A DNA stretch of 50,996 nt, from the IMG/VR virus record IMGVR_UViG_3300027743_000036, positions 1-50,996 of that record; one strand, 5' to 3'. A model generated the notes under the pieces. The model was not told the DNA's origin. It searched no databases and saw only the letters and a program-made list of their open reading frames with translations. This stretch comes from a virus. Shown one piece after another: positions 1-50,996 of the stretch; position 1 is the first letter of the stretch, and every line of letters starts with the position of its first letter. Both the position numbers and the translations under genes were made by a program.

Positions 1-2
1 CC

Positions 3-176
3 TGCGCCGCCGCCGCCTGCGCCGCCGCCTGCGCCGCCTATGCCGCCGCCGACGCCGCCTGCGCCGCCTATGCCGCCGCCGACGCCGCCCGCGACGCCGC
101 CGCCGCCTGCGCTGATACAACGATAGACCTGGTGACGCTCATACAACAGGCCATAGAGGAGGAGGGCACATGCTGA
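3..176 (+). CDS. C-terminal part of the alanine-rich repeat protein that begins at 50380
   Basis: This is the continuation, across the circle junction, of the gene starting at 50380. The codon frame is preserved through the 126-bp overlap, and the joined product is about 220 residues. The repeat reads as Ala blocks punctuated by Tyr, Asp, Cys and Arg every three to five residues. After the repeat come a short tail (DTTIDLVTLIQQAIEEEGTC) and a TGA at 174-176. The next gene starts at 170, overlapping the end. Period and composition suggest a long amphipathic helix; the function is unknown. Confidence 0.8.
   Translation, partial: CAAAACAAACAAYAAADAACAAYAAADAARDAAAACADTTIDLVTLIQQAIEEEGTC
5..130. 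repeat. Terminal direct repeat, left copy
   Basis: These 126 bases are identical to the last 126 bases of the window (50871-50996). The match breaks at base 4 against 50870. It lies in alanine-coding GCC repeats plus 17 bases of unique sequence (about 114-130), so the identity is not only low complexity. The simplest reading is a circular assembly whose ends overlap. The repeat copy number around the junction could be collapsed or expanded. Confidence 0.95.
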
Positions 177-373
177 CTACACTCGACGTAGAGGAGCACT
201 TTGTCGCGCTCTGCGACAATGCGGTCCCGCCGTTTGATCCGTGGGCGCAGCTTGAGCGATTCATTCGCACGTTCGCGGACCCGATGGAACTTGGCTGGTG
301 CCTGAACCATATCGCGGCCATACAGCAATCCGTAAAGCCGTGGGGAGAGCCAGGCGATGAAAAAACAAGATAA
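170..373 (+). CDS. Hypothetical protein, 67 aa
   Basis: A small acidic protein that I do not recognise. The ATG follows a strong purine-rich ribosome-binding site (GAGGAGGAGG, 155-164 region) and overlaps the end of the alanine-rich gene by seven bases. Its end overlaps the next start (357), so it is probably translated as part of a coupled run. No transmembrane segment, cysteine pairs or known motif is visible. It is likely an early accessory protein. Confidence 0.65.
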   Translation: MLTTLDVEEHFVALCDNAVPPFDPWAQLERFIRTFADPMELGWCLNHIAAIQQSVKPWGEPGDEKTR

Positions 374-605
374 TCCCGTACCAATGAGCGCGATCGTGCG
401 CACCCTACACACCGACCTCATCGCCCGGCACGGGCTCCGCGCGGCAGTACAGATCACGCGGGAGTTACACCGATGGGTTGAGAATACCCTGCGTGAGCAG
501 ATCCAACGGCACCCCGCCGAGTGGCCGGAATATTCGGCACAGGCCATACCCGCCGCGGGGGACGTGGAGAAAAAAATTCCAGCAATTCCGACCGTGACGG
601 GCTGA
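357..605 (+). CDS. Hypothetical protein, 82 aa
   Basis: Starts inside the end of the previous gene behind GGGGAGAG. The N-terminal 50 residues are charged and look helical (a run such as LIARHGLRAAVQITRELHRW); the tail is proline- and alanine-rich. I do not recognise the family. It ends 13 bases before the 27-bp repeated element that precedes the HTH gene. Confidence 0.65.
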   Translation: MKKQDNPVPMSAIVRTLHTDLIARHGLRAAVQITRELHRWVENTLREQIQRHPAEWPEYSAQAIPAAGDVEKKIPAIPTVTG

Positions 606-618
606 AATATCAGGTTCA

Positions 619-645
619 GACCCCATGATTGCGGGGAACTATAGA
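619..645 (+). repeat. 27-bp dispersed element, copy 1 (upstream of the HTH gene)
   Basis: This 27-base sequence, running from GACCCCATGATT to AACTATAGA, occurs again exactly on the minus strand at 43564-43538. In both places it points toward a downstream gene block: here the HTH gene at 658, there the structural operon. It contains CCCC/GGGG arms around ATGATTGC. The AAGGAG ribosome-binding site of the HTH gene overlaps its right edge. It could be an operator, a promoter half or an RNA control site. Confidence 0.8.
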
Positions 646-657
646 AGGAGTGGTGAC

Positions 658-1113
658 ATGGTACGAACAAAATTGAATGATGACGAACTGCGGTGGTTAG
701 AGGAACATCGCACAGAGTTGGAACAGCCGGGGCCGAGCGAAGACACACGCATAGCAAAGACCCTTAAAGATCTGCTCCGTGTGTGCCGCGACGAATTAGG
801 CGGAACGGGTAGGATGCGGTGTTGTCGTCTGCGCTCGTTGATGAAGTCTCACCGGCTGAGTAAGCGGGACTTGGTTGTTTACCTCAATTATCCACTTTTC
901 ACACAAGAGGAGCTGGCCTTGCGCTTTGGCTTTTCAGACCAGTCGGAACTTTCACGACTACTGAATCGTGTGCGCAACGCGCTGCCCACACTACAAAAAG
1001 ACCCTGATTTCACCGGGGTTCATGGCATACCTGCGCTGCACCACATGTTACGTATCGAGGCCAGCGCGGATAGTGACGACCGGCTTAACGATCAGAGCGT
1101 ACTACGATTCTAA
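658..1113 (+). CDS. Putative HTH DNA-binding regulator, 151 aa
   Basis: Start chosen at 658 because AAGGAG lies seven bases upstream; the ATG at 625 would sit inside the 27-bp element. Residues around 80-110 (LFTQEELALRFGFSDQSELS, then RLLNRVRNAL) look like a helix-turn-helix of the sigma region 4 or LuxR/ArsR kind. The N-terminus is charged and helical. A strong terminator follows immediately, so the gene can form its own transcription unit. The 27-bp element at its start makes autoregulation plausible. The exact family is unknown. Confidence 0.7.
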   Translation: MVRTKLNDDELRWLEEHRTELEQPGPSEDTRIAKTLKDLLRVCRDELGGTGRMRCCRLRSLMKSHRLSKRDLVVYLNYPLFTQEELALRFGFSDQSELSRLLNRVRNALPTLQKDPDFTGVHGIPALHHMLRIEASADSDDRLNDQSVLRF

Positions 1114-1116
1114 CAG

Positions 1117-1180
1117 CGGGCGGACCCGGCTTACCGTTTACGGTGGATCATATAAAGCACCGGAGCGTCCGCCCGTTTTT
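1117..1180 (+). terminator. Rho-independent terminator after the HTH gene
   Basis: Nine-base inverted arms CGGGCGGAC (1117-1125) and GTCCGCCCG (1167-1175) are followed by five T (1176-1180). The 41-base loop has internal pairing (ACCGT/ACGGT). It also holds a TATAAA-like box (1151-1156) without a convincing -35 partner. It begins four bases after the stop of the HTH gene and separates it from the long operon that starts at 1202. Confidence 0.8.
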
Positions 1181-1201
1181 GTTCTGATATGGAGGAGACC
1201 C

Positions 1202-1657
1202 ATGCAAACGACATTTAACGGTCAGCAGTTTCACGGTCATCCGAAATTCTACGAGTTCCTGATGCAGATGGCCGAGGTCCACTCCCGCAAGAACCACGAC
1301 TACGCCGGGGACGCGGACCCGCTTAAGAATCTCCGATCTGCGGAGCGTATCGGCCTGGCCCCGTTCGTCGGCGTATTGGTGCGGTTGCAGGATAAATGGA
1401 GTCGTCTTGAGCAGTTTCAGAAGTCCGGCACACTCCTGGTAAAGGATGAGAGCGTGATCGACACGCTGATCGACAACGCCAACTACTCAATCCTGGCGGC
1501 GATACTGCTGTTAGAGGCTAAAGCTGACGAGGTTGCGCCGCCGAAAGAGGCCGAGACCCCGCCTCGATCTTGCTTGGAGTGCGGGCATCAAGTTTCCAGC
1601 GGGGGTACGTGTCTCTGTGTTGGCGTTGCCGACAATTGTTTCAAGGAGCGTGTATGA
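1202..1657 (+). CDS. Nmad1 (DUF1599)-like nucleotide-modification-associated protein
   Basis: 151 residues, starting behind GGAGGAG. Residues 15-110 carry the DUF1599/Nmad1 pattern: KNHDYAGDADPLKN, then VRLQDKWSRL, then DESVIDTLIDNANYSIL, which are conserved acidic and amide positions of a MazG-like all-alpha fold. A C-terminal zinc-ribbon-like tail has CLECGH and CLC. Nmad1 proteins are known from phage gene neighbourhoods linked to nucleotide modification; the substrate is not known. The next gene, a deoxyribosyltransferase-like protein, overlaps by four bases, which supports a nucleotide-metabolism pair. Confidence 0.82.
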   Translation: MQTTFNGQQFHGHPKFYEFLMQMAEVHSRKNHDYAGDADPLKNLRSAERIGLAPFVGVLVRLQDKWSRLEQFQKSGTLLVKDESVIDTLIDNANYSILAAILLLEAKADEVAPPKEAETPPRSCLECGHQVSSGGTCLCVGVADNCFKERV

Positions 1658-2052
1658 TCCGGGCCTATCTCAGTCACCTGATCCGCGGAGCCAAAGGTTC
1701 CGCCGCGACACGCGAGGACATGGAGGCCAACAACCGCCGGGCGATAGAATTTGCCGCCCAAGTGCGGGCGGAGTTTCCCGGTCTCGATCTGTACGTACCC
1801 GCAATCCATGATGAGTTTGTGCTGGAAGCCTATGAGATGGGGGTGTTGACAGAATCGCAAATATTGGCTGTTGATGTTCGATTGGTGCGGAAACGGGATC
1901 TTTTGATTGTGTACGCCCCAGACCGCTATCTATCCAACGGAATGTTACAAGAGCATCGAGCGGCGGGGGTTGGAGGAGTGGATATAGTGTATGTGTTTGC
2001 TGCGGGGGATGTGGAACCGATTCAGCAATACCTGGAGGCCCGGAAACGATGA
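1654..2052 (+). CDS. Nucleoside 2-deoxyribosyltransferase-like protein (DUF4406 type)
   Basis: 132 residues; ATG overlaps the previous stop as ATGA and sits behind AAGGAG. The N-terminus MIRAYLSHLIRG resembles the first strand and loop of deoxyribosyltransferase/TIR-like Rossmann proteins. LYVPAIHDEFV supplies the acidic loop, and residues 70-90 (VDVRLVRKRDLLIVYAPD) match the conserved 'D-x-x-L-x-x-x-D-x-x-v' strand of the family. The family exchanges bases on deoxynucleosides or hydrolyses dNMPs. Many phage DUF4406 members are untested, so the activity is inferred. Confidence 0.75.
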   Translation: MIRAYLSHLIRGAKGSAATREDMEANNRRAIEFAAQVRAEFPGLDLYVPAIHDEFVLEAYEMGVLTESQILAVDVRLVRKRDLLIVYAPDRYLSNGMLQEHRAAGVGGVDIVYVFAAGDVEPIQQYLEARKR

Positions 2053-2753
2053 CCCGTGTTCTCTGCATCGGAGATCCTCACGAGCCTGTGTGTCACCCCG
2101 GCTACCGCGCATTCTGCCGCGACCTGCGCGATCGCTTCGACACAATCAAGACTGTTATCATCGGGGACATATGCGACCACCACGCGATCAGTTTCCACGC
2201 GGCGAATCCCATGTGTCCCGGACCCAAGGATGAGCATGATCTGATCCTCGCCAAGATGCAGTTGTGGTACAAAGATTTCCCCGGTGCCGTGGTGACGATA
2301 GGTAATCACGACGCCCGTGTAGCCCGCCTTGCGGAGTCGGTAAAGATTCCAGCGTTTTATCTCCGCGACTACGATGAGATGTGGGAGACGAAAACATGGC
2401 AGTGGGTAGGGGACATCGTGATTGACGACGTGTACTACTTCCACGGGACGGGGCGCAGCGGGATACATCCGGCGTATAACGCCATGAAAGACATGCTTAT
2501 GTCGGTTGTAATGGGCCACTGTCACTCGGCCAGTGGCGTCAAATGGAGGGCCAACCCGAATCGCCGGACGTTCGGCATGGATACGGGCTGCGGAATTGAT
2601 GTAGACGCCTATCAGTTTGCCTATGGAGCGCACATGCCGAGTCGTCCGATTCTGTCGGCAGGCGTGGTGATCGACGGCGTACCACAGCACTTTATCCTGC
2701 CATGCGGAGTTCGAGAGAAATATCACAAATCCAAATTTGGAGGAAAGAAATGA
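2049..2753 (+). CDS. Calcineurin-like metallophosphoesterase
   Basis: 234 residues, ATGA overlap with the previous gene. All family motifs are present: D9-x-H11 (GDPHEP), G-D40-x-x-D43 (GDICDH), G-N86-H87-D88 (GNHDAR) and G-H-C-H near residue 157. These bind the two catalytic metal ions. Substrate may be a nucleotide, cyclic nucleotide or phosphoprotein; in phages such enzymes often sit with nucleotide and DNA metabolism genes, as here. The C-terminal FGGKK is encoded by the ribosome-binding site of the next gene. Confidence 0.88.
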   Translation: MTRVLCIGDPHEPVCHPGYRAFCRDLRDRFDTIKTVIIGDICDHHAISFHAANPMCPGPKDEHDLILAKMQLWYKDFPGAVVTIGNHDARVARLAESVKIPAFYLRDYDEMWETKTWQWVGDIVIDDVYYFHGTGRSGIHPAYNAMKDMLMSVVMGHCHSASGVKWRANPNRRTFGMDTGCGIDVDAYQFAYGAHMPSRPILSAGVVIDGVPQHFILPCGVREKYHKSKFGGKK

Positions 2754-2992
2754 ATACCATTATCATGCCCGAGAACAAGGGGCTACCAATGCTAACGGTA
2801 CAGTCCCTATGTGACGACGTCAGCGACACCCAGACTGCCTTCATAGGCAGATGTGGGTGGGGACCCGAACACAGTCTCTACCTCATAAGTTACGGCCGCG
2901 TGCTCCTCGCATCACGTCCTCGGTCTTCGTGGGAGGGTCTGGCTGATGTGACCGTGGATCGTTTTGTGGATGTGGAGATCAAGGTGCTGTGA
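2750..2992 (+). CDS. Hypothetical protein, 80 aa
   Basis: Starts in an ATGA overlap behind GGAGGAAAG, a very strong site, which decides 2750 over the upstream in-frame ATG at 2702. The product has a beta-rich second half (SLYLISYGRVLLASRPRS, then VTVDRFVDVEIKVL). No family recognised. It lies between the phosphoesterase and a further small gene in the operon leading to DNA polymerase. Confidence 0.7.
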   Translation: MNTIIMPENKGLPMLTVQSLCDDVSDTQTAFIGRCGWGPEHSLYLISYGRVLLASRPRSSWEGLADVTVDRFVDVEIKVL

Positions 2993-3435
2993 TGCTCCAG
3001 ATCCCCCGCGTACCAACTGTGCGTCCAATCTTCCCCGGTGTAGCTGCGCATCAACTCCGTCAGGAGCTTGCGATGGAGATTAGGGCGACGTGCGAGGCCC
3101 TGATTAAGAGCACCTACGTCCCCTCATACCAAGAAATGTTTCGCAGGTACACTATGGCGGTAGACCCCGGCGAGATCCGCGATCCGTGCCGCCTGCCGCC
3201 GTATGCCACCCAAGGCCCAAACGACGCCCGCGGGGTCAGTAAGATCGGGTGCGTCTATGCCCGGCTGTCCTGGGTGCTCAAGCTATATTGGGATCTATGT
3301 CTTGACGGCGCGGACAATGCCGCGGCACTCCGGCAGTATCTCACTGGGTTGCGAGCCGTGGCGGAGCGGGGAGTTGAGAAGTGCGTTATGGAGGGGGATA
3401 CTCGCATGGGGTTTTGGCTTGGGGTTCCGGCATAA
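2992..3435 (+). CDS. Hypothetical protein, 147 aa
   Basis: The ATG at 2992 overlaps the previous TGA; an in-frame GTG at 2989 is an alternative start. The protein is largely helical and contains several Tyr, Arg and Cys residues, but no motif I can name. The stop codon overlaps the polymerase start as TAATG, so the two are probably translationally coupled. It could be a polymerase accessory factor by position only. Confidence 0.65.
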   Translation: MLQIPRVPTVRPIFPGVAAHQLRQELAMEIRATCEALIKSTYVPSYQEMFRRYTMAVDPGEIRDPCRLPPYATQGPNDARGVSKIGCVYARLSWVLKLYWDLCLDGADNAAALRQYLTGLRAVAERGVEKCVMEGDTRMGFWLGVPA

Positions 3436-5492
3436 TGGAACAGTGGCAAAATATACTTGAGTCTGCGGGATTTCCCACTGAAGCGATTGTTTTGGATTGG
3501 GAGACCTACTTCGATGCCGAATACAGCTTCGATAAGCTATCGACTGTCGAATACGTGATGTCCCCGCGGTTCGAGGTCACGGGGTTGGGGTATCGGCTGC
3601 TTGGCACGGAATCAGAGGCCGGAGGCTTTCTTGACCCGATAGAGGCTCGGCGATATTTGGATACCGCCGCGGGGTGTATCGACAGCTATACAGTGGTAGG
3701 CCAAAATCTGCCGTTCGACGCCCTTGTCCTACGCGAACGATACGGCATCACGCCGAAGTACACCGTGGATATTATCGACCTCGCGCGACATCTGGACGCC
3801 CGCGACCAGCACAACTTGGAACATCTGGCTAAAAAGTATCATGCTCCAACGGAGAAGGGCAATACGCTACAGTTTAAGGGATTACATTGGCAGACTATGA
3901 CCCCAGAACAGCGTGCCGCCCTCTCCTCCTACTGTTTGAATGATGTCGCTATCGAGACGTATCTGTTTAAGACTCTGTTACCCCGGATAACGTGGCCCGA
4001 AGTTGAGCTACGCTTAGCGGCCCAGGCGCTTCGGCAGTATCTCGTCCCGCAAATCAAGATAGACGCCGATCTCGGCAACCGCCTCTTGGTGAGCATGACG
4101 GCCAAGCTGCAAGAGCCCGTAGACCATTGCAATGAGCTTGGCATCCGGGTAGTGACACCAGGTAAACTCACCAAGAGGATCTGCAAGCCGCCCACGGTCA
4201 AGGCCGTCACCGTGGGCGACATCAGCAAGGACGGTACATTTCTTACCCTACTTGCGGCGGCTCTACCTCCTGGCGAGTCAATCCCCATGAAGCAGGGCAA
4301 GAGACGGCTCATCCCCGCTCTCGCTAAGACTGATACTCAACTCGACTACCTCCTCCTTCATCCTTCTCCTCAAGTTCGGGCCTTAATGACGGCGCGTAAA
4401 GAGTCCGACAGTTGGCCCGGACATATCAGCCGCGTGCGGCAGTTACTCGTGCAGTCTGCCGCACGCGGAGGATTTATCGGGGCCATGACCCGGTATTATG
4501 CCGCGCATACTGGCCGGTGGGGTGGGTGGGGGAAGACGAATTTTCAGAATTTCGGCGCACGGGATGTAGACGATCTTATCAAGCAGGTAGGACAGATGCT
4601 CACCGCGCCCGAGGGATTCGTGTTCGGCACCGGGGATCTCAGTCAAATCGAGGCCCGTGTAGTGGCGTGGTTCGCCGGGCAAGAGGATTTGTTGGAGGCG
4701 TTTCGCCGCGTCGATGCAGCAAAGGAACGGGGTGATGATTCGGTGAAGGATGTCTATTGTGAGTTCGCCGAGGAACAGATCTATCACAAGGAAACACGCA
4801 AGCCCCGCAAGGATGATCCACCGGAATTGGCGGCGGCTCTTACAACCCGGCGTAACGTCGGCAAGGAAACCATCCTCGGGGCCGGGTTTGGAATGGGTGG
4901 GTCTACGTTCTATGACCGCTGCCGCCAAAAGCCGAGCCTCAAGGCCGCATTTGAGTCTGGGGAACTTAACCGCCCCCTGTGCAATCGGGCCATTGCCGTC
5001 TATCGCCAGCGATATTCGATGATCCCAAAATTCTGGAAAGAAGTCGAGGCGGCGTGGCGATTCGTCGCTAGATACTACGACCAGCGAGCTACGGTGAGTC
5101 ACTATGGGCGGAGCCTGTCGTTCCGGAATGAGGGCGGCACGGTGGTTGTACAGTTGCCGTCAAGCCGGTGTTTGTTCTATTCCCACGCCCGCGCCGCAGC
5201 GAGTGGTGAGTGCCGGTATCGCTGGGGAAAAGTATATGGCGGGTCGATCACGGAGAACGTCGTCCAGGCCACAGCGAGGGATGTATTCGCGCTCGGGCTG
5301 CTGCGGTTGGAGGACGCGGGGCATAACGTATTGTTCAGCGTACACGACCAAGGGATCAACCTGTATCGTGACAACGCCACGGCAAAGACCGAGCTTGAGG
5401 ACATGCATTGCCTCCAAACTGTTTGTCCAGTGTGGGCCGAGGGCTTGCCTGTAGCAGTGGAAGGCGACTTGACACCAGTGTACCACAAATGA
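3435..5492 (+). CDS. Family A DNA polymerase with 3'-5' exonuclease
   Basis: 685 residues from the ATG that overlaps the previous stop (TAATG). Exonuclease motifs are visible: Exo I DWETYFD (D21, E23), Exo II NLPFDALV, Exo III YCLNDVAIE near residue 166. Polymerase motifs follow: A TGDLSQIEAR near 400, B RRNVGKETILGAGFGMG near 472, and C as VHDQ near 635. The usual motif C is HDE, so the glutamate is replaced by glutamine while the metal-binding aspartate is kept. It is likely the replicative polymerase, working with the primase-helicase at 10782. There is no 5' nuclease domain. Confidence 0.95.
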   Translation: MEQWQNILESAGFPTEAIVLDWETYFDAEYSFDKLSTVEYVMSPRFEVTGLGYRLLGTESEAGGFLDPIEARRYLDTAAGCIDSYTVVGQNLPFDALVLRERYGITPKYTVDIIDLARHLDARDQHNLEHLAKKYHAPTEKGNTLQFKGLHWQTMTPEQRAALSSYCLNDVAIETYLFKTLLPRITWPEVELRLAAQALRQYLVPQIKIDADLGNRLLVSMTAKLQEPVDHCNELGIRVVTPGKLTKRICKPPTVKAVTVGDISKDGTFLTLLAAALPPGESIPMKQGKRRLIPALAKTDTQLDYLLLHPSPQVRALMTARKESDSWPGHISRVRQLLVQSAARGGFIGAMTRYYAAHTGRWGGWGKTNFQNFGARDVDDLIKQVGQMLTAPEGFVFGTGDLSQIEARVVAWFAGQEDLLEAFRRVDAAKERGDDSVKDVYCEFAEEQIYHKETRKPRKDDPPELAAALTTRRNVGKETILGAGFGMGGSTFYDRCRQKPSLKAAFESGELNRPLCNRAIAVYRQRYSMIPKFWKEVEAAWRFVARYYDQRATVSHYGRSLSFRNEGGTVVVQLPSSRCLFYSHARAAASGECRYRWGKVYGGSITENVVQATARDVFALGLLRLEDAGHNVLFSVHDQGINLYRDNATAKTELEDMHCLQTVCPVWAEGLPVAVEGDLTPVYHK

Positions 5493-5503
5493 GAGGGCGG
5501 ATA

Positions 5504-5794
5504 ATGAATCTTCAAGAGATGTTTGAAAAGCATATAGATACGGAATACATCAAGTTTGAGCGAATTGAGTGCCCCCAGCATCCGCGACCTGACATTTGCG
5601 CGTTTCTAATGTTGTCACAGCTTGTGCCGGACGATGGGCGGGATATGGTGACATCGGCAGAACATGACGAAATTTATCTGGATACTGACTGCACCAAACT
5701 CGCCGAGGTTATTTCAGAGGCCCAAGTCATCGACCTTCTCCGCTGTGGCGTTCGTTATGATGCCGGGGCCGATGGACTTTGTATGTTTGTATGA
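5504..5794 (+). CDS. Conserved phage hypothetical protein, 96 aa
   Basis: Starts behind GAGAGGGCGG, eleven bases after the polymerase stop. The central and C-terminal part (DEIYLDTDCTKLAEVISEAQ followed by VIDLLRCGVRYDAGADGL) matches, from memory, a small acidic protein found near replication genes in many tailed phages. No enzymatic motif is evident. The function of that group is not known to me. Confidence 0.72.
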   Translation: MNLQEMFEKHIDTEYIKFERIECPQHPRPDICAFLMLSQLVPDDGRDMVTSAEHDEIYLDTDCTKLAEVISEAQVIDLLRCGVRYDAGADGLCMFV

Positions 5795-5809
5795 GAGGAC
5801 CACGAAACC

Positions 5810-6181
5810 ATGCAATCGAGAGGGGTCAACTTGCGCGCAAAGCTAAGCCATTGGGTACTTTCATTATACAACAGATGCACGCGAAGATACCACGACTACC
5901 GTCTATACCGCCGCGAGTACCTGTGGTTCCGGCGGGAGATGGGGTTCAATCGCGCAGACAGCCGTCGATCAGCCCGAACCTCGGCAATGGCCATAAAGCA
6001 ACTACAGGCCCAAGCCGAGAAGCCCCAGTCCTGCACGCCTGCCTCAAGTGGCTCCACGCCCACGGTATCTTCGCCTGGCGGAACAACTCCGGCACCCTAT
6101 GGACGGACGGCCAGCCCATCTCCTTTGGCTATCCGGGGTCAGCGGACATTACGGGAATCCTTCCTGATGGACGGCGATTAG
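5810..6181 (+). CDS. Small basic protein; probable N-terminal frame of the VRR-NUC locus
   Basis: Starts with a plausible site (GAGAGGACC, 8 bases from ATG). Residues 1-60 look genuine: a Tyr/Arg-rich helix (YHDYRLYRREYLWFRREMGF, then NRADSRRSARTSA), resembling the small protein at 16533-16844. From about residue 65 the frame becomes Ser/Pro/Gly-rich and non-protein-like, exactly where the VRR-NUC domain becomes coherent in another frame. Either this gene lost its own stop or the coding frame shifts by -1 near 6010-6020. The stop at 6181 is therefore probably not meaningful. Confidence 0.5.
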   Translation: MQSRGVNLRAKLSHWVLSLYNRCTRRYHDYRLYRREYLWFRREMGFNRADSRRSARTSAMAIKQLQAQAEKPQSCTPASSGSTPTVSSPGGTTPAPYGRTASPSPLAIRGQRTLRESFLMDGD

Positions 6182-6345
6182 AGGTCGAAACGAAATCATC
6201 TACTGGCAAACAATCAGCCAAACAAAAACATTTCCAGGCACAGATTGAGAAGAACCACGGGGTCTACTTACTCGTGAGAAGTAAACAGGACTTGGAGGCG
6301 CAATGGGCCAAGTTATTCTCGGCGACTGTCGTGAATCCCAGATAG
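5875..6345 (+). CDS. VRR-NUC domain endonuclease
   Basis: The coherent part (from about 6020) begins APVLHACLKWLHAHGIFAWR and contains NNSGTLWTDGQPISFGYPGSADI, RLEVETKSSTGKQSAKQKHF and a C-terminal YLLVRSKQDLEAQW. These are the PD-(D/E)xK core elements of VRR-NUC: G-x-x-D, then E-x-K. Phage members are Holliday-junction or flap resolvase-like nucleases. The start is doubtful: the in-frame ATGs at 5875 and 5779 lack a good ribosome-binding site, and the sequence before 6010 in this frame looks non-coding. A frameshift from the 5810 frame would give a natural N-terminus. Confidence 0.72.
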   Translation: MHAKIPRLPSIPPRVPVVPAGDGVQSRRQPSISPNLGNGHKATTGPSREAPVLHACLKWLHAHGIFAWRNNSGTLWTDGQPISFGYPGSADITGILPDGRRLEVETKSSTGKQSAKQKHFQAQIEKNHGVYLLVRSKQDLEAQWAKLFSATVVNPR

Positions 6346-6362
6346 AGCTTATCCACCGGCGT

Positions 6363-6381
6363 CTCCGCGAAGTCCGCGGAG
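6363..6381 (+). other. Hairpin between VRR-NUC and the next gene
   Basis: Perfect seven-base arms CTCCGCG and CGCGGAG flank the five-base loop AAGTC. No T-run follows, so it is not a typical terminator. It may be an RNA processing or stability element within the operon. Confidence 0.55.
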
Positions 6382-6418
6382 TGCCCCCAATACCAACAGT
6401 TACGTAGAGGAGATAACT

Positions 6419-6661
6419 ATGAGAGTAGAAATCTGGACACCGCGGGAACCCGCTCCGCCGCAGGAACCCGTGCTGAGGTTGAGACTCATCGAACGCTTCG
6501 ACCACATTGAACTTTGCGCCGTTGGTGAAAATGGCGAACGGGTAGAATGCGGGTCTTTGCTCGGGTTTGCGGATGGCGAGATTATGCACTATTGCGGTGT
6601 AAACCATAGTATCGGCCTGAAACTTGACGCCGAGGACCGTGTGATTGTGAGGGACCCCTGA
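6419..6661 (+). CDS. Hypothetical protein, 80 aa
   Basis: Starts behind TAGAGGAGAT with good spacing. The stop overlaps the next ATG (TGATG). The sequence has a beta-rich middle (VLRLRLIERFDHIELCAVG) and no motif I recognise. Its position between two nucleases and the coupling to the Cas4-like gene suggest a role in the recombination module, by context only. Confidence 0.7.
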   Translation: MRVEIWTPREPAPPQEPVLRLRLIERFDHIELCAVGENGERVECGSLLGFADGEIMHYCGVNHSIGLKLDAEDRVIVRDP

Positions 6662-7836
6662 TGCTGCGCGAACTCCGCCTCTCTGCCTCTGCCAACGCCG
6701 ACTACCAGGCGTGTCAAAAACGATACTGGCTGTCCTATATAGCCGACTTGACTGCCGACAAGGACAAAGACAGCCTCCGCGTCGGCGGTAATTGGCACCG
6801 CTGTCACGAGCTACTCGAACTCAAGGCTGAGGCCGTCTGCCCCGACTGCCTGCGGCATGAGGAGATACGCCCCGACTGCTATATCTGCGCGGGCACTGGT
6901 TACACACCCGCCGACCCAATGGAAGCCGTGGTCCGGTACCTTAACTATGCCTACGCGGTTGTGCCGGACAACAAGACCCGTGACGATTGGGAGACAGAGC
7001 GTGTTACGCTGCTTTACTCCCTGTCCGGACACCGATGGCTCTATAAGGAGGATGAAGACCGATGGGAAACCATCGGGTCCGAGATCAAGTTCGAGGTCCC
7101 GGTGATTAACCCGGTCACAGGCCGCAAGCTCGGCAAGGCCGTATTCGTCGGCAAGATCGACCGCCTCGTGCGCGAGCGAAACACCGGGCTCGTCTACGTT
7201 TGGGAACGCAAGAGCACCAGTCATCCGATCACGTCTGAGTCGTACTGGCACGACCTCGCCCAGGGCGATCAGATCAGCGGCTACCTATACGGCGGTCGTG
7301 TGGCGCAGGCGAATGGGCAACTCCGTAAGCACGGCATCAGGTCCGAGGACCCGCCTATCGCCGGGGCGTGGTGCGATGTGTGGCACAAGCCTGATATCGC
7401 CCCGAAGCGGGTCAGTAAGGCAGATCTTAAGACGCTGGCGGAGACGGGGATGTACTGCGGCACTAAGGCGCAGTATCCACAGGTCAATCCTGCGGTAGTG
7501 GGCGAGTCCATAGTCGAGACTCCTGAATTATTCGGCGCCCGACTGCTCCAAGATATCGCCGAACGCCCCGATCATTACTTCGCTCAGCGCGAGGTCGCCC
7601 GCACGGATCGGGAGCTTGAACAGTTTCAGTGGCGGCTATTCAAGCTCGCCAAACAAATACGGGCCGTGGAGAAGAACGACCTATGGCTGTGTAACCTGCG
7701 ATCCTGTGAGCAGCCGTTCTATTGTGAGTATCGTGACCTGTGTCGCTCCGGCGTAGCCGGCACCATCGACAGCGAGCCGCCAGTGGGATACAAGAGAAAA
7801 CACCCCAAAGAAGAAGAAGAGGTACCGCTGGAATGA
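6661..7836 (+). CDS. PD-(D/E)XK nuclease, Cas4/RecB-like, with Cys cluster
   Basis: 391 residues. The core shows a Cys near the N-terminus (C18 in YQACQKRYW), G-K-I-D167 (VFVGKIDRL) and E182-x-K184 (WERKS), then an aromatic motif (QISGYLYG) typical of RecB-family nucleases. Four C-terminal cysteines (about 342, 348, 355, 361) with C18 could hold an iron-sulfur cluster as in Cas4/AddB. A zinc finger inserts near residues 60-76 (CPDC...CYIC). Expected activity is DNA end processing, feeding the annealing module (Sak4-like protein at 8189). Confidence 0.85.
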   Translation: MLRELRLSASANADYQACQKRYWLSYIADLTADKDKDSLRVGGNWHRCHELLELKAEAVCPDCLRHEEIRPDCYICAGTGYTPADPMEAVVRYLNYAYAVVPDNKTRDDWETERVTLLYSLSGHRWLYKEDEDRWETIGSEIKFEVPVINPVTGRKLGKAVFVGKIDRLVRERNTGLVYVWERKSTSHPITSESYWHDLAQGDQISGYLYGGRVAQANGQLRKHGIRSEDPPIAGAWCDVWHKPDIAPKRVSKADLKTLAETGMYCGTKAQYPQVNPAVVGESIVETPELFGARLLQDIAERPDHYFAQREVARTDRELEQFQWRLFKLAKQIRAVEKNDLWLCNLRSCEQPFYCEYRDLCRSGVAGTIDSEPPVGYKRKHPKEEEEVPLE

Positions 7837-8189
7837 AAAAGATAACCTTGAATGAGACATGGAAACGCTGCCTCGCCATGTGGCAGTGGATTGTAAAGGA
7901 GCTAAAGGCTCGACCCGAGGCAGATATTTCAGAGCTAAAGGAGGAGTGGGTCGACAAAAATCACCCGGAAGATCTTGCGGGGACTCTCTGCTACTTCTGC
8001 GATTGGCATAATGCCCACAGGAAGGCCAAAGGCCAGGGCTGCTGCCTCGGCTGTCCCGGTTGTCCGGGGTGCCTGGTGAGCCCGCGTTTTAACTGCTACA
8101 AGGCGGGGTGGGGCACCAACCCTGCCCGATTTCTACGAACCCTTAAGCGGTTGAACAAAAAGCGCCTTGCTAAAAAGGAGGCGCGCTAA
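7833..8189 (+). CDS. Cysteine-rich small protein, 118 aa
   Basis: ATGA overlap with the nuclease fixes the start at 7833. The N-terminal half is helical. Residues 49-80 carry a dense cluster, CYFCDWHNAHRKAKGQGCC followed by GCPGCPGC, suggesting one or two zinc sites. The tail is strongly basic (LKRLNKKRLAKKEAR), consistent with nucleic-acid binding. The stop overlaps the ATG of the ATPase (TAATG). No family recognised. Confidence 0.72.
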   Translation: MKKITLNETWKRCLAMWQWIVKELKARPEADISELKEEWVDKNHPEDLAGTLCYFCDWHNAHRKAKGQGCCLGCPGCPGCLVSPRFNCYKAGWGTNPARFLRTLKRLNKKRLAKKEAR

Positions 8190-9037
8190 TGGCTAAAGCC
8201 CCCTGTCTCGCCCCCCGCGTCAGTGCCCCCGCTCCGCCAAGCGCGGCCCGCGTCCCGGCCAAGTCCTTTGTAGTCGCTCCGTGGATCGGCGCAGGCGAGG
8301 GAGAGAAAGTTATCCTGTACGGTCCCTCCGGGATGGGTAAGACCACGCTCGCCGCTACGTCGCCGGACCCCGTGTTCGTCGGCTGTGATGACGGTGGGCG
8401 GAAGATATTGAACCCCAAGACCGGCCAGCCTGTGCTCCATGTCCCCGGTGTGGAGACGTTCGGCGACGTGCGGGCTGCGTTGCAGTCCAGTGTGTTTGAC
8501 GACCACGCATCAGTCGTCCTCGACACTGTGACCATGCTCCAGCATTGGGCCTTGCCCTATATGTTCGCCACGATCAAGCATGAGAAGGGTGCTACCGTGT
8601 CGAGTATCGAGGGCTACGGCTATGGTAAGGGCTATCGGCATTTGTTCGACATGATGCACATGGTTCTCGCTGACTGTGATCGGCTCATCAAGCAGGGTAA
8701 GAACATCATCCTCATTGCCCAGGAAGCGGCGACCGCCGAGACCAACACCGCCGGGGAAAACTATCTCAAGAGCGGCCCCGATCTGCACCACAGCGATAAG
8801 GCCAGCGTGCGCCGTGACTACATCCAGTGGTCCGACCACGTATTCCGCGTCACCTGGGAGAACGCCGCCGTCGAGGATCGCAAGATCGCTCCGGTCAAAG
8901 GCCGCGTGATTAACGTCCGCCCCGACGCCACGTTCGAGGCCAAGTCCCGCGGGTCAGCATTCGCGGACACAGAGGTCGTGGCGTTCGCGGAGCCGAGCGA
9001 CGATTCACTATGGCAGATTTTGTTCGGAGGTAAATGA
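8189..9037 (+). CDS. Sak4-like RecA-fold ATPase (AAA_24), single-strand annealing/recombination
   Basis: 282 residues. Walker A GPSGMGKTTLA at about residues 45-55, Walker B-like SVVLDTVTML near 108, and a later IILIAQE strand give the RecA-fold core of the phage AAA_24/Sak4 group. A 25-residue Ala/Pro-rich N-terminus precedes it. Sak4 proteins promote single-strand annealing with a phage SSB-like partner. The gene at 9291 is in the position where that partner is usually found. C-terminal FGGK is encoded by the next gene's ribosome-binding site. Confidence 0.85.
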   Translation: MAKAPCLAPRVSAPAPPSAARVPAKSFVVAPWIGAGEGEKVILYGPSGMGKTTLAATSPDPVFVGCDDGGRKILNPKTGQPVLHVPGVETFGDVRAALQSSVFDDHASVVLDTVTMLQHWALPYMFATIKHEKGATVSSIEGYGYGKGYRHLFDMMHMVLADCDRLIKQGKNIILIAQEAATAETNTAGENYLKSGPDLHHSDKASVRRDYIQWSDHVFRVTWENAAVEDRKIAPVKGRVINVRPDATFEAKSRGSAFADTEVVAFAEPSDDSLWQILFGGK

Positions 9038-9132
9038 TGGATTGGGAAGACTTGGCTGCGGACCTGCTCGGAATTGTCCTGTTAGCGTGTATGCTGGGTT
9101 TCATTGTGTGGGGATTAACAGGAGGTAAGTGA
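9037..9132 (+). CDS. Single-pass membrane microprotein, 31 aa
   Basis: Starts one base into the previous stop (TGATG) behind GGAGG. After [10 protein letters not shown] comes a hydrophobic stretch of about 17 residues ([17 protein letters not shown]), one transmembrane helix, then TGGK. The final GGK codons again contain the ribosome-binding site of the following gene. Function unknown. Short membrane proteins of this size recur in the window (13201, 17043, 44070). Confidence 0.65.
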
Positions 9133-9287
9133 TGTCCACAATCAAAGGCGGTCAGCGACCGCCACGTAACGCCCCGTGTCCGTGCGGCTCGGGTCACAAA
9201 TTCAAAAAGTGCCACGGCAAAGCTCCCACGAAGGAGCAGAAGACGCGGCTGGCGAAACTCAAAGAACTCTTTTTAGGAGGTAAGTAA
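9132..9287 (+). CDS. SEC-C motif zinc microprotein, 51 aa
   Basis: The core [17 protein letters not shown] matches the SEC-C zinc-binding motif (CxCx8CH) found at the C-terminus of SecA and in many stand-alone small proteins. The rest is basic and lysine-rich. It starts in a TGATG overlap behind GGAGG. Zinc binding is well supported by the motif; the partner, whether protein or nucleic acid, is unknown. It lies between the Sak4-like ATPase and its probable partner. Confidence 0.85.
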
Positions 9288-9290
9288 CCT

Positions 9291-10169
9291 ATGAGCAACA
9301 TCGGACAACCAGGAAGTTACCGCGGCCTCGTGCTTGACCGCGGCATCAGCAACTCATCGGGCGGACACCTGCAAATGTCGATCACCATGCAGGCGACCGA
9401 GAAGTATGATGAGGAGAATCAGGTATGGACACCGTTCAACTATGAGGATTCAGAAGCGCAAGCCTATCTGAACCTCATCACCAGCAAAGAGAAGGAAAAC
9501 GCGATCAACTGTCGTCAGATCATGCGGGCTTTCGGATGGGATGGCATGGCGTTTTCCGCGCTTAATGATCCCGACTCCAAGCTGGCCACGCAGATTCAGT
9601 GGCGTATGGGCACGGAGACCTATGAGGGCGTGGAGCGGGTGAAGGTGCAGGCGATTGATGCCCACGACGCCGCGCCGGGTCGGAAGGTGGAGAAACTCGA
9701 TGCTGCCGCGATGCGTGCTATGGACGCCAAGTACGCGGCGGTCTTGAAGAACCTTGGCGGAGGGCCGAAGCCCAAGAGTGCGCGGCCTGTGGCACCTGTG
9801 GCGCAGCCGGACCCCACTGCGACGGCAAGTGCACCGGTACCTGCCCCGACGACTACCCCGACATCCCCTTCTGACCCCGCCCCCAAGGCCCGGCGTGGCC
9901 GTCCCCCGGCCCCGAAATCCCCGGACCCCGTCCCTGTCCCCGTGCCTGCGGCCTCGACTGAGCCGATGGACCAGGGTGCCGCGTGGGGGACTGTCTACAG
10001 TAGGGCCCATGAAGCGGGCAAGACCGATCTTGAGATCAATACCGCCTGGTCAGGGGTCGTCAAGGAAATTGGGGTTATTAAGGAGGTAGATGGGGTGAAG
10101 ATCATCACCATAGAAGGCCCGGACTGGTCTGGCGTGGCCGCGAAGACGGCGGAGAAGCTCGGGGTGTAA
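9291..10169 (+). CDS. Probable recombination-module ssDNA-binding or accessory protein
   Basis: 292 residues, ATG behind AGGAGG. The N-terminal 130 residues form a beta-rich domain (YRGLVLDRGISNSSGGHLQM and later WRMGTETYEGVERVKVQAI) resembling phage proteins encoded next to Sak4/AAA_24 ATPases that act as SSB-like partners. Residues 155-230 are a Pro/Ala linker including KARRGRPPAPKSP, an AT-hook-like motif. A separate folded C-terminus (about 232-292) follows. SSB-like function is inferred from neighbourhood and layout. Confidence 0.6.
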   Translation: MSNIGQPGSYRGLVLDRGISNSSGGHLQMSITMQATEKYDEENQVWTPFNYEDSEAQAYLNLITSKEKENAINCRQIMRAFGWDGMAFSALNDPDSKLATQIQWRMGTETYEGVERVKVQAIDAHDAAPGRKVEKLDAAAMRAMDAKYAAVLKNLGGGPKPKSARPVAPVAQPDPTATASAPVPAPTTTPTSPSDPAPKARRGRPPAPKSPDPVPVPVPAASTEPMDQGAAWGTVYSRAHEAGKTDLEINTAWSGVVKEIGVIKEVDGVKIITIEGPDWSGVAAKTAEKLGV

Positions 10170-10171
10170 TT

Positions 10172-10186
10172 CGGGGCTACGCCCCG
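10172..10186 (+). other. Small GC hairpin after the accessory gene
   Basis: CGGGGC-TAC-GCCCCG, six perfect pairs and a three-base loop, starts three bases after the stop at 10169. No T-run follows, so it may slow or stabilise mRNA rather than terminate it. Confidence 0.55.
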
Positions 10187-10224
10187 GAGTATCGTGGGGG
10201 CACGGAGGCCCCGAGGGATGGGTG

Positions 10225-10785
10225 ATGATACCACCAGTGCCTATAGTAATCCCGAGTGCCCGCAGATATGCAGTGGTTTACGCCGATCCGCCGTGGGAGG
10301 TTAAAAAAATAGTACGGGCGGTGCGCCCCAACCAGCACTTGCAACTCGATTATCCAACGATGTCGTTGGATGATATAAAGGCCCTACCTGTTGCTATGAT
10401 TTCAGCCCCGGCGTGTTGCCTGTTTCTTTGGACCACCCACGCCTACTTGCCAAGGGCTTTTGGAGTGATGGAAGCATGGGGTTTTCGGTACCAACGGGTG
10501 ATTACATGGGATAAGCAGAACGGCATGTGCCTTTTTGGTTTCCATCACAGAACGGAGTTTCTCCTATTCGGCTATCGGGGAAAACTTGAGATGTATCCGA
10601 AACGAAAAGCGTTTCCCACAATAGTGTGCGCAAAGTCGGCTCGACACTCAGAAAAACCCCAAGTATTTAGAGATTTAATCACCCCCTTTGGCGAGCCTCG
10701 GATCGAACTGTTTGCCCGCCAAAAAACCTCCGGCTGGGATACATGGGGTAATGAAGTACCTAATGACGTGGTGCTCTCAGCATGA
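10225..10785 (+). CDS. MT-A70 family adenine-N6 DNA methyltransferase
   Basis: 186 residues from ATG 10225 (in-frame GTG at 10222 also possible). The catalytic DPPW appears in VVYADPPWEV near residue 22. Later come CLFLWTTHAYL, GFRYQRVITWDKQNG and the C-terminal SEKPQVFRDLITPFGEPRIE, all in the order expected for MT-A70 methylases, which transfer methyl from S-adenosylmethionine to adenine N6. No restriction enzyme neighbour is seen, so it is probably an orphan used for anti-restriction or regulation. It overlaps the primase gene (ATGA). Confidence 0.92.
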   Translation: MIPPVPIVIPSARRYAVVYADPPWEVKKIVRAVRPNQHLQLDYPTMSLDDIKALPVAMISAPACCLFLWTTHAYLPRAFGVMEAWGFRYQRVITWDKQNGMCLFGFHHRTEFLLFGYRGKLEMYPKRKAFPTIVCAKSARHSEKPQVFRDLITPFGEPRIELFARQKTSGWDTWGNEVPNDVVLSA

Positions 10786-13064
10786 CTAAGCCAGACTTCA
10801 ACGACCTCCTGACGGTATTCCAGTCCAACATGGTCCCAGCCATGCGACAAGACCTCGCCGACAGTCTCGGCGTCGCGGCAGATGCCGTGCGTCGGCTCGG
10901 GGTCGGCTATTATCCCGCGGAGCAGGCGTGGATTTTCCCCGAGCGTGACGGCGACGGCAACGTGATCGGCCTGCTCCGCCGATATGCAAACGGCAAGAAA
11001 TTTATCATGGAGGGCCATAAACGAGGACTCAGCTATGAAGGCGTATCAGTACGACAAAAAGACCAGACAATTCAAGCGCGTCCCCACTTCATTCGAGTCG
11101 GAGACGCAGGCGTGCAGTGCCCTATTTGCAAACGGGAAAAAGATGGGTGTCTCGTATCTGACGAGGACGTGGATGACCCCTCCGCCGTCATATGCGTACG
11201 ATCCCCTGACGGCGCAGAGCGTCTCATTGAAGGTGCTGGCTACCTCCATCGTCGTCACCCCGTTTTTGGTGCTGGACGATGTCCCGTATCGGTACTGCCT
11301 CTATCGGATCAGCCGGTGGTTGTTACTGAGGGCGCGAGTGACTGTCTGGCTGCGATGTCGTTGGGCTACGTGGCGGTCGGCAGGCCGAGCGCGGAGGCGA
11401 CGACAAAAGGACTGGTGGGCTTGGTACAAGGCCGAAGTGTTGTCCTCGTCGGGGACCGCGATCCACACGGAGTCGGGCAACGTGGACTGGAAAGTGCTTT
11501 CCAAACCCTCAAGCCCGCCGTCGCCTCGATAGTCAAGGTCCTCCCCCCCGAAGGATTCAAAGACCTCCGGCAATGGTATCAATCCGGCTTGACCCGCGAA
11601 CAGTTCGAGGCTCACGTAGCGGCAACCGGGAACACATCCGATGACGGCTCGGTATTGCCGAACACGTCTCCGCTCACACTGGTCAAATCCTGGATTCAGC
11701 AGACTCAGATGCGCAACGGCACGCAACTACTCCAGTTTGTGCAGGGCGACTACTATCACTGGGAACCCCCGGTCTACCGCAGGGTAGAGCAAACAGAGAT
11801 ACGCGGAGACTGGTATGCGTTCTTCACCGACAAGCCCGTTCGGGTCAAGGATCGGGAAGGCGGGGTCAAGATCGTCACGCTCAACCCTGACCGCAAGTTT
11901 ATGGCCGATCTGCATGACGCCGCCTCCGCCTCCTGCAATGTCCGAGTAGAGGATGGCGTTCACGAGCCGTTCCTGATTAAGGCCCGCGCCCCTATGGATC
12001 TGGCCCGCGCGGTCGTGTTCCAGAACGGGATTCTCTACATCGCCGACGACCGGCTCGCACCGCTGACCCCGGATGTATTTCTGACGAGCACGTTGCCCTA
12101 TGACTACCACCCCGGCTATCAATGTCCGAAGTGGCTGTGGTTTGTAGCGGATATTTTCAATGGAGATCAAGAATGCGTTGCGCTTTTACAGGAATGGTTC
12201 GGGTACAATCTCATAGCATCGAACCATATGCAGTCGATGATGTTCTTTTTCGGGGTTCCAGGCTCCGGCAAGTCTACCACTGCCGCAATCCTACGTGCTC
12301 TCTTAGGCGATGCGAGATGCTGCGGGGCGACGACGGACAATTTCAAAGGCTTGTTTGGCAAAGAGGCCCTACTAAATAAGTACGCCGCGATCATGTCCGA
12401 AAGCCGCGACACCAATCGCTCGGACATCGACAAGCTCCTGCAAACATGGAAGGCGATCACCGGCGGCGATGTGGTTAGCGTGGCCCGTAAGTACCGCCAG
12501 GCCGTAGACGCCCGGTTGTTCTGCCGGATGACCTACGTGGCGAACGAGGCGATCCCCTTTGACGACGCAGCGCAGGCGATGGCCCCCCGTATGAGCCTGT
12601 TGTATTTCCCCAACGACTATCGCCGCAGGAGTCCCGACCGGATGCTGGAACACAAGCTCAAGGCCGAGATCCCCGGCATTGCTTTGTGGGCTATTGAGGG
12701 CCTCAAACGCCTGCTGGCAAACGACAAGTTCACGCTGCCGCTGGACTCACAGGTCCATCTCGCGCAGATGGCGGAGTTGACCAACCCTATCGGGGTCATG
12801 CTCGCTGAGTGTACGGACATGCACGTCGGGTCGGAGTTTATGCAGTACCGGGTTGAGTGTAACGTGCTCTACGATCTGTGGAAGGCGTGGTGCGACGAGA
12901 CCCGGACTAAGACGAGCCTGTCGGCGATTGGGTTCGGGATGAAGCTCGCCCACTTGGAGAGCCCTATCACGCGGCGTCGGGTGGGAGAGGGCGGCAAACG
13001 GTTGTATATCTACCAGGGCCTTGAGATCAGGCCCGAAGCTTACGAACGTTATCTCAAGAGGTAA
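10782..13064 (+). CDS. TOPRIM-SF3 DNA primase-helicase
   Basis: 760 residues. A zinc-binding segment (CPICKREKDGC, then ICVR) lies near 113-137. A TOPRIM domain at about 180-260 has VVVTEGASDCLAAMSLGYVA and VVLVGDRDPHG, the E and D-x-D metal sites. The C-terminal SF3 helicase has Walker A FGVPGSGKST near residue 490, with KYAAIMSESRD and FCRMTYVANE following. This fused layout makes primers and unwinds the fork for the polymerase at 3435. ATGA overlap with the methylase fixes the start. Confidence 0.93.
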   Translation: MTKPDFNDLLTVFQSNMVPAMRQDLADSLGVAADAVRRLGVGYYPAEQAWIFPERDGDGNVIGLLRRYANGKKFIMEGHKRGLSYEGVSVRQKDQTIQARPHFIRVGDAGVQCPICKREKDGCLVSDEDVDDPSAVICVRSPDGAERLIEGAGYLHRRHPVFGAGRCPVSVLPLSDQPVVVTEGASDCLAAMSLGYVAVGRPSAEATTKGLVGLVQGRSVVLVGDRDPHGVGQRGLESAFQTLKPAVASIVKVLPPEGFKDLRQWYQSGLTREQFEAHVAATGNTSDDGSVLPNTSPLTLVKSWIQQTQMRNGTQLLQFVQGDYYHWEPPVYRRVEQTEIRGDWYAFFTDKPVRVKDREGGVKIVTLNPDRKFMADLHDAASASCNVRVEDGVHEPFLIKARAPMDLARAVVFQNGILYIADDRLAPLTPDVFLTSTLPYDYHPGYQCPKWLWFVADIFNGDQECVALLQEWFGYNLIASNHMQSMMFFFGVPGSGKSTTAAILRALLGDARCCGATTDNFKGLFGKEALLNKYAAIMSESRDTNRSDIDKLLQTWKAITGGDVVSVARKYRQAVDARLFCRMTYVANEAIPFDDAAQAMAPRMSLLYFPNDYRRRSPDRMLEHKLKAEIPGIALWAIEGLKRLLANDKFTLPLDSQVHLAQMAELTNPIGVMLAECTDMHVGSEFMQYRVECNVLYDLWKAWCDETRTKTSLSAIGFGMKLAHLESPITRRRVGEGGKRLYIYQGLEIRPEAYERYLKR

Positions 13065-13069
13065 TGACT

Positions 13070-13204
13070 ATGTACGAGTGCTATGATTGTGGCGAGAGAT
13101 TTGAAAGATGTCCAAGGAAGTGCCCGGTGTGCGGTAGTGAGGACATTGAATTGATGGAAGAGGAAGAGGAAGAGTTGAATAGTTGGGGCGACGACGACCC
13201 ATGA
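13070..13204 (+). CDS. Zinc-ribbon microprotein, 44 aa
   Basis: Begins MYECYDCGERFERCPRKCPV and contains two Cys pairs (C4-x2-C7, C18-x2-C21) plus C14, a short zinc ribbon. A run of glutamates (MEEEEEEL) and an acidic end follow. AGAGGTAAT provides the ribosome-binding site. The stop overlaps the next start (ATGA). Likely a small regulatory or adaptor protein; partner unknown. Confidence 0.75.
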   Translation: MYECYDCGERFERCPRKCPVCGSEDIELMEEEEEELNSWGDDDP

Positions 13205-13335
13205 GACGCTACCTCGTCATCCTCTGCATCGCCGCCTATGCTGTGCTTGGCATCTATGACCTGTGTACAGGTCGATTGCGTGTGGGCGTGGCGGAGCTTC
13301 TGCTGTCACTTGTAAATGCTGTATTGTTTTTGTGA
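13201..13335 (+). CDS. Small membrane protein, 44 aa
   Basis: ATGA overlap with the zinc-ribbon gene. The sequence MRRYLVILCIAAYAVLGIYD forms one transmembrane helix. A short polar stretch (LCTGRLRVG) separates it from a second hydrophobic helix ending LLLSLVNAVLFL. A two-helix hairpin of this size could be holin-like, but position among replication genes argues against certainty. Function unknown. Confidence 0.65.
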   Translation: MRRYLVILCIAAYAVLGIYDLCTGRLRVGVAELLLSLVNAVLFL

Positions 13336-13345
13336 GGAGCTTTTG

Positions 13346-13987
13346 ATGAAACGAATAGTGCTGGTATTTATCGCCCTGGCTCTCCTTGTGGCGGGGATCG
13401 GTTGCGCCGCGCTGTCAACGTTAGTCACCCCGGCCAATGTCGATAAAAATGCTGTTGCGTATGCAGCCAGTGCCGGTGTCATCGATCCGAACGACTTCAG
13501 AGGCTATGGTAACTTGGACAAGGCGATCCGCCTCAAGGCCGCAGTTGATGCTGCCTTCCAAGTCAAAGAGTTGTCCTTGAATCAGATGATGGAGAAAAAC
13601 CGCTTGGACTACTCGCAGCTCTCACAAGTCGCTGATTCGAATATGAAAGCATCACGAGCACAAGAAGAACTTTTATTTGGTGAAACGGGTCTACTGTCGA
13701 TGGGCTTGAGTTTACTGGGCGTCGGCGGGCTGGGCACCGTGATCGGCCTGATGCGTAAGAGGCCCGGCGACATCACGCCGCAGGAGATGGAAACCGCGCT
13801 CACCGAGATCAAGGGGGAGGTTACGGATAAGGACCGGCAGATTATCGAGATCGTCAGGGGAGTGCAGAAGTTGTTCGAGGCGTACCCGAAGAATACGGCG
13901 TTCGGAGCGGAGTTGCGAACAGCCCTGGCGAATCAGTCCACCGACACCCGGCAGGCCGTGGCTGCTGTAAAGGCGACATTGGTATGA
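13346..13987 (+). CDS. Putative lipoprotein/membrane-anchored protein, 213 aa
   Basis: Start at 13346 behind GAGGAGC. The N-terminus MKRIVLVFIALALLVAGIGC is a lipoprotein-like signal with Cys20, though the -3 position (Gly) is unusual. A second hydrophobic stretch (LLSMGLSLLGVGGLGTVIGL) lies near residues 113-133. The C-terminal 70 residues are helical (EMETALTEIKGEVTDKDRQI). This is a protein that could span or attach to the inner membrane, followed directly by RecG (ATGA overlap). No family recognised; a lysis or superinfection role is conceivable. Confidence 0.65.
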   Translation: MKRIVLVFIALALLVAGIGCAALSTLVTPANVDKNAVAYAASAGVIDPNDFRGYGNLDKAIRLKAAVDAAFQVKELSLNQMMEKNRLDYSQLSQVADSNMKASRAQEELLFGETGLLSMGLSLLGVGGLGTVIGLMRKRPGDITPQEMETALTEIKGEVTDKDRQIIEIVRGVQKLFEAYPKNTAFGAELRTALANQSTDTRQAVAAVKATLV

Positions 13988-15939
13988 CTATAACCCTCAA
14001 CACACCCGTCACTCAGCTTAAGGGCGTAGGGCCGAGCCGAGCCTCGGCCCTCGCCCGGCTCGGGATCAAGGCCGTCGAGGATCTGCTGGCGCATTATCCG
14101 GCGTCGTATTATTTCGCGCCGCCGCTGGCGGACGGCCCGCTGGTCGATGGACAGCCCGCCACGGTCGTAGGAACCGTGCTCACGATCTCAGTGTTCAACC
14201 GCAACTTTGAGGTTATCCTTGACAGCGGTATTCGTATCATGTGGTTTGGGGGCCAATACTTGCGGCAGAGTATTTTCAAGGGCTCGCGTCTCCTGGTGTC
14301 GGGCGTCGTCCAATACGGCGGCTTCACGAATCCTGAGTGGCGCGTTCTCACGCTCGGCGAAACACCAGACCCCGCCGACCTCAACACGGTCACGTACGCG
14401 GTGACGAGCGGGATCACGAGCAAGGATATAGCGCGGCTGATGAAGCAATGCCTTGATGCAGGTGTGCCCTCCAGTGGAGTCGGAGACCCGTTTCGACGGA
14501 TACATAGACCACTGAGCCAAAATGAGGCGGAGGCTGTGCGCTCAGAGTTCAAGTACGATGAGCTTTTCTACATGCAACTCGGCCTCGCTATGCGGCAAGC
14601 CAAGCGCGAGCAGGAGCCGCCGAATGTGTGGTGTGATCCCTGCGGTATGGCAATGAACACCGGACGGTATTTTCCGTTCAAGTTCACCCCGGATCAGTGG
14701 GGGGCAGTGCGTGAGATACTCGTAGACTTACAAGGTCCCCGCGCCATGAACCGCCTCCTCCAGGGCGACGTAGGCTGCGGCAAGACCGCCGTGGCCGCGT
14801 ATGCCGCCATCGTGACGGCGTTCAATGGGGCGCAGACCGCTATCCTCTGTCCCACCGAGATACTCGCCCGGCAGCACTACGAGACGATCAAGGGGTATTT
14901 CGAGAGGGCGGGAGTGACATCATGGCTCGTGTTAGGGCGCACTACTAAAGATGTTACAGGTCATTCAACCCCCGGCCATCTTCCCAACATTCTTGTTGGC
15001 ACAACTGCTCTTTTGTCGGATGTTATCAGGTTCGACAACCTCGGCCTCGTCGTCATAGACGAGCAGCACAAGTTTGGCGTGGAGCAGCGCGCCGCCCTGC
15101 GTAGGCACGGCAACCCCCATGTTCTCGTAATGACGGCTACACCGATCCCGAGGACGATGGCGATGACCGTGTTCGGGGACCTTGACATCAGCACAATCCG
15201 GTCTATGCCGCCGGGGAGGAAGCCGGTGAATACGGTCTGGTACAACAGCGCAGATATAGACCTATGGCATCCGTTCATAGAACGTGAACTCGCCGCCGGT
15301 CATCAAATCTACGTCGTCTGCCCCCGAATCGAGGCCCTCGATGACGAGATGCGGGCGGTGGAGGAAGTGGCCGAGGAATACAAACGACAATTCCCTGATG
15401 CCACGGTTCTATCACTTCATGGAAAGATGTCGCGGCTCGATAAGGAACAGGTCGCCCTCCTGTGGCGGTCTAATCTGTGGCGGGCCATCCTCGTCTCCAC
15501 CACCGTAGTAGAGGTCGGCGTGGACAACCCGAACGCGACGGTAATGGTCATCGAGGGTGCAGAACGATTCGGCCTGGCTCAACTCCATCAGCTACGCGGT
15601 CGCGTGGGTCGGGGCAGGGACCAGAGTTATTGCTTCTTACTGTCAGATAGTGACAGTCAGGAGGCACGATCACGCCTACGCATCATGGAACAGACCAATG
15701 ACGGGTTTTCTATAGCGGAGCAGGACTTGAAGAACCGCGGTCCCGGCGATCTACTCAGCACGCGGCAGCACGGACTCCCCGACCTCAAGCTGGCGGATTT
15801 GGCTGAAGACTACGACTTGCTTGTGGAGGTGCGTAAGGAGGCGCGTAAGCTCGTGGCTGAGGGCCGAGTGACGCCTGAGATGCTGGCGGAGTTGGAGAAA
15901 CGATTTGGGGGTAAGTTACTGTTGGGGGATACAGCCTAA
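13984..15939 (+). CDS. recG: ATP-dependent DNA helicase RecG (phage-encoded)
   Basis: 651 residues, slightly shorter than cellular RecG (about 690). The N-terminus has the helix-hairpin-helix-like entry (LKGVGPSRASALARLGIKAV) and an OB-fold wedge region. Helicase motifs are complete: I LLQGDVGCGKT near 260, II VVIDEQHKFGVEQR near 358, III VMTATPIPRT, VI QLRGRVGRG near 536, and the TRG-like end (DLKNRGPGDLLSTRQHGLPD). RecG regresses forks and remodels D-loops and branched DNA. Together with VRR-NUC and the annealing module it suggests recombination-dependent replication or fork repair. It is rarely seen in phages of this size. Confidence 0.96.
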   Translation: MTITLNTPVTQLKGVGPSRASALARLGIKAVEDLLAHYPASYYFAPPLADGPLVDGQPATVVGTVLTISVFNRNFEVILDSGIRIMWFGGQYLRQSIFKGSRLLVSGVVQYGGFTNPEWRVLTLGETPDPADLNTVTYAVTSGITSKDIARLMKQCLDAGVPSSGVGDPFRRIHRPLSQNEAEAVRSEFKYDELFYMQLGLAMRQAKREQEPPNVWCDPCGMAMNTGRYFPFKFTPDQWGAVREILVDLQGPRAMNRLLQGDVGCGKTAVAAYAAIVTAFNGAQTAILCPTEILARQHYETIKGYFERAGVTSWLVLGRTTKDVTGHSTPGHLPNILVGTTALLSDVIRFDNLGLVVIDEQHKFGVEQRAALRRHGNPHVLVMTATPIPRTMAMTVFGDLDISTIRSMPPGRKPVNTVWYNSADIDLWHPFIERELAAGHQIYVVCPRIEALDDEMRAVEEVAEEYKRQFPDATVLSLHGKMSRLDKEQVALLWRSNLWRAILVSTTVVEVGVDNPNATVMVIEGAERFGLAQLHQLRGRVGRGRDQSYCFLLSDSDSQEARSRLRIMEQTNDGFSIAEQDLKNRGPGDLLSTRQHGLPDLKLADLAEDYDLLVEVRKEARKLVAEGRVTPEMLAELEKRFGGKLLLGDTA

Positions 15940-15947
15940 GGGGAGCT

Positions 15948-16115
15948 ATGGAAACATTGTTAGTTACGGTGATATTTATATGTTGTCTCTTGCTTCTACT
16001 GGGTATGTTCCTGTTAACGGTAGAGATTATTCCAGAACCAGTTGCGTTTTGGTCAACGATCCCGATTATGGCACTGATGGTTTTAGCACTCATCATAGGG
16101 GGATTTTCTGCGTGA
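15948..16115 (+). CDS. Small two-helix membrane protein, 55 aa
   Basis: Starts behind AAGGGGAG directly after recG. METLLVTVIFICCLLLLLGM is a long hydrophobic helix. A short proline-containing turn (EIIPEPVAFWSTI) leads to a second helix (PIMALMVLALIIGGFSA). The AT-rich codon use differs from recG. It could be a holin-like hairpin, but there is no lysin beside it. Confidence 0.65.
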   Translation: METLLVTVIFICCLLLLLGMFLLTVEIIPEPVAFWSTIPIMALMVLALIIGGFSA

Positions 16116-16138
16116 TCCACGATGAAGGAGGTCCATTG

Positions 16139-16321
16139 ATGTTGAGCCGGTACGATATTGCCCAGCATTTAGTCGCTCTTCTGTGTATTCCTATTGATGA
16201 TCCCTTTGCCCCCGCCGGAATTGAAAAAGATATTGAATTTGCGGAGCGATTTGCTCGTACTTTTGGAACCATAGAAAACATACAGGAAGTCCCTGACTTG
16301 GTGCGCGAGAGCTACGAATGA
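16139..16321 (+). CDS. Hypothetical protein, 60 aa
   Basis: Starts behind a very strong GAAGGAGG. A small acidic protein (EKDIEFAERFARTFGTIENI) with one Cys and no motif. Overlaps the next gene by four bases. Function unknown. Confidence 0.65.
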   Translation: MLSRYDIAQHLVALLCIPIDDPFAPAGIEKDIEFAERFARTFGTIENIQEVPDLVRESYE

Positions 16322-16536
16322 TCCACGACCCCGGCCAACTCCTCGCCTGGCTCCGCGCCAACACCGCCCGTGACAGGGTACTCAACAACGCCTTGAACAC
16401 CGGCGAGGCCGCGGTAACACCACAAGAGGGGGGCTGGCACGTCCGGGTAACGTCTCGCCGAGGAAATATCTACGGGGTCCGTGTCGTAGCGGACCCCGTG
16501 GGGATGCCGTGTCGTTGGTATAGGAGTAATGAATGA
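16318..16536 (+). CDS. Hypothetical protein, 72 aa
   Basis: ATGA overlaps on both sides place it in a coupled run of four small genes. MIHDPGQLLAWLRANTARDR begins it; the C-terminal half is a beta-rich WHVRVTSRRGNIYGVRVVAD. No recognised family. Likely small early or middle accessory protein. Confidence 0.62.
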   Translation: MIHDPGQLLAWLRANTARDRVLNNALNTGEAAVTPQEGGWHVRVTSRRGNIYGVRVVADPVGMPCRWYRSNE

Positions 16537-16844
16537 TACACTATGATTGGATTCGTCATGGGTGGTTTTACTATCGGTGGTGGGCAGTCCTACACCTGAT
16601 TCATCGAATCCGGGCCTACCCACGGTATCGCAGGCTTCGGAAGGCCGGGGCATCAGCAAGCGTTGCCTCGTGGTATTCGCTACAGGTGGTAGTGGGGCCA
16701 AGCGCCTATGATAAGAAATATGGGCGTGACCCGCAGAAGGAGTATGAAGAGATTCTCCGAGCATACTCTGATCCTGCCGACACGACTCTGCAAAAGTTCG
16801 AGCGAGCAATTAGAGACTTTCCAGTAGATGAAGCGCCGGCCTGA
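16533..16844 (+). CDS. Tyr/Arg-rich small protein, 103 aa
   Basis: ATGA overlap. The first 60 residues are very rich in Trp, Tyr and Arg (WIRHGWFYYRWWAVLHLIHR, then AYPRYRRLRKAGASASVASW), resembling the N-terminal part of the protein at 5810. The two may be paralogues of a small phage helix family. The C-terminal half is acidic. Possibly nucleic-acid or membrane associated; unknown. Confidence 0.65.
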   Translation: MIHYDWIRHGWFYYRWWAVLHLIHRIRAYPRYRRLRKAGASASVASWYSLQVVVGPSAYDKKYGRDPQKEYEEILRAYSDPADTTLQKFERAIRDFPVDEAPA

Positions 16845-17043
16845 CCCATACCCGGACCTGATCCCCCGCACCCAGATCCAAACCTATCTGAGAAAGCGCA
16901 CTGGGACTCTCGTTACCAAACACCGCATCACCCGCTGGATAACAACCGGGGAAATCCCGATGATCCAGCGGCCCCGATGGGCGGGCGGCGGGATGTTCAC
17001 GCGGAAGGTTTATCTTGACACGCTGATAGCCCGGCACTCATAA
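16828..17043 (+). CDS. Small winged-helix/excisionase-like protein, 71 aa
   Basis: DLIPRTQIQTYLRKRTGTLV followed by TKHRITRWITTGEIPMIQRP and an aromatic/basic wing (RWAGGGMFTRKVYLDTLIAR) fits the size and layout of excisionase or MerR-type HTH proteins. It overlaps the previous gene by 17 bases. Since the genome has an integrase, an excisionase is expected, but this gene lies far from it, so the label is tentative; a general small regulator is equally possible. Confidence 0.6.
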   Translation: MKRRPDPYPDLIPRTQIQTYLRKRTGTLVTKHRITRWITTGEIPMIQRPRWAGGGMFTRKVYLDTLIARHS

Positions 17044-17138
17044 TGTGGGTCATGAAGACACTACTGCGTATTGGGCTGTATCTTGCATTTGGTGCTGGCT
17101 TTATTGTAGTGCTGGATCTGGTAGTCCGGCTGTTATAG
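17043..17138 (+). CDS. Single-pass membrane microprotein, 31 aa
   Basis: TAATG overlap with the excisionase-like gene. After MWVMKTLLRI comes a transmembrane helix (GLYLAFGAGFIVVLDLVVRL). It is the last gene of the rightward operon, and its end overlaps the end of the convergent holin-like gene by six bases. Function unknown. Confidence 0.6.
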   Translation: MWVMKTLLRIGLYLAFGAGFIVVLDLVVRLL

Positions 17139-17333
17139 CGGCCTTTGCCGGGCGAGCATGACAACCAGGCTTATTATCGTTGTTCCCAAAGCCAGGAATG
17201 CAGACACCGCAGCTGCAATAAAGGCTATTGCCAGTCGGGTATGTAGCTCTTTGTGGGTTTTGGCCCACCCCACCAAATGCTCTACCCGCTCATCCAAGCG
17301 GATCAATAGGGCCTCTTTATCTGCGTGTGTCAT
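17133..17333 (-). CDS. Holin-like/XhlA-like membrane protein, 66 aa
   Basis: The last gene of the leftward virion operon. An N-terminal charged helix (ADKEALLIRLDERVEHLVGW) is followed by one long hydrophobic helix (LAIAFIAAAVSAFLALGTTI and ISLVVML) and a short basic tail. This layout matches XhlA/hemolysin-type holin accessory proteins. Start behind AAGGAG. The partner endolysin is not recognised in the window. Confidence 0.7.
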   Translation of the reverse strand: MTHADKEALLIRLDERVEHLVGWAKTHKELHTRLAIAFIAAAVSAFLALGTTIISLVVMLARQRPL

Positions 17334-20300
17334 TGTTTTCTCCTTACCTGCCTCCGCTGAGCGACTCTGCGCCTTGGCCCGCCGGTCTGCTTCGGCTCAT
17401 ATGTCTGGACGCCTTCACCAAGTAAATTCAGCACTCCTAAAGCCGTACCCTTGGGCACGCCTTGGTCCTGCATGAGATTCACTATGCCCTCGAATCCCAG
17501 CGGAACCGGAGCCATGAGTAACTCTTTCTTCGCCGAGATCGGCTCGCCGGTGAAGTCCTTGCCTTCAAGCACATCCCACACCAACCCCGGCAAGAAGCCC
17601 AGCTTGCTACGACCGAATCGCTGAATCGTGCTGAATCGCGTATCCCCACGATACGGAACATCCGATCCCGCTATAGGGATGACTTGTCCTGCCTGGTTCA
17701 TCTTTTCGCCTGAGATCATTCGTCGCATCAGCACGGTAAACTGCGATAGCCCGGACAAGGGGTCGAGCCGTGTATTGCCCACAACTATCTTACCATAGTC
17801 CGAGGAGCGGTTGTCGTGTTCGACCTCGCCGCCGAACACATGCTCGTAGAGCCACATCGTTGTTGCTACACCCACCAAATACCGGGCGTACTCGATGGTG
17901 ATGGCCTTACGAATCCGCCATGTCGGGGCTTGTCCAATAGGCATACCCAGCCTGAATTGGATGCGTGACAGCGTGAACCGCGGCGACCAAAGCAGGCCGT
18001 TGAGCGTGTGGACATGCTTCTCCAACCCGGCTACGGACCCGCGCCCGGTCATCACGTTCACGTAGTTGGCGACGGCCTGGCTCTCGGCCAGCGACAATCC
18101 GCCCGGCCCCCGAAATGAGCGGGTCATGGCATCGAAGCTGTCAGCCCGAATCGTATTGAGTAGGGTGACGAACCCACGATTGGACCCCTTGACCAACTGG
18201 CCTAGGTACGGGATTCGCTCTACAAGGCTGGCCGCGAACAGTTCTTCCCGCCCGAGCATCGGGCCATCGACAGCGGTGAACTCCAACCCCGCCCGATGAT
18301 AGTACCAGGACCGCTCGCCGTTGACCAACTCTTCATTGATCTTCCACGCCTTCTCCGGGTTGAATATAGCCTCGACAGCCCCCGGCACCCGGCGCAGGGT
18401 CCGTATCGGGTGCGACCGTAGCGCAATGCCGCCCTGGCGCATCAAGGCCGAGAAGTCACTGGCCGATTTCCACGCCTGAATCTCGCGGAACGGCTTGGTA
18501 ACGACTTGTCGCCAATCCGTCCACCACGGGTCGAGATTGGCTATCCGCTGTTTGAGTTCCTGCCTCGCCCGGTAGACCTGATAATCGAGCTTCTCAAGCT
18601 CCTCACTCCGTAGGGGTTTCTCTGCCCGCGTTCGGGGGCCGTAGTCGCCGTTGGCGATGCGGGCATTCAAGAAAGCGAGGGTCTTTTCGAGCTTCTGTTT
18701 CTGCCGCGCATCACTGGCCTCGTACTCGGCCTTGACCTGATCCCGAAATTCAATAAGCTTCTGAGTCGCCTCGGCCTCCGTTCTGGGTACGCGATGGTTC
18801 GGCTCCTTGGCCTCTTTCCGCTCGATATAATAGCGGAAGTCCGCGGCGTCAGTGCGGAGTTTCTTGTTCCGCCGAGGTTGCCGGGACGCGATTTCGTTGA
18901 TCGTCTCGACCAAGATGTCGGTCATCCGAACCTTGCGCTGTATGGCGTTGGCTATGGAATCCTCCACGGACTCCATTGTGACATCAGGAAGGAGCGTTTG
19001 CATCCGCTTGACGACTGATTCAAAGTCTTTGGCGTCGGGCCGAGAGGCGAGATTCTCCACGATGCGCTTAATACCGGCGTCATCCGGCCCGCCCTCGCGG
19101 GAGAGGATGTCTTGAATCTCCGCGTCTTTCTCCGCCTCGGTCATGCCTTTGTATCGGCGTTTGCCCAGCCTCGTAGAGCGTTGGGCCTGCTTGCGCCTCT
19201 CGGCACGACGGACTACATTCGCTTTCTCCGTAGCCTGCTTGACCGCGCGAACCTTTTGCTTTACCTGACCCGTCTCATCGGGAGTGAGTTTATCGCCTTT
19301 TGTTGCGGCTGCTTCTGTGAGCATACTGAGGACATTCGTGGGGTCGTGGATGATTTTGCGTTGGCCCTGCATGGACACACCCTGTCGCCCCCACTCCGCG
19401 CCAGTGAGTCCCGCGGCTTCCCCGAGTTTGCCGTAGAGATTCTGTGCATCCTTCAAGGAGGCTGCCGCTTGCTTGGCCTCGGGACTACCCGGTGCGGCAT
19501 TACTGAGGATTTTATCGGCGGCATCATACTGGTCGGCGAGTTGTTGGCGGCGAATATCGAATCCTGCAATCTCGACATCAGTCAGCGGGCGGGGCTCGCG
19601 GATCAGGTCTATCGCCATTTGATCTACAATCGCAGGGATACCCTGGTCGATGGCTTTCTGCCGCCACATTGCTTTTTCCTCGGTCGGACTGCCCTGATAC
19701 GTCTCCGCCCCGATACGGCTGGCCTCATAGTCTACGAAGGCCCGTCGAATAGATGGACCTTGCTTGTATTTGCGGCCCTTGTCACCGGGGATAGGCGTCT
19801 CTGTAGACGGAGGCGCAGGCGGCTGTTCGGGGGGTTTCCCTCCCGCTTCCCCTTTTGTCGGTACTTGTCTAGAAGTATCGACAGTTTGTGCCCGCTCCCA
19901 GCTATCGCCGATCTTTTCCGCTTCGGCCCGTGCTCCCGCCGCCTGTTTCTCGGCGGTCTGCAAGTCTTTGGCAAGTCTCACCGAGATTGTCGGGTCCGGC
20001 TCGGATCGGGCAAGGTGCTCATCCAACTGCTGCGCCGTCGCGTCTCTCTCGGTTTCGAGGTCGCGGGCGAGTTCGTGGAGCTTGCGGTAGCGGGGCAGTA
20101 GCTCCCCGCCCGCGGGGGCGGCAACCTCTGTATTGACAGGGGCATCATATTCCCCCGCCTCGATCTTTTCCTTGGCGATCTCCACCGCCTCGAGCGGAAT
20201 AGTCTTCTCCTGGGTGGCCACGCGGTCAACCAGGCTGGTCAGTTCGGCCTTTCGAATCTCCGGGCCTAACTCCGCCAGACCGCGTTTCGCGCTTGTCAGT

Positions 20301-21187
20301 GCTTTCGCCGGACCACCTACCGCAGCACCCCCGGCAAAGGCGGTGCCGAGTTGTTTCAGATACTCCTTCGGAGTGAGTTTCTGTCCATGTAGTCTTGCTA
20401 CCTCGATTTGAGTTTCCTGTTGAAGAGCCTCTGTGACACCCTCCACCGCAGCCCCTATTGCCTGACGCTCCGCGATAGCCCCGCCGGTCTTCGCCAGTTT
20501 ACCTATTGCCTTTTTACGGGCGGCTTCAATCAATGCCGGGATCAGAGATTTATCGAGTTTCAGAACCTCGTCAGCCTGCACTCGCTCCAGCATACCCATG
20601 ATCGGCCCGGCAATCCAACGCTCGACCTCGGCCTGTTCAGCAGTTGCTCCGCCTTTAAGGGCCTCCTGATACACCATCTCTCCCCCCGTGGCCGTACCGA
20701 CTGCTATAGCACCGGCAGGTCCGACGAGAACGGTAGCTCCTATCGCCGCAGTCATCGCCGGTACGGTTTCCCCGGCCACATTGACAAGAAAACCTCCCAC
20801 GCCTTTCTTACGCGGCTGTAGCGAAGGAACGTCAGCTGTGCGATAGATGTCTTGCGCTTTCTTACGCAGACGTTGTATAGTTTTCTTGTTATACTGTTCA
20901 ACCGCTGGAGTCTCGGGATACCACTTGCCCGGCATCTTTCCCCCGGCCTCCATCAGCGAGGCCAACGTGCCGGGACCGGCGGCCATAGCCTTAATACCGC
21001 CACGACCAACAGCACGATACGCCTCCCCTCGCCATGTCCCCGGCGTCTCGGGCGTCTCCGGGGTCAGCGCACGCCGGGCCTTGGCGAGCATGTCTTCGGA
21101 GGGATCGGGAAGATCGAGGCCCACCCCGCGCCGCCGTAGTTCACGACGGGCCAATTCCGCACGGGCTTGTTCAGGTGTGATAGGCAT
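17330..21187 (-). CDS. Large internal virion/ejection protein, 1285 aa
   Basis: The largest gene. N-terminal 25 residues are charged; residues about 130-170 contain a glycine/alanine-rich hydrophobic stretch (VPAMTAAIGATVLVGPAGAI) that could insert into membranes. Long helical, Lys/Glu/Gln-rich stretches and a Pro-rich linker near 445-475 follow. The second half (from about 900) is more folded and aromatic. Size, position before the holin-like gene and layout match T7 gp16-like or 'large polyvalent' ejection proteins that form the DNA conduit. No peptidoglycan hydrolase motif is evident to me. Confidence 0.7.
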   Translation of the reverse strand: MPITPEQARAELARRELRRRGVGLDLPDPSEDMLAKARRALTPETPETPGTWRGEAYRAVGRGGIKAMAAGPGTLASLMEAGGKMPGKWYPETPAVEQYNKKTIQRLRKKAQDIYRTADVPSLQPRKKGVGGFLVNVAGETVPAMTAAIGATVLVGPAGAIAVGTATGGEMVYQEALKGGATAEQAEVERWIAGPIMGMLERVQADEVLKLDKSLIPALIEAARKKAIGKLAKTGGAIAERQAIGAAVEGVTEALQQETQIEVARLHGQKLTPKEYLKQLGTAFAGGAAVGGPAKALTSAKRGLAELGPEIRKAELTSLVDRVATQEKTIPLEAVEIAKEKIEAGEYDAPVNTEVAAPAGGELLPRYRKLHELARDLETERDATAQQLDEHLARSEPDPTISVRLAKDLQTAEKQAAGARAEAEKIGDSWERAQTVDTSRQVPTKGEAGGKPPEQPPAPPSTETPIPGDKGRKYKQGPSIRRAFVDYEASRIGAETYQGSPTEEKAMWRQKAIDQGIPAIVDQMAIDLIREPRPLTDVEIAGFDIRRQQLADQYDAADKILSNAAPGSPEAKQAAASLKDAQNLYGKLGEAAGLTGAEWGRQGVSMQGQRKIIHDPTNVLSMLTEAAATKGDKLTPDETGQVKQKVRAVKQATEKANVVRRAERRKQAQRSTRLGKRRYKGMTEAEKDAEIQDILSREGGPDDAGIKRIVENLASRPDAKDFESVVKRMQTLLPDVTMESVEDSIANAIQRKVRMTDILVETINEIASRQPRRNKKLRTDAADFRYYIERKEAKEPNHRVPRTEAEATQKLIEFRDQVKAEYEASDARQKQKLEKTLAFLNARIANGDYGPRTRAEKPLRSEELEKLDYQVYRARQELKQRIANLDPWWTDWRQVVTKPFREIQAWKSASDFSALMRQGGIALRSHPIRTLRRVPGAVEAIFNPEKAWKINEELVNGERSWYYHRAGLEFTAVDGPMLGREELFAASLVERIPYLGQLVKGSNRGFVTLLNTIRADSFDAMTRSFRGPGGLSLAESQAVANYVNVMTGRGSVAGLEKHVHTLNGLLWSPRFTLSRIQFRLGMPIGQAPTWRIRKAITIEYARYLVGVATTMWLYEHVFGGEVEHDNRSSDYGKIVVGNTRLDPLSGLSQFTVLMRRMISGEKMNQAGQVIPIAGSDVPYRGDTRFSTIQRFGRSKLGFLPGLVWDVLEGKDFTGEPISAKKELLMAPVPLGFEGIVNLMQDQGVPKGTALGVLNLLGEGVQTYEPKQTGGPRRRVAQRRQVRRKQ

Positions 21188-22227
21188 TACTGGACTCCCG
21201 CGATACGTTTGAGTTCATCGTCGGACAGATCACTTAGGCCGGTGCCCGCCGCCTGCCGCGCGTTGGTCACAGTCTGCGCTATGGGCGAGGCGGTGCTGTT
21301 CGCAGTCCCTTTGAAGTCGGTGGTGTGGCGACCCGCTATTTTGAATCGCAGATCGCTCCTCTCTTTCCTAAGCGGCAGTATGTCACGACGTAGGCGGAAA
21401 AAGTCCGCTTGCTCCTCAGATGATGCAGAACGCCACTCTTTATCAGTTGGCTGTCGATTTGCCGTCGTGCCGCCGGACCACCCTCCCTCGTCGGTGGGGA
21501 CTTGTATTTTTCCGTCCTTGATTCGATACCTGGTAAGTTCATCCTCCCACTCATCAAGCACGGGGCTAATCTCCTGCAACCGCTCCCTCGGCGTCTGCTC
21601 TTTAGGGTTCGGCGGCATAGCAACACCCAGGGCTTGGAGTTGTCTACGGCGAATGTCGTTGGTGCCCCACTCCTCCTCCTCCCCGATGGTTTGTATCGTC
21701 TTCATTTCGATACGTTTCGCCGCCCACTTCGCCCGTACTTCCCCCTCTGCCTTTTTGAATCTCATATCCAGTTCATCGAGGTCGGGCTGAATTTTGTTCG
21801 CTTCTTTCGTATGCGCCAGTCTATATTTCGTTTGCAGTTGTTGATGCCTGGCGGTGTATTGCTCGGAGTCAAGCCCGAGTTCGCGGAGCCCGTTGGCCTC
21901 TACCTGATACTCTTTGTAGAAGTTGTCATCTGCAAGCTTCAACGATCCCTTGATTCGACCCTCCGCTGTGGTGCGGGATGAAGTCAGCGGGGAAATTTCG
22001 TTCGCCTCCAGCGAGTCGGCCAGGCCGAACGGATCGGTAGTGCCCGCCTGCTGTGCGGGCTGCTGCGCCGGCGCATCCCACACCGACTCGATCCACGAGC
22101 GTCCGGCCGCGCGATCGCGTGTGAGATCCTGTGCGTTCGAGGCGACTTGCTGATTCTGCCGCTCGATCAGGGGTCGCTCCTCCGGGGTCAAGGCTTCATC
22201 CAAACTGACAAAGGGTAGTCCGGGCAT
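21187..22227 (-). CDS. Putative internal virion/structural protein, 346 aa
   Basis: Highly charged and helical, with Gln/Glu/Lys-rich coiled-coil-like stretches between residues 90 and 180 (LDELDMRFKKAEGEVRAKWA). TAATG overlap with the 1285-residue gene suggests joint production. By order in the virion operon it is probably a second ejection protein, comparable to T7 gp14 or gp15. No enzymatic motif seen. Starts behind AGGAG. Confidence 0.6.
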   Translation of the reverse strand: MPGLPFVSLDEALTPEERPLIERQNQQVASNAQDLTRDRAAGRSWIESVWDAPAQQPAQQAGTTDPFGLADSLEANEISPLTSSRTTAEGRIKGSLKLADDNFYKEYQVEANGLRELGLDSEQYTARHQQLQTKYRLAHTKEANKIQPDLDELDMRFKKAEGEVRAKWAAKRIEMKTIQTIGEEEEWGTNDIRRRQLQALGVAMPPNPKEQTPRERLQEISPVLDEWEDELTRYRIKDGKIQVPTDEGGWSGGTTANRQPTDKEWRSASSEEQADFFRLRRDILPLRKERSDLRFKIAGRHTTDFKGTANSTASPIAQTVTNARQAAGTGLSDLSDDELKRIAGVQ

Positions 22228-22238
22228 GGGGTCTCCTG

Positions 22239-22454
22239 CTATGCCATATCAAGAATTGCGAGTTGTTGGTCTATGGCGTCCAGGCTCGCTTGCATGCGGG
22301 CCAGGTCTTTTTCTACGTGTAGCCTGTTGTTGAGCAACTGCTCCCGTGTTTTCGTCGTCTGTAGTGTCGTACGTACTTGCAATGTATCCGTGTCCAATTT
22401 CGTGTAAACATCAGGCATGGGTTTACTCTCTATCGCCATTGGTTTATCTGCCAT
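22239..22454 (-). CDS. Small coiled-coil protein, 71 aa
   Basis: Start chosen at 22454 (MADKPMAIE) because AAAGGA lies seven bases upstream; the upstream in-frame ATG at 22478 has no such site. Residues 20-68 form a continuous heptad-like helix (TLQTTKTREQLLNNRLHVEK, then DLARMQASLDAIDQQLAIL). Likely a fibre-associated or virion assembly helper; it lies between the fibre and internal protein genes. Confidence 0.62.
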   Translation of the reverse strand: MADKPMAIESKPMPDVYTKLDTDTLQVRTTLQTTKTREQLLNNRLHVEKDLARMQASLDAIDQQLAILDMA

Positions 22455-22481
22455 ACTGTGTCCTTTGCCCCACAGCAATTG

Positions 22482-25400
22482 TTATGACCACGTAGCTGTC
22501 GCACCGCTTGACGCGGCGGTCGTCTTCGCGGTAAGGATACCGCCCGTAAATGTCATTGTGATACGCCAATTCGCCCCGTCATCGAGGGTGAGTGTGGACG
22601 TAAGACCGTCAGTACCGTTCACGTTGAACGCGGTATCGGCCCTGATCTTGCCGTTGACTTCTAATTGCTCAGTGCCGGATGTCTTATTGACGAGCACCAG
22701 CCCCGCGCTGGTAACTCGAATCCTCTCAGAAGCTGTCGCTGCCGTCCCCGTAGCCACGATGAATGCCTGCGGCACGTTTTGATCGGACACCGCCCCATCC
22801 ACCTTGCCGCCGAAGTAACACGTCGGTATCCAACTGTCGCCATCCCAACCACGAGCATCTACGACGCCAGAGAAATCACCGTTAGCGATCGCGTCTGTGC
22901 CCGCACGAGACTTACGCAGTACCACCGTGGATGCGGATGTATTGGCCGACGCACGGGTCATTTGCATACCCAGAACGCCGAAGATGTCCAATTCGCGTTC
23001 GGGGGCTGTGACATTGATGCCCACGCGGTTATTGGCCGTATCCACATACAGTACGTTTGTATCCACCGCAAGGTCATTCGGTATAGTAACCTTACCCGCA
23101 CTGTCAATATTTACGTGACCGGACGAACCACCTATCATCCCGCCGCTGGACAATTGAATGTCTGCGGTGTAGTCGAAACTATCACGGTAAATTTGAAGCC
23201 CATAGCTGGTAGTAGCGAGATTGGCCTGGAAGTTATTGGCAATCCGAACACCTACAGCAGTAGTAACTGAGGCACCAGATTGACCATCAAGAATAATCTC
23301 AGCACCGCGTAAGGTAGTTACAGTCTTATTCTTAGCATCCGCACTGAGAGACATTCCTTCAAGAGTAGTAATATTACCACCAGTCAAATCTGGTAGAGCA
23401 GCACGAGCCTTGCCTTCAATTGCTCTAATAGTTCCTGTAGATACAAAATTACCATTAGTAACTACTGAATAGATGCCTCTCAGAGTTCCCGTAAGAGCAT
23501 TCGTTCCTTGCACTGCGTCCAGATATAAGCAGTTCTTTCCTGCCGCTACTGTGTTGGTAATGTCAACATCAAGATACTCGTCCAGATTCAGACCATGTGG
23601 GATAGTCACTGCCGCATTTAGCCTGAGCGTCTGGCTCGCAGGAGCAGCATTGAACACACCATAGATCAGGGAGTTGGTAAGTTCAAGTGCTATGCTGGTA
23701 CGATCCTTGTTGTCAATAATCAGAATATCACTAAGTGTGGTCTGATTATATCCCGCAAACGCACCAATATACACATTACGGTCGCCCGTAGTGCTGTTGT
23801 ATCCTGCTTTATATCCAATTGCAGTATCGTATTCCTTAGTTGAACCAGAATACAAGGCACCATACCCAATCGCAATATTGCCATTACCATTACAGGTTGC
23901 AAGCGTATTTGTTCCCAACGCCAGGTTATAATTACCAGTAGTGTTTGTGACAAGAGAGAACAAACCCAGGGCAAAGTTCGCCCCTCCGGTTGTATTGTGC
24001 CGCAACGCTCCGTAACCTATAGCCACATTACCCTGACCAGAAGAATTAGACTCAAATGTATTAGCACCTATTCCGACATTAAATAAACCAGTGTTTCCTC
24101 CCGATGCCGCCCCATAACCAGCACGATACCCAATATAGATATTATAATCGCCCTCTAGTCCAGTACCAACTGTACTGTTTCTGTAACCTGCTCTATATCC
24201 AATAAATAGATTATTTTCTCCCCCGTTTAGATTACCCGTCTCATCGCCGATGAATACATTGTAATCAAAAGACGTGGCTCCATAACCAGCACGATACCCA
24301 ATAGCTACGACATGGTTAGCCGCAGTAGTGGCATTGTACAGGGCTTGATAGCCAACAGCAGTATTATAACTACTGGAAGTGCTGGAGTAGAGGGCCTGAT
24401 ACCCAACGGCTACATTGTACTCACCCGCGGAACTATTGTACAAGGGTTGGTGCCCGACGGCCACGTTGTAGTCACCGCCCTGATTGTTGTACATGGCGTC
24501 AATGCCCACCGCCACGTTGTTATGACCAGTGGTATTGTACTCAAGAGCATCATTACCTATAGCTACGTTGTCATAACCCGTAGTGTTGGTCTTGAGGGCC
24601 TCATCGCCGATAGCCGTGTTCTCATAGCCGGATGTATTGTTCAGTAGGGCCTCATCACCAATGGCTACGTTCTCACTTCCACAGTTAGGAACTAATGCCG
24701 ATAGTCCTCTTCCAGAACTGTGCCCCACATAAACGTTTCTATTGCCCGGACTGTCTCCACCTGCCCCGGTATTATCGGCAAACTTTCCTGATTCATCACC
24801 AATAAAAGTATTAGTAGTTCCATCTCGTGTGACACCGGCGTTTATACCAAGAAAACAATTACCACTAGTAGTATCTAATTTACATACACGTACGCCACCG
24901 GCATAAACAGCAGGAATCGTACGCAGATTGATGTCACCTGTCCACGTACCCGCCGAGGTATCCAGTCCGTATGTTTGTGTGCCGGTAATACTCAGGTTGC
25001 CGGATAGCGTGACTAAATCGCCTGCATTGTGCAGACTAACCGTCGTGCCCGCGCGGTCCCAGTAATCCTCAGCACTAACCGCCGCCGACACATAGGTAAC
25101 TACGGCCTTCTCGGTGGGCACGGCCAGATCAGAGTTATCCGCCATCGTGCCGTCTGTAGAGAACTCAGTGACGGTACTCTTAGTGATGGCGGTAACAAGC
25201 CCCCCGTTGGCTGTCAGAGTGAGGGGTATGCCCGCGGCACTGTCCGAGGCCCCGAGATCGCCCGCGATATTGAACGCATTGTCCGAGCGTATGACACCGC
25301 TGACATGCAGCATCTCACTCGGCGCACCGGCCAAACCGACGCCCACCGTACCGCCCGCGGATATGGTTAATCCGGCGAACTCCGGGGAGTCTACAGTACG

Positions 25401-25655
25401 TATCCCTTGAATCGTGTTGAGGGTCGGGGCGGTGAACGTAAGACTCGATCCGAGAGTCGCAGACTGTAACAAGTCATCTACGTCGGAGTAGACAAGTCGA
25501 TCAGCCGTTAGCTCGGACAGGCTTATCGTCGCAAACGTGGGCCGTCCCACAGGCCCGAGGGCGGACTTGAGGCGGCTGATCGCCATTGCCGTGTCTTGCT
25601 CGAATCGGGCAGACCCCGCAATAGGCACATTTACTACATTTGGATAATCGGTCAT
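22482..25655 (-). CDS. Tail fibre/adhesin with about 20 YadA-head-like repeats, 1057 aa
   Basis: N-terminal 220 residues are probably the virion-attachment part, including a segment (AGAPSEMLHVSGVIRSDNAF) typical of phage fibres. Residues about 285-620 hold about twenty repeats of 16-23 residues, consensus N-x-A-I-G-x-x-A-L-x-x-N-T-T-G, like the left-handed beta-roll head of YadA trimeric adhesins. The C-terminal part has two more fibre motifs (VGINVTAPERELDIFG and TSGTEQLEVNGKIRADTAFN). No S74 chaperone peptidase motif is seen. DNA for the repeats and part of the following domain (about 23200-24900) is visibly more AT-rich, suggesting acquisition. It should determine host binding. Confidence 0.85.
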   Translation of the reverse strand: MTDYPNVVNVPIAGSARFEQDTAMAISRLKSALGPVGRPTFATISLSELTADRLVYSDVDDLLQSATLGSSLTFTAPTLNTIQGIRTVDSPEFAGLTISAGGTVGVGLAGAPSEMLHVSGVIRSDNAFNIAGDLGASDSAAGIPLTLTANGGLVTAITKSTVTEFSTDGTMADNSDLAVPTEKAVVTYVSAAVSAEDYWDRAGTTVSLHNAGDLVTLSGNLSITGTQTYGLDTSAGTWTGDINLRTIPAVYAGGVRVCKLDTTSGNCFLGINAGVTRDGTTNTFIGDESGKFADNTGAGGDSPGNRNVYVGHSSGRGLSALVPNCGSENVAIGDEALLNNTSGYENTAIGDEALKTNTTGYDNVAIGNDALEYNTTGHNNVAVGIDAMYNNQGGDYNVAVGHQPLYNSSAGEYNVAVGYQALYSSTSSSYNTAVGYQALYNATTAANHVVAIGYRAGYGATSFDYNVFIGDETGNLNGGENNLFIGYRAGYRNSTVGTGLEGDYNIYIGYRAGYGAASGGNTGLFNVGIGANTFESNSSGQGNVAIGYGALRHNTTGGANFALGLFSLVTNTTGNYNLALGTNTLATCNGNGNIAIGYGALYSGSTKEYDTAIGYKAGYNSTTGDRNVYIGAFAGYNQTTLSDILIIDNKDRTSIALELTNSLIYGVFNAAPASQTLRLNAAVTIPHGLNLDEYLDVDITNTVAAGKNCLYLDAVQGTNALTGTLRGIYSVVTNGNFVSTGTIRAIEGKARAALPDLTGGNITTLEGMSLSADAKNKTVTTLRGAEIILDGQSGASVTTAVGVRIANNFQANLATTSYGLQIYRDSFDYTADIQLSSGGMIGGSSGHVNIDSAGKVTIPNDLAVDTNVLYVDTANNRVGINVTAPERELDIFGVLGMQMTRASANTSASTVVLRKSRAGTDAIANGDFSGVVDARGWDGDSWIPTCYFGGKVDGAVSDQNVPQAFIVATGTAATASERIRVTSAGLVLVNKTSGTEQLEVNGKIRADTAFNVNGTDGLTSTLTLDDGANWRITMTFTGGILTAKTTAASSGATATWS

Positions 25656-25658
25656 GGT

Positions 25659-26276
25659 TTATCCGAAAAGCTGACTCTGAGAGACTGGCGCAGCGTAACC
25701 GCCCTTGCCCGATGCCTTATACTTCATCTCAAGCTCCTCCAGGTATTGCTTCAAGGCTCGATCCGCCGCACCCGACTGGAAATCAAGCATCGCGTTACCC
25801 TGAGAGGTTTGTGCCCCCACATCAATTCCATACCGCTGCGTTTGCGCGCCTGTATTCACCCCGTAGACATCCGCCGCCGTGCGCCCGAGGTCCGCCGTCA
25901 GCCCGGCCCTGGCTTGAGCCAGGCCAAGGTTCGTCTGCGCCCGATTCGCCTCATCGTAGGCGATACTTGCGGAGGGTAGATTGAGCGTGTTCGCCATGCC
26001 CGTGTTGACAGACTGCATGGCAATATCGCTGAGGGTCCTGCGTTTGCCGGACTGATACATCTTCTCCACTTCGCCGGTGAGCCCCTTCAACGCCCGCTCG
26101 AAGTACCCGGCGATATTATTCCAGCCCGGCGCACCGCCGCCCCCGCCCCCGGAGGCGACCTTGGGGGCACTGGTCCACCCACTACCGCCGGATGATCCGC
26201 CCCACCCTGAAGACACTGTATCCATCGAAAACGGGTTATAGCCGTCCGCCGATCCCTTTGGAACCACTCGAATCAT
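25659..26276 (-). CDS. Virion-associated protein, 205 aa
   Basis: N-terminus is Gly/Ser-rich with a Gly6 run near residues 43-48. The rest is a long helical, Gln/Ala-rich stretch (SASIAYDEANRAQTNLGLAQ, ARAGLTADLGRTAADVYGVN). Placed between the propeller-like protein and the fibre, it may be a connector or an internal protein like T7 gp14. Overlaps the upstream gene by four bases. The family is not recognised. Confidence 0.6.
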   Translation of the reverse strand: MIRVVPKGSADGYNPFSMDTVSSGWGGSSGGSGWTSAPKVASGGGGGGAPGWNNIAGYFERALKGLTGEVEKMYQSGKRRTLSDIAMQSVNTGMANTLNLPSASIAYDEANRAQTNLGLAQARAGLTADLGRTAADVYGVNTGAQTQRYGIDVGAQTSQGNAMLDFQSGAADRALKQYLEELEMKYKASGKGGYAAPVSQSQLFG

Positions 26277-27805
26277 CGTAACCTCCTGCCCGGCGCACCG
26301 CCGTCAACCAAGACCTTCTCAAATCCCCATGTTTCGCTTATTGTGCTATTGCCGATCTTGAGCCCTGCATAGGCCCCCCGAACTCCACGCCTGCGCTTCC
26401 CCCCACGCGCCCGGCCCGGACCCGCAAAGGTCATGGACAGTTTGGGCGACGTACCCGCCTCCAATTTCTCAAGCACAGTCTCCGCCACATCCTCAGACCA
26501 CACCTGTAGCGTCACGTCATCGGAGTCGGCCTCGCTGCCGCCGGAGGCCCCGCCCGCGAGAATCACGTCGAACGCCTCTATCGACCCATCGCGACCATCC
26601 TCCGCCAGCGGCAGAGGACCAAAACACACATAGCTGTCTATTGCCACGCCGTCATCATTCTCCTCAGCGTCATCGTGAACTCGCACATAGCCGTCCTTGC
26701 ACCCGAGGAGCAACCCTTTGTAGGCCGTGTCGTTGGCGTCATATTGGAATTGTGCGTAAACACCGTGAGTGCCATCGTGGTTATCGGGGAATATTCCCTG
26801 AGTCTGCAAATCGAGCCAATAGTTGCTGCTGGCCCCCGAAGACAACAGGGTCACGCACACCTTGATACCGTTTCGTGCGGGGTCGTAGCCCATCGTAATC
26901 CGATACGTGGAGGGGTCCGCCGCGGTATCGGAGATCAAACTTGGCATAGAGGCGAGACTGATATTCTCAATCTGTGCTGACCCCTTTGCCAGTCGATAGA
27001 TACCGCCCGTGCCCCAGAAGTACAGATTGCCGTCCCCGTCGAGGCACCAACTGCTGGATCCGAAAATCCCCGTTCCCACGACATCCACCATCTGCCCACC
27101 GTCCGCCGGGTTGCCAACCAGGATGTGCATGGAGTTAGCACACCCGATGACAAGTTGCCCATCACGGGTCGGTATAAGGGCGCGTACCACGTCGCCGATC
27201 TGCCCCGCCACACCCGAGCCGATAGGCACAGCGCGATCGGAGGTCGTGCGGTAGATATTCCAATCCCACGGGTTTCCCGCTGCCGACGCGGGGGCCTGGT
27301 GCGGGTAATCGGGGTTGCCAGACAGGACGCACCGCCCGCCCGAGAGACAACCAATATAGGCTTTGGCGGGCATCGTGCCGTAAAGGGTTGCGTTGTTGCC
27401 GTAGACGGTCCAGTTATACCAATGCGCCGGGTCGGGGGCTACCTCATTTGCATTCAGAGTGAAGCTAATCGCGTTGCCGTCGTCGTCAGTGCCCGTAACC
27501 GCATGGGCGTTCTGGAACGTCGCCGCAGTAGTGCGCTTGCCGTAGATCGTACAGGCCCCGGTAAGGGCGGTGATGTAGTCCACAACCATCTTCGCGCCGT
27601 CGGCCTCGGTGAGGATATTCCCTCGATCCGGGGGATTGGCCCCAATGTCGGTTGTGGTGATTTTCGTATTTGTAAAATCCGCGACCCTTAGTTTGGCCCC
27701 ATTAACAATAAAGATTTTGCCGTACGCCTCGAATATCATTAGTTGATCCGAGGTATCTATCTCACCTACCGAAGCGGCAAGGGCGACCATCGTAGGAGCC
27801 GTCAT
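26273..27805 (-). CDS. Beta-propeller-like tail hub/nozzle protein, 510 aa
   Basis: Repeated beta-strand blocks with aromatic/glycine turns are visible: IFEAYGKIFIVNGAKLRVAD, GQLVIGCANSMHILVGNPAD, GDGNLYFWGTGGIYRLAKGS and YKGLLLGCKDGYVRVHDD. This is typical of tail nozzle or DNA-stabilisation propellers of podoviruses (T7 gp12, P22 gp10 like). A basic C-terminus (RARGGKRRRGVRGAYAGLKI) may contact DNA. ATGA overlap with the next upstream gene. The role is inferred from fold impression and position. Confidence 0.65.
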   Translation of the reverse strand: MTAPTMVALAASVGEIDTSDQLMIFEAYGKIFIVNGAKLRVADFTNTKITTTDIGANPPDRGNILTEADGAKMVVDYITALTGACTIYGKRTTAATFQNAHAVTGTDDDGNAISFTLNANEVAPDPAHWYNWTVYGNNATLYGTMPAKAYIGCLSGGRCVLSGNPDYPHQAPASAAGNPWDWNIYRTTSDRAVPIGSGVAGQIGDVVRALIPTRDGQLVIGCANSMHILVGNPADGGQMVDVVGTGIFGSSSWCLDGDGNLYFWGTGGIYRLAKGSAQIENISLASMPSLISDTAADPSTYRITMGYDPARNGIKVCVTLLSSGASSNYWLDLQTQGIFPDNHDGTHGVYAQFQYDANDTAYKGLLLGCKDGYVRVHDDAEENDDGVAIDSYVCFGPLPLAEDGRDGSIEAFDVILAGGASGGSEADSDDVTLQVWSEDVAETVLEKLEAGTSPKLSMTFAGPGRARGGKRRRGVRGAYAGLKIGNSTISETWGFEKVLVDGGAPGRRLR

Positions 27806-28500
27806 ATTATTACCTCATACCATAGTTGATTATTACCGCAGGAGATCAATCGTTGTTGTGTCCGTGCCCCGGCCCCGGCTGACACGGTGACAGACAAGGT
27901 GCCGGATATAGCCCCGGTCCCGGTTATAGCACCAGCGAGGTCAATGGTTTCAGCGATTTCAAGTGTTCCGGCAATACCGCCTGTTCCAGCGATATCGCCC
28001 CCCATGTCCACGTATTCGGTTGAAACGTCCCCCCATACGTCGAACATGAAGTCATTGGCACCGCTTACCGCACCCCACGTAATGCCATCCGCCCCGACTG
28101 TGACACCGCCGCCCGCGTATCCAGAAGAGGTATCCCTAAGCCAGTATATGTAGTTAGAGCCCGTAGCGGCTACGGTACAAACAATGGCGTATTGGGTAGC
28201 GGCTGTTAGGTTGCAATCGGCTATATCGACATCGTACCACGCACCGGCCCCATCGAGTGTAACGGCACTGGCGTCAAATGTACCCTGGCCTTGAACAACA
28301 CCAGACGGTTTACCCGTTCCGTCAACAGCCTCAAGTCGTAATGTAAAAGTACCTACGGTTCCTAACCGGAACAATTTTACCTTGACTGATGTTACGGTTA
28401 TCGCGGCGACGGTAGTAAAGGTCTGTGCTGCCCACGAGCTATTTTGCAACAGCCATGAACTATCCTGCCCAGTAGTGTGCGATATTTGGGAGGTAGGCAT
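27802..28500 (-). CDS. Beta-sandwich tail/appendage protein, 232 aa
   Basis: Residues 1-165 read as a jelly-roll (SSWAAQTFTTVAAITVTSVK, LRLEAVDGTGKPSGVV, WYDVDIADCNLTAATQYAIV), similar to small carbohydrate-binding or choice-of-anchor domains in surface proteins. The C-terminal segment has a short internal repeat (AGTGGIAGTLEIAETIDLAG and AITGTGAISGTLSVTV). Weak ribosome-binding site; probably coupled. Likely receptor-binding or decoration. Confidence 0.65.
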   Translation of the reverse strand: MPTSQISHTTGQDSSWLLQNSSWAAQTFTTVAAITVTSVKVKLFRLGTVGTFTLRLEAVDGTGKPSGVVQGQGTFDASAVTLDGAGAWYDVDIADCNLTAATQYAIVCTVAATGSNYIYWLRDTSSGYAGGGVTVGADGITWGAVSGANDFMFDVWGDVSTEYVDMGGDIAGTGGIAGTLEIAETIDLAGAITGTGAISGTLSVTVSAGAGARTQQRLISCGNNQLWYEVII

Positions 28501-28503
28501 TGT

Positions 28504-28881
28504 TTACGCCATGCTGAGGGTTAAACTCGCCGCCGGAAATCGAGGGGTTTGCCCCGCAGTTATAGTCTTTGGCACCGTAAGCAGACCGCTCGCTTGGAGA
28601 TTCCCATCTGTTGCGGCATCAAACCGGCACACATAGGTCACTTCCCCCCAGCCCGCTCCCGTGGCCGCGGGGAATGTCAATGCGGCCCCATTCGTCTTTA
28701 CTCCCCCGGAGGCAGGGTTCCAATCCGCGGCAGTCGTGGCTACGCGGGCATAGCCATTCCCCGAGGGTTCTGCGAGCGTGGCGGCATCGTCGCCAGGGTC
28801 GGCGGTAGAGAGTCCTATCCACCCGTTTGTCTCAAACAGGGTATCCAGAACAATATTCTCATAATAATCGCTAAAGGACAT
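28504..28881 (-). CDS. Gp80-like tail fibre/appendage protein, 125 aa
   Basis: Matches a widespread phage pattern: WIGLSTADPGDDAATLAEPS, NGYARVATTAADWNPASGG, LTFPAATGAGWGEVTYVCRF and a final LLTVPKTITAGQTPRFPAAS. This Gp80/tail-fibre domain is a small beta-sandwich in many tailed phages. A very strong ribosome-binding site (AAGGAGG) precedes it. Likely part of the tail tip or a head fibre. Confidence 0.75.
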   Translation of the reverse strand: MSFSDYYENIVLDTLFETNGWIGLSTADPGDDAATLAEPSGNGYARVATTAADWNPASGGVKTNGAALTFPAATGAGWGEVTYVCRFDAATDGNLQASGLLTVPKTITAGQTPRFPAASLTLSMA

Positions 28882-28892
28882 TCTCCACCTCC

Positions 28893-29258
28893 TTAGACGT
28901 TACCATACCAAAGCCTATCACTGGCGGCGGCAACCAATTTTCGAGTCGTCCGCATGTTGTTTACGCCAGTCCACTCCCAATCTACGCCTTCGACTCCCGG
29001 CGGACTCGCCGTTGGCCCGCTTCCCGAACCACCGGGGATCAGACGCCACGAACCTATCGGCGGGTCAAACGTAATCGTCGTGAATGACCACACATCCCCC
29101 GTGGTTGTGCCGAACTCATTTGTCGCATCCACCCTCCATTGGTAGGTGATTGCATATTCAAATGCACTCGGCGTCCACGTAAATTCGCTTGTGGGCGCGC
29201 CTAACGACCCCAATGGGTTGCCGGATACTGCAAAATAGACTTCATGGGTAGTAGGCAT
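28893..29258 (-). CDS. FN3-like tail protein, downstream half of a split gene, 121 aa
   Basis: Begins MPTTHEVYFAVSGNPLGSLG and continues YQWRVDATNEFGTTTGDVWS. This is the second part of an FN3 domain whose first strand ends the upstream gene. Its ATG follows TGA TAG in the same reading frame as that gene, without a clear ribosome-binding site. Removing the two stops would give one continuous protein of about 420 residues. The C-terminal 50 residues (PPIGSWRLIPGGSGSGPTAS onwards) are separate. Confidence 0.7.
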   Translation of the reverse strand: MPTTHEVYFAVSGNPLGSLGAPTSEFTWTPSAFEYAITYQWRVDATNEFGTTTGDVWSFTTITFDPPIGSWRLIPGGSGSGPTASPPGVEGVDWEWTGVNNMRTTRKLVAAASDRLWYGNV

Positions 29259-29261
29259 CTA

Positions 29262-30155
29262 TCAGGTCCACGTAAACCCCTGATCCAGGGTAATGGCGAT
29301 AGCGGAGTCCGCAGGCGTTGGCGTTGCTGGCTTTGCAGGCCGAGGATCAAATGTCCACACATCCCCGGTCGTCGTGCCGGTCACATTCACAGAATCAACC
29401 CGCCAATAAGCGGGGCGATAAAACAGATAGTTTCTAAAAGGCGATCCAACAGGAATCGTATGACTTGTGCCGCTCGTCGTCGTGACCAAGTTAAGCGTAA
29501 CAGGTGAGTCACCGAGATACACCTGGTAAGAGGTAGCCCCGCCCCCGTCGGCCCACCCAAGAGTCCAATCGCTAAAATCTGCACCGGCCACAGCACTGTC
29601 GGCGGGGTCCGGCGTTATTGCCTTAGCCGGAGCCGCCGGATTTCCGTACAGATTCCCAAGGGAATAGAAATCCGGGGCAACAACCGTCCAGTCGATGGAG
29701 TCGTTGTCGTAATAAAATACATGACCTGCTGGCGGAGCGGCGAACTGTCCATACCAATGTGTTAGGTCATCAGTAGTGGACAGAACATCGTCGTAATGAC
29801 CACTTGGATCGGCCAGTACCACACAATACACGGTACCGGACGATATGCTAACCGGCACGTCCAACGTAAAATTGTAGTACGCCTTTATCGTGACGCTGGT
29901 GCGATCCAGAGACGCCGACGCCAAGAGGGTCCCGCTTGGGCTCGTGGCTCGAAATTCAATACCAAGATCTCCCGCCGCGGTGCCTACCCCGCCATAGTGA
30001 AGCAACTGCAACTGGACATCCGTTATGCTGTAATCGCCGGAGGTCTGCTTGAGGGTTTGCGCTTTTCGTAGATTCGACGTGTCGCCACTCTCGGATGTGC
30101 CATATACCGGCGAGCCGATCACACTACCAGACCCGAAACTATAGATAAGGGCCAT
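29262..30155 (-). CDS. FN3-like tail protein, upstream half of a split gene, 297 aa
   Basis: Start at 30155 (MALIYSFGSG) behind GGAGAG. N-terminal 155 residues form a jelly-roll-like domain (ITDVQLQLLHYGGVGTAAGD; YCVVLADPSGHYDD). An FN3 domain then runs from PDPADSAVAGADFSDWTLGW to GTTTGDVWTFDPRP. A second FN3 starts (PTPADSAIAITLDQGFTWT) and is cut by TGA directly followed by TAG. The remainder of that domain is encoded in frame by the next gene. Probably a virion surface protein. Confidence 0.72.
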   Translation of the reverse strand: MALIYSFGSGSVIGSPVYGTSESGDTSNLRKAQTLKQTSGDYSITDVQLQLLHYGGVGTAAGDLGIEFRATSPSGTLLASASLDRTSVTIKAYYNFTLDVPVSISSGTVYCVVLADPSGHYDDVLSTTDDLTHWYGQFAAPPAGHVFYYDNDSIDWTVVAPDFYSLGNLYGNPAAPAKAITPDPADSAVAGADFSDWTLGWADGGGATSYQVYLGDSPVTLNLVTTTSGTSHTIPVGSPFRNYLFYRPAYWRVDSVNVTGTTTGDVWTFDPRPAKPATPTPADSAIAITLDQGFTWT

Positions 30156-30156
30156 C

Positions 30157-30384
30157 TTACAGGCTCTCCACCACACTGACAGAACAGATAGCGACGACCG
30201 GCTGCTCCGCCGAGCCGATCTGCGTGGCGCTCCACTTCTTCAAACCCGGTCGCTGGCCCCCGCGAAATCGGCCCTTATATAGGGGCCTCACGTTAAGGAG
30301 CTTCGGGCTCGTCTGCTCCGGCTGGTTGCCAGGCAGCGCGCCGATATGTTGTCCGCGGAAGGGGAATATAAGAACTTGTGGCAT
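30157..30384 (-). CDS. Small tail-region protein, 75 aa
   Basis: Contains LLNVRPLYKGRFRGGQRPGL, a stretch resembling the N-terminus of propeller-type tail proteins in uncultured phages. It may therefore be a detached N-terminal piece of the protein at 26273-27805 or an independent small connector. Start behind GAGAGAG, one base from the next gene. Function unknown. Confidence 0.6.
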   Translation of the reverse strand: MPQVLIFPFRGQHIGALPGNQPEQTSPKLLNVRPLYKGRFRGGQRPGLKKWSATQIGSAEQPVVAICSVSVVESL

Positions 30385-30401
30385 TGTTCGACTCTCTCGT
30401 A

Positions 30402-31667
30402 CTATGTCTCGTATGTAACAATTCCGCGCTGAATGTACGTAATCCGCGGTCCTGAGCCGGACTTCATTACCCCTAAACGTTTCGGCCCGAGCCGCCCGTC
30501 GATAGCGTAGGCGGCGGGCAAGTCCACGGTAAGGAACTTCTCCGTGAAGCCACGCTTGACATCGGTGAACTCAAGCTCCGCCTGCATCAAACAGGCCGAC
30601 ACGATAGCGAAGTCAAACTGTAATCCCGCCGGGTGCGAGCCCTCGGGCTCGACGTAGTACACGCTGCTCGCCGCCGGGTCTGTCCCGCCCGCCGACCCGT
30701 TCGCGTAGAGCCAGTCGGCCACGGTGAACACGCCGGTCGCCCCGGCATAATCGGTAACAACGGCATAACTGGTCTTGCCGGTGCCGCTCATAATCCGGAT
30801 TGTGTCACCGTTGAAATAATCGTCCGCGTACAGGCCGATGATGCCGGTATCGGTGAGACTCGTCGCTCCGCCGCCCGTGGCCGTGCCCGCAATCAGGGTC
30901 AACTTGTCGAAATTCGCCCGGTAAGGGAACACCACCGTATGTTCGTCCGTAGGCGAGGGGTCTACGATCAACTCCCATCGGCGGTTTGCCGTATTGTACG
31001 GGAGCACCGCCGCCCGGAACGGGGCGTCACCCGTCAGGACTGAGACTTCGCGGCTGTGCCGTATGTCGCCTTCGCTCGTCCACTCGACGCCGCAAGCATT
31101 TGAGTCGGCGGTGAAAGTGATGTCGCCCGTGACCTCGCCTTGAAAGTCTTGCGACAGTAAATATCGGGCCGGGTCGGAGTCGATGACCTGTGTACTACGA
31201 CATACGCGGTATTCGCTGGTTGTATCCGGCGTACTTCCACCGGACAGGGCGGTAAAGAGGAACTGCCCGGAGGCTCCGACGTAATCGGTGACGGTTGCGT
31301 ATTCGTCCTCTCCGGTTCCGGCGGTGATCCGCAGGACGTATCCATTAAAGTAGTCATTCGCATAATCCCCTGCGAGGCCGCTGTCCGTCAAACTCGTCGC
31401 GGCACCCGCCGTCGCCGTGCCCTCATAGGCGCGAACGAGATTTACCTCCATGAGCCGGTTGCGCCATTTCCAGCCGCCGACCGGGGCATGTGCTATGAAG
31501 TCCCGTACCGCGGCATTGACGGTGCGCAGGCATCGGTCGAGGTCGTGCGCATCTGTCGGTATCTGCGCGGCCTCGCTCCCAGTCGTGCCGTAGCTGGCTA
31601 TCTCCGCTGCTTTAGCAACTTCAAGGATTAAATCGTAGCAACTTAGCGCGCTGGTTACTTCGGCCAT
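30402..31667 (-). CDS. Head-tail adaptor (gp4/gp11-like) with duplicated insert domain, 421 aa
   Basis: N-terminal 75 residues and the C-terminal third (FAIVSACLMQAELEFTDVKR) are helical, as in podoviral adaptors that sit below the portal. Two copies of a beta-rich insert are visible: residues 83-155 and 261-340. They share GTAT-x-G-x-ATSLTD, DYFNG, RI-x-x-GTG and VTDY-x-GA-x-G. The duplication probably decorates the adaptor ring surface. Start behind AAGGAG. Position after the head genes supports the neck role. Confidence 0.72.
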   Translation of the reverse strand: MAEVTSALSCYDLILEVAKAAEIASYGTTGSEAAQIPTDAHDLDRCLRTVNAAVRDFIAHAPVGGWKWRNRLMEVNLVRAYEGTATAGAATSLTDSGLAGDYANDYFNGYVLRITAGTGEDEYATVTDYVGASGQFLFTALSGGSTPDTTSEYRVCRSTQVIDSDPARYLLSQDFQGEVTGDITFTADSNACGVEWTSEGDIRHSREVSVLTGDAPFRAAVLPYNTANRRWELIVDPSPTDEHTVVFPYRANFDKLTLIAGTATGGGATSLTDTGIIGLYADDYFNGDTIRIMSGTGKTSYAVVTDYAGATGVFTVADWLYANGSAGGTDPAASSVYYVEPEGSHPAGLQFDFAIVSACLMQAELEFTDVKRGFTEKFLTVDLPAAYAIDGRLGPKRLGVMKSGSGPRITYIQRGIVTYET

Positions 31668-31670
31668 CGG

Positions 31671-31850
31671 TTACTCCTTGACGGGCATCGGGATAATCTT
31701 CGGTTCGTCGCTCTCCTCATTCTCCCGCGCCCCGTTATACAGGAGCCCGAGGGCCTGATTCGCCGCCTGATGGTCCGCGCGGGTCATCCGCACCGAGGCG
31801 ATGATCGTATCAATGATTTCAGCCGCTTGTTTGTTCGTCATCTGTTCCAT
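31671..31850 (-). CDS. Hypothetical protein, 59 aa
   Basis: MEQMTNKQAAEIIDTIIASV begins a helical small protein with an acidic end (NGARENEESDEPKIIP). It starts just downstream, on the minus strand, of the T-run of the head-operon terminator and ends three bases before the adaptor start, where its last codons carry the adaptor's ribosome-binding site. Function unknown. Confidence 0.68.
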   Translation of the reverse strand: MEQMTNKQAAEIIDTIIASVRMTRADHQAANQALGLLYNGARENEESDEPKIIPMPVKE

Positions 31851-31876
31851 TGTGGCTCCCCTATGTCCCCCAATAG

Positions 31877-31919
31877 TAAAAAGAAACGTGAGCCGGGCGG
31901 GGAACAGACCCGGCCCACG
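31877..31919 (-). terminator. Rho-independent terminator between head and tail genes
   Basis: On the minus strand, arms CGTGGGCCGGG and CCCGGCTCACG (eleven pairs, one G-T) close an eleven-base loop and are followed by TTTCTTTTTAC. It lies downstream of the head-fibre gene ending at 31956 and should lower expression of the tail genes relative to the capsid genes. Confidence 0.82.
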
Positions 31920-31924
31920 TCGGA

Positions 31925-31943
31925 CCGAGGATACTATCCTCGG
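31925..31943 (-). other. Perfect hairpin after the head-fibre gene
   Basis: CCGAGGAT-ACT-ATCCTCGG, eight perfect pairs and a three-base loop, 12 bases after the end of the head-fibre gene and five bases before the terminator. It has no T-run of its own; it may protect the mRNA 3' end or assist termination. Confidence 0.65.
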
Positions 31944-31955
31944 GGTAGCTCCATG

Positions 31956-32894
31956 TTATGCATCGGCGACCAATGCAGTTGCCGTGCCCGCGAGGATGTA
32001 ATACGTCACCCCGCCAACCGAGATCGGGATTTTGATAGCCGTTCCGTCGGCGTCGAATCCCAACACATGTGCAGCCTCCACCGTGGCCGCGGTGATACCC
32101 AGATCCGCCGCCGTGGGGACCTTCAAGAAATTGGTAAACCCAGTGTTTGCCCCGGTCTCTGACACCCAGATCACAGCGTCCACGGGACCCGCGATACTGT
32201 TGTTCGTGTTCTGGATACGGATACCAAACTCCGTTTCAGCAACCGCTGCCTCGTTGGTCAGGATGATGTCGAGCCCGCCAAAGGTGCCGGATGCGCCCAT
32301 TGTGCCGTAGTTCTCGGCCCTGAGAGTCAGGGCCTTGACGTTCGTAGCGGTCCCCTCGTCGTTTTTCGTGCCTATGAAACTCTCGATGCTGCCAAGAGTC
32401 CCATCATTGCTCGTATTGATGTTGAGACCTCTAAAGACATACCCGGCCACGGTCTGCACGGCGTCATTGCCGCCAGAAATCTTTAGGATGCCGCCGTAGG
32501 CGTCACCCGAGGCAACCACATCCTTGCTGCCCTCAAAATGCACCAGGTACTCCTGCGCCCCGGCAACACCCGTGAAAAAGTTGTCGCCGACTACCTGGAA
32601 ACCATAGGACCGGCCAGTGTTTTCCGCGAAGGGGGCAAACTCCCGCGTGCTGGTGGAGTTGAAATCGCACGACAGCGCGGTGCCCTCATTGACAAATAAC
32701 ACTTCGCCCGCACCGCCATCGACATGTTGAAAGAGACAACCGGGCGCATACCCGGCTGTTGCATCTGTCGGAACGGTTGTACCGTAGGCGTGGGTCCACC
32801 CATCTTCGGTCGCGTGCTGACAACGCGCGGTTGCAATACCAGCGGGGGCGGGAATATCCTTCATGCGCTCAAGTTTCGCGTATGCACTTCCCAT
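31956..32894 (-). CDS. Head fibre/decoration-type protein, 312 aa
   Basis: Residues about 40-75 (ATAGYAPGCLFQHVDGGAGE, VLFVNEGTALSCDFN) match a segment I know from head-proximal proteins of environmental phages. The rest is beta-rich and Gly/Ala/Thr-rich, like a beta-helix fibre (GGLDIILTNEAAVAETEFGI). Two genes downstream of the capsid gene, it is probably a capsid fibre or trimeric decoration. Strong GGGAGG ribosome-binding site. Confidence 0.65.
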   Translation of the reverse strand: MGSAYAKLERMKDIPAPAGIATARCQHATEDGWTHAYGTTVPTDATAGYAPGCLFQHVDGGAGEVLFVNEGTALSCDFNSTSTREFAPFAENTGRSYGFQVVGDNFFTGVAGAQEYLVHFEGSKDVVASGDAYGGILKISGGNDAVQTVAGYVFRGLNINTSNDGTLGSIESFIGTKNDEGTATNVKALTLRAENYGTMGASGTFGGLDIILTNEAAVAETEFGIRIQNTNNSIAGPVDAVIWVSETGANTGFTNFLKVPTAADLGITAATVEAAHVLGFDADGTAIKIPISVGGVTYYILAGTATALVADA

Positions 32895-32899
32895 AGTGA

Positions 32900-33694
32900 T
32901 TACCTCCCACCGGAATTCTTTTCCGCAGCAAATCTAACCCAATCGACAGTCATGCCGAGTTGAGCGGCTTCACAGTCCTTGACGCCGACAGCCACGCAGA
33001 ACTCATGGGCCATCGTGTCATTATCGAGGCCGTCAATGTCGTAGGTATCGGCCTGCACACCGTTCACGTAGAACGTGACAGTTTTCTTGCCGTCGAACGC
33101 CATGCCGAGTTTGACGTAGCTGGTGCTGATCGCGCTCTCGTCGGCCTCCACTGTCACCGGGAAGTTGGCCGAGCCACCCTGATTGATGACGCAGTTCCAC
33201 GGTTGAATCGTGGTCGCGTTGGAGTCGGCGAAGAAACCGACATAATCCTCATCAATCACGGTCGCACCGTTATCGGCGATCAACTCCGCCGTGGCCCCGA
33301 CCTTTTCGATCAGGCCCACAAACGCGGCGTAGTCATCGGCAGTACCGGCGGCGGACAGCTTCACACTCGCCTCAAACCAGAACCGCTTGCCGCTGTTCTT
33401 GGTCAACAGGTAGAGATCGGGCGAAGCGATAAACGCCGAGTCATTATCGGCCCCGGAGCCCTCCAACAGGAGTTCCCCGTTGACGACATCCACGACCTGC
33501 TCCACGTCGGCGTTCGTGCCGACGAGATCCCATCCAACGACGCTCGTGTCCGTGACCGTACCCCCTCGGGTGAAATCGTCGAACAGATACACCAGATCCT
33601 CCGGGGCAATCAACGCCTTCTGCACCGGGCAAGTGGCCCAAATGCTCGGCGAGGGTTGGCCCGCGGTTCCGGCTGTTTTGTAGTTTGCATACAT
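32900..33694 (-). CDS. Jelly-roll (concanavalin-like) virion protein, 264 aa
   Basis: FDDFTRGGTVTDTSVVGWDL starts a lectin-like sandwich; RFWFEASVKLSAAGTADDYA, YVKLGMAFDGKKTVTFYVNG and VAVGVKDCEAAQLGMTVDWV supply later strands. The pattern fits LamG/concanavalin-type carbohydrate-binding domains. Next to the capsid gene and strongly translated (GGAGAG), it is likely a capsid decoration protein. Confidence 0.7.
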   Translation of the reverse strand: MYANYKTAGTAGQPSPSIWATCPVQKALIAPEDLVYLFDDFTRGGTVTDTSVVGWDLVGTNADVEQVVDVVNGELLLEGSGADNDSAFIASPDLYLLTKNSGKRFWFEASVKLSAAGTADDYAAFVGLIEKVGATAELIADNGATVIDEDYVGFFADSNATTIQPWNCVINQGGSANFPVTVEADESAISTSYVKLGMAFDGKKTVTFYVNGVQADTYDIDGLDNDTMAHEFCVAVGVKDCEAAQLGMTVDWVRFAAEKNSGGR

Positions 33695-33712
33695 ATTGAA
33701 TCTCTCCTCTTA

Positions 33713-34816
33713 TTAGGCAGTCAATGCCTTGTGGATCACGAACCCGGCCTGACGCGGGGAATCGCTGAGAATGTTGTGCGCCCCATCCTTGAACATGGTC
33801 CATACACTGTGCTGCAACGTCCCGCCGTGGACCGGGCCCATGACCTTCATCCAGTACCCGCTATAGGTTACGGGGATGAAGTGCGCGAAGTCGATGCAAT
33901 AGATCGGATCGGTGGTATCGCCGGTCTCGGGATCGGTTGCACCCTCCAGGGTGTCGATGGGAATGACATCGTGGCCGTTAATGAGCATGTCCGTACCCTC
34001 GGTCACGATCATCCGACCGAGCATCTCCTTAGAGGCGTGGACATCATCCTTGGCGTCGAGGTACTTGAAGATGTTCCGTTTCACCGTAAACCCGGTGTAG
34101 ATACGCCGTTTCGCAGCCTTGCGGACCTCGAACTGTGTGGCACCGAGAGGAGCCCGGAAATTGGTGTACAGAAACGCATTGCGAATCTTGTCCACCAGGT
34201 CATCGTTGACCGCCGTGTAGAGATCGGCCCAGTTCGCCCACTGCGGATATACCGCGGCGTCAATATCCGAACAACTCGTACCGGTCGTACCGTTGCGATA
34301 ACGGATGGTCTTACCGACCCAGCCCGCCGTAGTCGTGTCCTTGTCCATCATGCGGATGTAGTAGGGCGCGCCGCGGGGATACTTGTCGTCCGAGGAAGAA
34401 GTCGGGGCCTGCCAAAAAGCTGCTTCAAACAAATTAGCGACATCCCAAGCCGCCTGCATGTCCTTAGTCTTGGCGAGGTCAATGAACCCCTCGGGATCAG
34501 CCTTGTTCATCAGGATTTCAAGCTCGTCCCAGGACCAGTTGGTTGTCATCCGGCACCAGGGCATCGTATATGTGTGGACCGTCTCGCCCTGCGCCAGTTC
34601 GTCCTTCTCATAGAACCCGATATATCGGGCATTACCAGTGGGAGACAGGACCGCCTTGCCGGTGATCGTGGTCCCGCCTTGTTTCTTGATGCTTTCTTTG
34701 TTGAAAATTCTCGCGGCCTCGAAACGATGATCGTCCCAAGTCACCGTAAGCTCCTGCTTCGGGTACTTGGTGTGAGTCGTTGCGATCAAGCCGGAGATTT
34801 GGTCGATGGTATACAT
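33713..34816 (-). CDS. Major capsid protein, 367 aa
   Basis: Placed directly after the scaffold gene, with a strong ribosome-binding site (AGGAG). Length and pattern fit an HK97-fold capsid protein: an N-arm, then a TWDDHRFEAARIFNKESIK segment, a central helix (KTKDMQAAWDVANLFEAAFW) and C-terminal strands (AHFIPVTYSGYWMKVMGPVH). I cannot assign a named capsid family. No propeptide with a clear cleavage site is seen. Confidence 0.78.
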   Translation of the reverse strand: MYTIDQISGLIATTHTKYPKQELTVTWDDHRFEAARIFNKESIKKQGGTTITGKAVLSPTGNARYIGFYEKDELAQGETVHTYTMPWCRMTTNWSWDELEILMNKADPEGFIDLAKTKDMQAAWDVANLFEAAFWQAPTSSSDDKYPRGAPYYIRMMDKDTTTAGWVGKTIRYRNGTTGTSCSDIDAAVYPQWANWADLYTAVNDDLVDKIRNAFLYTNFRAPLGATQFEVRKAAKRRIYTGFTVKRNIFKYLDAKDDVHASKEMLGRMIVTEGTDMLINGHDVIPIDTLEGATDPETGDTTDPIYCIDFAHFIPVTYSGYWMKVMGPVHGGTLQHSVWTMFKDGAHNILSDSPRQAGFVIHKALTA

Positions 34817-34831
34817 CTTTTCAATCTCCTA

Positions 34832-35884
34832 TTATGGAGAACCGAACACCTTTTTGAGTTCGGCTCCTACCTCTTGTACGGCTTGTTCATGGTTGTACGC
34901 ACCCGCGGCTGGGGCCGGGGTTCTGCTCCCGCTCGGCTTTAGCGTCACGCCCGCCGCCCGTTTCTGGACAGACTTCACGATCCGCTGCCGGACCACCTGT
35001 TCCACCATCGGCGCGGCGACTTCCAGATGCGCCCGCTCCAGAGCTTCCGCGGCACTCATTTTCATCCCTGTGGCTTCCGCCCCATCGAGGATCAACTGCG
35101 CCCGATTACACGTCTCCCGGCGATTGGCGACCTGACCCCCGGTCAGATGGGTCCAATCCCCCGCCTGGCCCGCCTTGCCGTAGAAATCCTCATACGGCTT
35201 CATATCATCCGCCCCGAAAAACGTGTTGATGGTCTGGCGGACGGCGATCTCCTCGTCAATGGATCGCTCGGGCGGCTGCTGCTGCACCGGCTGGACCGCA
35301 GGCCGCGGTGCCGGAGCATCGGGGATAAGCTCCCCGATCAAGTCGATAATCGGGTCATCCTCGTACTTCTCCTTAAGCTTCTTCATCACCGCCTCCTTGC
35401 GGCTCGGCTGCACTGGCGTAACCGGGGCGGGTTCCTTCAATCGCCGGGCCTGTTGACCCAATTCGCCAAGCTGCTTCGAGGAGGCGTTGACCATCTCATA
35501 GCACTTGGCAAGGGCCTTGAGGGCGAGTTCCGGGGACTGGTCATACAACTCGCCAATCTCCTCGGCCTTCATGCCCATGTGCACCGCTGCACGATAGTGA
35601 CTGTCGGGGATCGCCGGTTTATCGTCTGCCGGGGACTCTTCCGTTTTCGCCGGGGTAGATTCAACTTCTTCCTCTGCCGGTTTCTCTGCTAAAGTCTCGA
35701 CCACAACCGGAGTTTCCTTCTCCACTGGGTCGGACTTTGTGGGAGTTACCAGGGTAGAGGGAGTTTCCTCTGCCGGTTTCTGTTCGGGAGTCGCCGGGGT
35801 AGCACTTACCGAGGTCAATCCGCCATCAAAGTCAATCGCGTCAATCGCGGTTTTCAGTTCAGCCACAGCTTTCTCATCACCCAT
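34832..35884 (-). CDS. Capsid scaffolding protein, 350 aa
   Basis: Typical scaffold features: acidic low-complexity N-terminal 90 residues rich in Glu/Pro/Thr, then coiled-coil-like helices (RKEAVMKKLKEKYEDDPIID), a Pro/Gln linker and a basic helical C-terminus (VVRQRIVKSVQKRAAGVTLK) that would bind the capsid protein. Position between portal-side genes and capsid gene agrees. ATG behind AAGGGGA; overlaps the HNH gene by eight bases. Confidence 0.75.
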   Translation of the reverse strand: MGDEKAVAELKTAIDAIDFDGGLTSVSATPATPEQKPAEETPSTLVTPTKSDPVEKETPVVVETLAEKPAEEEVESTPAKTEESPADDKPAIPDSHYRAAVHMGMKAEEIGELYDQSPELALKALAKCYEMVNASSKQLGELGQQARRLKEPAPVTPVQPSRKEAVMKKLKEKYEDDPIIDLIGELIPDAPAPRPAVQPVQQQPPERSIDEEIAVRQTINTFFGADDMKPYEDFYGKAGQAGDWTHLTGGQVANRRETCNRAQLILDGAEATGMKMSAAEALERAHLEVAAPMVEQVVRQRIVKSVQKRAAGVTLKPSGSRTPAPAAGAYNHEQAVQEVGAELKKVFGSP

Positions 35885-36317
35885 TACTTGTCCCCTTGAA
35901 AGAATTCAGGTATTGGATCGCATTACTTAATGTCTCACAGTTCTCGCGGGCCATGCCGATCATCGGGTTACATAGTCCACACAAAAGTGCACGAACCCGA
36001 TCAGTTTGGTGGTCGTGATCCACGTGTGCCTCATCCAGCGTCATAGATTTCCCGCAAATCAGACATAAACCATGTTGTTGGATATACATAGTTTCAACTT
36101 GTTCCGGGGATAATCCGTACTCCAACCGCCACTCGCGATGGCGCATCCATTTTGGATTCTCCGCCGCCTTCCGCTTATTGTAATCAGCCCACCGCGCACT
36201 CATGCACTTTTTACATCGGCCCTCACGGCCGTCGAGTGCTCGTTTATCCGGGGAAAAATCAGCGAGATCTTTTTCCTTCCCACATTTGGAGCAAACCTTT
36301 GTCACCCCATCCTCCAT
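35877..36317 (-). CDS. HNH recombination endonuclease VII-like protein, 146 aa
   Basis: Two zinc-binding CxxC pairs at the N-terminus (CSKCGKEKDLADF, CKKC) precede the His-Asn/His metal core: GLCLICGKSMTLDEAHVDHD then HQTDRVRALLCGLCNPMIG. This is the endonuclease VII (T4 gp49-like) pattern. It may resolve branched DNA before packaging, which fits its place in the head operon, or be a free-standing homing nuclease. Start at 36317 in a TGATG overlap behind GAGGGAG. Confidence 0.85.
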   Translation of the reverse strand: MEDGVTKVCSKCGKEKDLADFSPDKRALDGREGRCKKCMSARWADYNKRKAAENPKWMRHREWRLEYGLSPEQVETMYIQQHGLCLICGKSMTLDEAHVDHDHQTDRVRALLCGLCNPMIGMARENCETLSNAIQYLNSFKGTSNG

Positions 36318-36658
36318 CACCACTCCCTCAGATGCGGAATCTTCTCGACTCCGCGAGCTTTCAAATAGGCTTCACGCTGTTTGTAGCGAGTCAGCACCGG
36401 ACGGCATTTGTTGTCGAGCGGGACATCCGGGTAGAGCCGGTGGTGCTCGTCAATCTGGCTCGGATGAATCGCCAGCGCATCCGAATGAAGCGGACGAGCC
36501 TCGTGGTCGCCGCCGTTCGTGGTCGTGTTCTCCGCGTGGTAGTCACGGTACATCTCCGCCGAACACTCCACACAAATCTCGGTGTCGTGGCAGTTGCTCA
36601 TGGATTTATCCACGACAAGGGTGTTCCCGCAATCGCATCGGTAGTGGTACTCCGGCAT
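36317..36658 (-). CDS. Zinc-ribbon (FmdB-like) protein, 113 aa
   Basis: MPEYHYRCDCGNTLVVDKSM with a later CVEC makes a FmdB/CxxC zinc ribbon at residues 7-35. The remainder is His- and charge-rich (HHRLYPDVPLDNKCRPVL). Start at 36658 chosen from GGAGG spacing over the GTG at 36664. Common beside head genes in phages; possible role in capsid assembly or DNA handling, not known. Confidence 0.7.
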   Translation of the reverse strand: MPEYHYRCDCGNTLVVDKSMSNCHDTEICVECSAEMYRDYHAENTTTNGGDHEARPLHSDALAIHPSQIDEHHRLYPDVPLDNKCRPVLTRYKQREAYLKARGVEKIPHLREW

Positions 36659-36660
36659 GG

Positions 36661-36918
36661 TCACTTCCTCCGCTTCGGGGACCCGAAAAACTTCTCAAAC
36701 TCCTCGGGACTGAGGGCGTTCTTTGCCGAGTCCAACTCCGCTTGGTCATGTTCCACAATAGTATCCACCGCGGTCTTGCGCTTCTTTTTTGTCGGCTTAC
36801 CCCAATCCTTTTCGGACATCTGCGGGTACTTTTTCTTCACCGCCGCCTTCCTCGCAATGGACTCACTCGCTGTTCTTGGCCCGGCTATGGCTCTCGTAGT
36901 GGGTTTGCTGAACATCAT
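36661..36918 (-). CDS. Small Lys-rich protein, 85 aa
   Basis: Contains basic clusters (IARKAAVKKKYPQ, GKPTKKKRKTAV) and a helical acidic middle (DTIVEHDQAELDSAKNALSP), ending FGSPKRRK. ATGA overlap with the portal gene. It may bind DNA or the portal; no family recognised. Confidence 0.65.
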   Translation of the reverse strand: MMFSKPTTRAIAGPRTASESIARKAAVKKKYPQMSEKDWGKPTKKKRKTAVDTIVEHDQAELDSAKNALSPEEFEKFFGSPKRRK

Positions 36919-38726
36919 TGACTCCTCACCGGCAGCATGGCTTGAGCCGGAGCGGCCCCCATCTGCGCGTTCTGGTTAAACTGCTGCATCGAGTCCATCG
37001 GGGCCGCGCGGCCTACCGGGAACCCGCCATTCTGTGTCGTGTTGCTCCCCCCGCCGTTCTTCTTGTTCTGCTTGCCCGCCGTCTGGGAATACCACTCCAT
37101 TCTCTGCTGAAACTCGGGGTCCTCGAATATCTCTGCCACGATCTCCGAGATCCCCATATCCTCCGCCACGCGCGTCAGATAGCGGGGCAGGTTGAACGGC
37201 TGGCCCGCCTGCATCGCCACTTGCAGAGCCATGAACGCTTGCGGGACGATGTTCGTGGTGAAGCCCTGCACCGCCTGCGCTCGCGCAATCGGGTCGAGCA
37301 CGGACATAGACCGGCGCACGATCTTGAATCCGAGGGTCTCGAACTCACCCGTCTTGTCCGCCGGAGTGAGCCACATCTGACGTTCCTGCCCGTTCTCCGC
37401 CCGCTTGATGAGCGGGATGCCCGGCTCACCCGGCTGGAACATCAGGTCATCATTGTGCAGGAACCACGCGCGCTTCCCCTGAATCTCCGCCGCGAGGTCA
37501 TACACCATGTCCCGCATATCGCCGACGCCGATAGCGGCATTCTGCTGGAGAATCTGTTGACCCGTCGCCTTGTCGGAATTGACTCCCGCGCCACTCATCA
37601 GGTCGGGATTGCCCGCCACGAGATTGAACCACCCGTAAAGGCTCTGCGTCATCGCCACAGTCTCAGGCGATGCGCCCTCGTAGGAGACGGTCTTCACGCC
37701 GTCCGGGTCTTCCGTGGCGATCATCTCGCCGTCCTCGGCGTCCCGCACAGCCTCGGCGACATCGGCACTGGAGGGGCGATAGAGCGTGACATTCTTCTGC
37801 CGGTCGGCCTGGGACATGGCCTTCTTGAACAGCTTATTCGCCATGTCGCTCAGGTCGCGCCATACGCCCACGGGAGCGACCGGAAAAGGATTGTCCGGCA
37901 CAGGCTGAGTCAGGGCCCCAAAAGTATACAAACCGCTCGGCGGACCATAGTAGTCCTCAATCTTGAGGAAGTCGCTGGTGACGGCCTCGGCGGGATCGGG
38001 GATATAGCATACCGCCCGCGCCTCGGGGACCCAAAGTTCCACGATATTCACATAGTCCTGCAAGTCCATCGTATGCAGGGCTTGATTGTCGTCTTTGCTG
38101 AGTTCGTCCGCTCGGTCATCCTTGGCCTTGGGACCTGCGCGGGGGAGCCGCTCAATGACACCGCGGTCGAAGCCATCGGCGTCGAGGAGTTTGTTACGTT
38201 CGATACGAATACGGTGCCCGATGAACGAGGCCCGATCCCATGCCGTGCAGCACGGATCGGCGGTCATATCATCGAGACTGATCCGCTCCGTGTAAATCTG
38301 GCCGGGATCGACCCGGACATCCGGGGCCACATCAAACAACTGCCCGCTGGCGGCGATGCTCGTTTTGAGCACGGTCATCCCGAAGCACATATCCACAATC
38401 GCCGCACGGAGAAGCCGAGCCCCTTTGAGTTGCTCATCGAGGTCGGTCAATGCAAGCCCTAGCTTCTCCGCGTACTCCCGCTGGCGGAGGATCTTGGTGA
38501 GGACCTGCGTGCATCCCTCTTTCTGCACGAGGTTCGGTACGAGCGATCTGACCGCGAGGAAGACCAGATTGATAGGTCTCTCGCCGGTGATGCCCTGAAT
38601 CTTCTCAAAGTATTCGTCTACGTATTGTTTTATGTGGTCCGCGCGGGCCTTGCGGAAATGGTCGAACCTCTTGAAGCCCTCGGCCACGGACTCGCTGAGC
38701 TTATTGGCGGATAGTTCTACTGCCAT
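36915..38726 (-). CDS. Portal protein, 603 aa
   Basis: Follows the terminase directly (three bases between). Size and layout fit podoviral or Caudovirales portals: helical N-terminus with RADHIKQYVDEYFEKIQGIT, central VWRDLSDMANKLFKKAMSQA (wing/stem helices), SGAGVNSDKATGQQILQQNA typical of the portal crown core, and a low-complexity Gln/Gly C-terminus. The twelve-mer forms the DNA entry channel and joins terminase and the adaptor. Confidence 0.88.
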   Translation of the reverse strand: MAVELSANKLSESVAEGFKRFDHFRKARADHIKQYVDEYFEKIQGITGERPINLVFLAVRSLVPNLVQKEGCTQVLTKILRQREYAEKLGLALTDLDEQLKGARLLRAAIVDMCFGMTVLKTSIAASGQLFDVAPDVRVDPGQIYTERISLDDMTADPCCTAWDRASFIGHRIRIERNKLLDADGFDRGVIERLPRAGPKAKDDRADELSKDDNQALHTMDLQDYVNIVELWVPEARAVCYIPDPAEAVTSDFLKIEDYYGPPSGLYTFGALTQPVPDNPFPVAPVGVWRDLSDMANKLFKKAMSQADRQKNVTLYRPSSADVAEAVRDAEDGEMIATEDPDGVKTVSYEGASPETVAMTQSLYGWFNLVAGNPDLMSGAGVNSDKATGQQILQQNAAIGVGDMRDMVYDLAAEIQGKRAWFLHNDDLMFQPGEPGIPLIKRAENGQERQMWLTPADKTGEFETLGFKIVRRSMSVLDPIARAQAVQGFTTNIVPQAFMALQVAMQAGQPFNLPRYLTRVAEDMGISEIVAEIFEDPEFQQRMEWYSQTAGKQNKKNGGGSNTTQNGGFPVGRAAPMDSMQQFNQNAQMGAAPAQAMLPVRSQ

Positions 38727-38729
38727 AGT

Positions 38730-40640
38730 TTACCCGTAATTAAACGCCCTCTGCCATCCCTTTGACTTTTTTTGGCTTACCTGCCACGCCCGAAATCTCG
38801 CCCCCCACGTACCCTGCGGCGCGGCCTCACTCTCCGCTTTAGGCTTTAGGACCTCGCGGTCCATCACGGTCAAAGCGTCAGCAATAACCCTGTCCCCGTG
38901 TCCCAAATATTCCGATTTATCCTTGTCCACCAACTCCGCGGGACCGCAACCGCCGCCCGGATACGTGATGTACGTTCGAGCCTGATCGAGGCTCTGTTTG
39001 TCCCGATTAACGATCCGGTTCTCAATCAAAGCCCGCTCGTAGGCGCGAAGCATGACGGCCTTGCGCTCGCGGCTGGAGTGCCAGCCCCATCGGGCGGTCT
39101 TCTTCTCCGCCACATTCCCCACCGTCTCGTCGCGGTAGTAGTAGGGATACTTCAACTCGTGGACGAACACGTTCCCGAAGTCGAGGCCGGGCCCGTTTTG
39201 CTCCCAAATGACAAACGGCAGACGTTGGGGAGCCCCGCCGCCCACCCAGAGACATAGAGCGGCAACGACTCTTGCGGCATTATAAGGAGCGGTTGTTCGG
39301 CTTGCCCATTTAGCGACGATCTCGCCTGTCTGTTTGCACTTGACCGAGACGACGCTTTCGCTCGTGCCTTCACCGCCAAGCCCTTTACTGAGGTCAATGC
39401 CGAGGATATAGCTGCGGCTCTGATCGAGCCGCCCGTTAGTCAACGGGACCCACACGGCCAATTCGCCGTCACGAGCCCGAGACAGAGACACCGCCTTGAG
39501 GTCGCGTGTGCGAAACAGTCGTGCCACGTCCGCGTTGGGGATCTTGTCGCGGAGTTTGATATTGAAGCGTTCCTTCGGCTCGCGGCAGTACAACGCCTGG
39601 TGCTTGTCGAGATCGGCGCGCGTGAAGAACGTATCGCCTACCGCGCCCTCCTGGGCGTAGATCTCCTTATCGACTTCCTTCCGGCCATTGCGGGCGATCT
39701 CATGCTCGATGAAGGGCGACGTGATCCGGTATTCCTTCGTCGTCTCATCCTGTAAGATAAAACGACCTGCGCCCTTGCGCGGGTGGTCCCACGCCATCAG
39801 GGAGAACACCTTGATCGTGCCGGAGTTCTTCCAGTTCGAGTAGCAACTGCCCGGCAGATCGACCGTCGAGTTCACGATACGGCAGGGACACACGGCGGCG
39901 GTGGACCGCTTGATGCTCTCGCCGTTGTTCATCTTCGCCATCTCATCAAGGAGAATCAGGCCCGCCCGGTCGCCGGAGAAGGCGGACTTGTTCGTGCTCT
40001 CGCCCGCAATCGTGGAACCGTTCTTCTCGTTATGCAGTCGCATACTCGTCCGATTGTCACGGCCCCGAACGAGGACGCCAGGCGGACACATCCACTCCGG
40101 CAGATAAGTATTTACGGTATCGTGCTTGAAAAACAGTGACTTACTGATCGGGCTGTCCACGAGGTCCTCAACACGGCTCATCTCTCGGAGTTGCAGGTTC
40201 GACCGACCGAACAGCCAGAGCCAGTGAATGAACAGGGCGATCAACCACGACGCCCCCATATCTCTCGACTTGTCAATGAGCCCGTCGTGCCCCTCAAGGA
40301 AACAGGCCAGGAGGAACTCGACCATCTCGTCCTGCCGCTCGTAGGTCAGGAACGGATGCAGGCTGACAGGCGACACGACGTAACTGTGCGTCTGTTGGCT
40401 GACCTCCATCTCCCAAAGCGTCCAGGCGAACGAGTTAATCCAGAACAATGCCGACTGCCTGCACGCTGCAAGCAGGTCTTTTTGCAGCACCGGATCGGAC
40501 GCCGCCTTATGCAACAGCCGCTCTCGGTAGGCGACGTTCTCCGCCTCCCGCATCGGGATCTTGAGGCCGGTCGCGGGATCGGTCCACCATTCTCTATTTG
40601 TTGGAAATGGTGTAGATAGCTCGGGTTTAACAGTCGTCAC
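38730..40640 (-). CDS. Terminase large subunit, 636 aa
   Basis: GTG start at 40640 overlapping the previous stop (GTGA). ATPase: Walker A variant KSRDMGAS at 124-131 and Walker B LILLDEMAK (D232, E233). Nuclease: GIDLSKGLGGEGTSESVVSV near 427 (first metal-binding Asp) and a later D-x-x-D-A segment (GHGDRVIADALTVMD). Drives DNA packaging through the portal and cuts the concatemer. The terminal redundancy of the assembly is consistent with headful cutting. Confidence 0.92.
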   Translation of the reverse strand: MTTVKPELSTPFPTNREWWTDPATGLKIPMREAENVAYRERLLHKAASDPVLQKDLLAACRQSALFWINSFAWTLWEMEVSQQTHSYVVSPVSLHPFLTYERQDEMVEFLLACFLEGHDGLIDKSRDMGASWLIALFIHWLWLFGRSNLQLREMSRVEDLVDSPISKSLFFKHDTVNTYLPEWMCPPGVLVRGRDNRTSMRLHNEKNGSTIAGESTNKSAFSGDRAGLILLDEMAKMNNGESIKRSTAAVCPCRIVNSTVDLPGSCYSNWKNSGTIKVFSLMAWDHPRKGAGRFILQDETTKEYRITSPFIEHEIARNGRKEVDKEIYAQEGAVGDTFFTRADLDKHQALYCREPKERFNIKLRDKIPNADVARLFRTRDLKAVSLSRARDGELAVWVPLTNGRLDQSRSYILGIDLSKGLGGEGTSESVVSVKCKQTGEIVAKWASRTTAPYNAARVVAALCLWVGGGAPQRLPFVIWEQNGPGLDFGNVFVHELKYPYYYRDETVGNVAEKKTARWGWHSSRERKAVMLRAYERALIENRIVNRDKQSLDQARTYITYPGGGCGPAELVDKDKSEYLGHGDRVIADALTVMDREVLKPKAESEAAPQGTWGARFRAWQVSQKKSKGWQRAFNYG

Positions 40641-40804
40641 GCACTGTCCTCGTTAGTGCGGTTCGCCTCTTCAAGAATCGCGTCTAACTTCTCTTTAACC
40701 GGACGACATACATGTGGATTGCCCACGGTTGGCCCCTCTGCCTCCAAATTGGCGTGGCAATAAGGACATTCCCACGGGGCATAATCAGTGTCAAACAGAC
40801 CCAT
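40637..40804 (-). CDS. Zinc-finger microprotein upstream of terminase, 55 aa
   Basis: MGLFDTDYAPWECPYCHANL with a later HVC gives a CxxC...HxC zinc site in the first 35 residues; the rest is a charged helix (PVKEKLDAILEEANRTNEDS). It overlaps both neighbours: the small-terminase candidate by 14 bases and the terminase by four. Probably translated with terminase; function unknown. Confidence 0.7.
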   Translation of the reverse strand: MGLFDTDYAPWECPYCHANLEAEGPTVGNPHVCRPVKEKLDAILEEANRTNEDSA

Positions 40805-41198
40805 TGAGTTCCTCCGCCATCGCGTTCAGCCGGTCCACGTTCATCCGCGAAATCTTCTGGGGCACCGTCTCCCGTTCCGACTCTTTCTCCTCGCCCTGTA
40901 TGCCGGGCTTGCCCTCTACGCGGTCCAGAACAAGTTTCACCACGTCGAGATTAGGCTCTACAATCTCCCCATCATTACCTTTATGCGGCAATGCTTTTTG
41001 CCACAGCCATCGAGCGAGTCGTTCCGCTTTACTCATCAACTTCGGCGGGCCGGGGTTTGGCCTGTCATCAGGAACTACTTCGGTAATTTCCTGCGCCACT
41101 GCGCGTAGGTACTCACTCAATACACGCCCTGCGCGTTGCTTATGGCCGCGCTCTAGAAGGGGCTCATTCTCGGGGGTTGGTTTGCTTTTCTTCGCCAT
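40791..41198 (-). CDS. Candidate terminase small subunit, 135 aa
   Basis: Start at MAKKSK (41198). N-terminus is basic; residues 45-100 (PKLMSKAERLARWLWQKALP and VVKLVLDRVEGKPGIQGEEK) resemble the helical part of small terminases or DUF5681-like packaging proteins. Position just before the large subunit supports the assignment, but an obvious HTH is not visible. Confidence is moderate for coding, low for role. Confidence 0.6.
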   Translation of the reverse strand: MAKKSKPTPENEPLLERGHKQRAGRVLSEYLRAVAQEITEVVPDDRPNPGPPKLMSKAERLARWLWQKALPHKGNDGEIVEPNLDVVKLVLDRVEGKPGIQGEEKESERETVPQKISRMNVDRLNAMAEELNGSV

Positions 41199-41248
41199 CC
41201 TCAACCTCATCCGGCAACTCTTCTCTCAACGCTTCTCTCAACACATCA

Positions 41249-41428
41249 TCACACATTCTTGTTCCTCTTCTTGTTCGGAGACCTGATCGGGTCAAATCGC
41301 AGTTGATACTTGCCCCCGCGCTTCCGCACGTATACCCGGTGCCTCAACCCACACCTACAACACTCAATTCTTGTATCGGGGGTATATCCCCACCACTCCC
41401 CGCCATACGCCTGCTCATAATTCTTCAC
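41249..41428 (-). CDS. Zinc-ribbon-like microprotein, 59 aa (GTG start)
   Basis: The GTG at 41428 overlaps the end of the upstream membrane gene and has GGAGGG nearby; an upstream in-frame ATG at 41530 would overlap that gene by more than 110 bases. The product GEWWGYTPDTRIECCRCGLR then HRVYVRKRGGKYQLRFD carries a CCxC..H cluster and a basic tail. Function unknown. Confidence 0.6.
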   Translation of the reverse strand: MKNYEQAYGGEWWGYTPDTRIECCRCGLRHRVYVRKRGGKYQLRFDPIRSPNKKRNKNV

Positions 41429-41663
41429 CCCGGACCCTCCACAATAGCACGACCGAGGCCGTCGCCCCGCCCAGGGCGCAGGCCACAATCTCAGCGAGCG
41501 TACCCGACCGGGCGAGCCACACTCCGACACTGATAGCCAGCATCTCGTCTACGAAGATAACGCCAGAGAGCCGCCATAGTTGCCGACGCTCCAAGGCGAG
41601 CCCCCGATAAAGGGCCAAGGACCATGTAATCAGTCCGGCGAGATACGCCAAGAGGAGGGTCAT
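41415..41663 (-). CDS. Membrane protein, 82 aa
   Basis: Hydrophobic helices at MTLLLAYLAGLITWSLALYR, VIFVDEMLAISVGVWL and GTLAEIVACALGGATASVVL suggest three membrane passes with Arg-rich loops. Could be a holin by topology, yet it lies at the packaging end of the operon, near the membrane protease. Coupled to its neighbours. Confidence 0.65.
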   Translation of the reverse strand: MTLLLAYLAGLITWSLALYRGLALERRQLWRLSGVIFVDEMLAISVGVWLARSGTLAEIVACALGGATASVVLLWRVRGEEL

Positions 41664-41681
41664 CGGTCTGCTCCGGGGTCA

Positions 41682-41870
41682 TTAACTTACTCTCCTGCCG
41701 TCACGTGTTATCTTTCCCTGCGCTTCAAGTTCCATATACCGTTGGTTGAACATCTCGCGGGTAATCAGCCCCAGGGCGAGGGCATACCGCAAGTCCCGCT
41801 CCTCCCGACCCGTGCGGCATGGCCGGAGGTCATCGCCTTTTCCCGCCCCCTCTACGTCACGAGGCATCAT
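41682..41870 (-). CDS. Hypothetical protein, 62 aa
   Basis: Starts in the end of the next upstream gene (14-base overlap) behind GCGGAG. DLRYALALGLITREMFNQRY reads as one helix-rich unit with a basic C-terminus (GKITRDGRRVS). No family recognised; probably a coupled accessory protein. Confidence 0.58.
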   Translation of the reverse strand: MMPRDVEGAGKGDDLRPCRTGREERDLRYALALGLITREMFNQRYMELEAQGKITRDGRRVS

Positions 41871-42102
41871 TCTCCGCCTCCACCGGCCATACCGCGGCGA
41901 TGTCCTTCTCCTGGATAATCAAAGCGGGTTTATCGCCGTAATACTCTGGATCATGTCCTCGGCAAACCAGATATAGTAGGGCAATCAATTCCTCTTTGGT
42001 AAAGTTATCCAAAGAACGCCCTTTATAGACTAATTTCCCGGCAGAGCTGTAATCCACTTCTTGTGGAGAAAGAGAGTATTTGATTGCGGCTAAAGACGAC
42101 AT
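41857..42102 (-). CDS. Hypothetical protein, 81 aa
   Basis: Begins one base after the end of the protease gene on the minus strand, behind AGGGG. Contains a helix (FTKEELIALLYLVCRGHDPE) and an acidic end. No motif recognised. Part of the small-gene group between the protease and terminase. Confidence 0.62.
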   Translation of the reverse strand: MSSLAAIKYSLSPQEVDYSSAGKLVYKGRSLDNFTKEELIALLYLVCRGHDPEYYGDKPALIIQEKDIAAVWPVEAENDAS

Positions 42103-42103
42103 A

Positions 42104-42949
42104 TCAGAACCCCTGGAAACTATGACTGCCGAACCCCTCCGCCGCCGGGGCCACCTTGCGGGCCTCCGGCTGGACGACCTCGAACCGGCACAGGGCGAAC
42201 CACGCCCGCACCGCCTGCACCGTGTCGCGGAACCGCGCCACCGGTACCGAGAAATTCAACGTCTCCGCCTGCCCCGCCACGAGGACTCCGATCACCCGGC
42301 CCTGCATGTCAAAACACGGCCCCCCGGAGTTGCCGGGGAAGGCGGGACTGGTGGTCTGAATCATGGCGTGCCAGCCATACCGCCGGTAGGAGTCCCACCC
42401 AGGCCGGTTGTAGAGGTCCCTCGGCCGGGCCGAGAGAATCCCCAGGCTGACGGTATTGGCATTGTCCTTGCCGAGCGGACTGCCGAGGATAAACACCGCG
42501 TCCCCCACCCGCAGCGTGTCCTCTTGGGCAAGCTCGGCGTAGGGCAGGTTCGGCTCCCGGCCCGCGAGGTCCAGTTGCATGAAGCTAATGTCGTTCTCGC
42601 GGTCCTCGATGACGTACTTGACCTTGTAGGTCTTGCCGTCGTCCAGCGTCACCGTGTAGTCGCCGGGCTCCGCGTCCGAGACGTGCTTGGCGGTGAACAG
42701 AATGCCGTCGGAGGTAATCAGGCACCCCGACCCCTGGCAGACCCCTACCTTGCCGACGTGGACCACGGCCCCGCGGACCTGCTCAACCTGGTCGGCGATG
42801 GAGAGCGGCTGCTGTACTACCTGTACGGTCTGTATGACCTGGGGCTGAGGAGTCAGATGACTCATCGAATAGACCCCCGCACCCACTACCACAAGGAAAC
42901 AGGCGACTACCACAGTCACGACCGCATGGAAACCGTCGATACGTCCCAT
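42104..42949 (-). CDS. Membrane-anchored HtrA/DegP-like trypsin-fold serine protease, 281 aa
   Basis: A signal-anchor helix (HAVVTVVVACFLVVVGAGVY) at residues 8-27 leads to a trypsin-like domain. The triad is visible: H89 in FTAKHVSD, D120 in RENDISFMQ, S208 in FPGNSGGPCF. No PDZ domain follows, so it resembles a short HtrA-type protease. The catalytic part should face the periplasm or outside. Proteases in phage head operons usually mature the capsid in the cytoplasm, so a membrane-anchored one is unexpected. It may instead act on the host envelope or on competing phages. Strong AGGAG start. Confidence 0.85.
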   Translation of the reverse strand: MGRIDGFHAVVTVVVACFLVVVGAGVYSMSHLTPQPQVIQTVQVVQQPLSIADQVEQVRGAVVHVGKVGVCQGSGCLITSDGILFTAKHVSDAEPGDYTVTLDDGKTYKVKYVIEDRENDISFMQLDLAGREPNLPYAELAQEDTLRVGDAVFILGSPLGKDNANTVSLGILSARPRDLYNRPGWDSYRRYGWHAMIQTTSPAFPGNSGGPCFDMQGRVIGVLVAGQAETLNFSVPVARFRDTVQAVRAWFALCRFEVVQPEARKVAPAAEGFGSHSFQGF

Positions 42950-42953
42950 ACCT

Positions 42954-43301
42954 CTACTCCTGCAACCGCGCTATATAAAGAGACGCCCCGGATGCCAGGG
43001 CCTCGTAGTGCAGCGTCGTGTATCCTACGGGCATGTGGAACACGAGAATCCCGTTGACCGGGACGTACCAGACGGCGTTAGCCGCGGTCGTCACGTCCGC
43101 CACGCCCATAATCCAGTCGCCCCCGGCGGTAGGGTCGGCCATCGCAACGTAGGTAGCCCCGGTGGTGAGGGCCTGGGTGTGGTCGCCCCCCGTGGCTGCG
43201 TCAGTGAGCTTGATCCCGGACGCCAGAACCGGGGTGTATCCGAGGGCACCGGGGGGAACCGTGAAGCCGCCATTGTCGATCAATCGTGTGGCTGTCGCCA
43301 T
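42954..43301 (-). CDS. Decoration-like virion protein, 115 aa
   Basis: First gene of the leftward operon, behind TTAGGAG. Beta-rich and Gly/Ala/Thr-rich (IDNGGFTVPPGALGYTPVLA, DWIMGVADVTTAANAVWYVP, NGILVFHMPVGYTTLHYEAL), similar in style to capsid decoration proteins. No membrane segment. It sits 237 bases downstream of the 27-bp element. Role inferred only. Confidence 0.68.
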   Translation of the reverse strand: MATATRLIDNGGFTVPPGALGYTPVLASGIKLTDAATGGDHTQALTTGATYVAMADPTAGGDWIMGVADVTTAANAVWYVPVNGILVFHMPVGYTTLHYEALASGASLYIARLQE

Positions 43302-43537
43302 CGTGTAGGTCTCCTAAAGTGAGCGTTGTGTGTGGGTCCCCTGGTCGTCAGTTATTCCCCGGTTGGGACGACTCCGCGCTACGCCGTATGGCGTTTCGGG
43401 GCGTGACCCCCTCATCAGGCGCAATAATACCGGGCCAGATGCCACCTGCGCAGGGACCCATTGGTGGCCCACGCACAACACCCACGTTAACGGGGACCTC
43501 GTGCGTGGCCCCTGGGCGGAGCCCGCGCACGCGTCCC

Positions 43538-43564
43538 TCTATAGTTCCCCGCAATCATGGGGTC
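43538..43564 (-). repeat. 27-bp dispersed element, copy 2 (upstream of the virion operon)
   Basis: Exact inverted copy of 619-645. On the minus strand it reads toward the virion operon, whose first ATG is 237 bases further. The conserved segment ends ACTATAGA, which contains a TATAGA box, but the hexamer 17 bases upstream (GGACCC) is not a -35 consensus. No ribosome-binding site or start codon follows directly at this copy. Confidence 0.8.
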
Positions 43565-43762
43565 CGGAGGTCAGATTTATGGCCTGTTTTGGTGGATTTT
43601 TTACAATTTTTTGTGTGGGTGTTGTAAGTGGTTGATATACCGGGGGTTATGGATAGCGGAGTGAGTTTGTCGGGTATTGGGAATTTTAGGTGTGGCGCGG
43701 GGGTCCCGGGTACGGGGGGCCCAAGGCGGAAATACCCCAGCAAGGGTGGTACCGCGGGGGGT

Positions 43763-43861
43763 CGCGCGCGCACGCACGCGCACGCGCACGCGCACGCGCA
43801 CGCGCACGCGCACGCGCACGCGCACGCGCACGCGCACGCGCACGCGCACGCGCGCACGCGC
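43763..43861. repeat. Alternating purine-pyrimidine CG/CA tract with 12 CACGCG copies
   Basis: 99 bases alternate strictly between purine and pyrimidine. Within them, 43781-43852 is twelve perfect copies of the hexamer CACGCG. Such CG/CA alternation is the classical requirement for left-handed Z-DNA under negative supercoiling. It is open in several frames on both strands but would encode only Ala/Arg or His/Ala repeats, so it is taken as non-coding. Copy number may vary between virions. Confidence 0.9.
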
Positions 43862-43871
43862 TCAACCCCAC

Positions 43872-43900
43872 GTGCGCCATACCCTTAGCGTATGGCGCAC
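43872..43900 (+). other. Perfect 11-bp hairpin beside the CG/CA tract
   Basis: Arms GTGCGCCATAC (43872-43882) and GTATGGCGCAC (43890-43900) enclose CCTTAGC. No T-run follows. The right arm sequence GTATGGCGCAC also occurs at 50270-50280, between the integrase start and the alanine-rich gene. It may be an initiator or repressor site or a cruciform. Confidence 0.75.
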
Positions 43901-43970
43901 AATTCCACGCACGTAACTACAGCATACACAAGCACTTACAACTATCTGCAACAATCTTACGAGAATTATG

Positions 43971-43999
43971 TTGACAATCGCAAGCTCCTGTGGTAGACT
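43971..43999 (+). promoter_or_regulatory. Sigma70-like promoter for the microprotein operon
   Basis: TTGACA (43971-43976), 17-base spacer, TAGACT (43994-43999), with TGTGG just before the -10 (extended -10 like). Transcription would start near 44006 and read the genes at 44070, 44167 and 44421, ending at the double terminators 44631 and 44706. Confidence 0.8.
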
Positions 44000-44008
44000 G
44001 TGCATAGT

Positions 44009-44018
44009 GCTGGCAAGC
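44009..44018 (+). promoter_or_regulatory. GCTGGCAAGC motif at the start of the transcript
   Basis: GCTGGCAAGC is nearly palindromic (GCT..GC.AGC), here extended to T...A on each side. The same ten bases lie at the same distance (10-11 bases) after the -10 box of the promoter at 45860. A third copy, inverted, is at 47595-47604. Possible operator overlapping the start site, or a 5' leader element. Confidence 0.6.
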
Positions 44019-44069
44019 ATGGGACGCCGGGTTGTAGAGGCAACATTAACCCTATTGAGGAGATAGAAC

Positions 44070-44150
44070 ATGAAACGGGTAGCGCAAGCGATCATCGGCG
44101 GTATAGTGTTTATCGCGGCAATTGAACTAATCATTCGGTGCATGCCTTAA
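44070..44150 (+). CDS. Single-pass membrane microprotein, 26 aa
   Basis: MKRVAQAIIGGIVFIAAIEL followed by IIRCMP: one transmembrane helix, basic N-terminus. TTGAGGAGAT lies correctly upstream. First gene after the promoter at 43971. Too short for family recognition; could be a toxin-like or regulatory membrane peptide. Confidence 0.6.
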   Translation: MKRVAQAIIGGIVFIAAIELIIRCMP

Positions 44151-44166
44151 GCAGAGGAGAAAATTC

Positions 44167-44391
44167 ATGAGAACACACTACAAAAACGGTGACGAACTCA
44201 GTCTACAACACACGGGATGTGATGGATGCAGTCCATCTATGGTCAATGGGCGCATCTGTCACGAGCAGGGGTGCCCGGACGCATGGAGAGACCAGGAACG
44301 CAAATGCAAGTGGTGCGGCAGTAAATTCCACCCGGTGGATCGGGAACAACTGTGCTGCGGCGAAGAGTGCGTACAATCCTACTGCAATTGA
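44167..44391 (+). CDS. Cys-rich zinc-finger protein, 74 aa
   Basis: Ten cysteines: HTGCDGCSPSMVNGRICHEQ, GCPDA, CKWCGSKFHP and QLCCGEECVQSYCN, arranged as at least two zinc-binding units. Similar small proteins occur in many phages of environmental bacteria. GCAGAGGAGA precedes the ATG. The stop codon is inside a 19-base repeat shared with the next gene. Confidence 0.75.
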   Translation: MRTHYKNGDELSLQHTGCDGCSPSMVNGRICHEQGCPDAWRDQERKCKWCGSKFHPVDREQLCCGEECVQSYCN

Positions 44392-44406
44392 GCCCCAATA
44401 TCGGGG
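44388..44406 (+). repeat. 19-bp repeat with hairpin at a stop codon, copy 1
   Basis: TTGAGCCCCAATATCGGGG covers the TGA stop of the gene at 44167 and folds as GCCCC/GGGGC around AATATC. It recurs at 44603-44621 in the same relation to the next gene's stop. Confidence 0.85.
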
Positions 44407-44420
44407 CGGAAGGAGACAAT

Positions 44421-44606
44421 ATGACTACAGAATATCGGCACCATCCAAACACGGGCGAATATCAGGCGCGCGATAAATGCCGACATTGTGACACCATAAT
44501 TAATCGCTGGCACCGATGTAGCAAAGTGCCGCGACTATGTTTGGTGGAACGTACACGAGCCTGTCCAAAATGTGGCAAGGAATCAGGAGTGCGGGCATAC
44601 TATTGA
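44421..44606 (+). CDS. Cys-rich zinc-finger protein, 61 aa
   Basis: Begins MTTEYRHHPNTGEYQARDKC and contains CRHCDTIINRWHRC and ACPKCGKESG, two zinc-binding pairs. Strong AAGGAG. Ends in the second copy of the 19-bp stop-codon repeat, followed by terminators. Function unknown. Confidence 0.72.
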   Translation: MTTEYRHHPNTGEYQARDKCRHCDTIINRWHRCSKVPRLCLVERTRACPKCGKESGVRAYY

Positions 44607-44621
44607 GCCCCAATATCGGGG
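44603..44621 (+). repeat. 19-bp repeat with hairpin at a stop codon, copy 2
   Basis: Same 19 bases as 44388-44406, again spanning the TGA of the preceding gene. Two consecutive Cys-rich genes with the same 3' end suggest duplication of a cassette or a conserved mRNA-end structure. Confidence 0.85.
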
Positions 44622-44630
44622 GACGGTATC

Positions 44631-44654
44631 AGGCCGGTCGATCCGGCCTTTTTC
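44631..44654 (+). terminator. Rho-independent terminator, first of two
   Basis: AGGCCGG-TCGAT-CCGGCCT followed by TTTT. Seven perfect pairs and a five-base loop, 25 bases after the last stop of the microprotein operon. Confidence 0.88.
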
Positions 44655-44705
44655 GTGCGCGTGCGGTGCTTTTTGTGCGCGTGCGCGCCCGGAAATGGGC
44701 GCGGA

Positions 44706-44726
44706 CTGCCATTTTGGCAGGTTTTT
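44706..44726 (+). terminator. Rho-independent terminator, second of two
   Basis: CTGCCA-TTT-TGGCAG followed by GTTTTT. Six pairs and a three-base loop. It acts as a backup to the terminator at 44631 and insulates the region that follows. Confidence 0.72.
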
Positions 44727-44950
44727 GAGGCTATTTACCACGATATTAGCGCCGTCCAAGCTTCCATCCTGCAAACCCCGACCGCAACAGCCTACTCAGG
44801 GCTTGAAAAACACCGTTTTTGCTTTAATACTATACTTCTTCCCTATCTTCCCCCTCTTTCAGAGAAAAAAGAAGAAGAAATAGACTCCTATACCTTTTTG
44901 TGTAGCTTATATAGTATAAGTATAGCTTAACACAGTATTAGATTCTCAGG

Positions 44951-45156
44951 TACGCACTAAGTGCCATTATGGAAATCGTAATTTACCCCATTCTTATTCA
45001 AGTGTTTTGTGCGTATTTCCCACAAGAAACATACGCCAGTGCGGTTTTTCGTGCCCTACCCTGCCCCCAAGTCGAGGCAAAAACACGCACTATATCTCCT
45101 TATAAAGATTTCGATAGAGAAAAAATAGATTTATATTGACACGTTATCAGTGCGTA
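44951..45156. promoter_or_regulatory. Iterated AGTGCGTA/TACGCACT motif array in an AT-rich gap
   Basis: In the 410-base gene-free, AT-rich stretch 44727-45135 and the promoter after it, the 8-mer AGTGCGTA or a close variant occurs five times: TACGCACT 44951-44958, TGTGCGTA 45008-45015, AGTGCGGT 45038-45045, CACGCACT 45084-45091 and AGTGCGTA 45149-45156. The last copy lies in the spacer of the promoter at 45136. This could be a repressor operator array or replication iterons. No gene is seen in this gap. Confidence 0.6.
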
Positions 45157-45164
45157 GGTATACT
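45136..45164 (+). promoter_or_regulatory. Strong sigma70-like promoter with operator-like spacer
   Basis: TTGACA (45136-45141), 17 bases, TATACT (45159-45164): one mismatch in twelve consensus positions. The spacer contains AGTGCGTA, part of the iterated motif. Transcription should start near 45171, leaving a very short leader with AAAAGGAG before the ATG at 45184. Confidence 0.85.
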
Positions 45165-45183
45165 ATATGCAAAAGGAGACACA

Positions 45184-45720
45184 ATGTATTATTGGCGAAA
45201 TCACGATAGCGTAGCTGCAACCGATGCCGACATTCCACCCGATCCTGCATGGGTAGCGATACCGCCAGAGCAAACATTCCCGGCGTATAGCTATTTCATA
45301 CACGGAAATTATCTCACTCCTGTTGATCCCCGAACATGGGAGAAGCTCACCGGACTGAGAGCCGCACGTCGCAAAGACTACTGCATGGTGTGCGGTAAAT
45401 TCAAGCCTTGCGGATGTCGAACCCGCTATCGCCCACACAAATTACGCACGAAAACATGGCACGCAAATTCACGAGGGGAATACTATGCCGGTATGAACAA
45501 ACTTGGATACGCCTATGATGCAGATAGCGAGTGGGCCTACATCACGGCAAGCTGGGAAAACGTCAGCCATAAGGACGCGCTGCGGCGAATAAACGGCTAT
45601 CCGAGCACGCCGTGCACGTTCGGGGGACCTGATAAGGGCATCACTTATCAGCAATTTCGAGCACTGGTGAATCGAAACAAGACGCGAGCACAACTTCATA
45701 AGGAGTGCCTGGATGAATAG
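45184..45720 (+). CDS. Hypothetical protein with zinc knuckle, 178 aa
   Basis: Starts behind AAAAGGAG just after the strong promoter. Tyr/Trp-rich throughout, with CMVCGKFKPCGCR near residues 65-80 as a likely zinc site. C-terminal half (SEWAYITASWENVSHKDALR) is helical. Because its promoter is strong and carries an operator-like motif, it may be an early or lysogeny-related protein. No family recognised. Confidence 0.7.
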   Translation: MYYWRNHDSVAATDADIPPDPAWVAIPPEQTFPAYSYFIHGNYLTPVDPRTWEKLTGLRAARRKDYCMVCGKFKPCGCRTRYRPHKLRTKTWHANSRGEYYAGMNKLGYAYDADSEWAYITASWENVSHKDALRRINGYPSTPCTFGGPDKGITYQQFRALVNRNKTRAQLHKECLDE

Positions 45721-45880
45721 CTACTGTCCCCACACCCCCGGCGGCGTCTGCAACACGTCGCGATGTCCCCGGCCGGGCGATTGTCCCCGATACGCGCAGC
45801 AGCGCGCCGCGCAGTACATCGAAGGGCAGAAAAAAATTTCAAAAAAAGCGTATAAGCGCTTGACACGCCGTAAATCATAG
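45713..45880 (+). CDS. Cys-rich basic microprotein, 55 aa
   Basis: Overlaps the previous gene by eight bases, behind AAGGAG. Four cysteines in YCPHTPGGVCNTSRCPRPGD and DCPRY suggest a zinc knuckle; the C-terminus (KKISKKAYKRLTRRKS) is strongly basic. Its last codons contain the -35 box of the next promoter. Possible nucleic-acid-binding protein. Confidence 0.68.
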   Translation: MNSYCPHTPGGVCNTSRCPRPGDCPRYAQQRAAQYIEGQKKISKKAYKRLTRRKS

Positions 45881-45888
45881 TGTAAAGT
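45860..45888 (+). promoter_or_regulatory. Sigma70-like promoter inside a gene end
   Basis: TTGACA (45860-45865), 17-base spacer, TAAAGT (45883-45888). Followed at 45899 by the GCTGGCAAGC motif, as after the promoter at 43971, and a similar leader before a GAGGAGAT site. Would drive the winged-helix gene at 45936 and the genes behind it. Confidence 0.7.
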
Positions 45889-45898
45889 ATAGATGTAA

Positions 45899-45908
45899 GC
45901 TGGCAAGC
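45899..45908 (+). promoter_or_regulatory. GCTGGCAAGC motif, second copy
   Basis: Identical ten bases to 44009-44018 and the same distance from a -10 box. Here flanked as AGCT...AGCT, giving a slightly longer dyad. Confidence 0.6.
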
Positions 45909-45935
45909 TAAAACCCTAAATGAGGAGATCAGACA

Positions 45936-46094
45936 ATGGGAAAGAACATGAAACACGCTCTGGCGTTCGTCCGTAAGTATCCAGGCTGGCATAGCTATGA
46001 TAGGCGCAGCCGGTGTACCGTACTGGCGATTCGCCGTCTGGCTGCGCGCGGACTTGTGGAAATGACCGGTTATCAATTCAGGGCCACGACATAA
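45936..46094 (+). CDS. Small winged-helix-like protein, 52 aa
   Basis: ALAFVRKYPGWHSYDRRSRC then TVLAIRRLAARGLVEMTGYQ fits a minimal winged helix: first helix, recognition helix (TVLAIRRLAARGL) and wing (VEMTGYQFRAT). Good GAGGAG site. It follows a promoter carrying the GCTGGCAAGC motif, so it could be the regulator acting on that motif. Confidence 0.68.
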   Translation: MGKNMKHALAFVRKYPGWHSYDRRSRCTVLAIRRLAARGLVEMTGYQFRATT

Positions 46095-46131
46095 CCCCCG
46101 GACTACGGGCCACGACCGCGTGACCCGTCCC

Positions 46132-46178
46132 CGGCGATTATGCCGCAAGCCCCTACGGGGCAGAAAGCAGGGTGAAAG
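46132..46178 (+). other. Structured leader with GGGTGAAAG before the gene at 46180
   Basis: CGGC-GATTAT-GCCG hairpin, then GCCCC-TAC-GGGGC hairpin, then AGGGTGAAAGC directly at the ATG. The same CCGGCGAT...GCCG and AGGGTGAAAGCA pieces recur before the gene at 46854. The GGTGA sequence pairs with the 16S 3' end only in a shifted register, so it is an unusual initiation site. Confidence 0.55.
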
Positions 46179-46179
46179 C

Positions 46180-46557
46180 ATGGATATTAGACGAGCGTTG
46201 ATTAACCTGATAGATGTACCAGATGATGCGGAGCGCATCGACGTCGCCCGCGCCGCCCTTGCCGACGGGCCGACCCTGATGAGTGTCAGAATCAAGCATG
46301 AGCTTGACCTGAACCCGGATACAATCGGCGTCTATGCCATAGCCACAGTCCAGTACCCTATCGGCAGCGGGAGTTACCGCCTACAAACGTTTGAGTCCGG
46401 CGGGCTATGGGGTATTGCGAGCGACAGCGAGCCCGGCTATATCGAGGAAGTCGATCAAGAGCAACTTGACGACTTGCGCGGGCACCTGGAGCGTTTCGGC
46501 GTCAACGTCGAGAACTTCACAGTGTTGGCGGCTAAGGCCGCCGTGGTGAAGGAGTAG
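46180..46557 (+). CDS. Hypothetical acidic protein, 125 aa
   Basis: ATG chosen next to AGGGTGAAAGC. Contains a beta-rich middle (TIGVYAIATVQYPIGSGSYR, LQTFESGGLWGIASDSEPGY) and acidic ends, with a final helix (LDDLRGHLERFGVNVENFTV). Resembles small phage proteins of unknown role in accessory regions. Confidence 0.7.
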   Translation: MDIRRALINLIDVPDDAERIDVARAALADGPTLMSVRIKHELDLNPDTIGVYAIATVQYPIGSGSYRLQTFESGGLWGIASDSEPGYIEEVDQEQLDDLRGHLERFGVNVENFTVLAAKAAVVKE

Positions 46558-46597
46558 AGTTGCGGGTAAAGACAACCCCAAATCGAGGACAGAGACA

Positions 46598-46780
46598 ATG
46601 GCAACACCGCACAAACTCACATTCAGACAAGGATACGAGGACGCCAAACAGGACTATATCAATGGTGAATACGGATCAGACTTTACGGGCCTGCCCACTG
46701 AATACGTGCGCGGCTATGTTGCCGGACAGCGCGAATGTCTGATGCGGGAACATACCATATTGAAAAGACTAAAAGGGTAG
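46598..46780 (+). CDS. Hypothetical protein, 60 aa
   Basis: Starts behind GAGGACAGAG. LTFRQGYEDAKQDYINGEYG and YVRGYVAGQRECLMREHTIL read as two helices with a Gly-Tyr-rich pattern found in small phage proteins. No known function. Confidence 0.68.
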   Translation: MATPHKLTFRQGYEDAKQDYINGEYGSDFTGLPTEYVRGYVAGQRECLMREHTILKRLKG

Positions 46781-46822
46781 GCCCTGTCTCCGGTCGAGCG
46801 CGGACCATGTGCCGCGCCCATC

Positions 46823-46853
46823 CGGCGATAGTGCCGACTAAAGGGTGAAAGCA
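46823..46853 (+). other. Structured leader with GGGTGAAAG before the gene at 46854
   Basis: CGGC-GATAGT-GCCG hairpin followed by AGGGTGAAAGCA and ATG, closely matching the leader at 46132-46178. The region upstream (46790-46820) is GC-rich with further pairing. Confidence 0.55.
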
Positions 46854-47147
46854 ATGGAACGAGTGACGAAAGCAGATGTAACGTATTGGTTTGACCGGCT
46901 ATGTGCTGCGCTTGGCAAATCGAAAACGCCCTGGCGCACAGAAGACGGCAAATCTGTTGCCAATATTGGCGCATGGTACCTAGACCACAACCCCATATAT
47001 GGGGGTTATGTGGTCTATGAGATGATGAATGAAGGCGGCGGCGCTCGGGAACCATTCGGGCCTTATCGCAAGCGGCCCGCCGAGTTTGTCGCGGCGGTAC
47101 GGTTTGCCCTGGACGCGATAGAGATTGACCGTCAGGGTAGAAAATAG
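46854..47147 (+). CDS. Conserved phage hypothetical protein, 97 aa
   Basis: YWFDRLCAALGKSKTP, IGAWYLDHNPIYGGYVVYEM, MNEGGGAREPFGPYRKRPAE and a final helix (FVAAVRFALDAIEID) form a pattern I recognise from many tailed phages, function unknown. The ATG is preferred over the in-frame GTG at 46845. Confidence 0.78.
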   Translation: MERVTKADVTYWFDRLCAALGKSKTPWRTEDGKSVANIGAWYLDHNPIYGGYVVYEMMNEGGGAREPFGPYRKRPAEFVAAVRFALDAIEIDRQGRK

Positions 47148-47159
47148 AGGCTTTCACCC

Positions 47160-47206
47160 GGCCCGCGCTGTCCCCGGTCGTTAATCCCGGCCCGACGGCG
47201 CGGGCC
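47160..47206 (+). other. GC-rich hairpin leader before the gene at 47224
   Basis: GGCCCGCGC (47160-47168) pairs perfectly with GCGCGGGCC (47198-47206), nine pairs, with a structured 29-base loop. It is followed by GGGAGG and ATG. Another of the structured leaders in this accessory block. Confidence 0.6.
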
Positions 47207-47223
47207 ATAGGGAGGTAATAGAT

Positions 47224-47532
47224 ATGAGCACGGTAATGATAACCGCGACACTTGAGGCTCTGAATAGCCGCCGCGATATTTACGGCAAGCGGTGTGCTTT
47301 ACGATTTACCGACCATGCTACCGGCAAGGTAGTTTGCGGCACGGTATCGGGCGGAGAATCGAACATCTACGGTGTATTGCGGCACTGGAACACCCCGGAC
47401 GATTGGGACCGTTCTATTAGGTTTGAACAGCACGAACTACCGATATGCGAGTTTAACCGGCTTGTCAAAGATTGGGCATACGCCGGATATCAGTCTGAGG
47501 ATCTGGCAAAGTTTATCCGTGACCGGCTGTAG
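47224..47532 (+). CDS. Conserved phage hypothetical protein, 102 aa
   Basis: Strong GGGAGG start. RRDIYGKRCALRFTDHATGK, VVCGTVSGGESNIYGVLRHW and FEQHELPICEFNRLVKDW resemble a small beta-rich protein family seen in phages, of unknown function. Ends before a long-range hairpin and terminator-like structure. Confidence 0.75.
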   Translation: MSTVMITATLEALNSRRDIYGKRCALRFTDHATGKVVCGTVSGGESNIYGVLRHWNTPDDWDRSIRFEQHELPICEFNRLVKDWAYAGYQSEDLAKFIRDRL

Positions 47533-47541
47533 AGCACTTAA

Positions 47542-47637
47542 CCCGGCGGGCGCACGTCACGCCCTGCATAGGGTGTCTGATGTCTCCTCACATAGCTTGC
47601 CAGCATTGTTAGGCACATCACCGACACGCCCGCCGGG
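47542..47637 (+). other. Long-range stem with inverted GCTGGCAAGC copy
   Basis: CCCGGCGGGCG (47542-47552) and CGCCCGCCGGG (47627-47637) pair over eleven bases and enclose about 74 bases, including GCTTGCCAGC (47595-47604), the inverse of the motif found after two promoters. It could be a structured RNA or a site for the same regulator. No gene is visible in it. Confidence 0.5.
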
Positions 47638-47643
47638 ATTTAT

Positions 47644-47687
47644 GCCCCGACAGCAGCCGCCCGGAGCAAGACCGGGCCGGGGCTTTT
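47644..47687 (+). terminator. Terminator-like double stem
   Basis: Outer stem GCCCCG/CGGGGC (47644-47649, 47678-47683) followed by TTTT, with an inner stem GCCCGG/CCGGGC. Lies between the genes at 47224 and 47732. The T-run is short, so termination may be partial. Confidence 0.55.
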
Positions 47688-47731
47688 GTGACCGGCAAGT
47701 GAATTCGAACAGCGATTGAAAGGGATGGAAA

Positions 47732-48076
47732 ATGAAGCGTGGATATCAGGAATTTCATCTGACAACGGGCGAGGTTATTTCGGTCCCTACAGACCTGGAT
47801 GGTGAATCGTTTGAGTGGCTCGGACAGTGCAGCTATGAGGAGCTTGGCCTGAAAGATGTTGACGATGACAGCGTCAATATTAAGTGCCTCAATGCTAGGG
47901 GGGATGACGTGGCACGTCAAGTTGAAATGCTCTACGACGCCGAGGAGTCCGCTCCCGATGCGACTGAAAAGGATGAGGAACAAGGGATCGACCCTATCGG
48001 AGAAATCTGGGCGGCTTTCTGTGATGCCACGGACTCCGCAGATTTCGCGCGGCGATTGGCTGAACTCAACCATTAG
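47732..48076 (+). CDS. Hypothetical acidic protein, 114 aa
   Basis: GAAAGGGATGG upstream. Very acidic in its second half (DAEESAPDATEKDEEQGIDP) with a helical C-terminus (IWAAFCDATDSADFARRLAE). Could be a DNA-mimic-like or adaptor protein, but charge alone does not show this. No family recognised. Confidence 0.7.
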   Translation: MKRGYQEFHLTTGEVISVPTDLDGESFEWLGQCSYEELGLKDVDDDSVNIKCLNARGDDVARQVEMLYDAEESAPDATEKDEEQGIDPIGEIWAAFCDATDSADFARRLAELNH

Positions 48077-48088
48077 CACATTTTTTAT

Positions 48089-48126
48089 CCCCGCCCGGCA
48101 AGCTCAGGTCCGACTCCTGAGCGGGG
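48089..48126 (+). repeat. 38-nt tRNA-minihelix-like element, copy 1
   Basis: Outer arms CCCCGC (48089-48094) and GCGGGG (48121-48126); inner stem TCAGG/CCTGA (48104-48108, 48116-48120) closes the seven-base loop TCCGACT, which resembles a T-loop (TTCGANT). The 3' strand is continuous, as in a tRNA acceptor stacked on its T-arm, while the D and anticodon arms are replaced by nine bases. Identical to 48409-48446. Confidence 0.75.
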
Positions 48127-48180
48127 CAAATGTGAGTAATGAGCAAAGGCGAAAGCAAGCTACAAATCAGGAGTGTAAGC

Positions 48181-48381
48181 ATGGAAACGAAACACCCACG
48201 GCCACACGATGCCGATGAAAATGACCACGGATTGGGCGTTGGCATAACATGCTCACATTGCGACGGTTACGGCACGCACAAAAACGGCCACATGTGCAAA
48301 TGGTGTGATGGTACTGGCGTAGTCACCTCATACCGGGACGGTACGATTGAATACGCAAACGGCAAACGAACTCTACCCTGA
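48181..48381 (+). CDS. DnaJ-type zinc-finger protein, 66 aa
   Basis: Start at 48181 behind AGGAG; an upstream in-frame ATG (48139) lacks a site. Two CxxCxGxG repeats, CSHCDGYGTHKNGHM and CKWCDGTG, form a DnaJ-like zinc finger. Such small proteins are frequent in phages and may bind single-stranded nucleic acid or unfolded protein. Confidence 0.78.
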   Translation: METKHPRPHDADENDHGLGVGITCSHCDGYGTHKNGHMCKWCDGTGVVTSYRDGTIEYANGKRTLP

Positions 48382-48408
48382 TGAGAACTGACGCATTTTT
48401 CAACCCAG

Positions 48409-48446
48409 CCCCGCCCGGCAAGCTCAGGTCCGACTCCTGAGCGGGG
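48409..48446 (+). repeat. 38-nt tRNA-minihelix-like element, copy 2
   Basis: Exact copy of 48089-48126. It is followed by GGGCC/GGCCC pairing and AGGGTGAAAGT before the gene at 48490. Upstream of both copies lies GCA followed by a T-run, so the similarity extends beyond the 38 bases. Confidence 0.75.
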
Positions 48447-48489
48447 ATTTAACCGGGCCGACAGGCCCCCAGAATGAGAGGGTGAAAGT

Positions 48490-48765
48490 ATGAAAATACG
48501 ATACGCAGTAGACGAATCGACTGGCTATGTAGTCAGTCAGAACATGGCGACAAAGGAGCTTGCCTTTGTCGTGATCGACTTTGACCAGATGGGGCCGGAT
48601 GATGCATTCGCTATTAAAGGCCATCTGGAGAAGTGCAGCATGTATGAATGGCCCGCATCGTGCTGGCCGTACTTGACCTGGACCCGCAAGATCCCCGTAG
48701 AGCTAAAAAATAGACATCGTGCATTTTGGGGCCTGGCACCCCTGCCCGTGGAGGCGCAAGTATGA
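48490..48765 (+). CDS. Hypothetical protein, 91 aa
   Basis: Preceded by AGGGTGAAAGT and the second minihelix element. VDESTGYVVSQNMATKELAF then VVIDFDQMGPDDAFAIKGHL suggests a small alpha/beta domain. ATGA overlap with the clamp-like gene, so the two may work together. Confidence 0.68.
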   Translation: MKIRYAVDESTGYVVSQNMATKELAFVVIDFDQMGPDDAFAIKGHLEKCSMYEWPASCWPYLTWTRKIPVELKNRHRAFWGLAPLPVEAQV

Positions 48766-49352
48766 TCTCGATACCAAAGGTAGAACCGGCAGTGAAGCTC
48801 CCCGCGAAAATCGCCCGGCTGCTAAAATCGGCCACATACCCCCCGCACGGTAGTCACCTGCGTGACGCAGCTGTTTGCATCCAGTGTGTCTATGCCGACG
48901 AGCAAGGCACTCTGGTAGCTACAGACGGCAAGCGGATGGTCATTGTACATAGGCAAACTGCAATGTCCCCCGGCCTGTGGAGACCACAGACCGGGCGCAC
49001 CTTTATCCGCGACCATGCAACAGAGGCGACAGTGAGGGAGGCCCGCGGCAAGCGGGGCCTGTTTGTGGAGTGGCGCGACTATGTGACCGCGCCCTATGAG
49101 TACCAGCCGGAGGAGACGTTGGTATCATACAGCACTCTATCGACTGCGATTCAGGGGGCTTGCGTCAGAGCGCGCGCCTACATAGACTGGGTGCTGTTTG
49201 CCGATACCGTGCGGGCCATAGAGGACATATACTGCGATGAGATCAGGGTGAAGTGCCCGGTCGATAACACGCGACCAACAATGGTCGAAATGTATAAGGG
49301 CAAGGCTGTATTCGTCCAGGCCATCTTTATGCCGTACAACGGAGACAGATAG
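48762..49352 (+). CDS. Sliding-clamp (DnaN beta)-like protein, 196 aa
   Basis: CIQCVYADEQGTLVATDGKR followed by MVIVHR matches the conserved strand-turn of beta-clamp domains (the 'ATDG-R-L' signature). The C-terminal NTRPTMVEMYKGKAVFVQAI and FMPY match the end of clamp domain 3. The protein is about half the usual 370 residues, so it may hold one and a half to two domains and trimerise, or be a clamp-derived regulator. ATGA overlap with the previous gene. Confidence 0.62.
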   Translation: MISIPKVEPAVKLPAKIARLLKSATYPPHGSHLRDAAVCIQCVYADEQGTLVATDGKRMVIVHRQTAMSPGLWRPQTGRTFIRDHATEATVREARGKRGLFVEWRDYVTAPYEYQPEETLVSYSTLSTAIQGACVRARAYIDWVLFADTVRAIEDIYCDEIRVKCPVDNTRPTMVEMYKGKAVFVQAIFMPYNGDR

Positions 49353-49365
49353 TCTCCGATTTCGC

Positions 49366-49393
49366 TTGACTTCTTCCTCGCATGTGGTATACT
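49366..49393 (+). promoter_or_regulatory. Sigma70-like promoter antisense to the integrase
   Basis: TTGACT (49366-49371), 16-base spacer, TATACT (49388-49393) preceded by TGTGG. It points rightward into the integrase gene, which is on the minus strand and ends at 49396. No rightward gene begins nearby, so the transcript would be antisense to int and could run on to the alanine-rich gene at 50380. Confidence 0.78.
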
Positions 49394-49395
49394 AT

Positions 49396-50202
49396 TTAGG
49401 TAGCGAAACCCTCTGTCTGGCCGATGAGATCTACCGGGAGCAAATGACAATAGACCTGCTCCGTGATTGCCAGCGAGCTATGCCCCAATATCTTACTGAT
49501 TACCTTTGCGGGCCTGCCCGCTTTAAACATCCGAGTAGTCCAAAAATGTCTTAGGGCATGGGGGCCGAACGCGGCGATACCGCAACGTACCGCCAGCCGC
49601 CCGCATAGGCGGTCCATCGCGCTCGGCGTCCCATACCTCTTGAGAAAGCGCAGTGTGTCTTGATCGTGGTTGCGTGTCAAAATATCCCTCGCTATGCTAT
49701 CCAGCGGAACGGTGCGGGGTTTACGCCCCTTACCACACGGGACTCGAACCGACAGCATATCGGGGGCAATGTCCTTCCATCGCAACCGCAACAGTTCCCC
49801 CCGGCGAACGCCGGTATGGGCAAAGAATTGGATCACGTCTTTTTCCATCGGCTCGCAGACCGCCAGCACGCGGGCATACTCCTCCTCAGTGAGCACCCGC
49901 TGCTCAGGATCATTGGGGGCCAGCGCGGGCACCTGTGCGGCCAGGTTGGGCAAACCATGTCGCTCGTGCTGCCACGTCCAGAACGATTTGAGCGCGGCCA
50001 GATGCGAGTTGGTGGTGTTACGGCACCGCTCGATCAGCAGCACATCTATGTATTGCTCGATGTGCAGGACTGTGACCTGTGGCAAGGGCGGGCTTTGCGT
50101 AAACGCGGCAAACCGCATCAGAATGCGTCTGTATTGATCGACCGTGTACGGGCTATAGTTTCGCCTGCAATAAATAAGCCACTCTGCTACTGCATTTTTC
50201 AT
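49396..50202 (-). CDS. int: Tyrosine-recombinase integrase
   Basis: 268 residues from the ATG at 50202, which has AAGGTG correctly upstream; the ATG at 50223 would lack a site. An N-terminal SAM-like core-binding domain (AEWLIYCRRNYSPYTVDQYR) precedes the catalytic domain. All active residues are visible: R133 in HTGVRRGELL, K in CGKGRKPR, H215-x-x-R218 in PHALRH, H241 in LGHSS and Y251 in TEQVYCHL. It is short and has no arm-binding domain, like XerC/D-type phage integrases. An att site could not be identified. Confidence 0.95.
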   Translation of the reverse strand: MKNAVAEWLIYCRRNYSPYTVDQYRRILMRFAAFTQSPPLPQVTVLHIEQYIDVLLIERCRNTTNSHLAALKSFWTWQHERHGLPNLAAQVPALAPNDPEQRVLTEEEYARVLAVCEPMEKDVIQFFAHTGVRRGELLRLRWKDIAPDMLSVRVPCGKGRKPRTVPLDSIARDILTRNHDQDTLRFLKRYGTPSAMDRLCGRLAVRCGIAAFGPHALRHFWTTRMFKAGRPAKVISKILGHSSLAITEQVYCHLLPVDLIGQTEGFAT

Positions 50203-50312
50203 ACCGCACCTTTTTCGTATCATCGGCCGAAGAGGATGGCGGGTTTACGAAAAACTCTATACGTCGAAAGTATGGCGCACCCGCGCGGTCCGCCTGGCCA
50301 TAATCAGCAGAT

Positions 50313-50341
50313 AGTCTACCACTAAGGGTCAAACAAGTCAA
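50313..50341 (-). promoter_or_regulatory. Integrase promoter (sigma70-like)
   Basis: On the minus strand: TTGACT (50341-50336), 17-base spacer, TAGACT (50318-50313) preceded by AGTGG. Same -10 as the promoter at 43971. Direct GTCAA repeats (50329-50333, 50337-50341) overlap the -35, and a GCGCA/TGCGC dyad lies just to the right (50351-50366). The leader to the int start is about 100 bases and holds GTATGGCGCAC, also found in the control region. Confidence 0.75.
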
Positions 50342-50379
50342 GAAAAATCTGCGCAGAAAATATGCGCTGAGGAGGAACT

Positions 50380-50996
50380 ATGGCTACCCGCTACAAACTG
50401 ACAGACCAGGACGGATATACCCGTCGCGGCCAGTCGAACGAAACACTGTGGAAAATTGGTGAATGGGTAGAGGCGACTGGCAACCCACGCCAAGACTTAT
50501 GCTCAGACGGCTGGATACACTGGTATAGCCACCCCCTGTTGGCCGTACTTATGAATCCGATACATGCCTGCATAAAAAACCCCCGGCTGTGGGAGATCGA
50601 GACAGGCGGGGAGGAGAAGACAGATCACGAGTTGAAGGGTGGATCACGTCGCGTCCGGTCGATAAAGGAGTTGCCCGTGCCGCGGGTCACTACGGCGCAA
50701 CTGGTGCGCGTCGCAATTCTGTGCGGTAAGAAGGTCTACAAAGATGTCAAATGGCTGCAATGGGCCGATGGTTGGTTGTCCGGCAAGGATAAGTCCGCCC
50801 GCGCCGCCCGCGACGCCGCCGCCGCCTGCGCCGCCTATGCCGCCGCCGACGCCGCCTATGCCGCCCGCGACGCCGCCGCCGCCTGCGCCGCCGCCTGCGC
50901 CGCCTATGCCGCCGCCGACGCCGCCTGCGCCGCCTATGCCGCCGCCGACGCCGCCCGCGACGCCGCCGCCGCCTGCGCTGATACAACGATAGACCT
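50380..50996 (+). CDS. Alanine-rich repeat protein, N-terminal part (continues at 3-176)
   Basis: ATG behind GAGGAGGAAC. The first 135 residues form a globular domain (TRYKLTDQDGYTRRGQSNET; WVEATGNPRQDLCSDGWIHW; NPRLWEIETGGEEKTDHELK) resembling DUF7666-like phage proteins, from memory. Then comes GWLSGKDKSARAARDAAAAC and a long repeat of Ala with Tyr, Asp, Cys or Arg every three to five positions. The gene runs off the window and continues in frame at base 3. Total about 220 residues. Function unknown; repeat number may be unstable. Confidence 0.8.
   Translation, partial: MATRYKLTDQDGYTRRGQSNETLWKIGEWVEATGNPRQDLCSDGWIHWYSHPLLAVLMNPIHACIKNPRLWEIETGGEEKTDHELKGGSRRVRSIKELPVPRVTTAQLVRVAILCGKKVYKDVKWLQWADGWLSGKDKSARAARDAAAACAAYAAADAAYAARDAAAACAAACAAYAAADAACAAYAAADAARDAAAACADTTID
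50871..50996. repeat. Terminal direct repeat, right copy
   Basis: Identical to 5-130. It shows that the window ends are joined in the real molecule. Confidence 0.95.

What the first reader, a model, noticed from the sequence alone, without database searches (positions are those of the whole stretch)
48089..48446. Two identical 38-nt tRNA acceptor/T-arm-like minihelices in leaders
Each has a six-pair outer stem, a five-pair inner stem and a seven-base TCCGACT loop close to a T-loop. Both stems share one continuous 3' strand, as in tRNA. The D and anticodon arms are missing. Such minihelices are known substrates of RNase P and RNase Z, so they could be processing sites, decoys or stability elements within a polycistronic message.
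Basis: partly seen in the sequence, partly recalled or inferred. Interest (0 to 1): 0.75.

Follow-up and report, generated by a model that had tools for sequence, protein, structure and literature searches.

The report
tRNA-half-like hairpins between phage genes
Two identical 38-base hairpins between small genes of an uncultured phage look like the top half of a tRNA, and following them led to a widespread, apparently unnamed group of tRNA-top-half elements that sit right at stop codons in many phages, where they probably act as cutting or punctuation marks in the mRNA.

Summary
Two identical 38-mers (48089-48126, 48409-48446, + strand) fold into two stacked stems with one continuous 3' strand and a T-loop-like TCCGACT loop. 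A third copy of the architecture (47645-47682; same size, spacing and outer stem, compensatory changes) lies in the preceding gap but has no T-loop. T-arm hairpins with such an outer stem did not occur in 400 simulated windows.

Searching with the twin's T-arm led to another phage with eight elements of this design, then to a large family: acceptor-like stem, D-loop-like (T)ATGGTA linker, canonical T-arm, 3' N-C-W-A tail, about 12-13 stacked pairs, no anticodon arm. Covariation is strong. The elements abut stop codons and precede the next start by about 40 nt. No Rfam family matches them, and my literature searches found nothing. Cultured mycobacteriophages carry them too.

The family probably marks RNase P and/or RNase Z processing sites (inferred; no cleavage shown). 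The twin shares architecture, T-loop and position, but the family's covariance models do not recover it significantly (E 0.7 at best): its linker lacks ATGGT and loop position 55 is C. It is a plausible divergent relative, not a proven member.

The parts
48089..48126 (+). Twin copy 1: CCCCGCCCGGCAAGCTCAGGTCCGACTCCTGAGCGGGG, acceptor-like stem 48089-48094/48121-48126, T-arm-like hairpin with loop 48109-48115
   Evidence: Sequence and repeats, fold, chance test. Begins 12 nt after the stop at 48074-48076; next start at 48181.
48409..48446 (+). Twin copy 2, identical to copy 1
   Evidence: Begins 27 nt after the stop at 48379-48381; next start at 48490.
47645..47682 (+). Third copy of the architecture: CCCCGACAGCAGCCGCCCGGAGCAAGACCGGGCCGGGG; one more outer pair at 47644/47683 gives 6+6 pairs; loop AGCAAGA is not a T-loop
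   Evidence: 3 compensatory inner pairs versus the twin; MFE is exactly this fold, 92% of ensemble.
47732..48076 (+). Upstream gene of twin copy 1 (114 aa, no family)
48181..48381 (+). Gene between the twins (66 aa, weak DnaJ-type CxxCxGxG zinc motif below Pfam cut-off)
48490..48765 (+). Downstream gene of twin copy 2 (91 aa, no family)

Best explanation
The twin is an intercistronic mimic of the tRNA top half (acceptor stem stacked on T-arm), probably a divergent relative of a widespread phage element. In that element an acceptor-like stem, a D-loop-like GG linker and a T-arm with one continuous 12-13-pair 3' strand are placed at the stop codon of one gene and about 40 nt before the next start. 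Most likely the co-transcribed element is recognised by host tRNA-maturation enzymes (RNase P at its 5' edge, RNase Z or exonucleases at its 3' edge). This would cut the polycistronic mRNA just behind a stop codon and give the flanking mRNAs defined ends, like tRNA punctuation in mitochondria. Shown here: architecture, copy number, position, family covariation. Inferred: transcription, cleavage, effect on mRNA fate, and the twin's descent from the family.
For: Twin architecture plus T-loop beyond chance (conditional p 0.0026 for T-loop with closing G-C). The single T-arm match in viral contigs is a member of an 8-copy array with canonical T-loops and TATGGTA linkers. Family: 45 of 99 distinct viral pattern hits have an outer stem of at least 6 pairs, versus 4.7 with swapped flanks and 0 of 99 for a control pattern; covariation score 0.91 versus 0.17 shuffled. 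Stop codon of an open frame within -12..+20 nt of the acceptor in 47 of 76 members versus 7.4 expected, and ATG frames 15-60 nt downstream in 46 versus 17. Stack of 12-13 pairs in 51 of 62, the length that RNase P measures (PMC10731613); acceptor/T-arm hairpins are known RNase P substrates (PMC11143913). Twin position is similar: 12 and 27 nt after stops, 54 and 43 nt before starts.
Against: Covariance models of the family score the twin only 12.9 bits (R1, E 0.69) and 8 bits (R2). The linker CCCGGCAAG lacks ATGGT; T-loop position 55 is C; stack is 11 pairs; the NCWA tail fits only copy 1. The third window copy keeps the architecture without a T-loop. Other gaps in this operon hold unrelated GC-rich hairpins. 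No RNA data; no homologue with shared flanks.
Confidence: 0.45

Rival explanations
1. The twin and the third copy are ordinary GC-rich intercistronic hairpins (mRNA stability, RNase III or RNase E control, weak termination) of a kind found in most gaps of this operon; the T-loop likeness is accidental.
For: Most gaps of the operon fold into GC-rich hairpins, two with z below -2.5. The third copy has the same dimensions but no T-loop. Family models do not recover the twin.
Against: Simulations give no T-arm hairpin with such an outer stem in 400 windows. The 38 nt are identical in linker and loop as well as stems, which stem function alone does not require. The twins are followed by CAAATG and ATTTAA and are not listed as terminators.
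Confidence: 0.33
2. The 38-mer is a recently duplicated mobile or regulatory DNA cassette (like the stem-loop cassettes of T4-type phages) whose function is at the DNA level, or that merely spreads between small genes.
For: 100% identity over exactly the paired segment with dissimilar flanks. Copies sit only between small genes.
Against: No promoter unit is attached. A diverged third copy with compensatory changes points to selection on RNA pairing. No copies in other genomes.
Confidence: 0.12
3. The repeated 8-mer GGCAAGCT inside the twin is a protein-binding site on DNA, and the hairpin is incidental.
For: GGCAAGCT occurs 7 times in the window against 1.4 expected, and no shuffle of 100 reaches 7. 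GCTGGCAAGC follows two promoter-like sites, at 44009 and 45899.
Against: Sites lie on both strands and in contexts without the hairpin; two of the seven are the twin itself; the third copy lacks the 8-mer.
Confidence: 0.07

Closest known systems
Acceptor/T-arm minihelix substrates of bacterial RNase P (McClain-type AT1, pMini3bpUG; reviewed in PMC11143913)
   Same: Acceptor stem stacked on T-stem and T-loop, no D-stem or anticodon arm, one continuous 3' strand
   Different: Those are laboratory constructs with 3' RCCA; the phage elements are natural, keep a D-loop-like linker, end in NCWA and sit at stop codons. The twin has C55 and 11 pairs.
tRNA-like domain of tmRNA
   Same: Acceptor plus T-arm plus a D-loop without a D-stem
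   Different: No mRNA-like part or tag reading frame; 40 nt; several copies between genes
Mitochondrial tRNA punctuation (processing of polycistronic transcripts by excision of tRNAs; term in PMC8601606)
   Same: tRNA-like units directly between same-strand genes, stop codon abutting the unit
   Different: Elements cannot decode; found in phages; cleavage not shown
Known non-tRNA RNase P substrates: hisCD mRNA hairpin, phi80 M3 RNA, C4-type phage RNA (PMC10731613)
   Same: Hairpins in phage or polycistronic RNAs with about a 12-pair ruler
   Different: Single cases, without a T-arm/D-loop family signature spread over many phages
Stem-loop/early-promoter cassettes of T4-type phages (PeSL; from memory, not tested against sequence)
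   Same: Repeated stem-loops in intergenic gaps of small early genes
   Different: Those combine a stem-loop with an early promoter; none is attached to the twin

Membership tests
Phage stop-codon minihelix family (defined here; models R1, R2) | Acceptor-like stem stacked on T-stem, continuous 3' strand | tested here: met
   Twin: 11 pairs; family mostly 12-13, 8 of 62 have 11
Phage stop-codon minihelix family (defined here; models R1, R2) | Canonical T-loop TTCRANY closed by G-C | tested here: inconclusive
   Twin TCCGACT: one mismatch (C55), G-C closing pair present; one array member in G007 has the same TCCGACT; third copy AGCAAGA fails
Phage stop-codon minihelix family (defined here; models R1, R2) | D-loop-like ATGGT in the linker | tested here: not met
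   Twin linker CCCGGCAAG keeps only GG and A
Phage stop-codon minihelix family (defined here; models R1, R2) | Recognised by the family's covariance models | tested here: not met
   12.9 bits, E 0.69 (R1); 8 bits (R2)
Phage stop-codon minihelix family (defined here; models R1, R2) | Position at a stop codon and shortly before the next start, same strand | tested here: met
   12 and 27 nt after stops (family mostly -8..+16), 54 and 43 nt before starts (family 15-57)
tRNA | D arm, anticodon arm, 7-pair acceptor; called by tRNA models | tested here: not met
   ARAGORN 0 genes in the window; no Rfam match
RNase P or RNase Z substrate | Cleavage at acceptor 5' or 3' edge | not testable with these tools
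   Needs RNA-end mapping or enzyme assays
Intrinsic terminator | GC stem followed by a U-tract | tested here: not met
   Twins followed by CAAATG and ATTTAA; not listed by the scan. Third copy has only TTTTG.

The most novel reading that the evidence does not exclude
Phages carry a widespread, previously unnamed class of tRNA top-half elements that cannot decode, placed at stop codons of small-gene operons, where the host's tRNA-maturation enzymes cut the mRNA (tRNA punctuation without tRNAs); the twin in this window is a divergent local version of it.
Probability: 0.4. Interest if true: 0.9.

Novelty: new variant of a known kind. Interest (0 to 1): 0.72.

Why it matters
If the processing reading is right, phages use an enzyme that nearly every host must keep (RNase P) as an mRNA cutter, by writing 40-nt tRNA mimics behind stop codons. 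That would be a bacterial-virus counterpart of mitochondrial tRNA punctuation, would explain defined mRNA ends in phage operons, and can be tested directly with mycobacteriophage isolates on a laboratory strain. Even without a mechanism, a covarying RNA family found in dozens of diverse viral sequences and in cultured mycobacteriophages, yet not matched by any Rfam 15 family, deserves annotation; tRNA finders and gene callers currently miss it.

Tried and rejected
Relatives through proteins next to the twin: none. DNA similarity of the region to phage records: none of note. Exact core in viral and genome collections: none. Related phages found through primase and terminase lack the element. 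The twin's own linker as a pattern (CGGCAAG + T-arm) returns tRNA-like 3' parts, none with an outer stem of at least 6 pairs; it served as a negative control. Rfam at a permissive threshold: only chance hits. A first count of family members 'inside tRNAs' used ARAGORN with introns allowed and over-calls; default ARAGORN makes one such call among 16 loci. Lactococcus phage WRP3, Streptococcus Javan87, Synechococcus S-SRM01, Arthrobacter Glenn and others were BLAST leads that turned out to be tRNAs or T-arm-only matches. A bulge-loop pseudoknot in the twin (CGG with CCG) was considered; only two of three pairs persist in the third copy, too few to argue. Searching host orders for the family failed because the tool needs a genome handle.

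Full report
What is in the window. The contig is a 50,996-base virus record with a P4-type primase (D5_N/DUF5906), A-family DNA polymerase, SU10-type portal and integrase. At 46-49.4 kb it carries a run of small + strand genes separated by gaps of 40-200 nt, most of which hold GC-rich hairpins. The two 38-mers are real and identical and occur nowhere else in the contig.

A third copy. A scan for the same architecture found a third element in the preceding gap, 47645-47682: 38 nt, same outer CCCCG/CGGGG, same 9-nt linker and 7-nt loop, and compensatory differences at three inner pairs. Three exact-dimension matches (Watson-Crick pairs only) exist in the contig, all on the + strand in consecutive gaps; 0 in 1000 shuffles of the region. 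Its loop AGCAAGA is not a T-loop, although its predicted fold is exactly this architecture with 12 stacked pairs. Within this phage the architecture is therefore kept without the T-loop at least once. This counts against the strongest tRNA reading.

Is the T-arm likeness chance? In 400 Markov simulations of the contig, T-arm hairpins of this quality occur 0.09 times per contig, and none had an outer stem of at least 5 pairs on a continuous 3' strand. In 331 kb of window plus related contigs only the twins qualify. Given the architecture and local composition, a T-loop with at most one mismatch closed by G-C has p 0.0026. The feature was picked after the fact by a reader free to notice anything, so these numbers overstate significance somewhat.

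Following the twin outwards. The core has no exact match in genome or viral collections except the T-arm 17-mer TCAGGTCCGACTCCTGA, found once in 2.9 million viral contigs. That hit lies in an 83-kb contig (G007) that shares only a metallophosphoesterase-like and a tail-type gene with the window among the proteins compared. A scan of it by architecture alone, with no sequence constraint, finds five such elements within 3 kb of small-gene DNA, and all five contain TATGGTA in the linker; eight are recognisable in all. The element is an acceptor-like stem, a linker with the D-loop-like TATGGTA, a T-arm with (mostly) canonical TTCRANT loop, a continuous 3' strand, and no anticodon arm.

A family. 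A one-base stricter form found 34 in 257 Gb of cellular genomes, with a nearly flat spacer distribution. Without selecting for pairing, 45 of 99 distinct viral hits have an outer stem of at least 6 pairs, against 4.7 when 5' flanks are swapped between loci and 0 of 99 for a control pattern with the twin's own linker, whose best hits look like tRNA 3' halves. On 14 ungapped seeds (chosen for pairing) all six acceptor pairs and three T-stem pairs show changes on both sides, covariation score 1.15 versus 0.23 shuffled and at most 0.20 slid. Model-aligned, 82 distinct rows give 97% paired, 0.91 versus 0.17 (such an alignment leans towards its structure). Models R1 and R2 find further copies that the pattern missed, with linkers such as GAATGGTT and GCATGGTG, and show 3-8 copies per contig in the eight viral contigs examined whole. 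Rfam 15 at gathering thresholds reports only ordinary tRNAs elsewhere in 14 such loci and none of the elements.

Anatomy and position. Stacked length is 12-13 pairs in 51 of 62. The 3' tail is mostly N-C-[T/A]-A (C at position 2 in 40 of 50), reminiscent of N-C-C-A. In 47 of 76 members an open frame of at least 50 codons ends within -12..+20 nt of the acceptor's first base, against 7.4 expected, often with the stop's last base as the first base of the stem; 46 of 76 have an ATG frame starting 15-60 nt downstream, against 17 expected (examples). So the elements punctuate same-strand gene pairs.

Cultured examples. Mycobacterium phages George, Cuco, LittleCherry and SWU2 each carry one strong copy (45-49 bits). 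In Cuco it starts 3 nt after the stop of gp87; in SWU2 it lies between two annotated genes; LittleCherry and Cuco differ by a compensatory T-stem pair. About 40 phage records share the George-type locus.

Back to the twin. It shares architecture, T-loop (one mismatch), GG in the linker, and a position behind a stop and before a start. It lacks ATGGT, has C55 and an 11-pair stack, and its tail fits NCWA only in copy 1. R1 ranks the twins first in the window but at E 0.69; R2 gives 8 bits. By the family's own models it is not a member. Whether it works like a member remains open; I put that a little under even odds.

Mechanism. Acceptor/T-arm hairpins are cut by RNase P (PMC11143913). RNase P measures a 12-pair stack with a TPsiC loop, and it also acts on polycistronic mRNA and phage RNAs; RCCA helps but is not encoded in about a third of B. 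subtilis tRNA precursors (PMC10731613). The family's dimensions, T-loop, D-loop-like GG and C74-like tail position fit this enzyme and RNase Z. Placement at stop codons fits cutting that leaves upstream messages ending at their stop and gives downstream messages a short leader. Alternatives that the data do not exclude are protection of 3' ends, titration of tRNA enzymes, or docking of tRNA-modification enzymes. No RNA evidence was available.

Literature. Searches for minihelix, tRNA-like, T-arm, punctuation and structured-RNA terms with phage found no description of such elements. The library lacks most subscription journals and preprints, so an existing description cannot be excluded.

Noticed in passing
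L036 9117-12580 (G007, IMGVR_UViG_3300005253_000011, 49.1-52.6 kb): Array of eight tRNA-top-half minihelices between small genes, several followed by ACGTTTAACC-like sequence; the origin of the family described here.
   Followed up: yes
L038 15876-16344: Permuted tmRNA gene in the same phage (ARAGORN tmRNA*, tag ENVKLIPHGNFKEAA); family model R1 gives it a weak hit, in line with a tRNA-like domain without a D-stem.
   Followed up: partly
L327 738-778, L324 802-842, L322 730-770, L326 about 732-772: Single unannotated minihelix next to a stop codon in cultured Mycobacterium phages Cuco, SWU2, George and LittleCherry.
   Followed up: yes
window 44009, 45899, 47594(-), 48097, 48417 and others: 8-mer GGCAAGCT occurs 7 times against 1.4 expected; extended GCTGGCAAGC follows two promoter-like sites at 43971-43999 and 45860-45888. 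Possibly an operator or leader motif.
   Followed up: partly
window 43764-43877: Long (GCGCAC)n alternating purine-pyrimidine repeat between the late and early gene blocks (Z-DNA-prone).
   Followed up: no
window 50796-50984: Ala-rich low-complexity repeat (GCC codons, AARDAAAACAAYAAADAA-like) in the ORF at 50380, running to the end of the contig.
   Followed up: no
window 46095-46180 and 46781-46854: Two other gaps share a different hairpin pair ending in CCGGCGATWRTGCCG before the start codon; the gap 47148-47223 has a very stable hairpin (z -3.8).
   Followed up: no
L323 about 1437-1525 (Arthrobacter phage Glenn): Unannotated tRNA-like sequence with a paired acceptor, T-arm GGTTCGATTCC and tail CTAAC in front of TTGACA.
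   Followed up: no
L009 1-10589: A contig from another sample is 99.98% identical to window 34123-44711 and stops before the element region.
   Followed up: no
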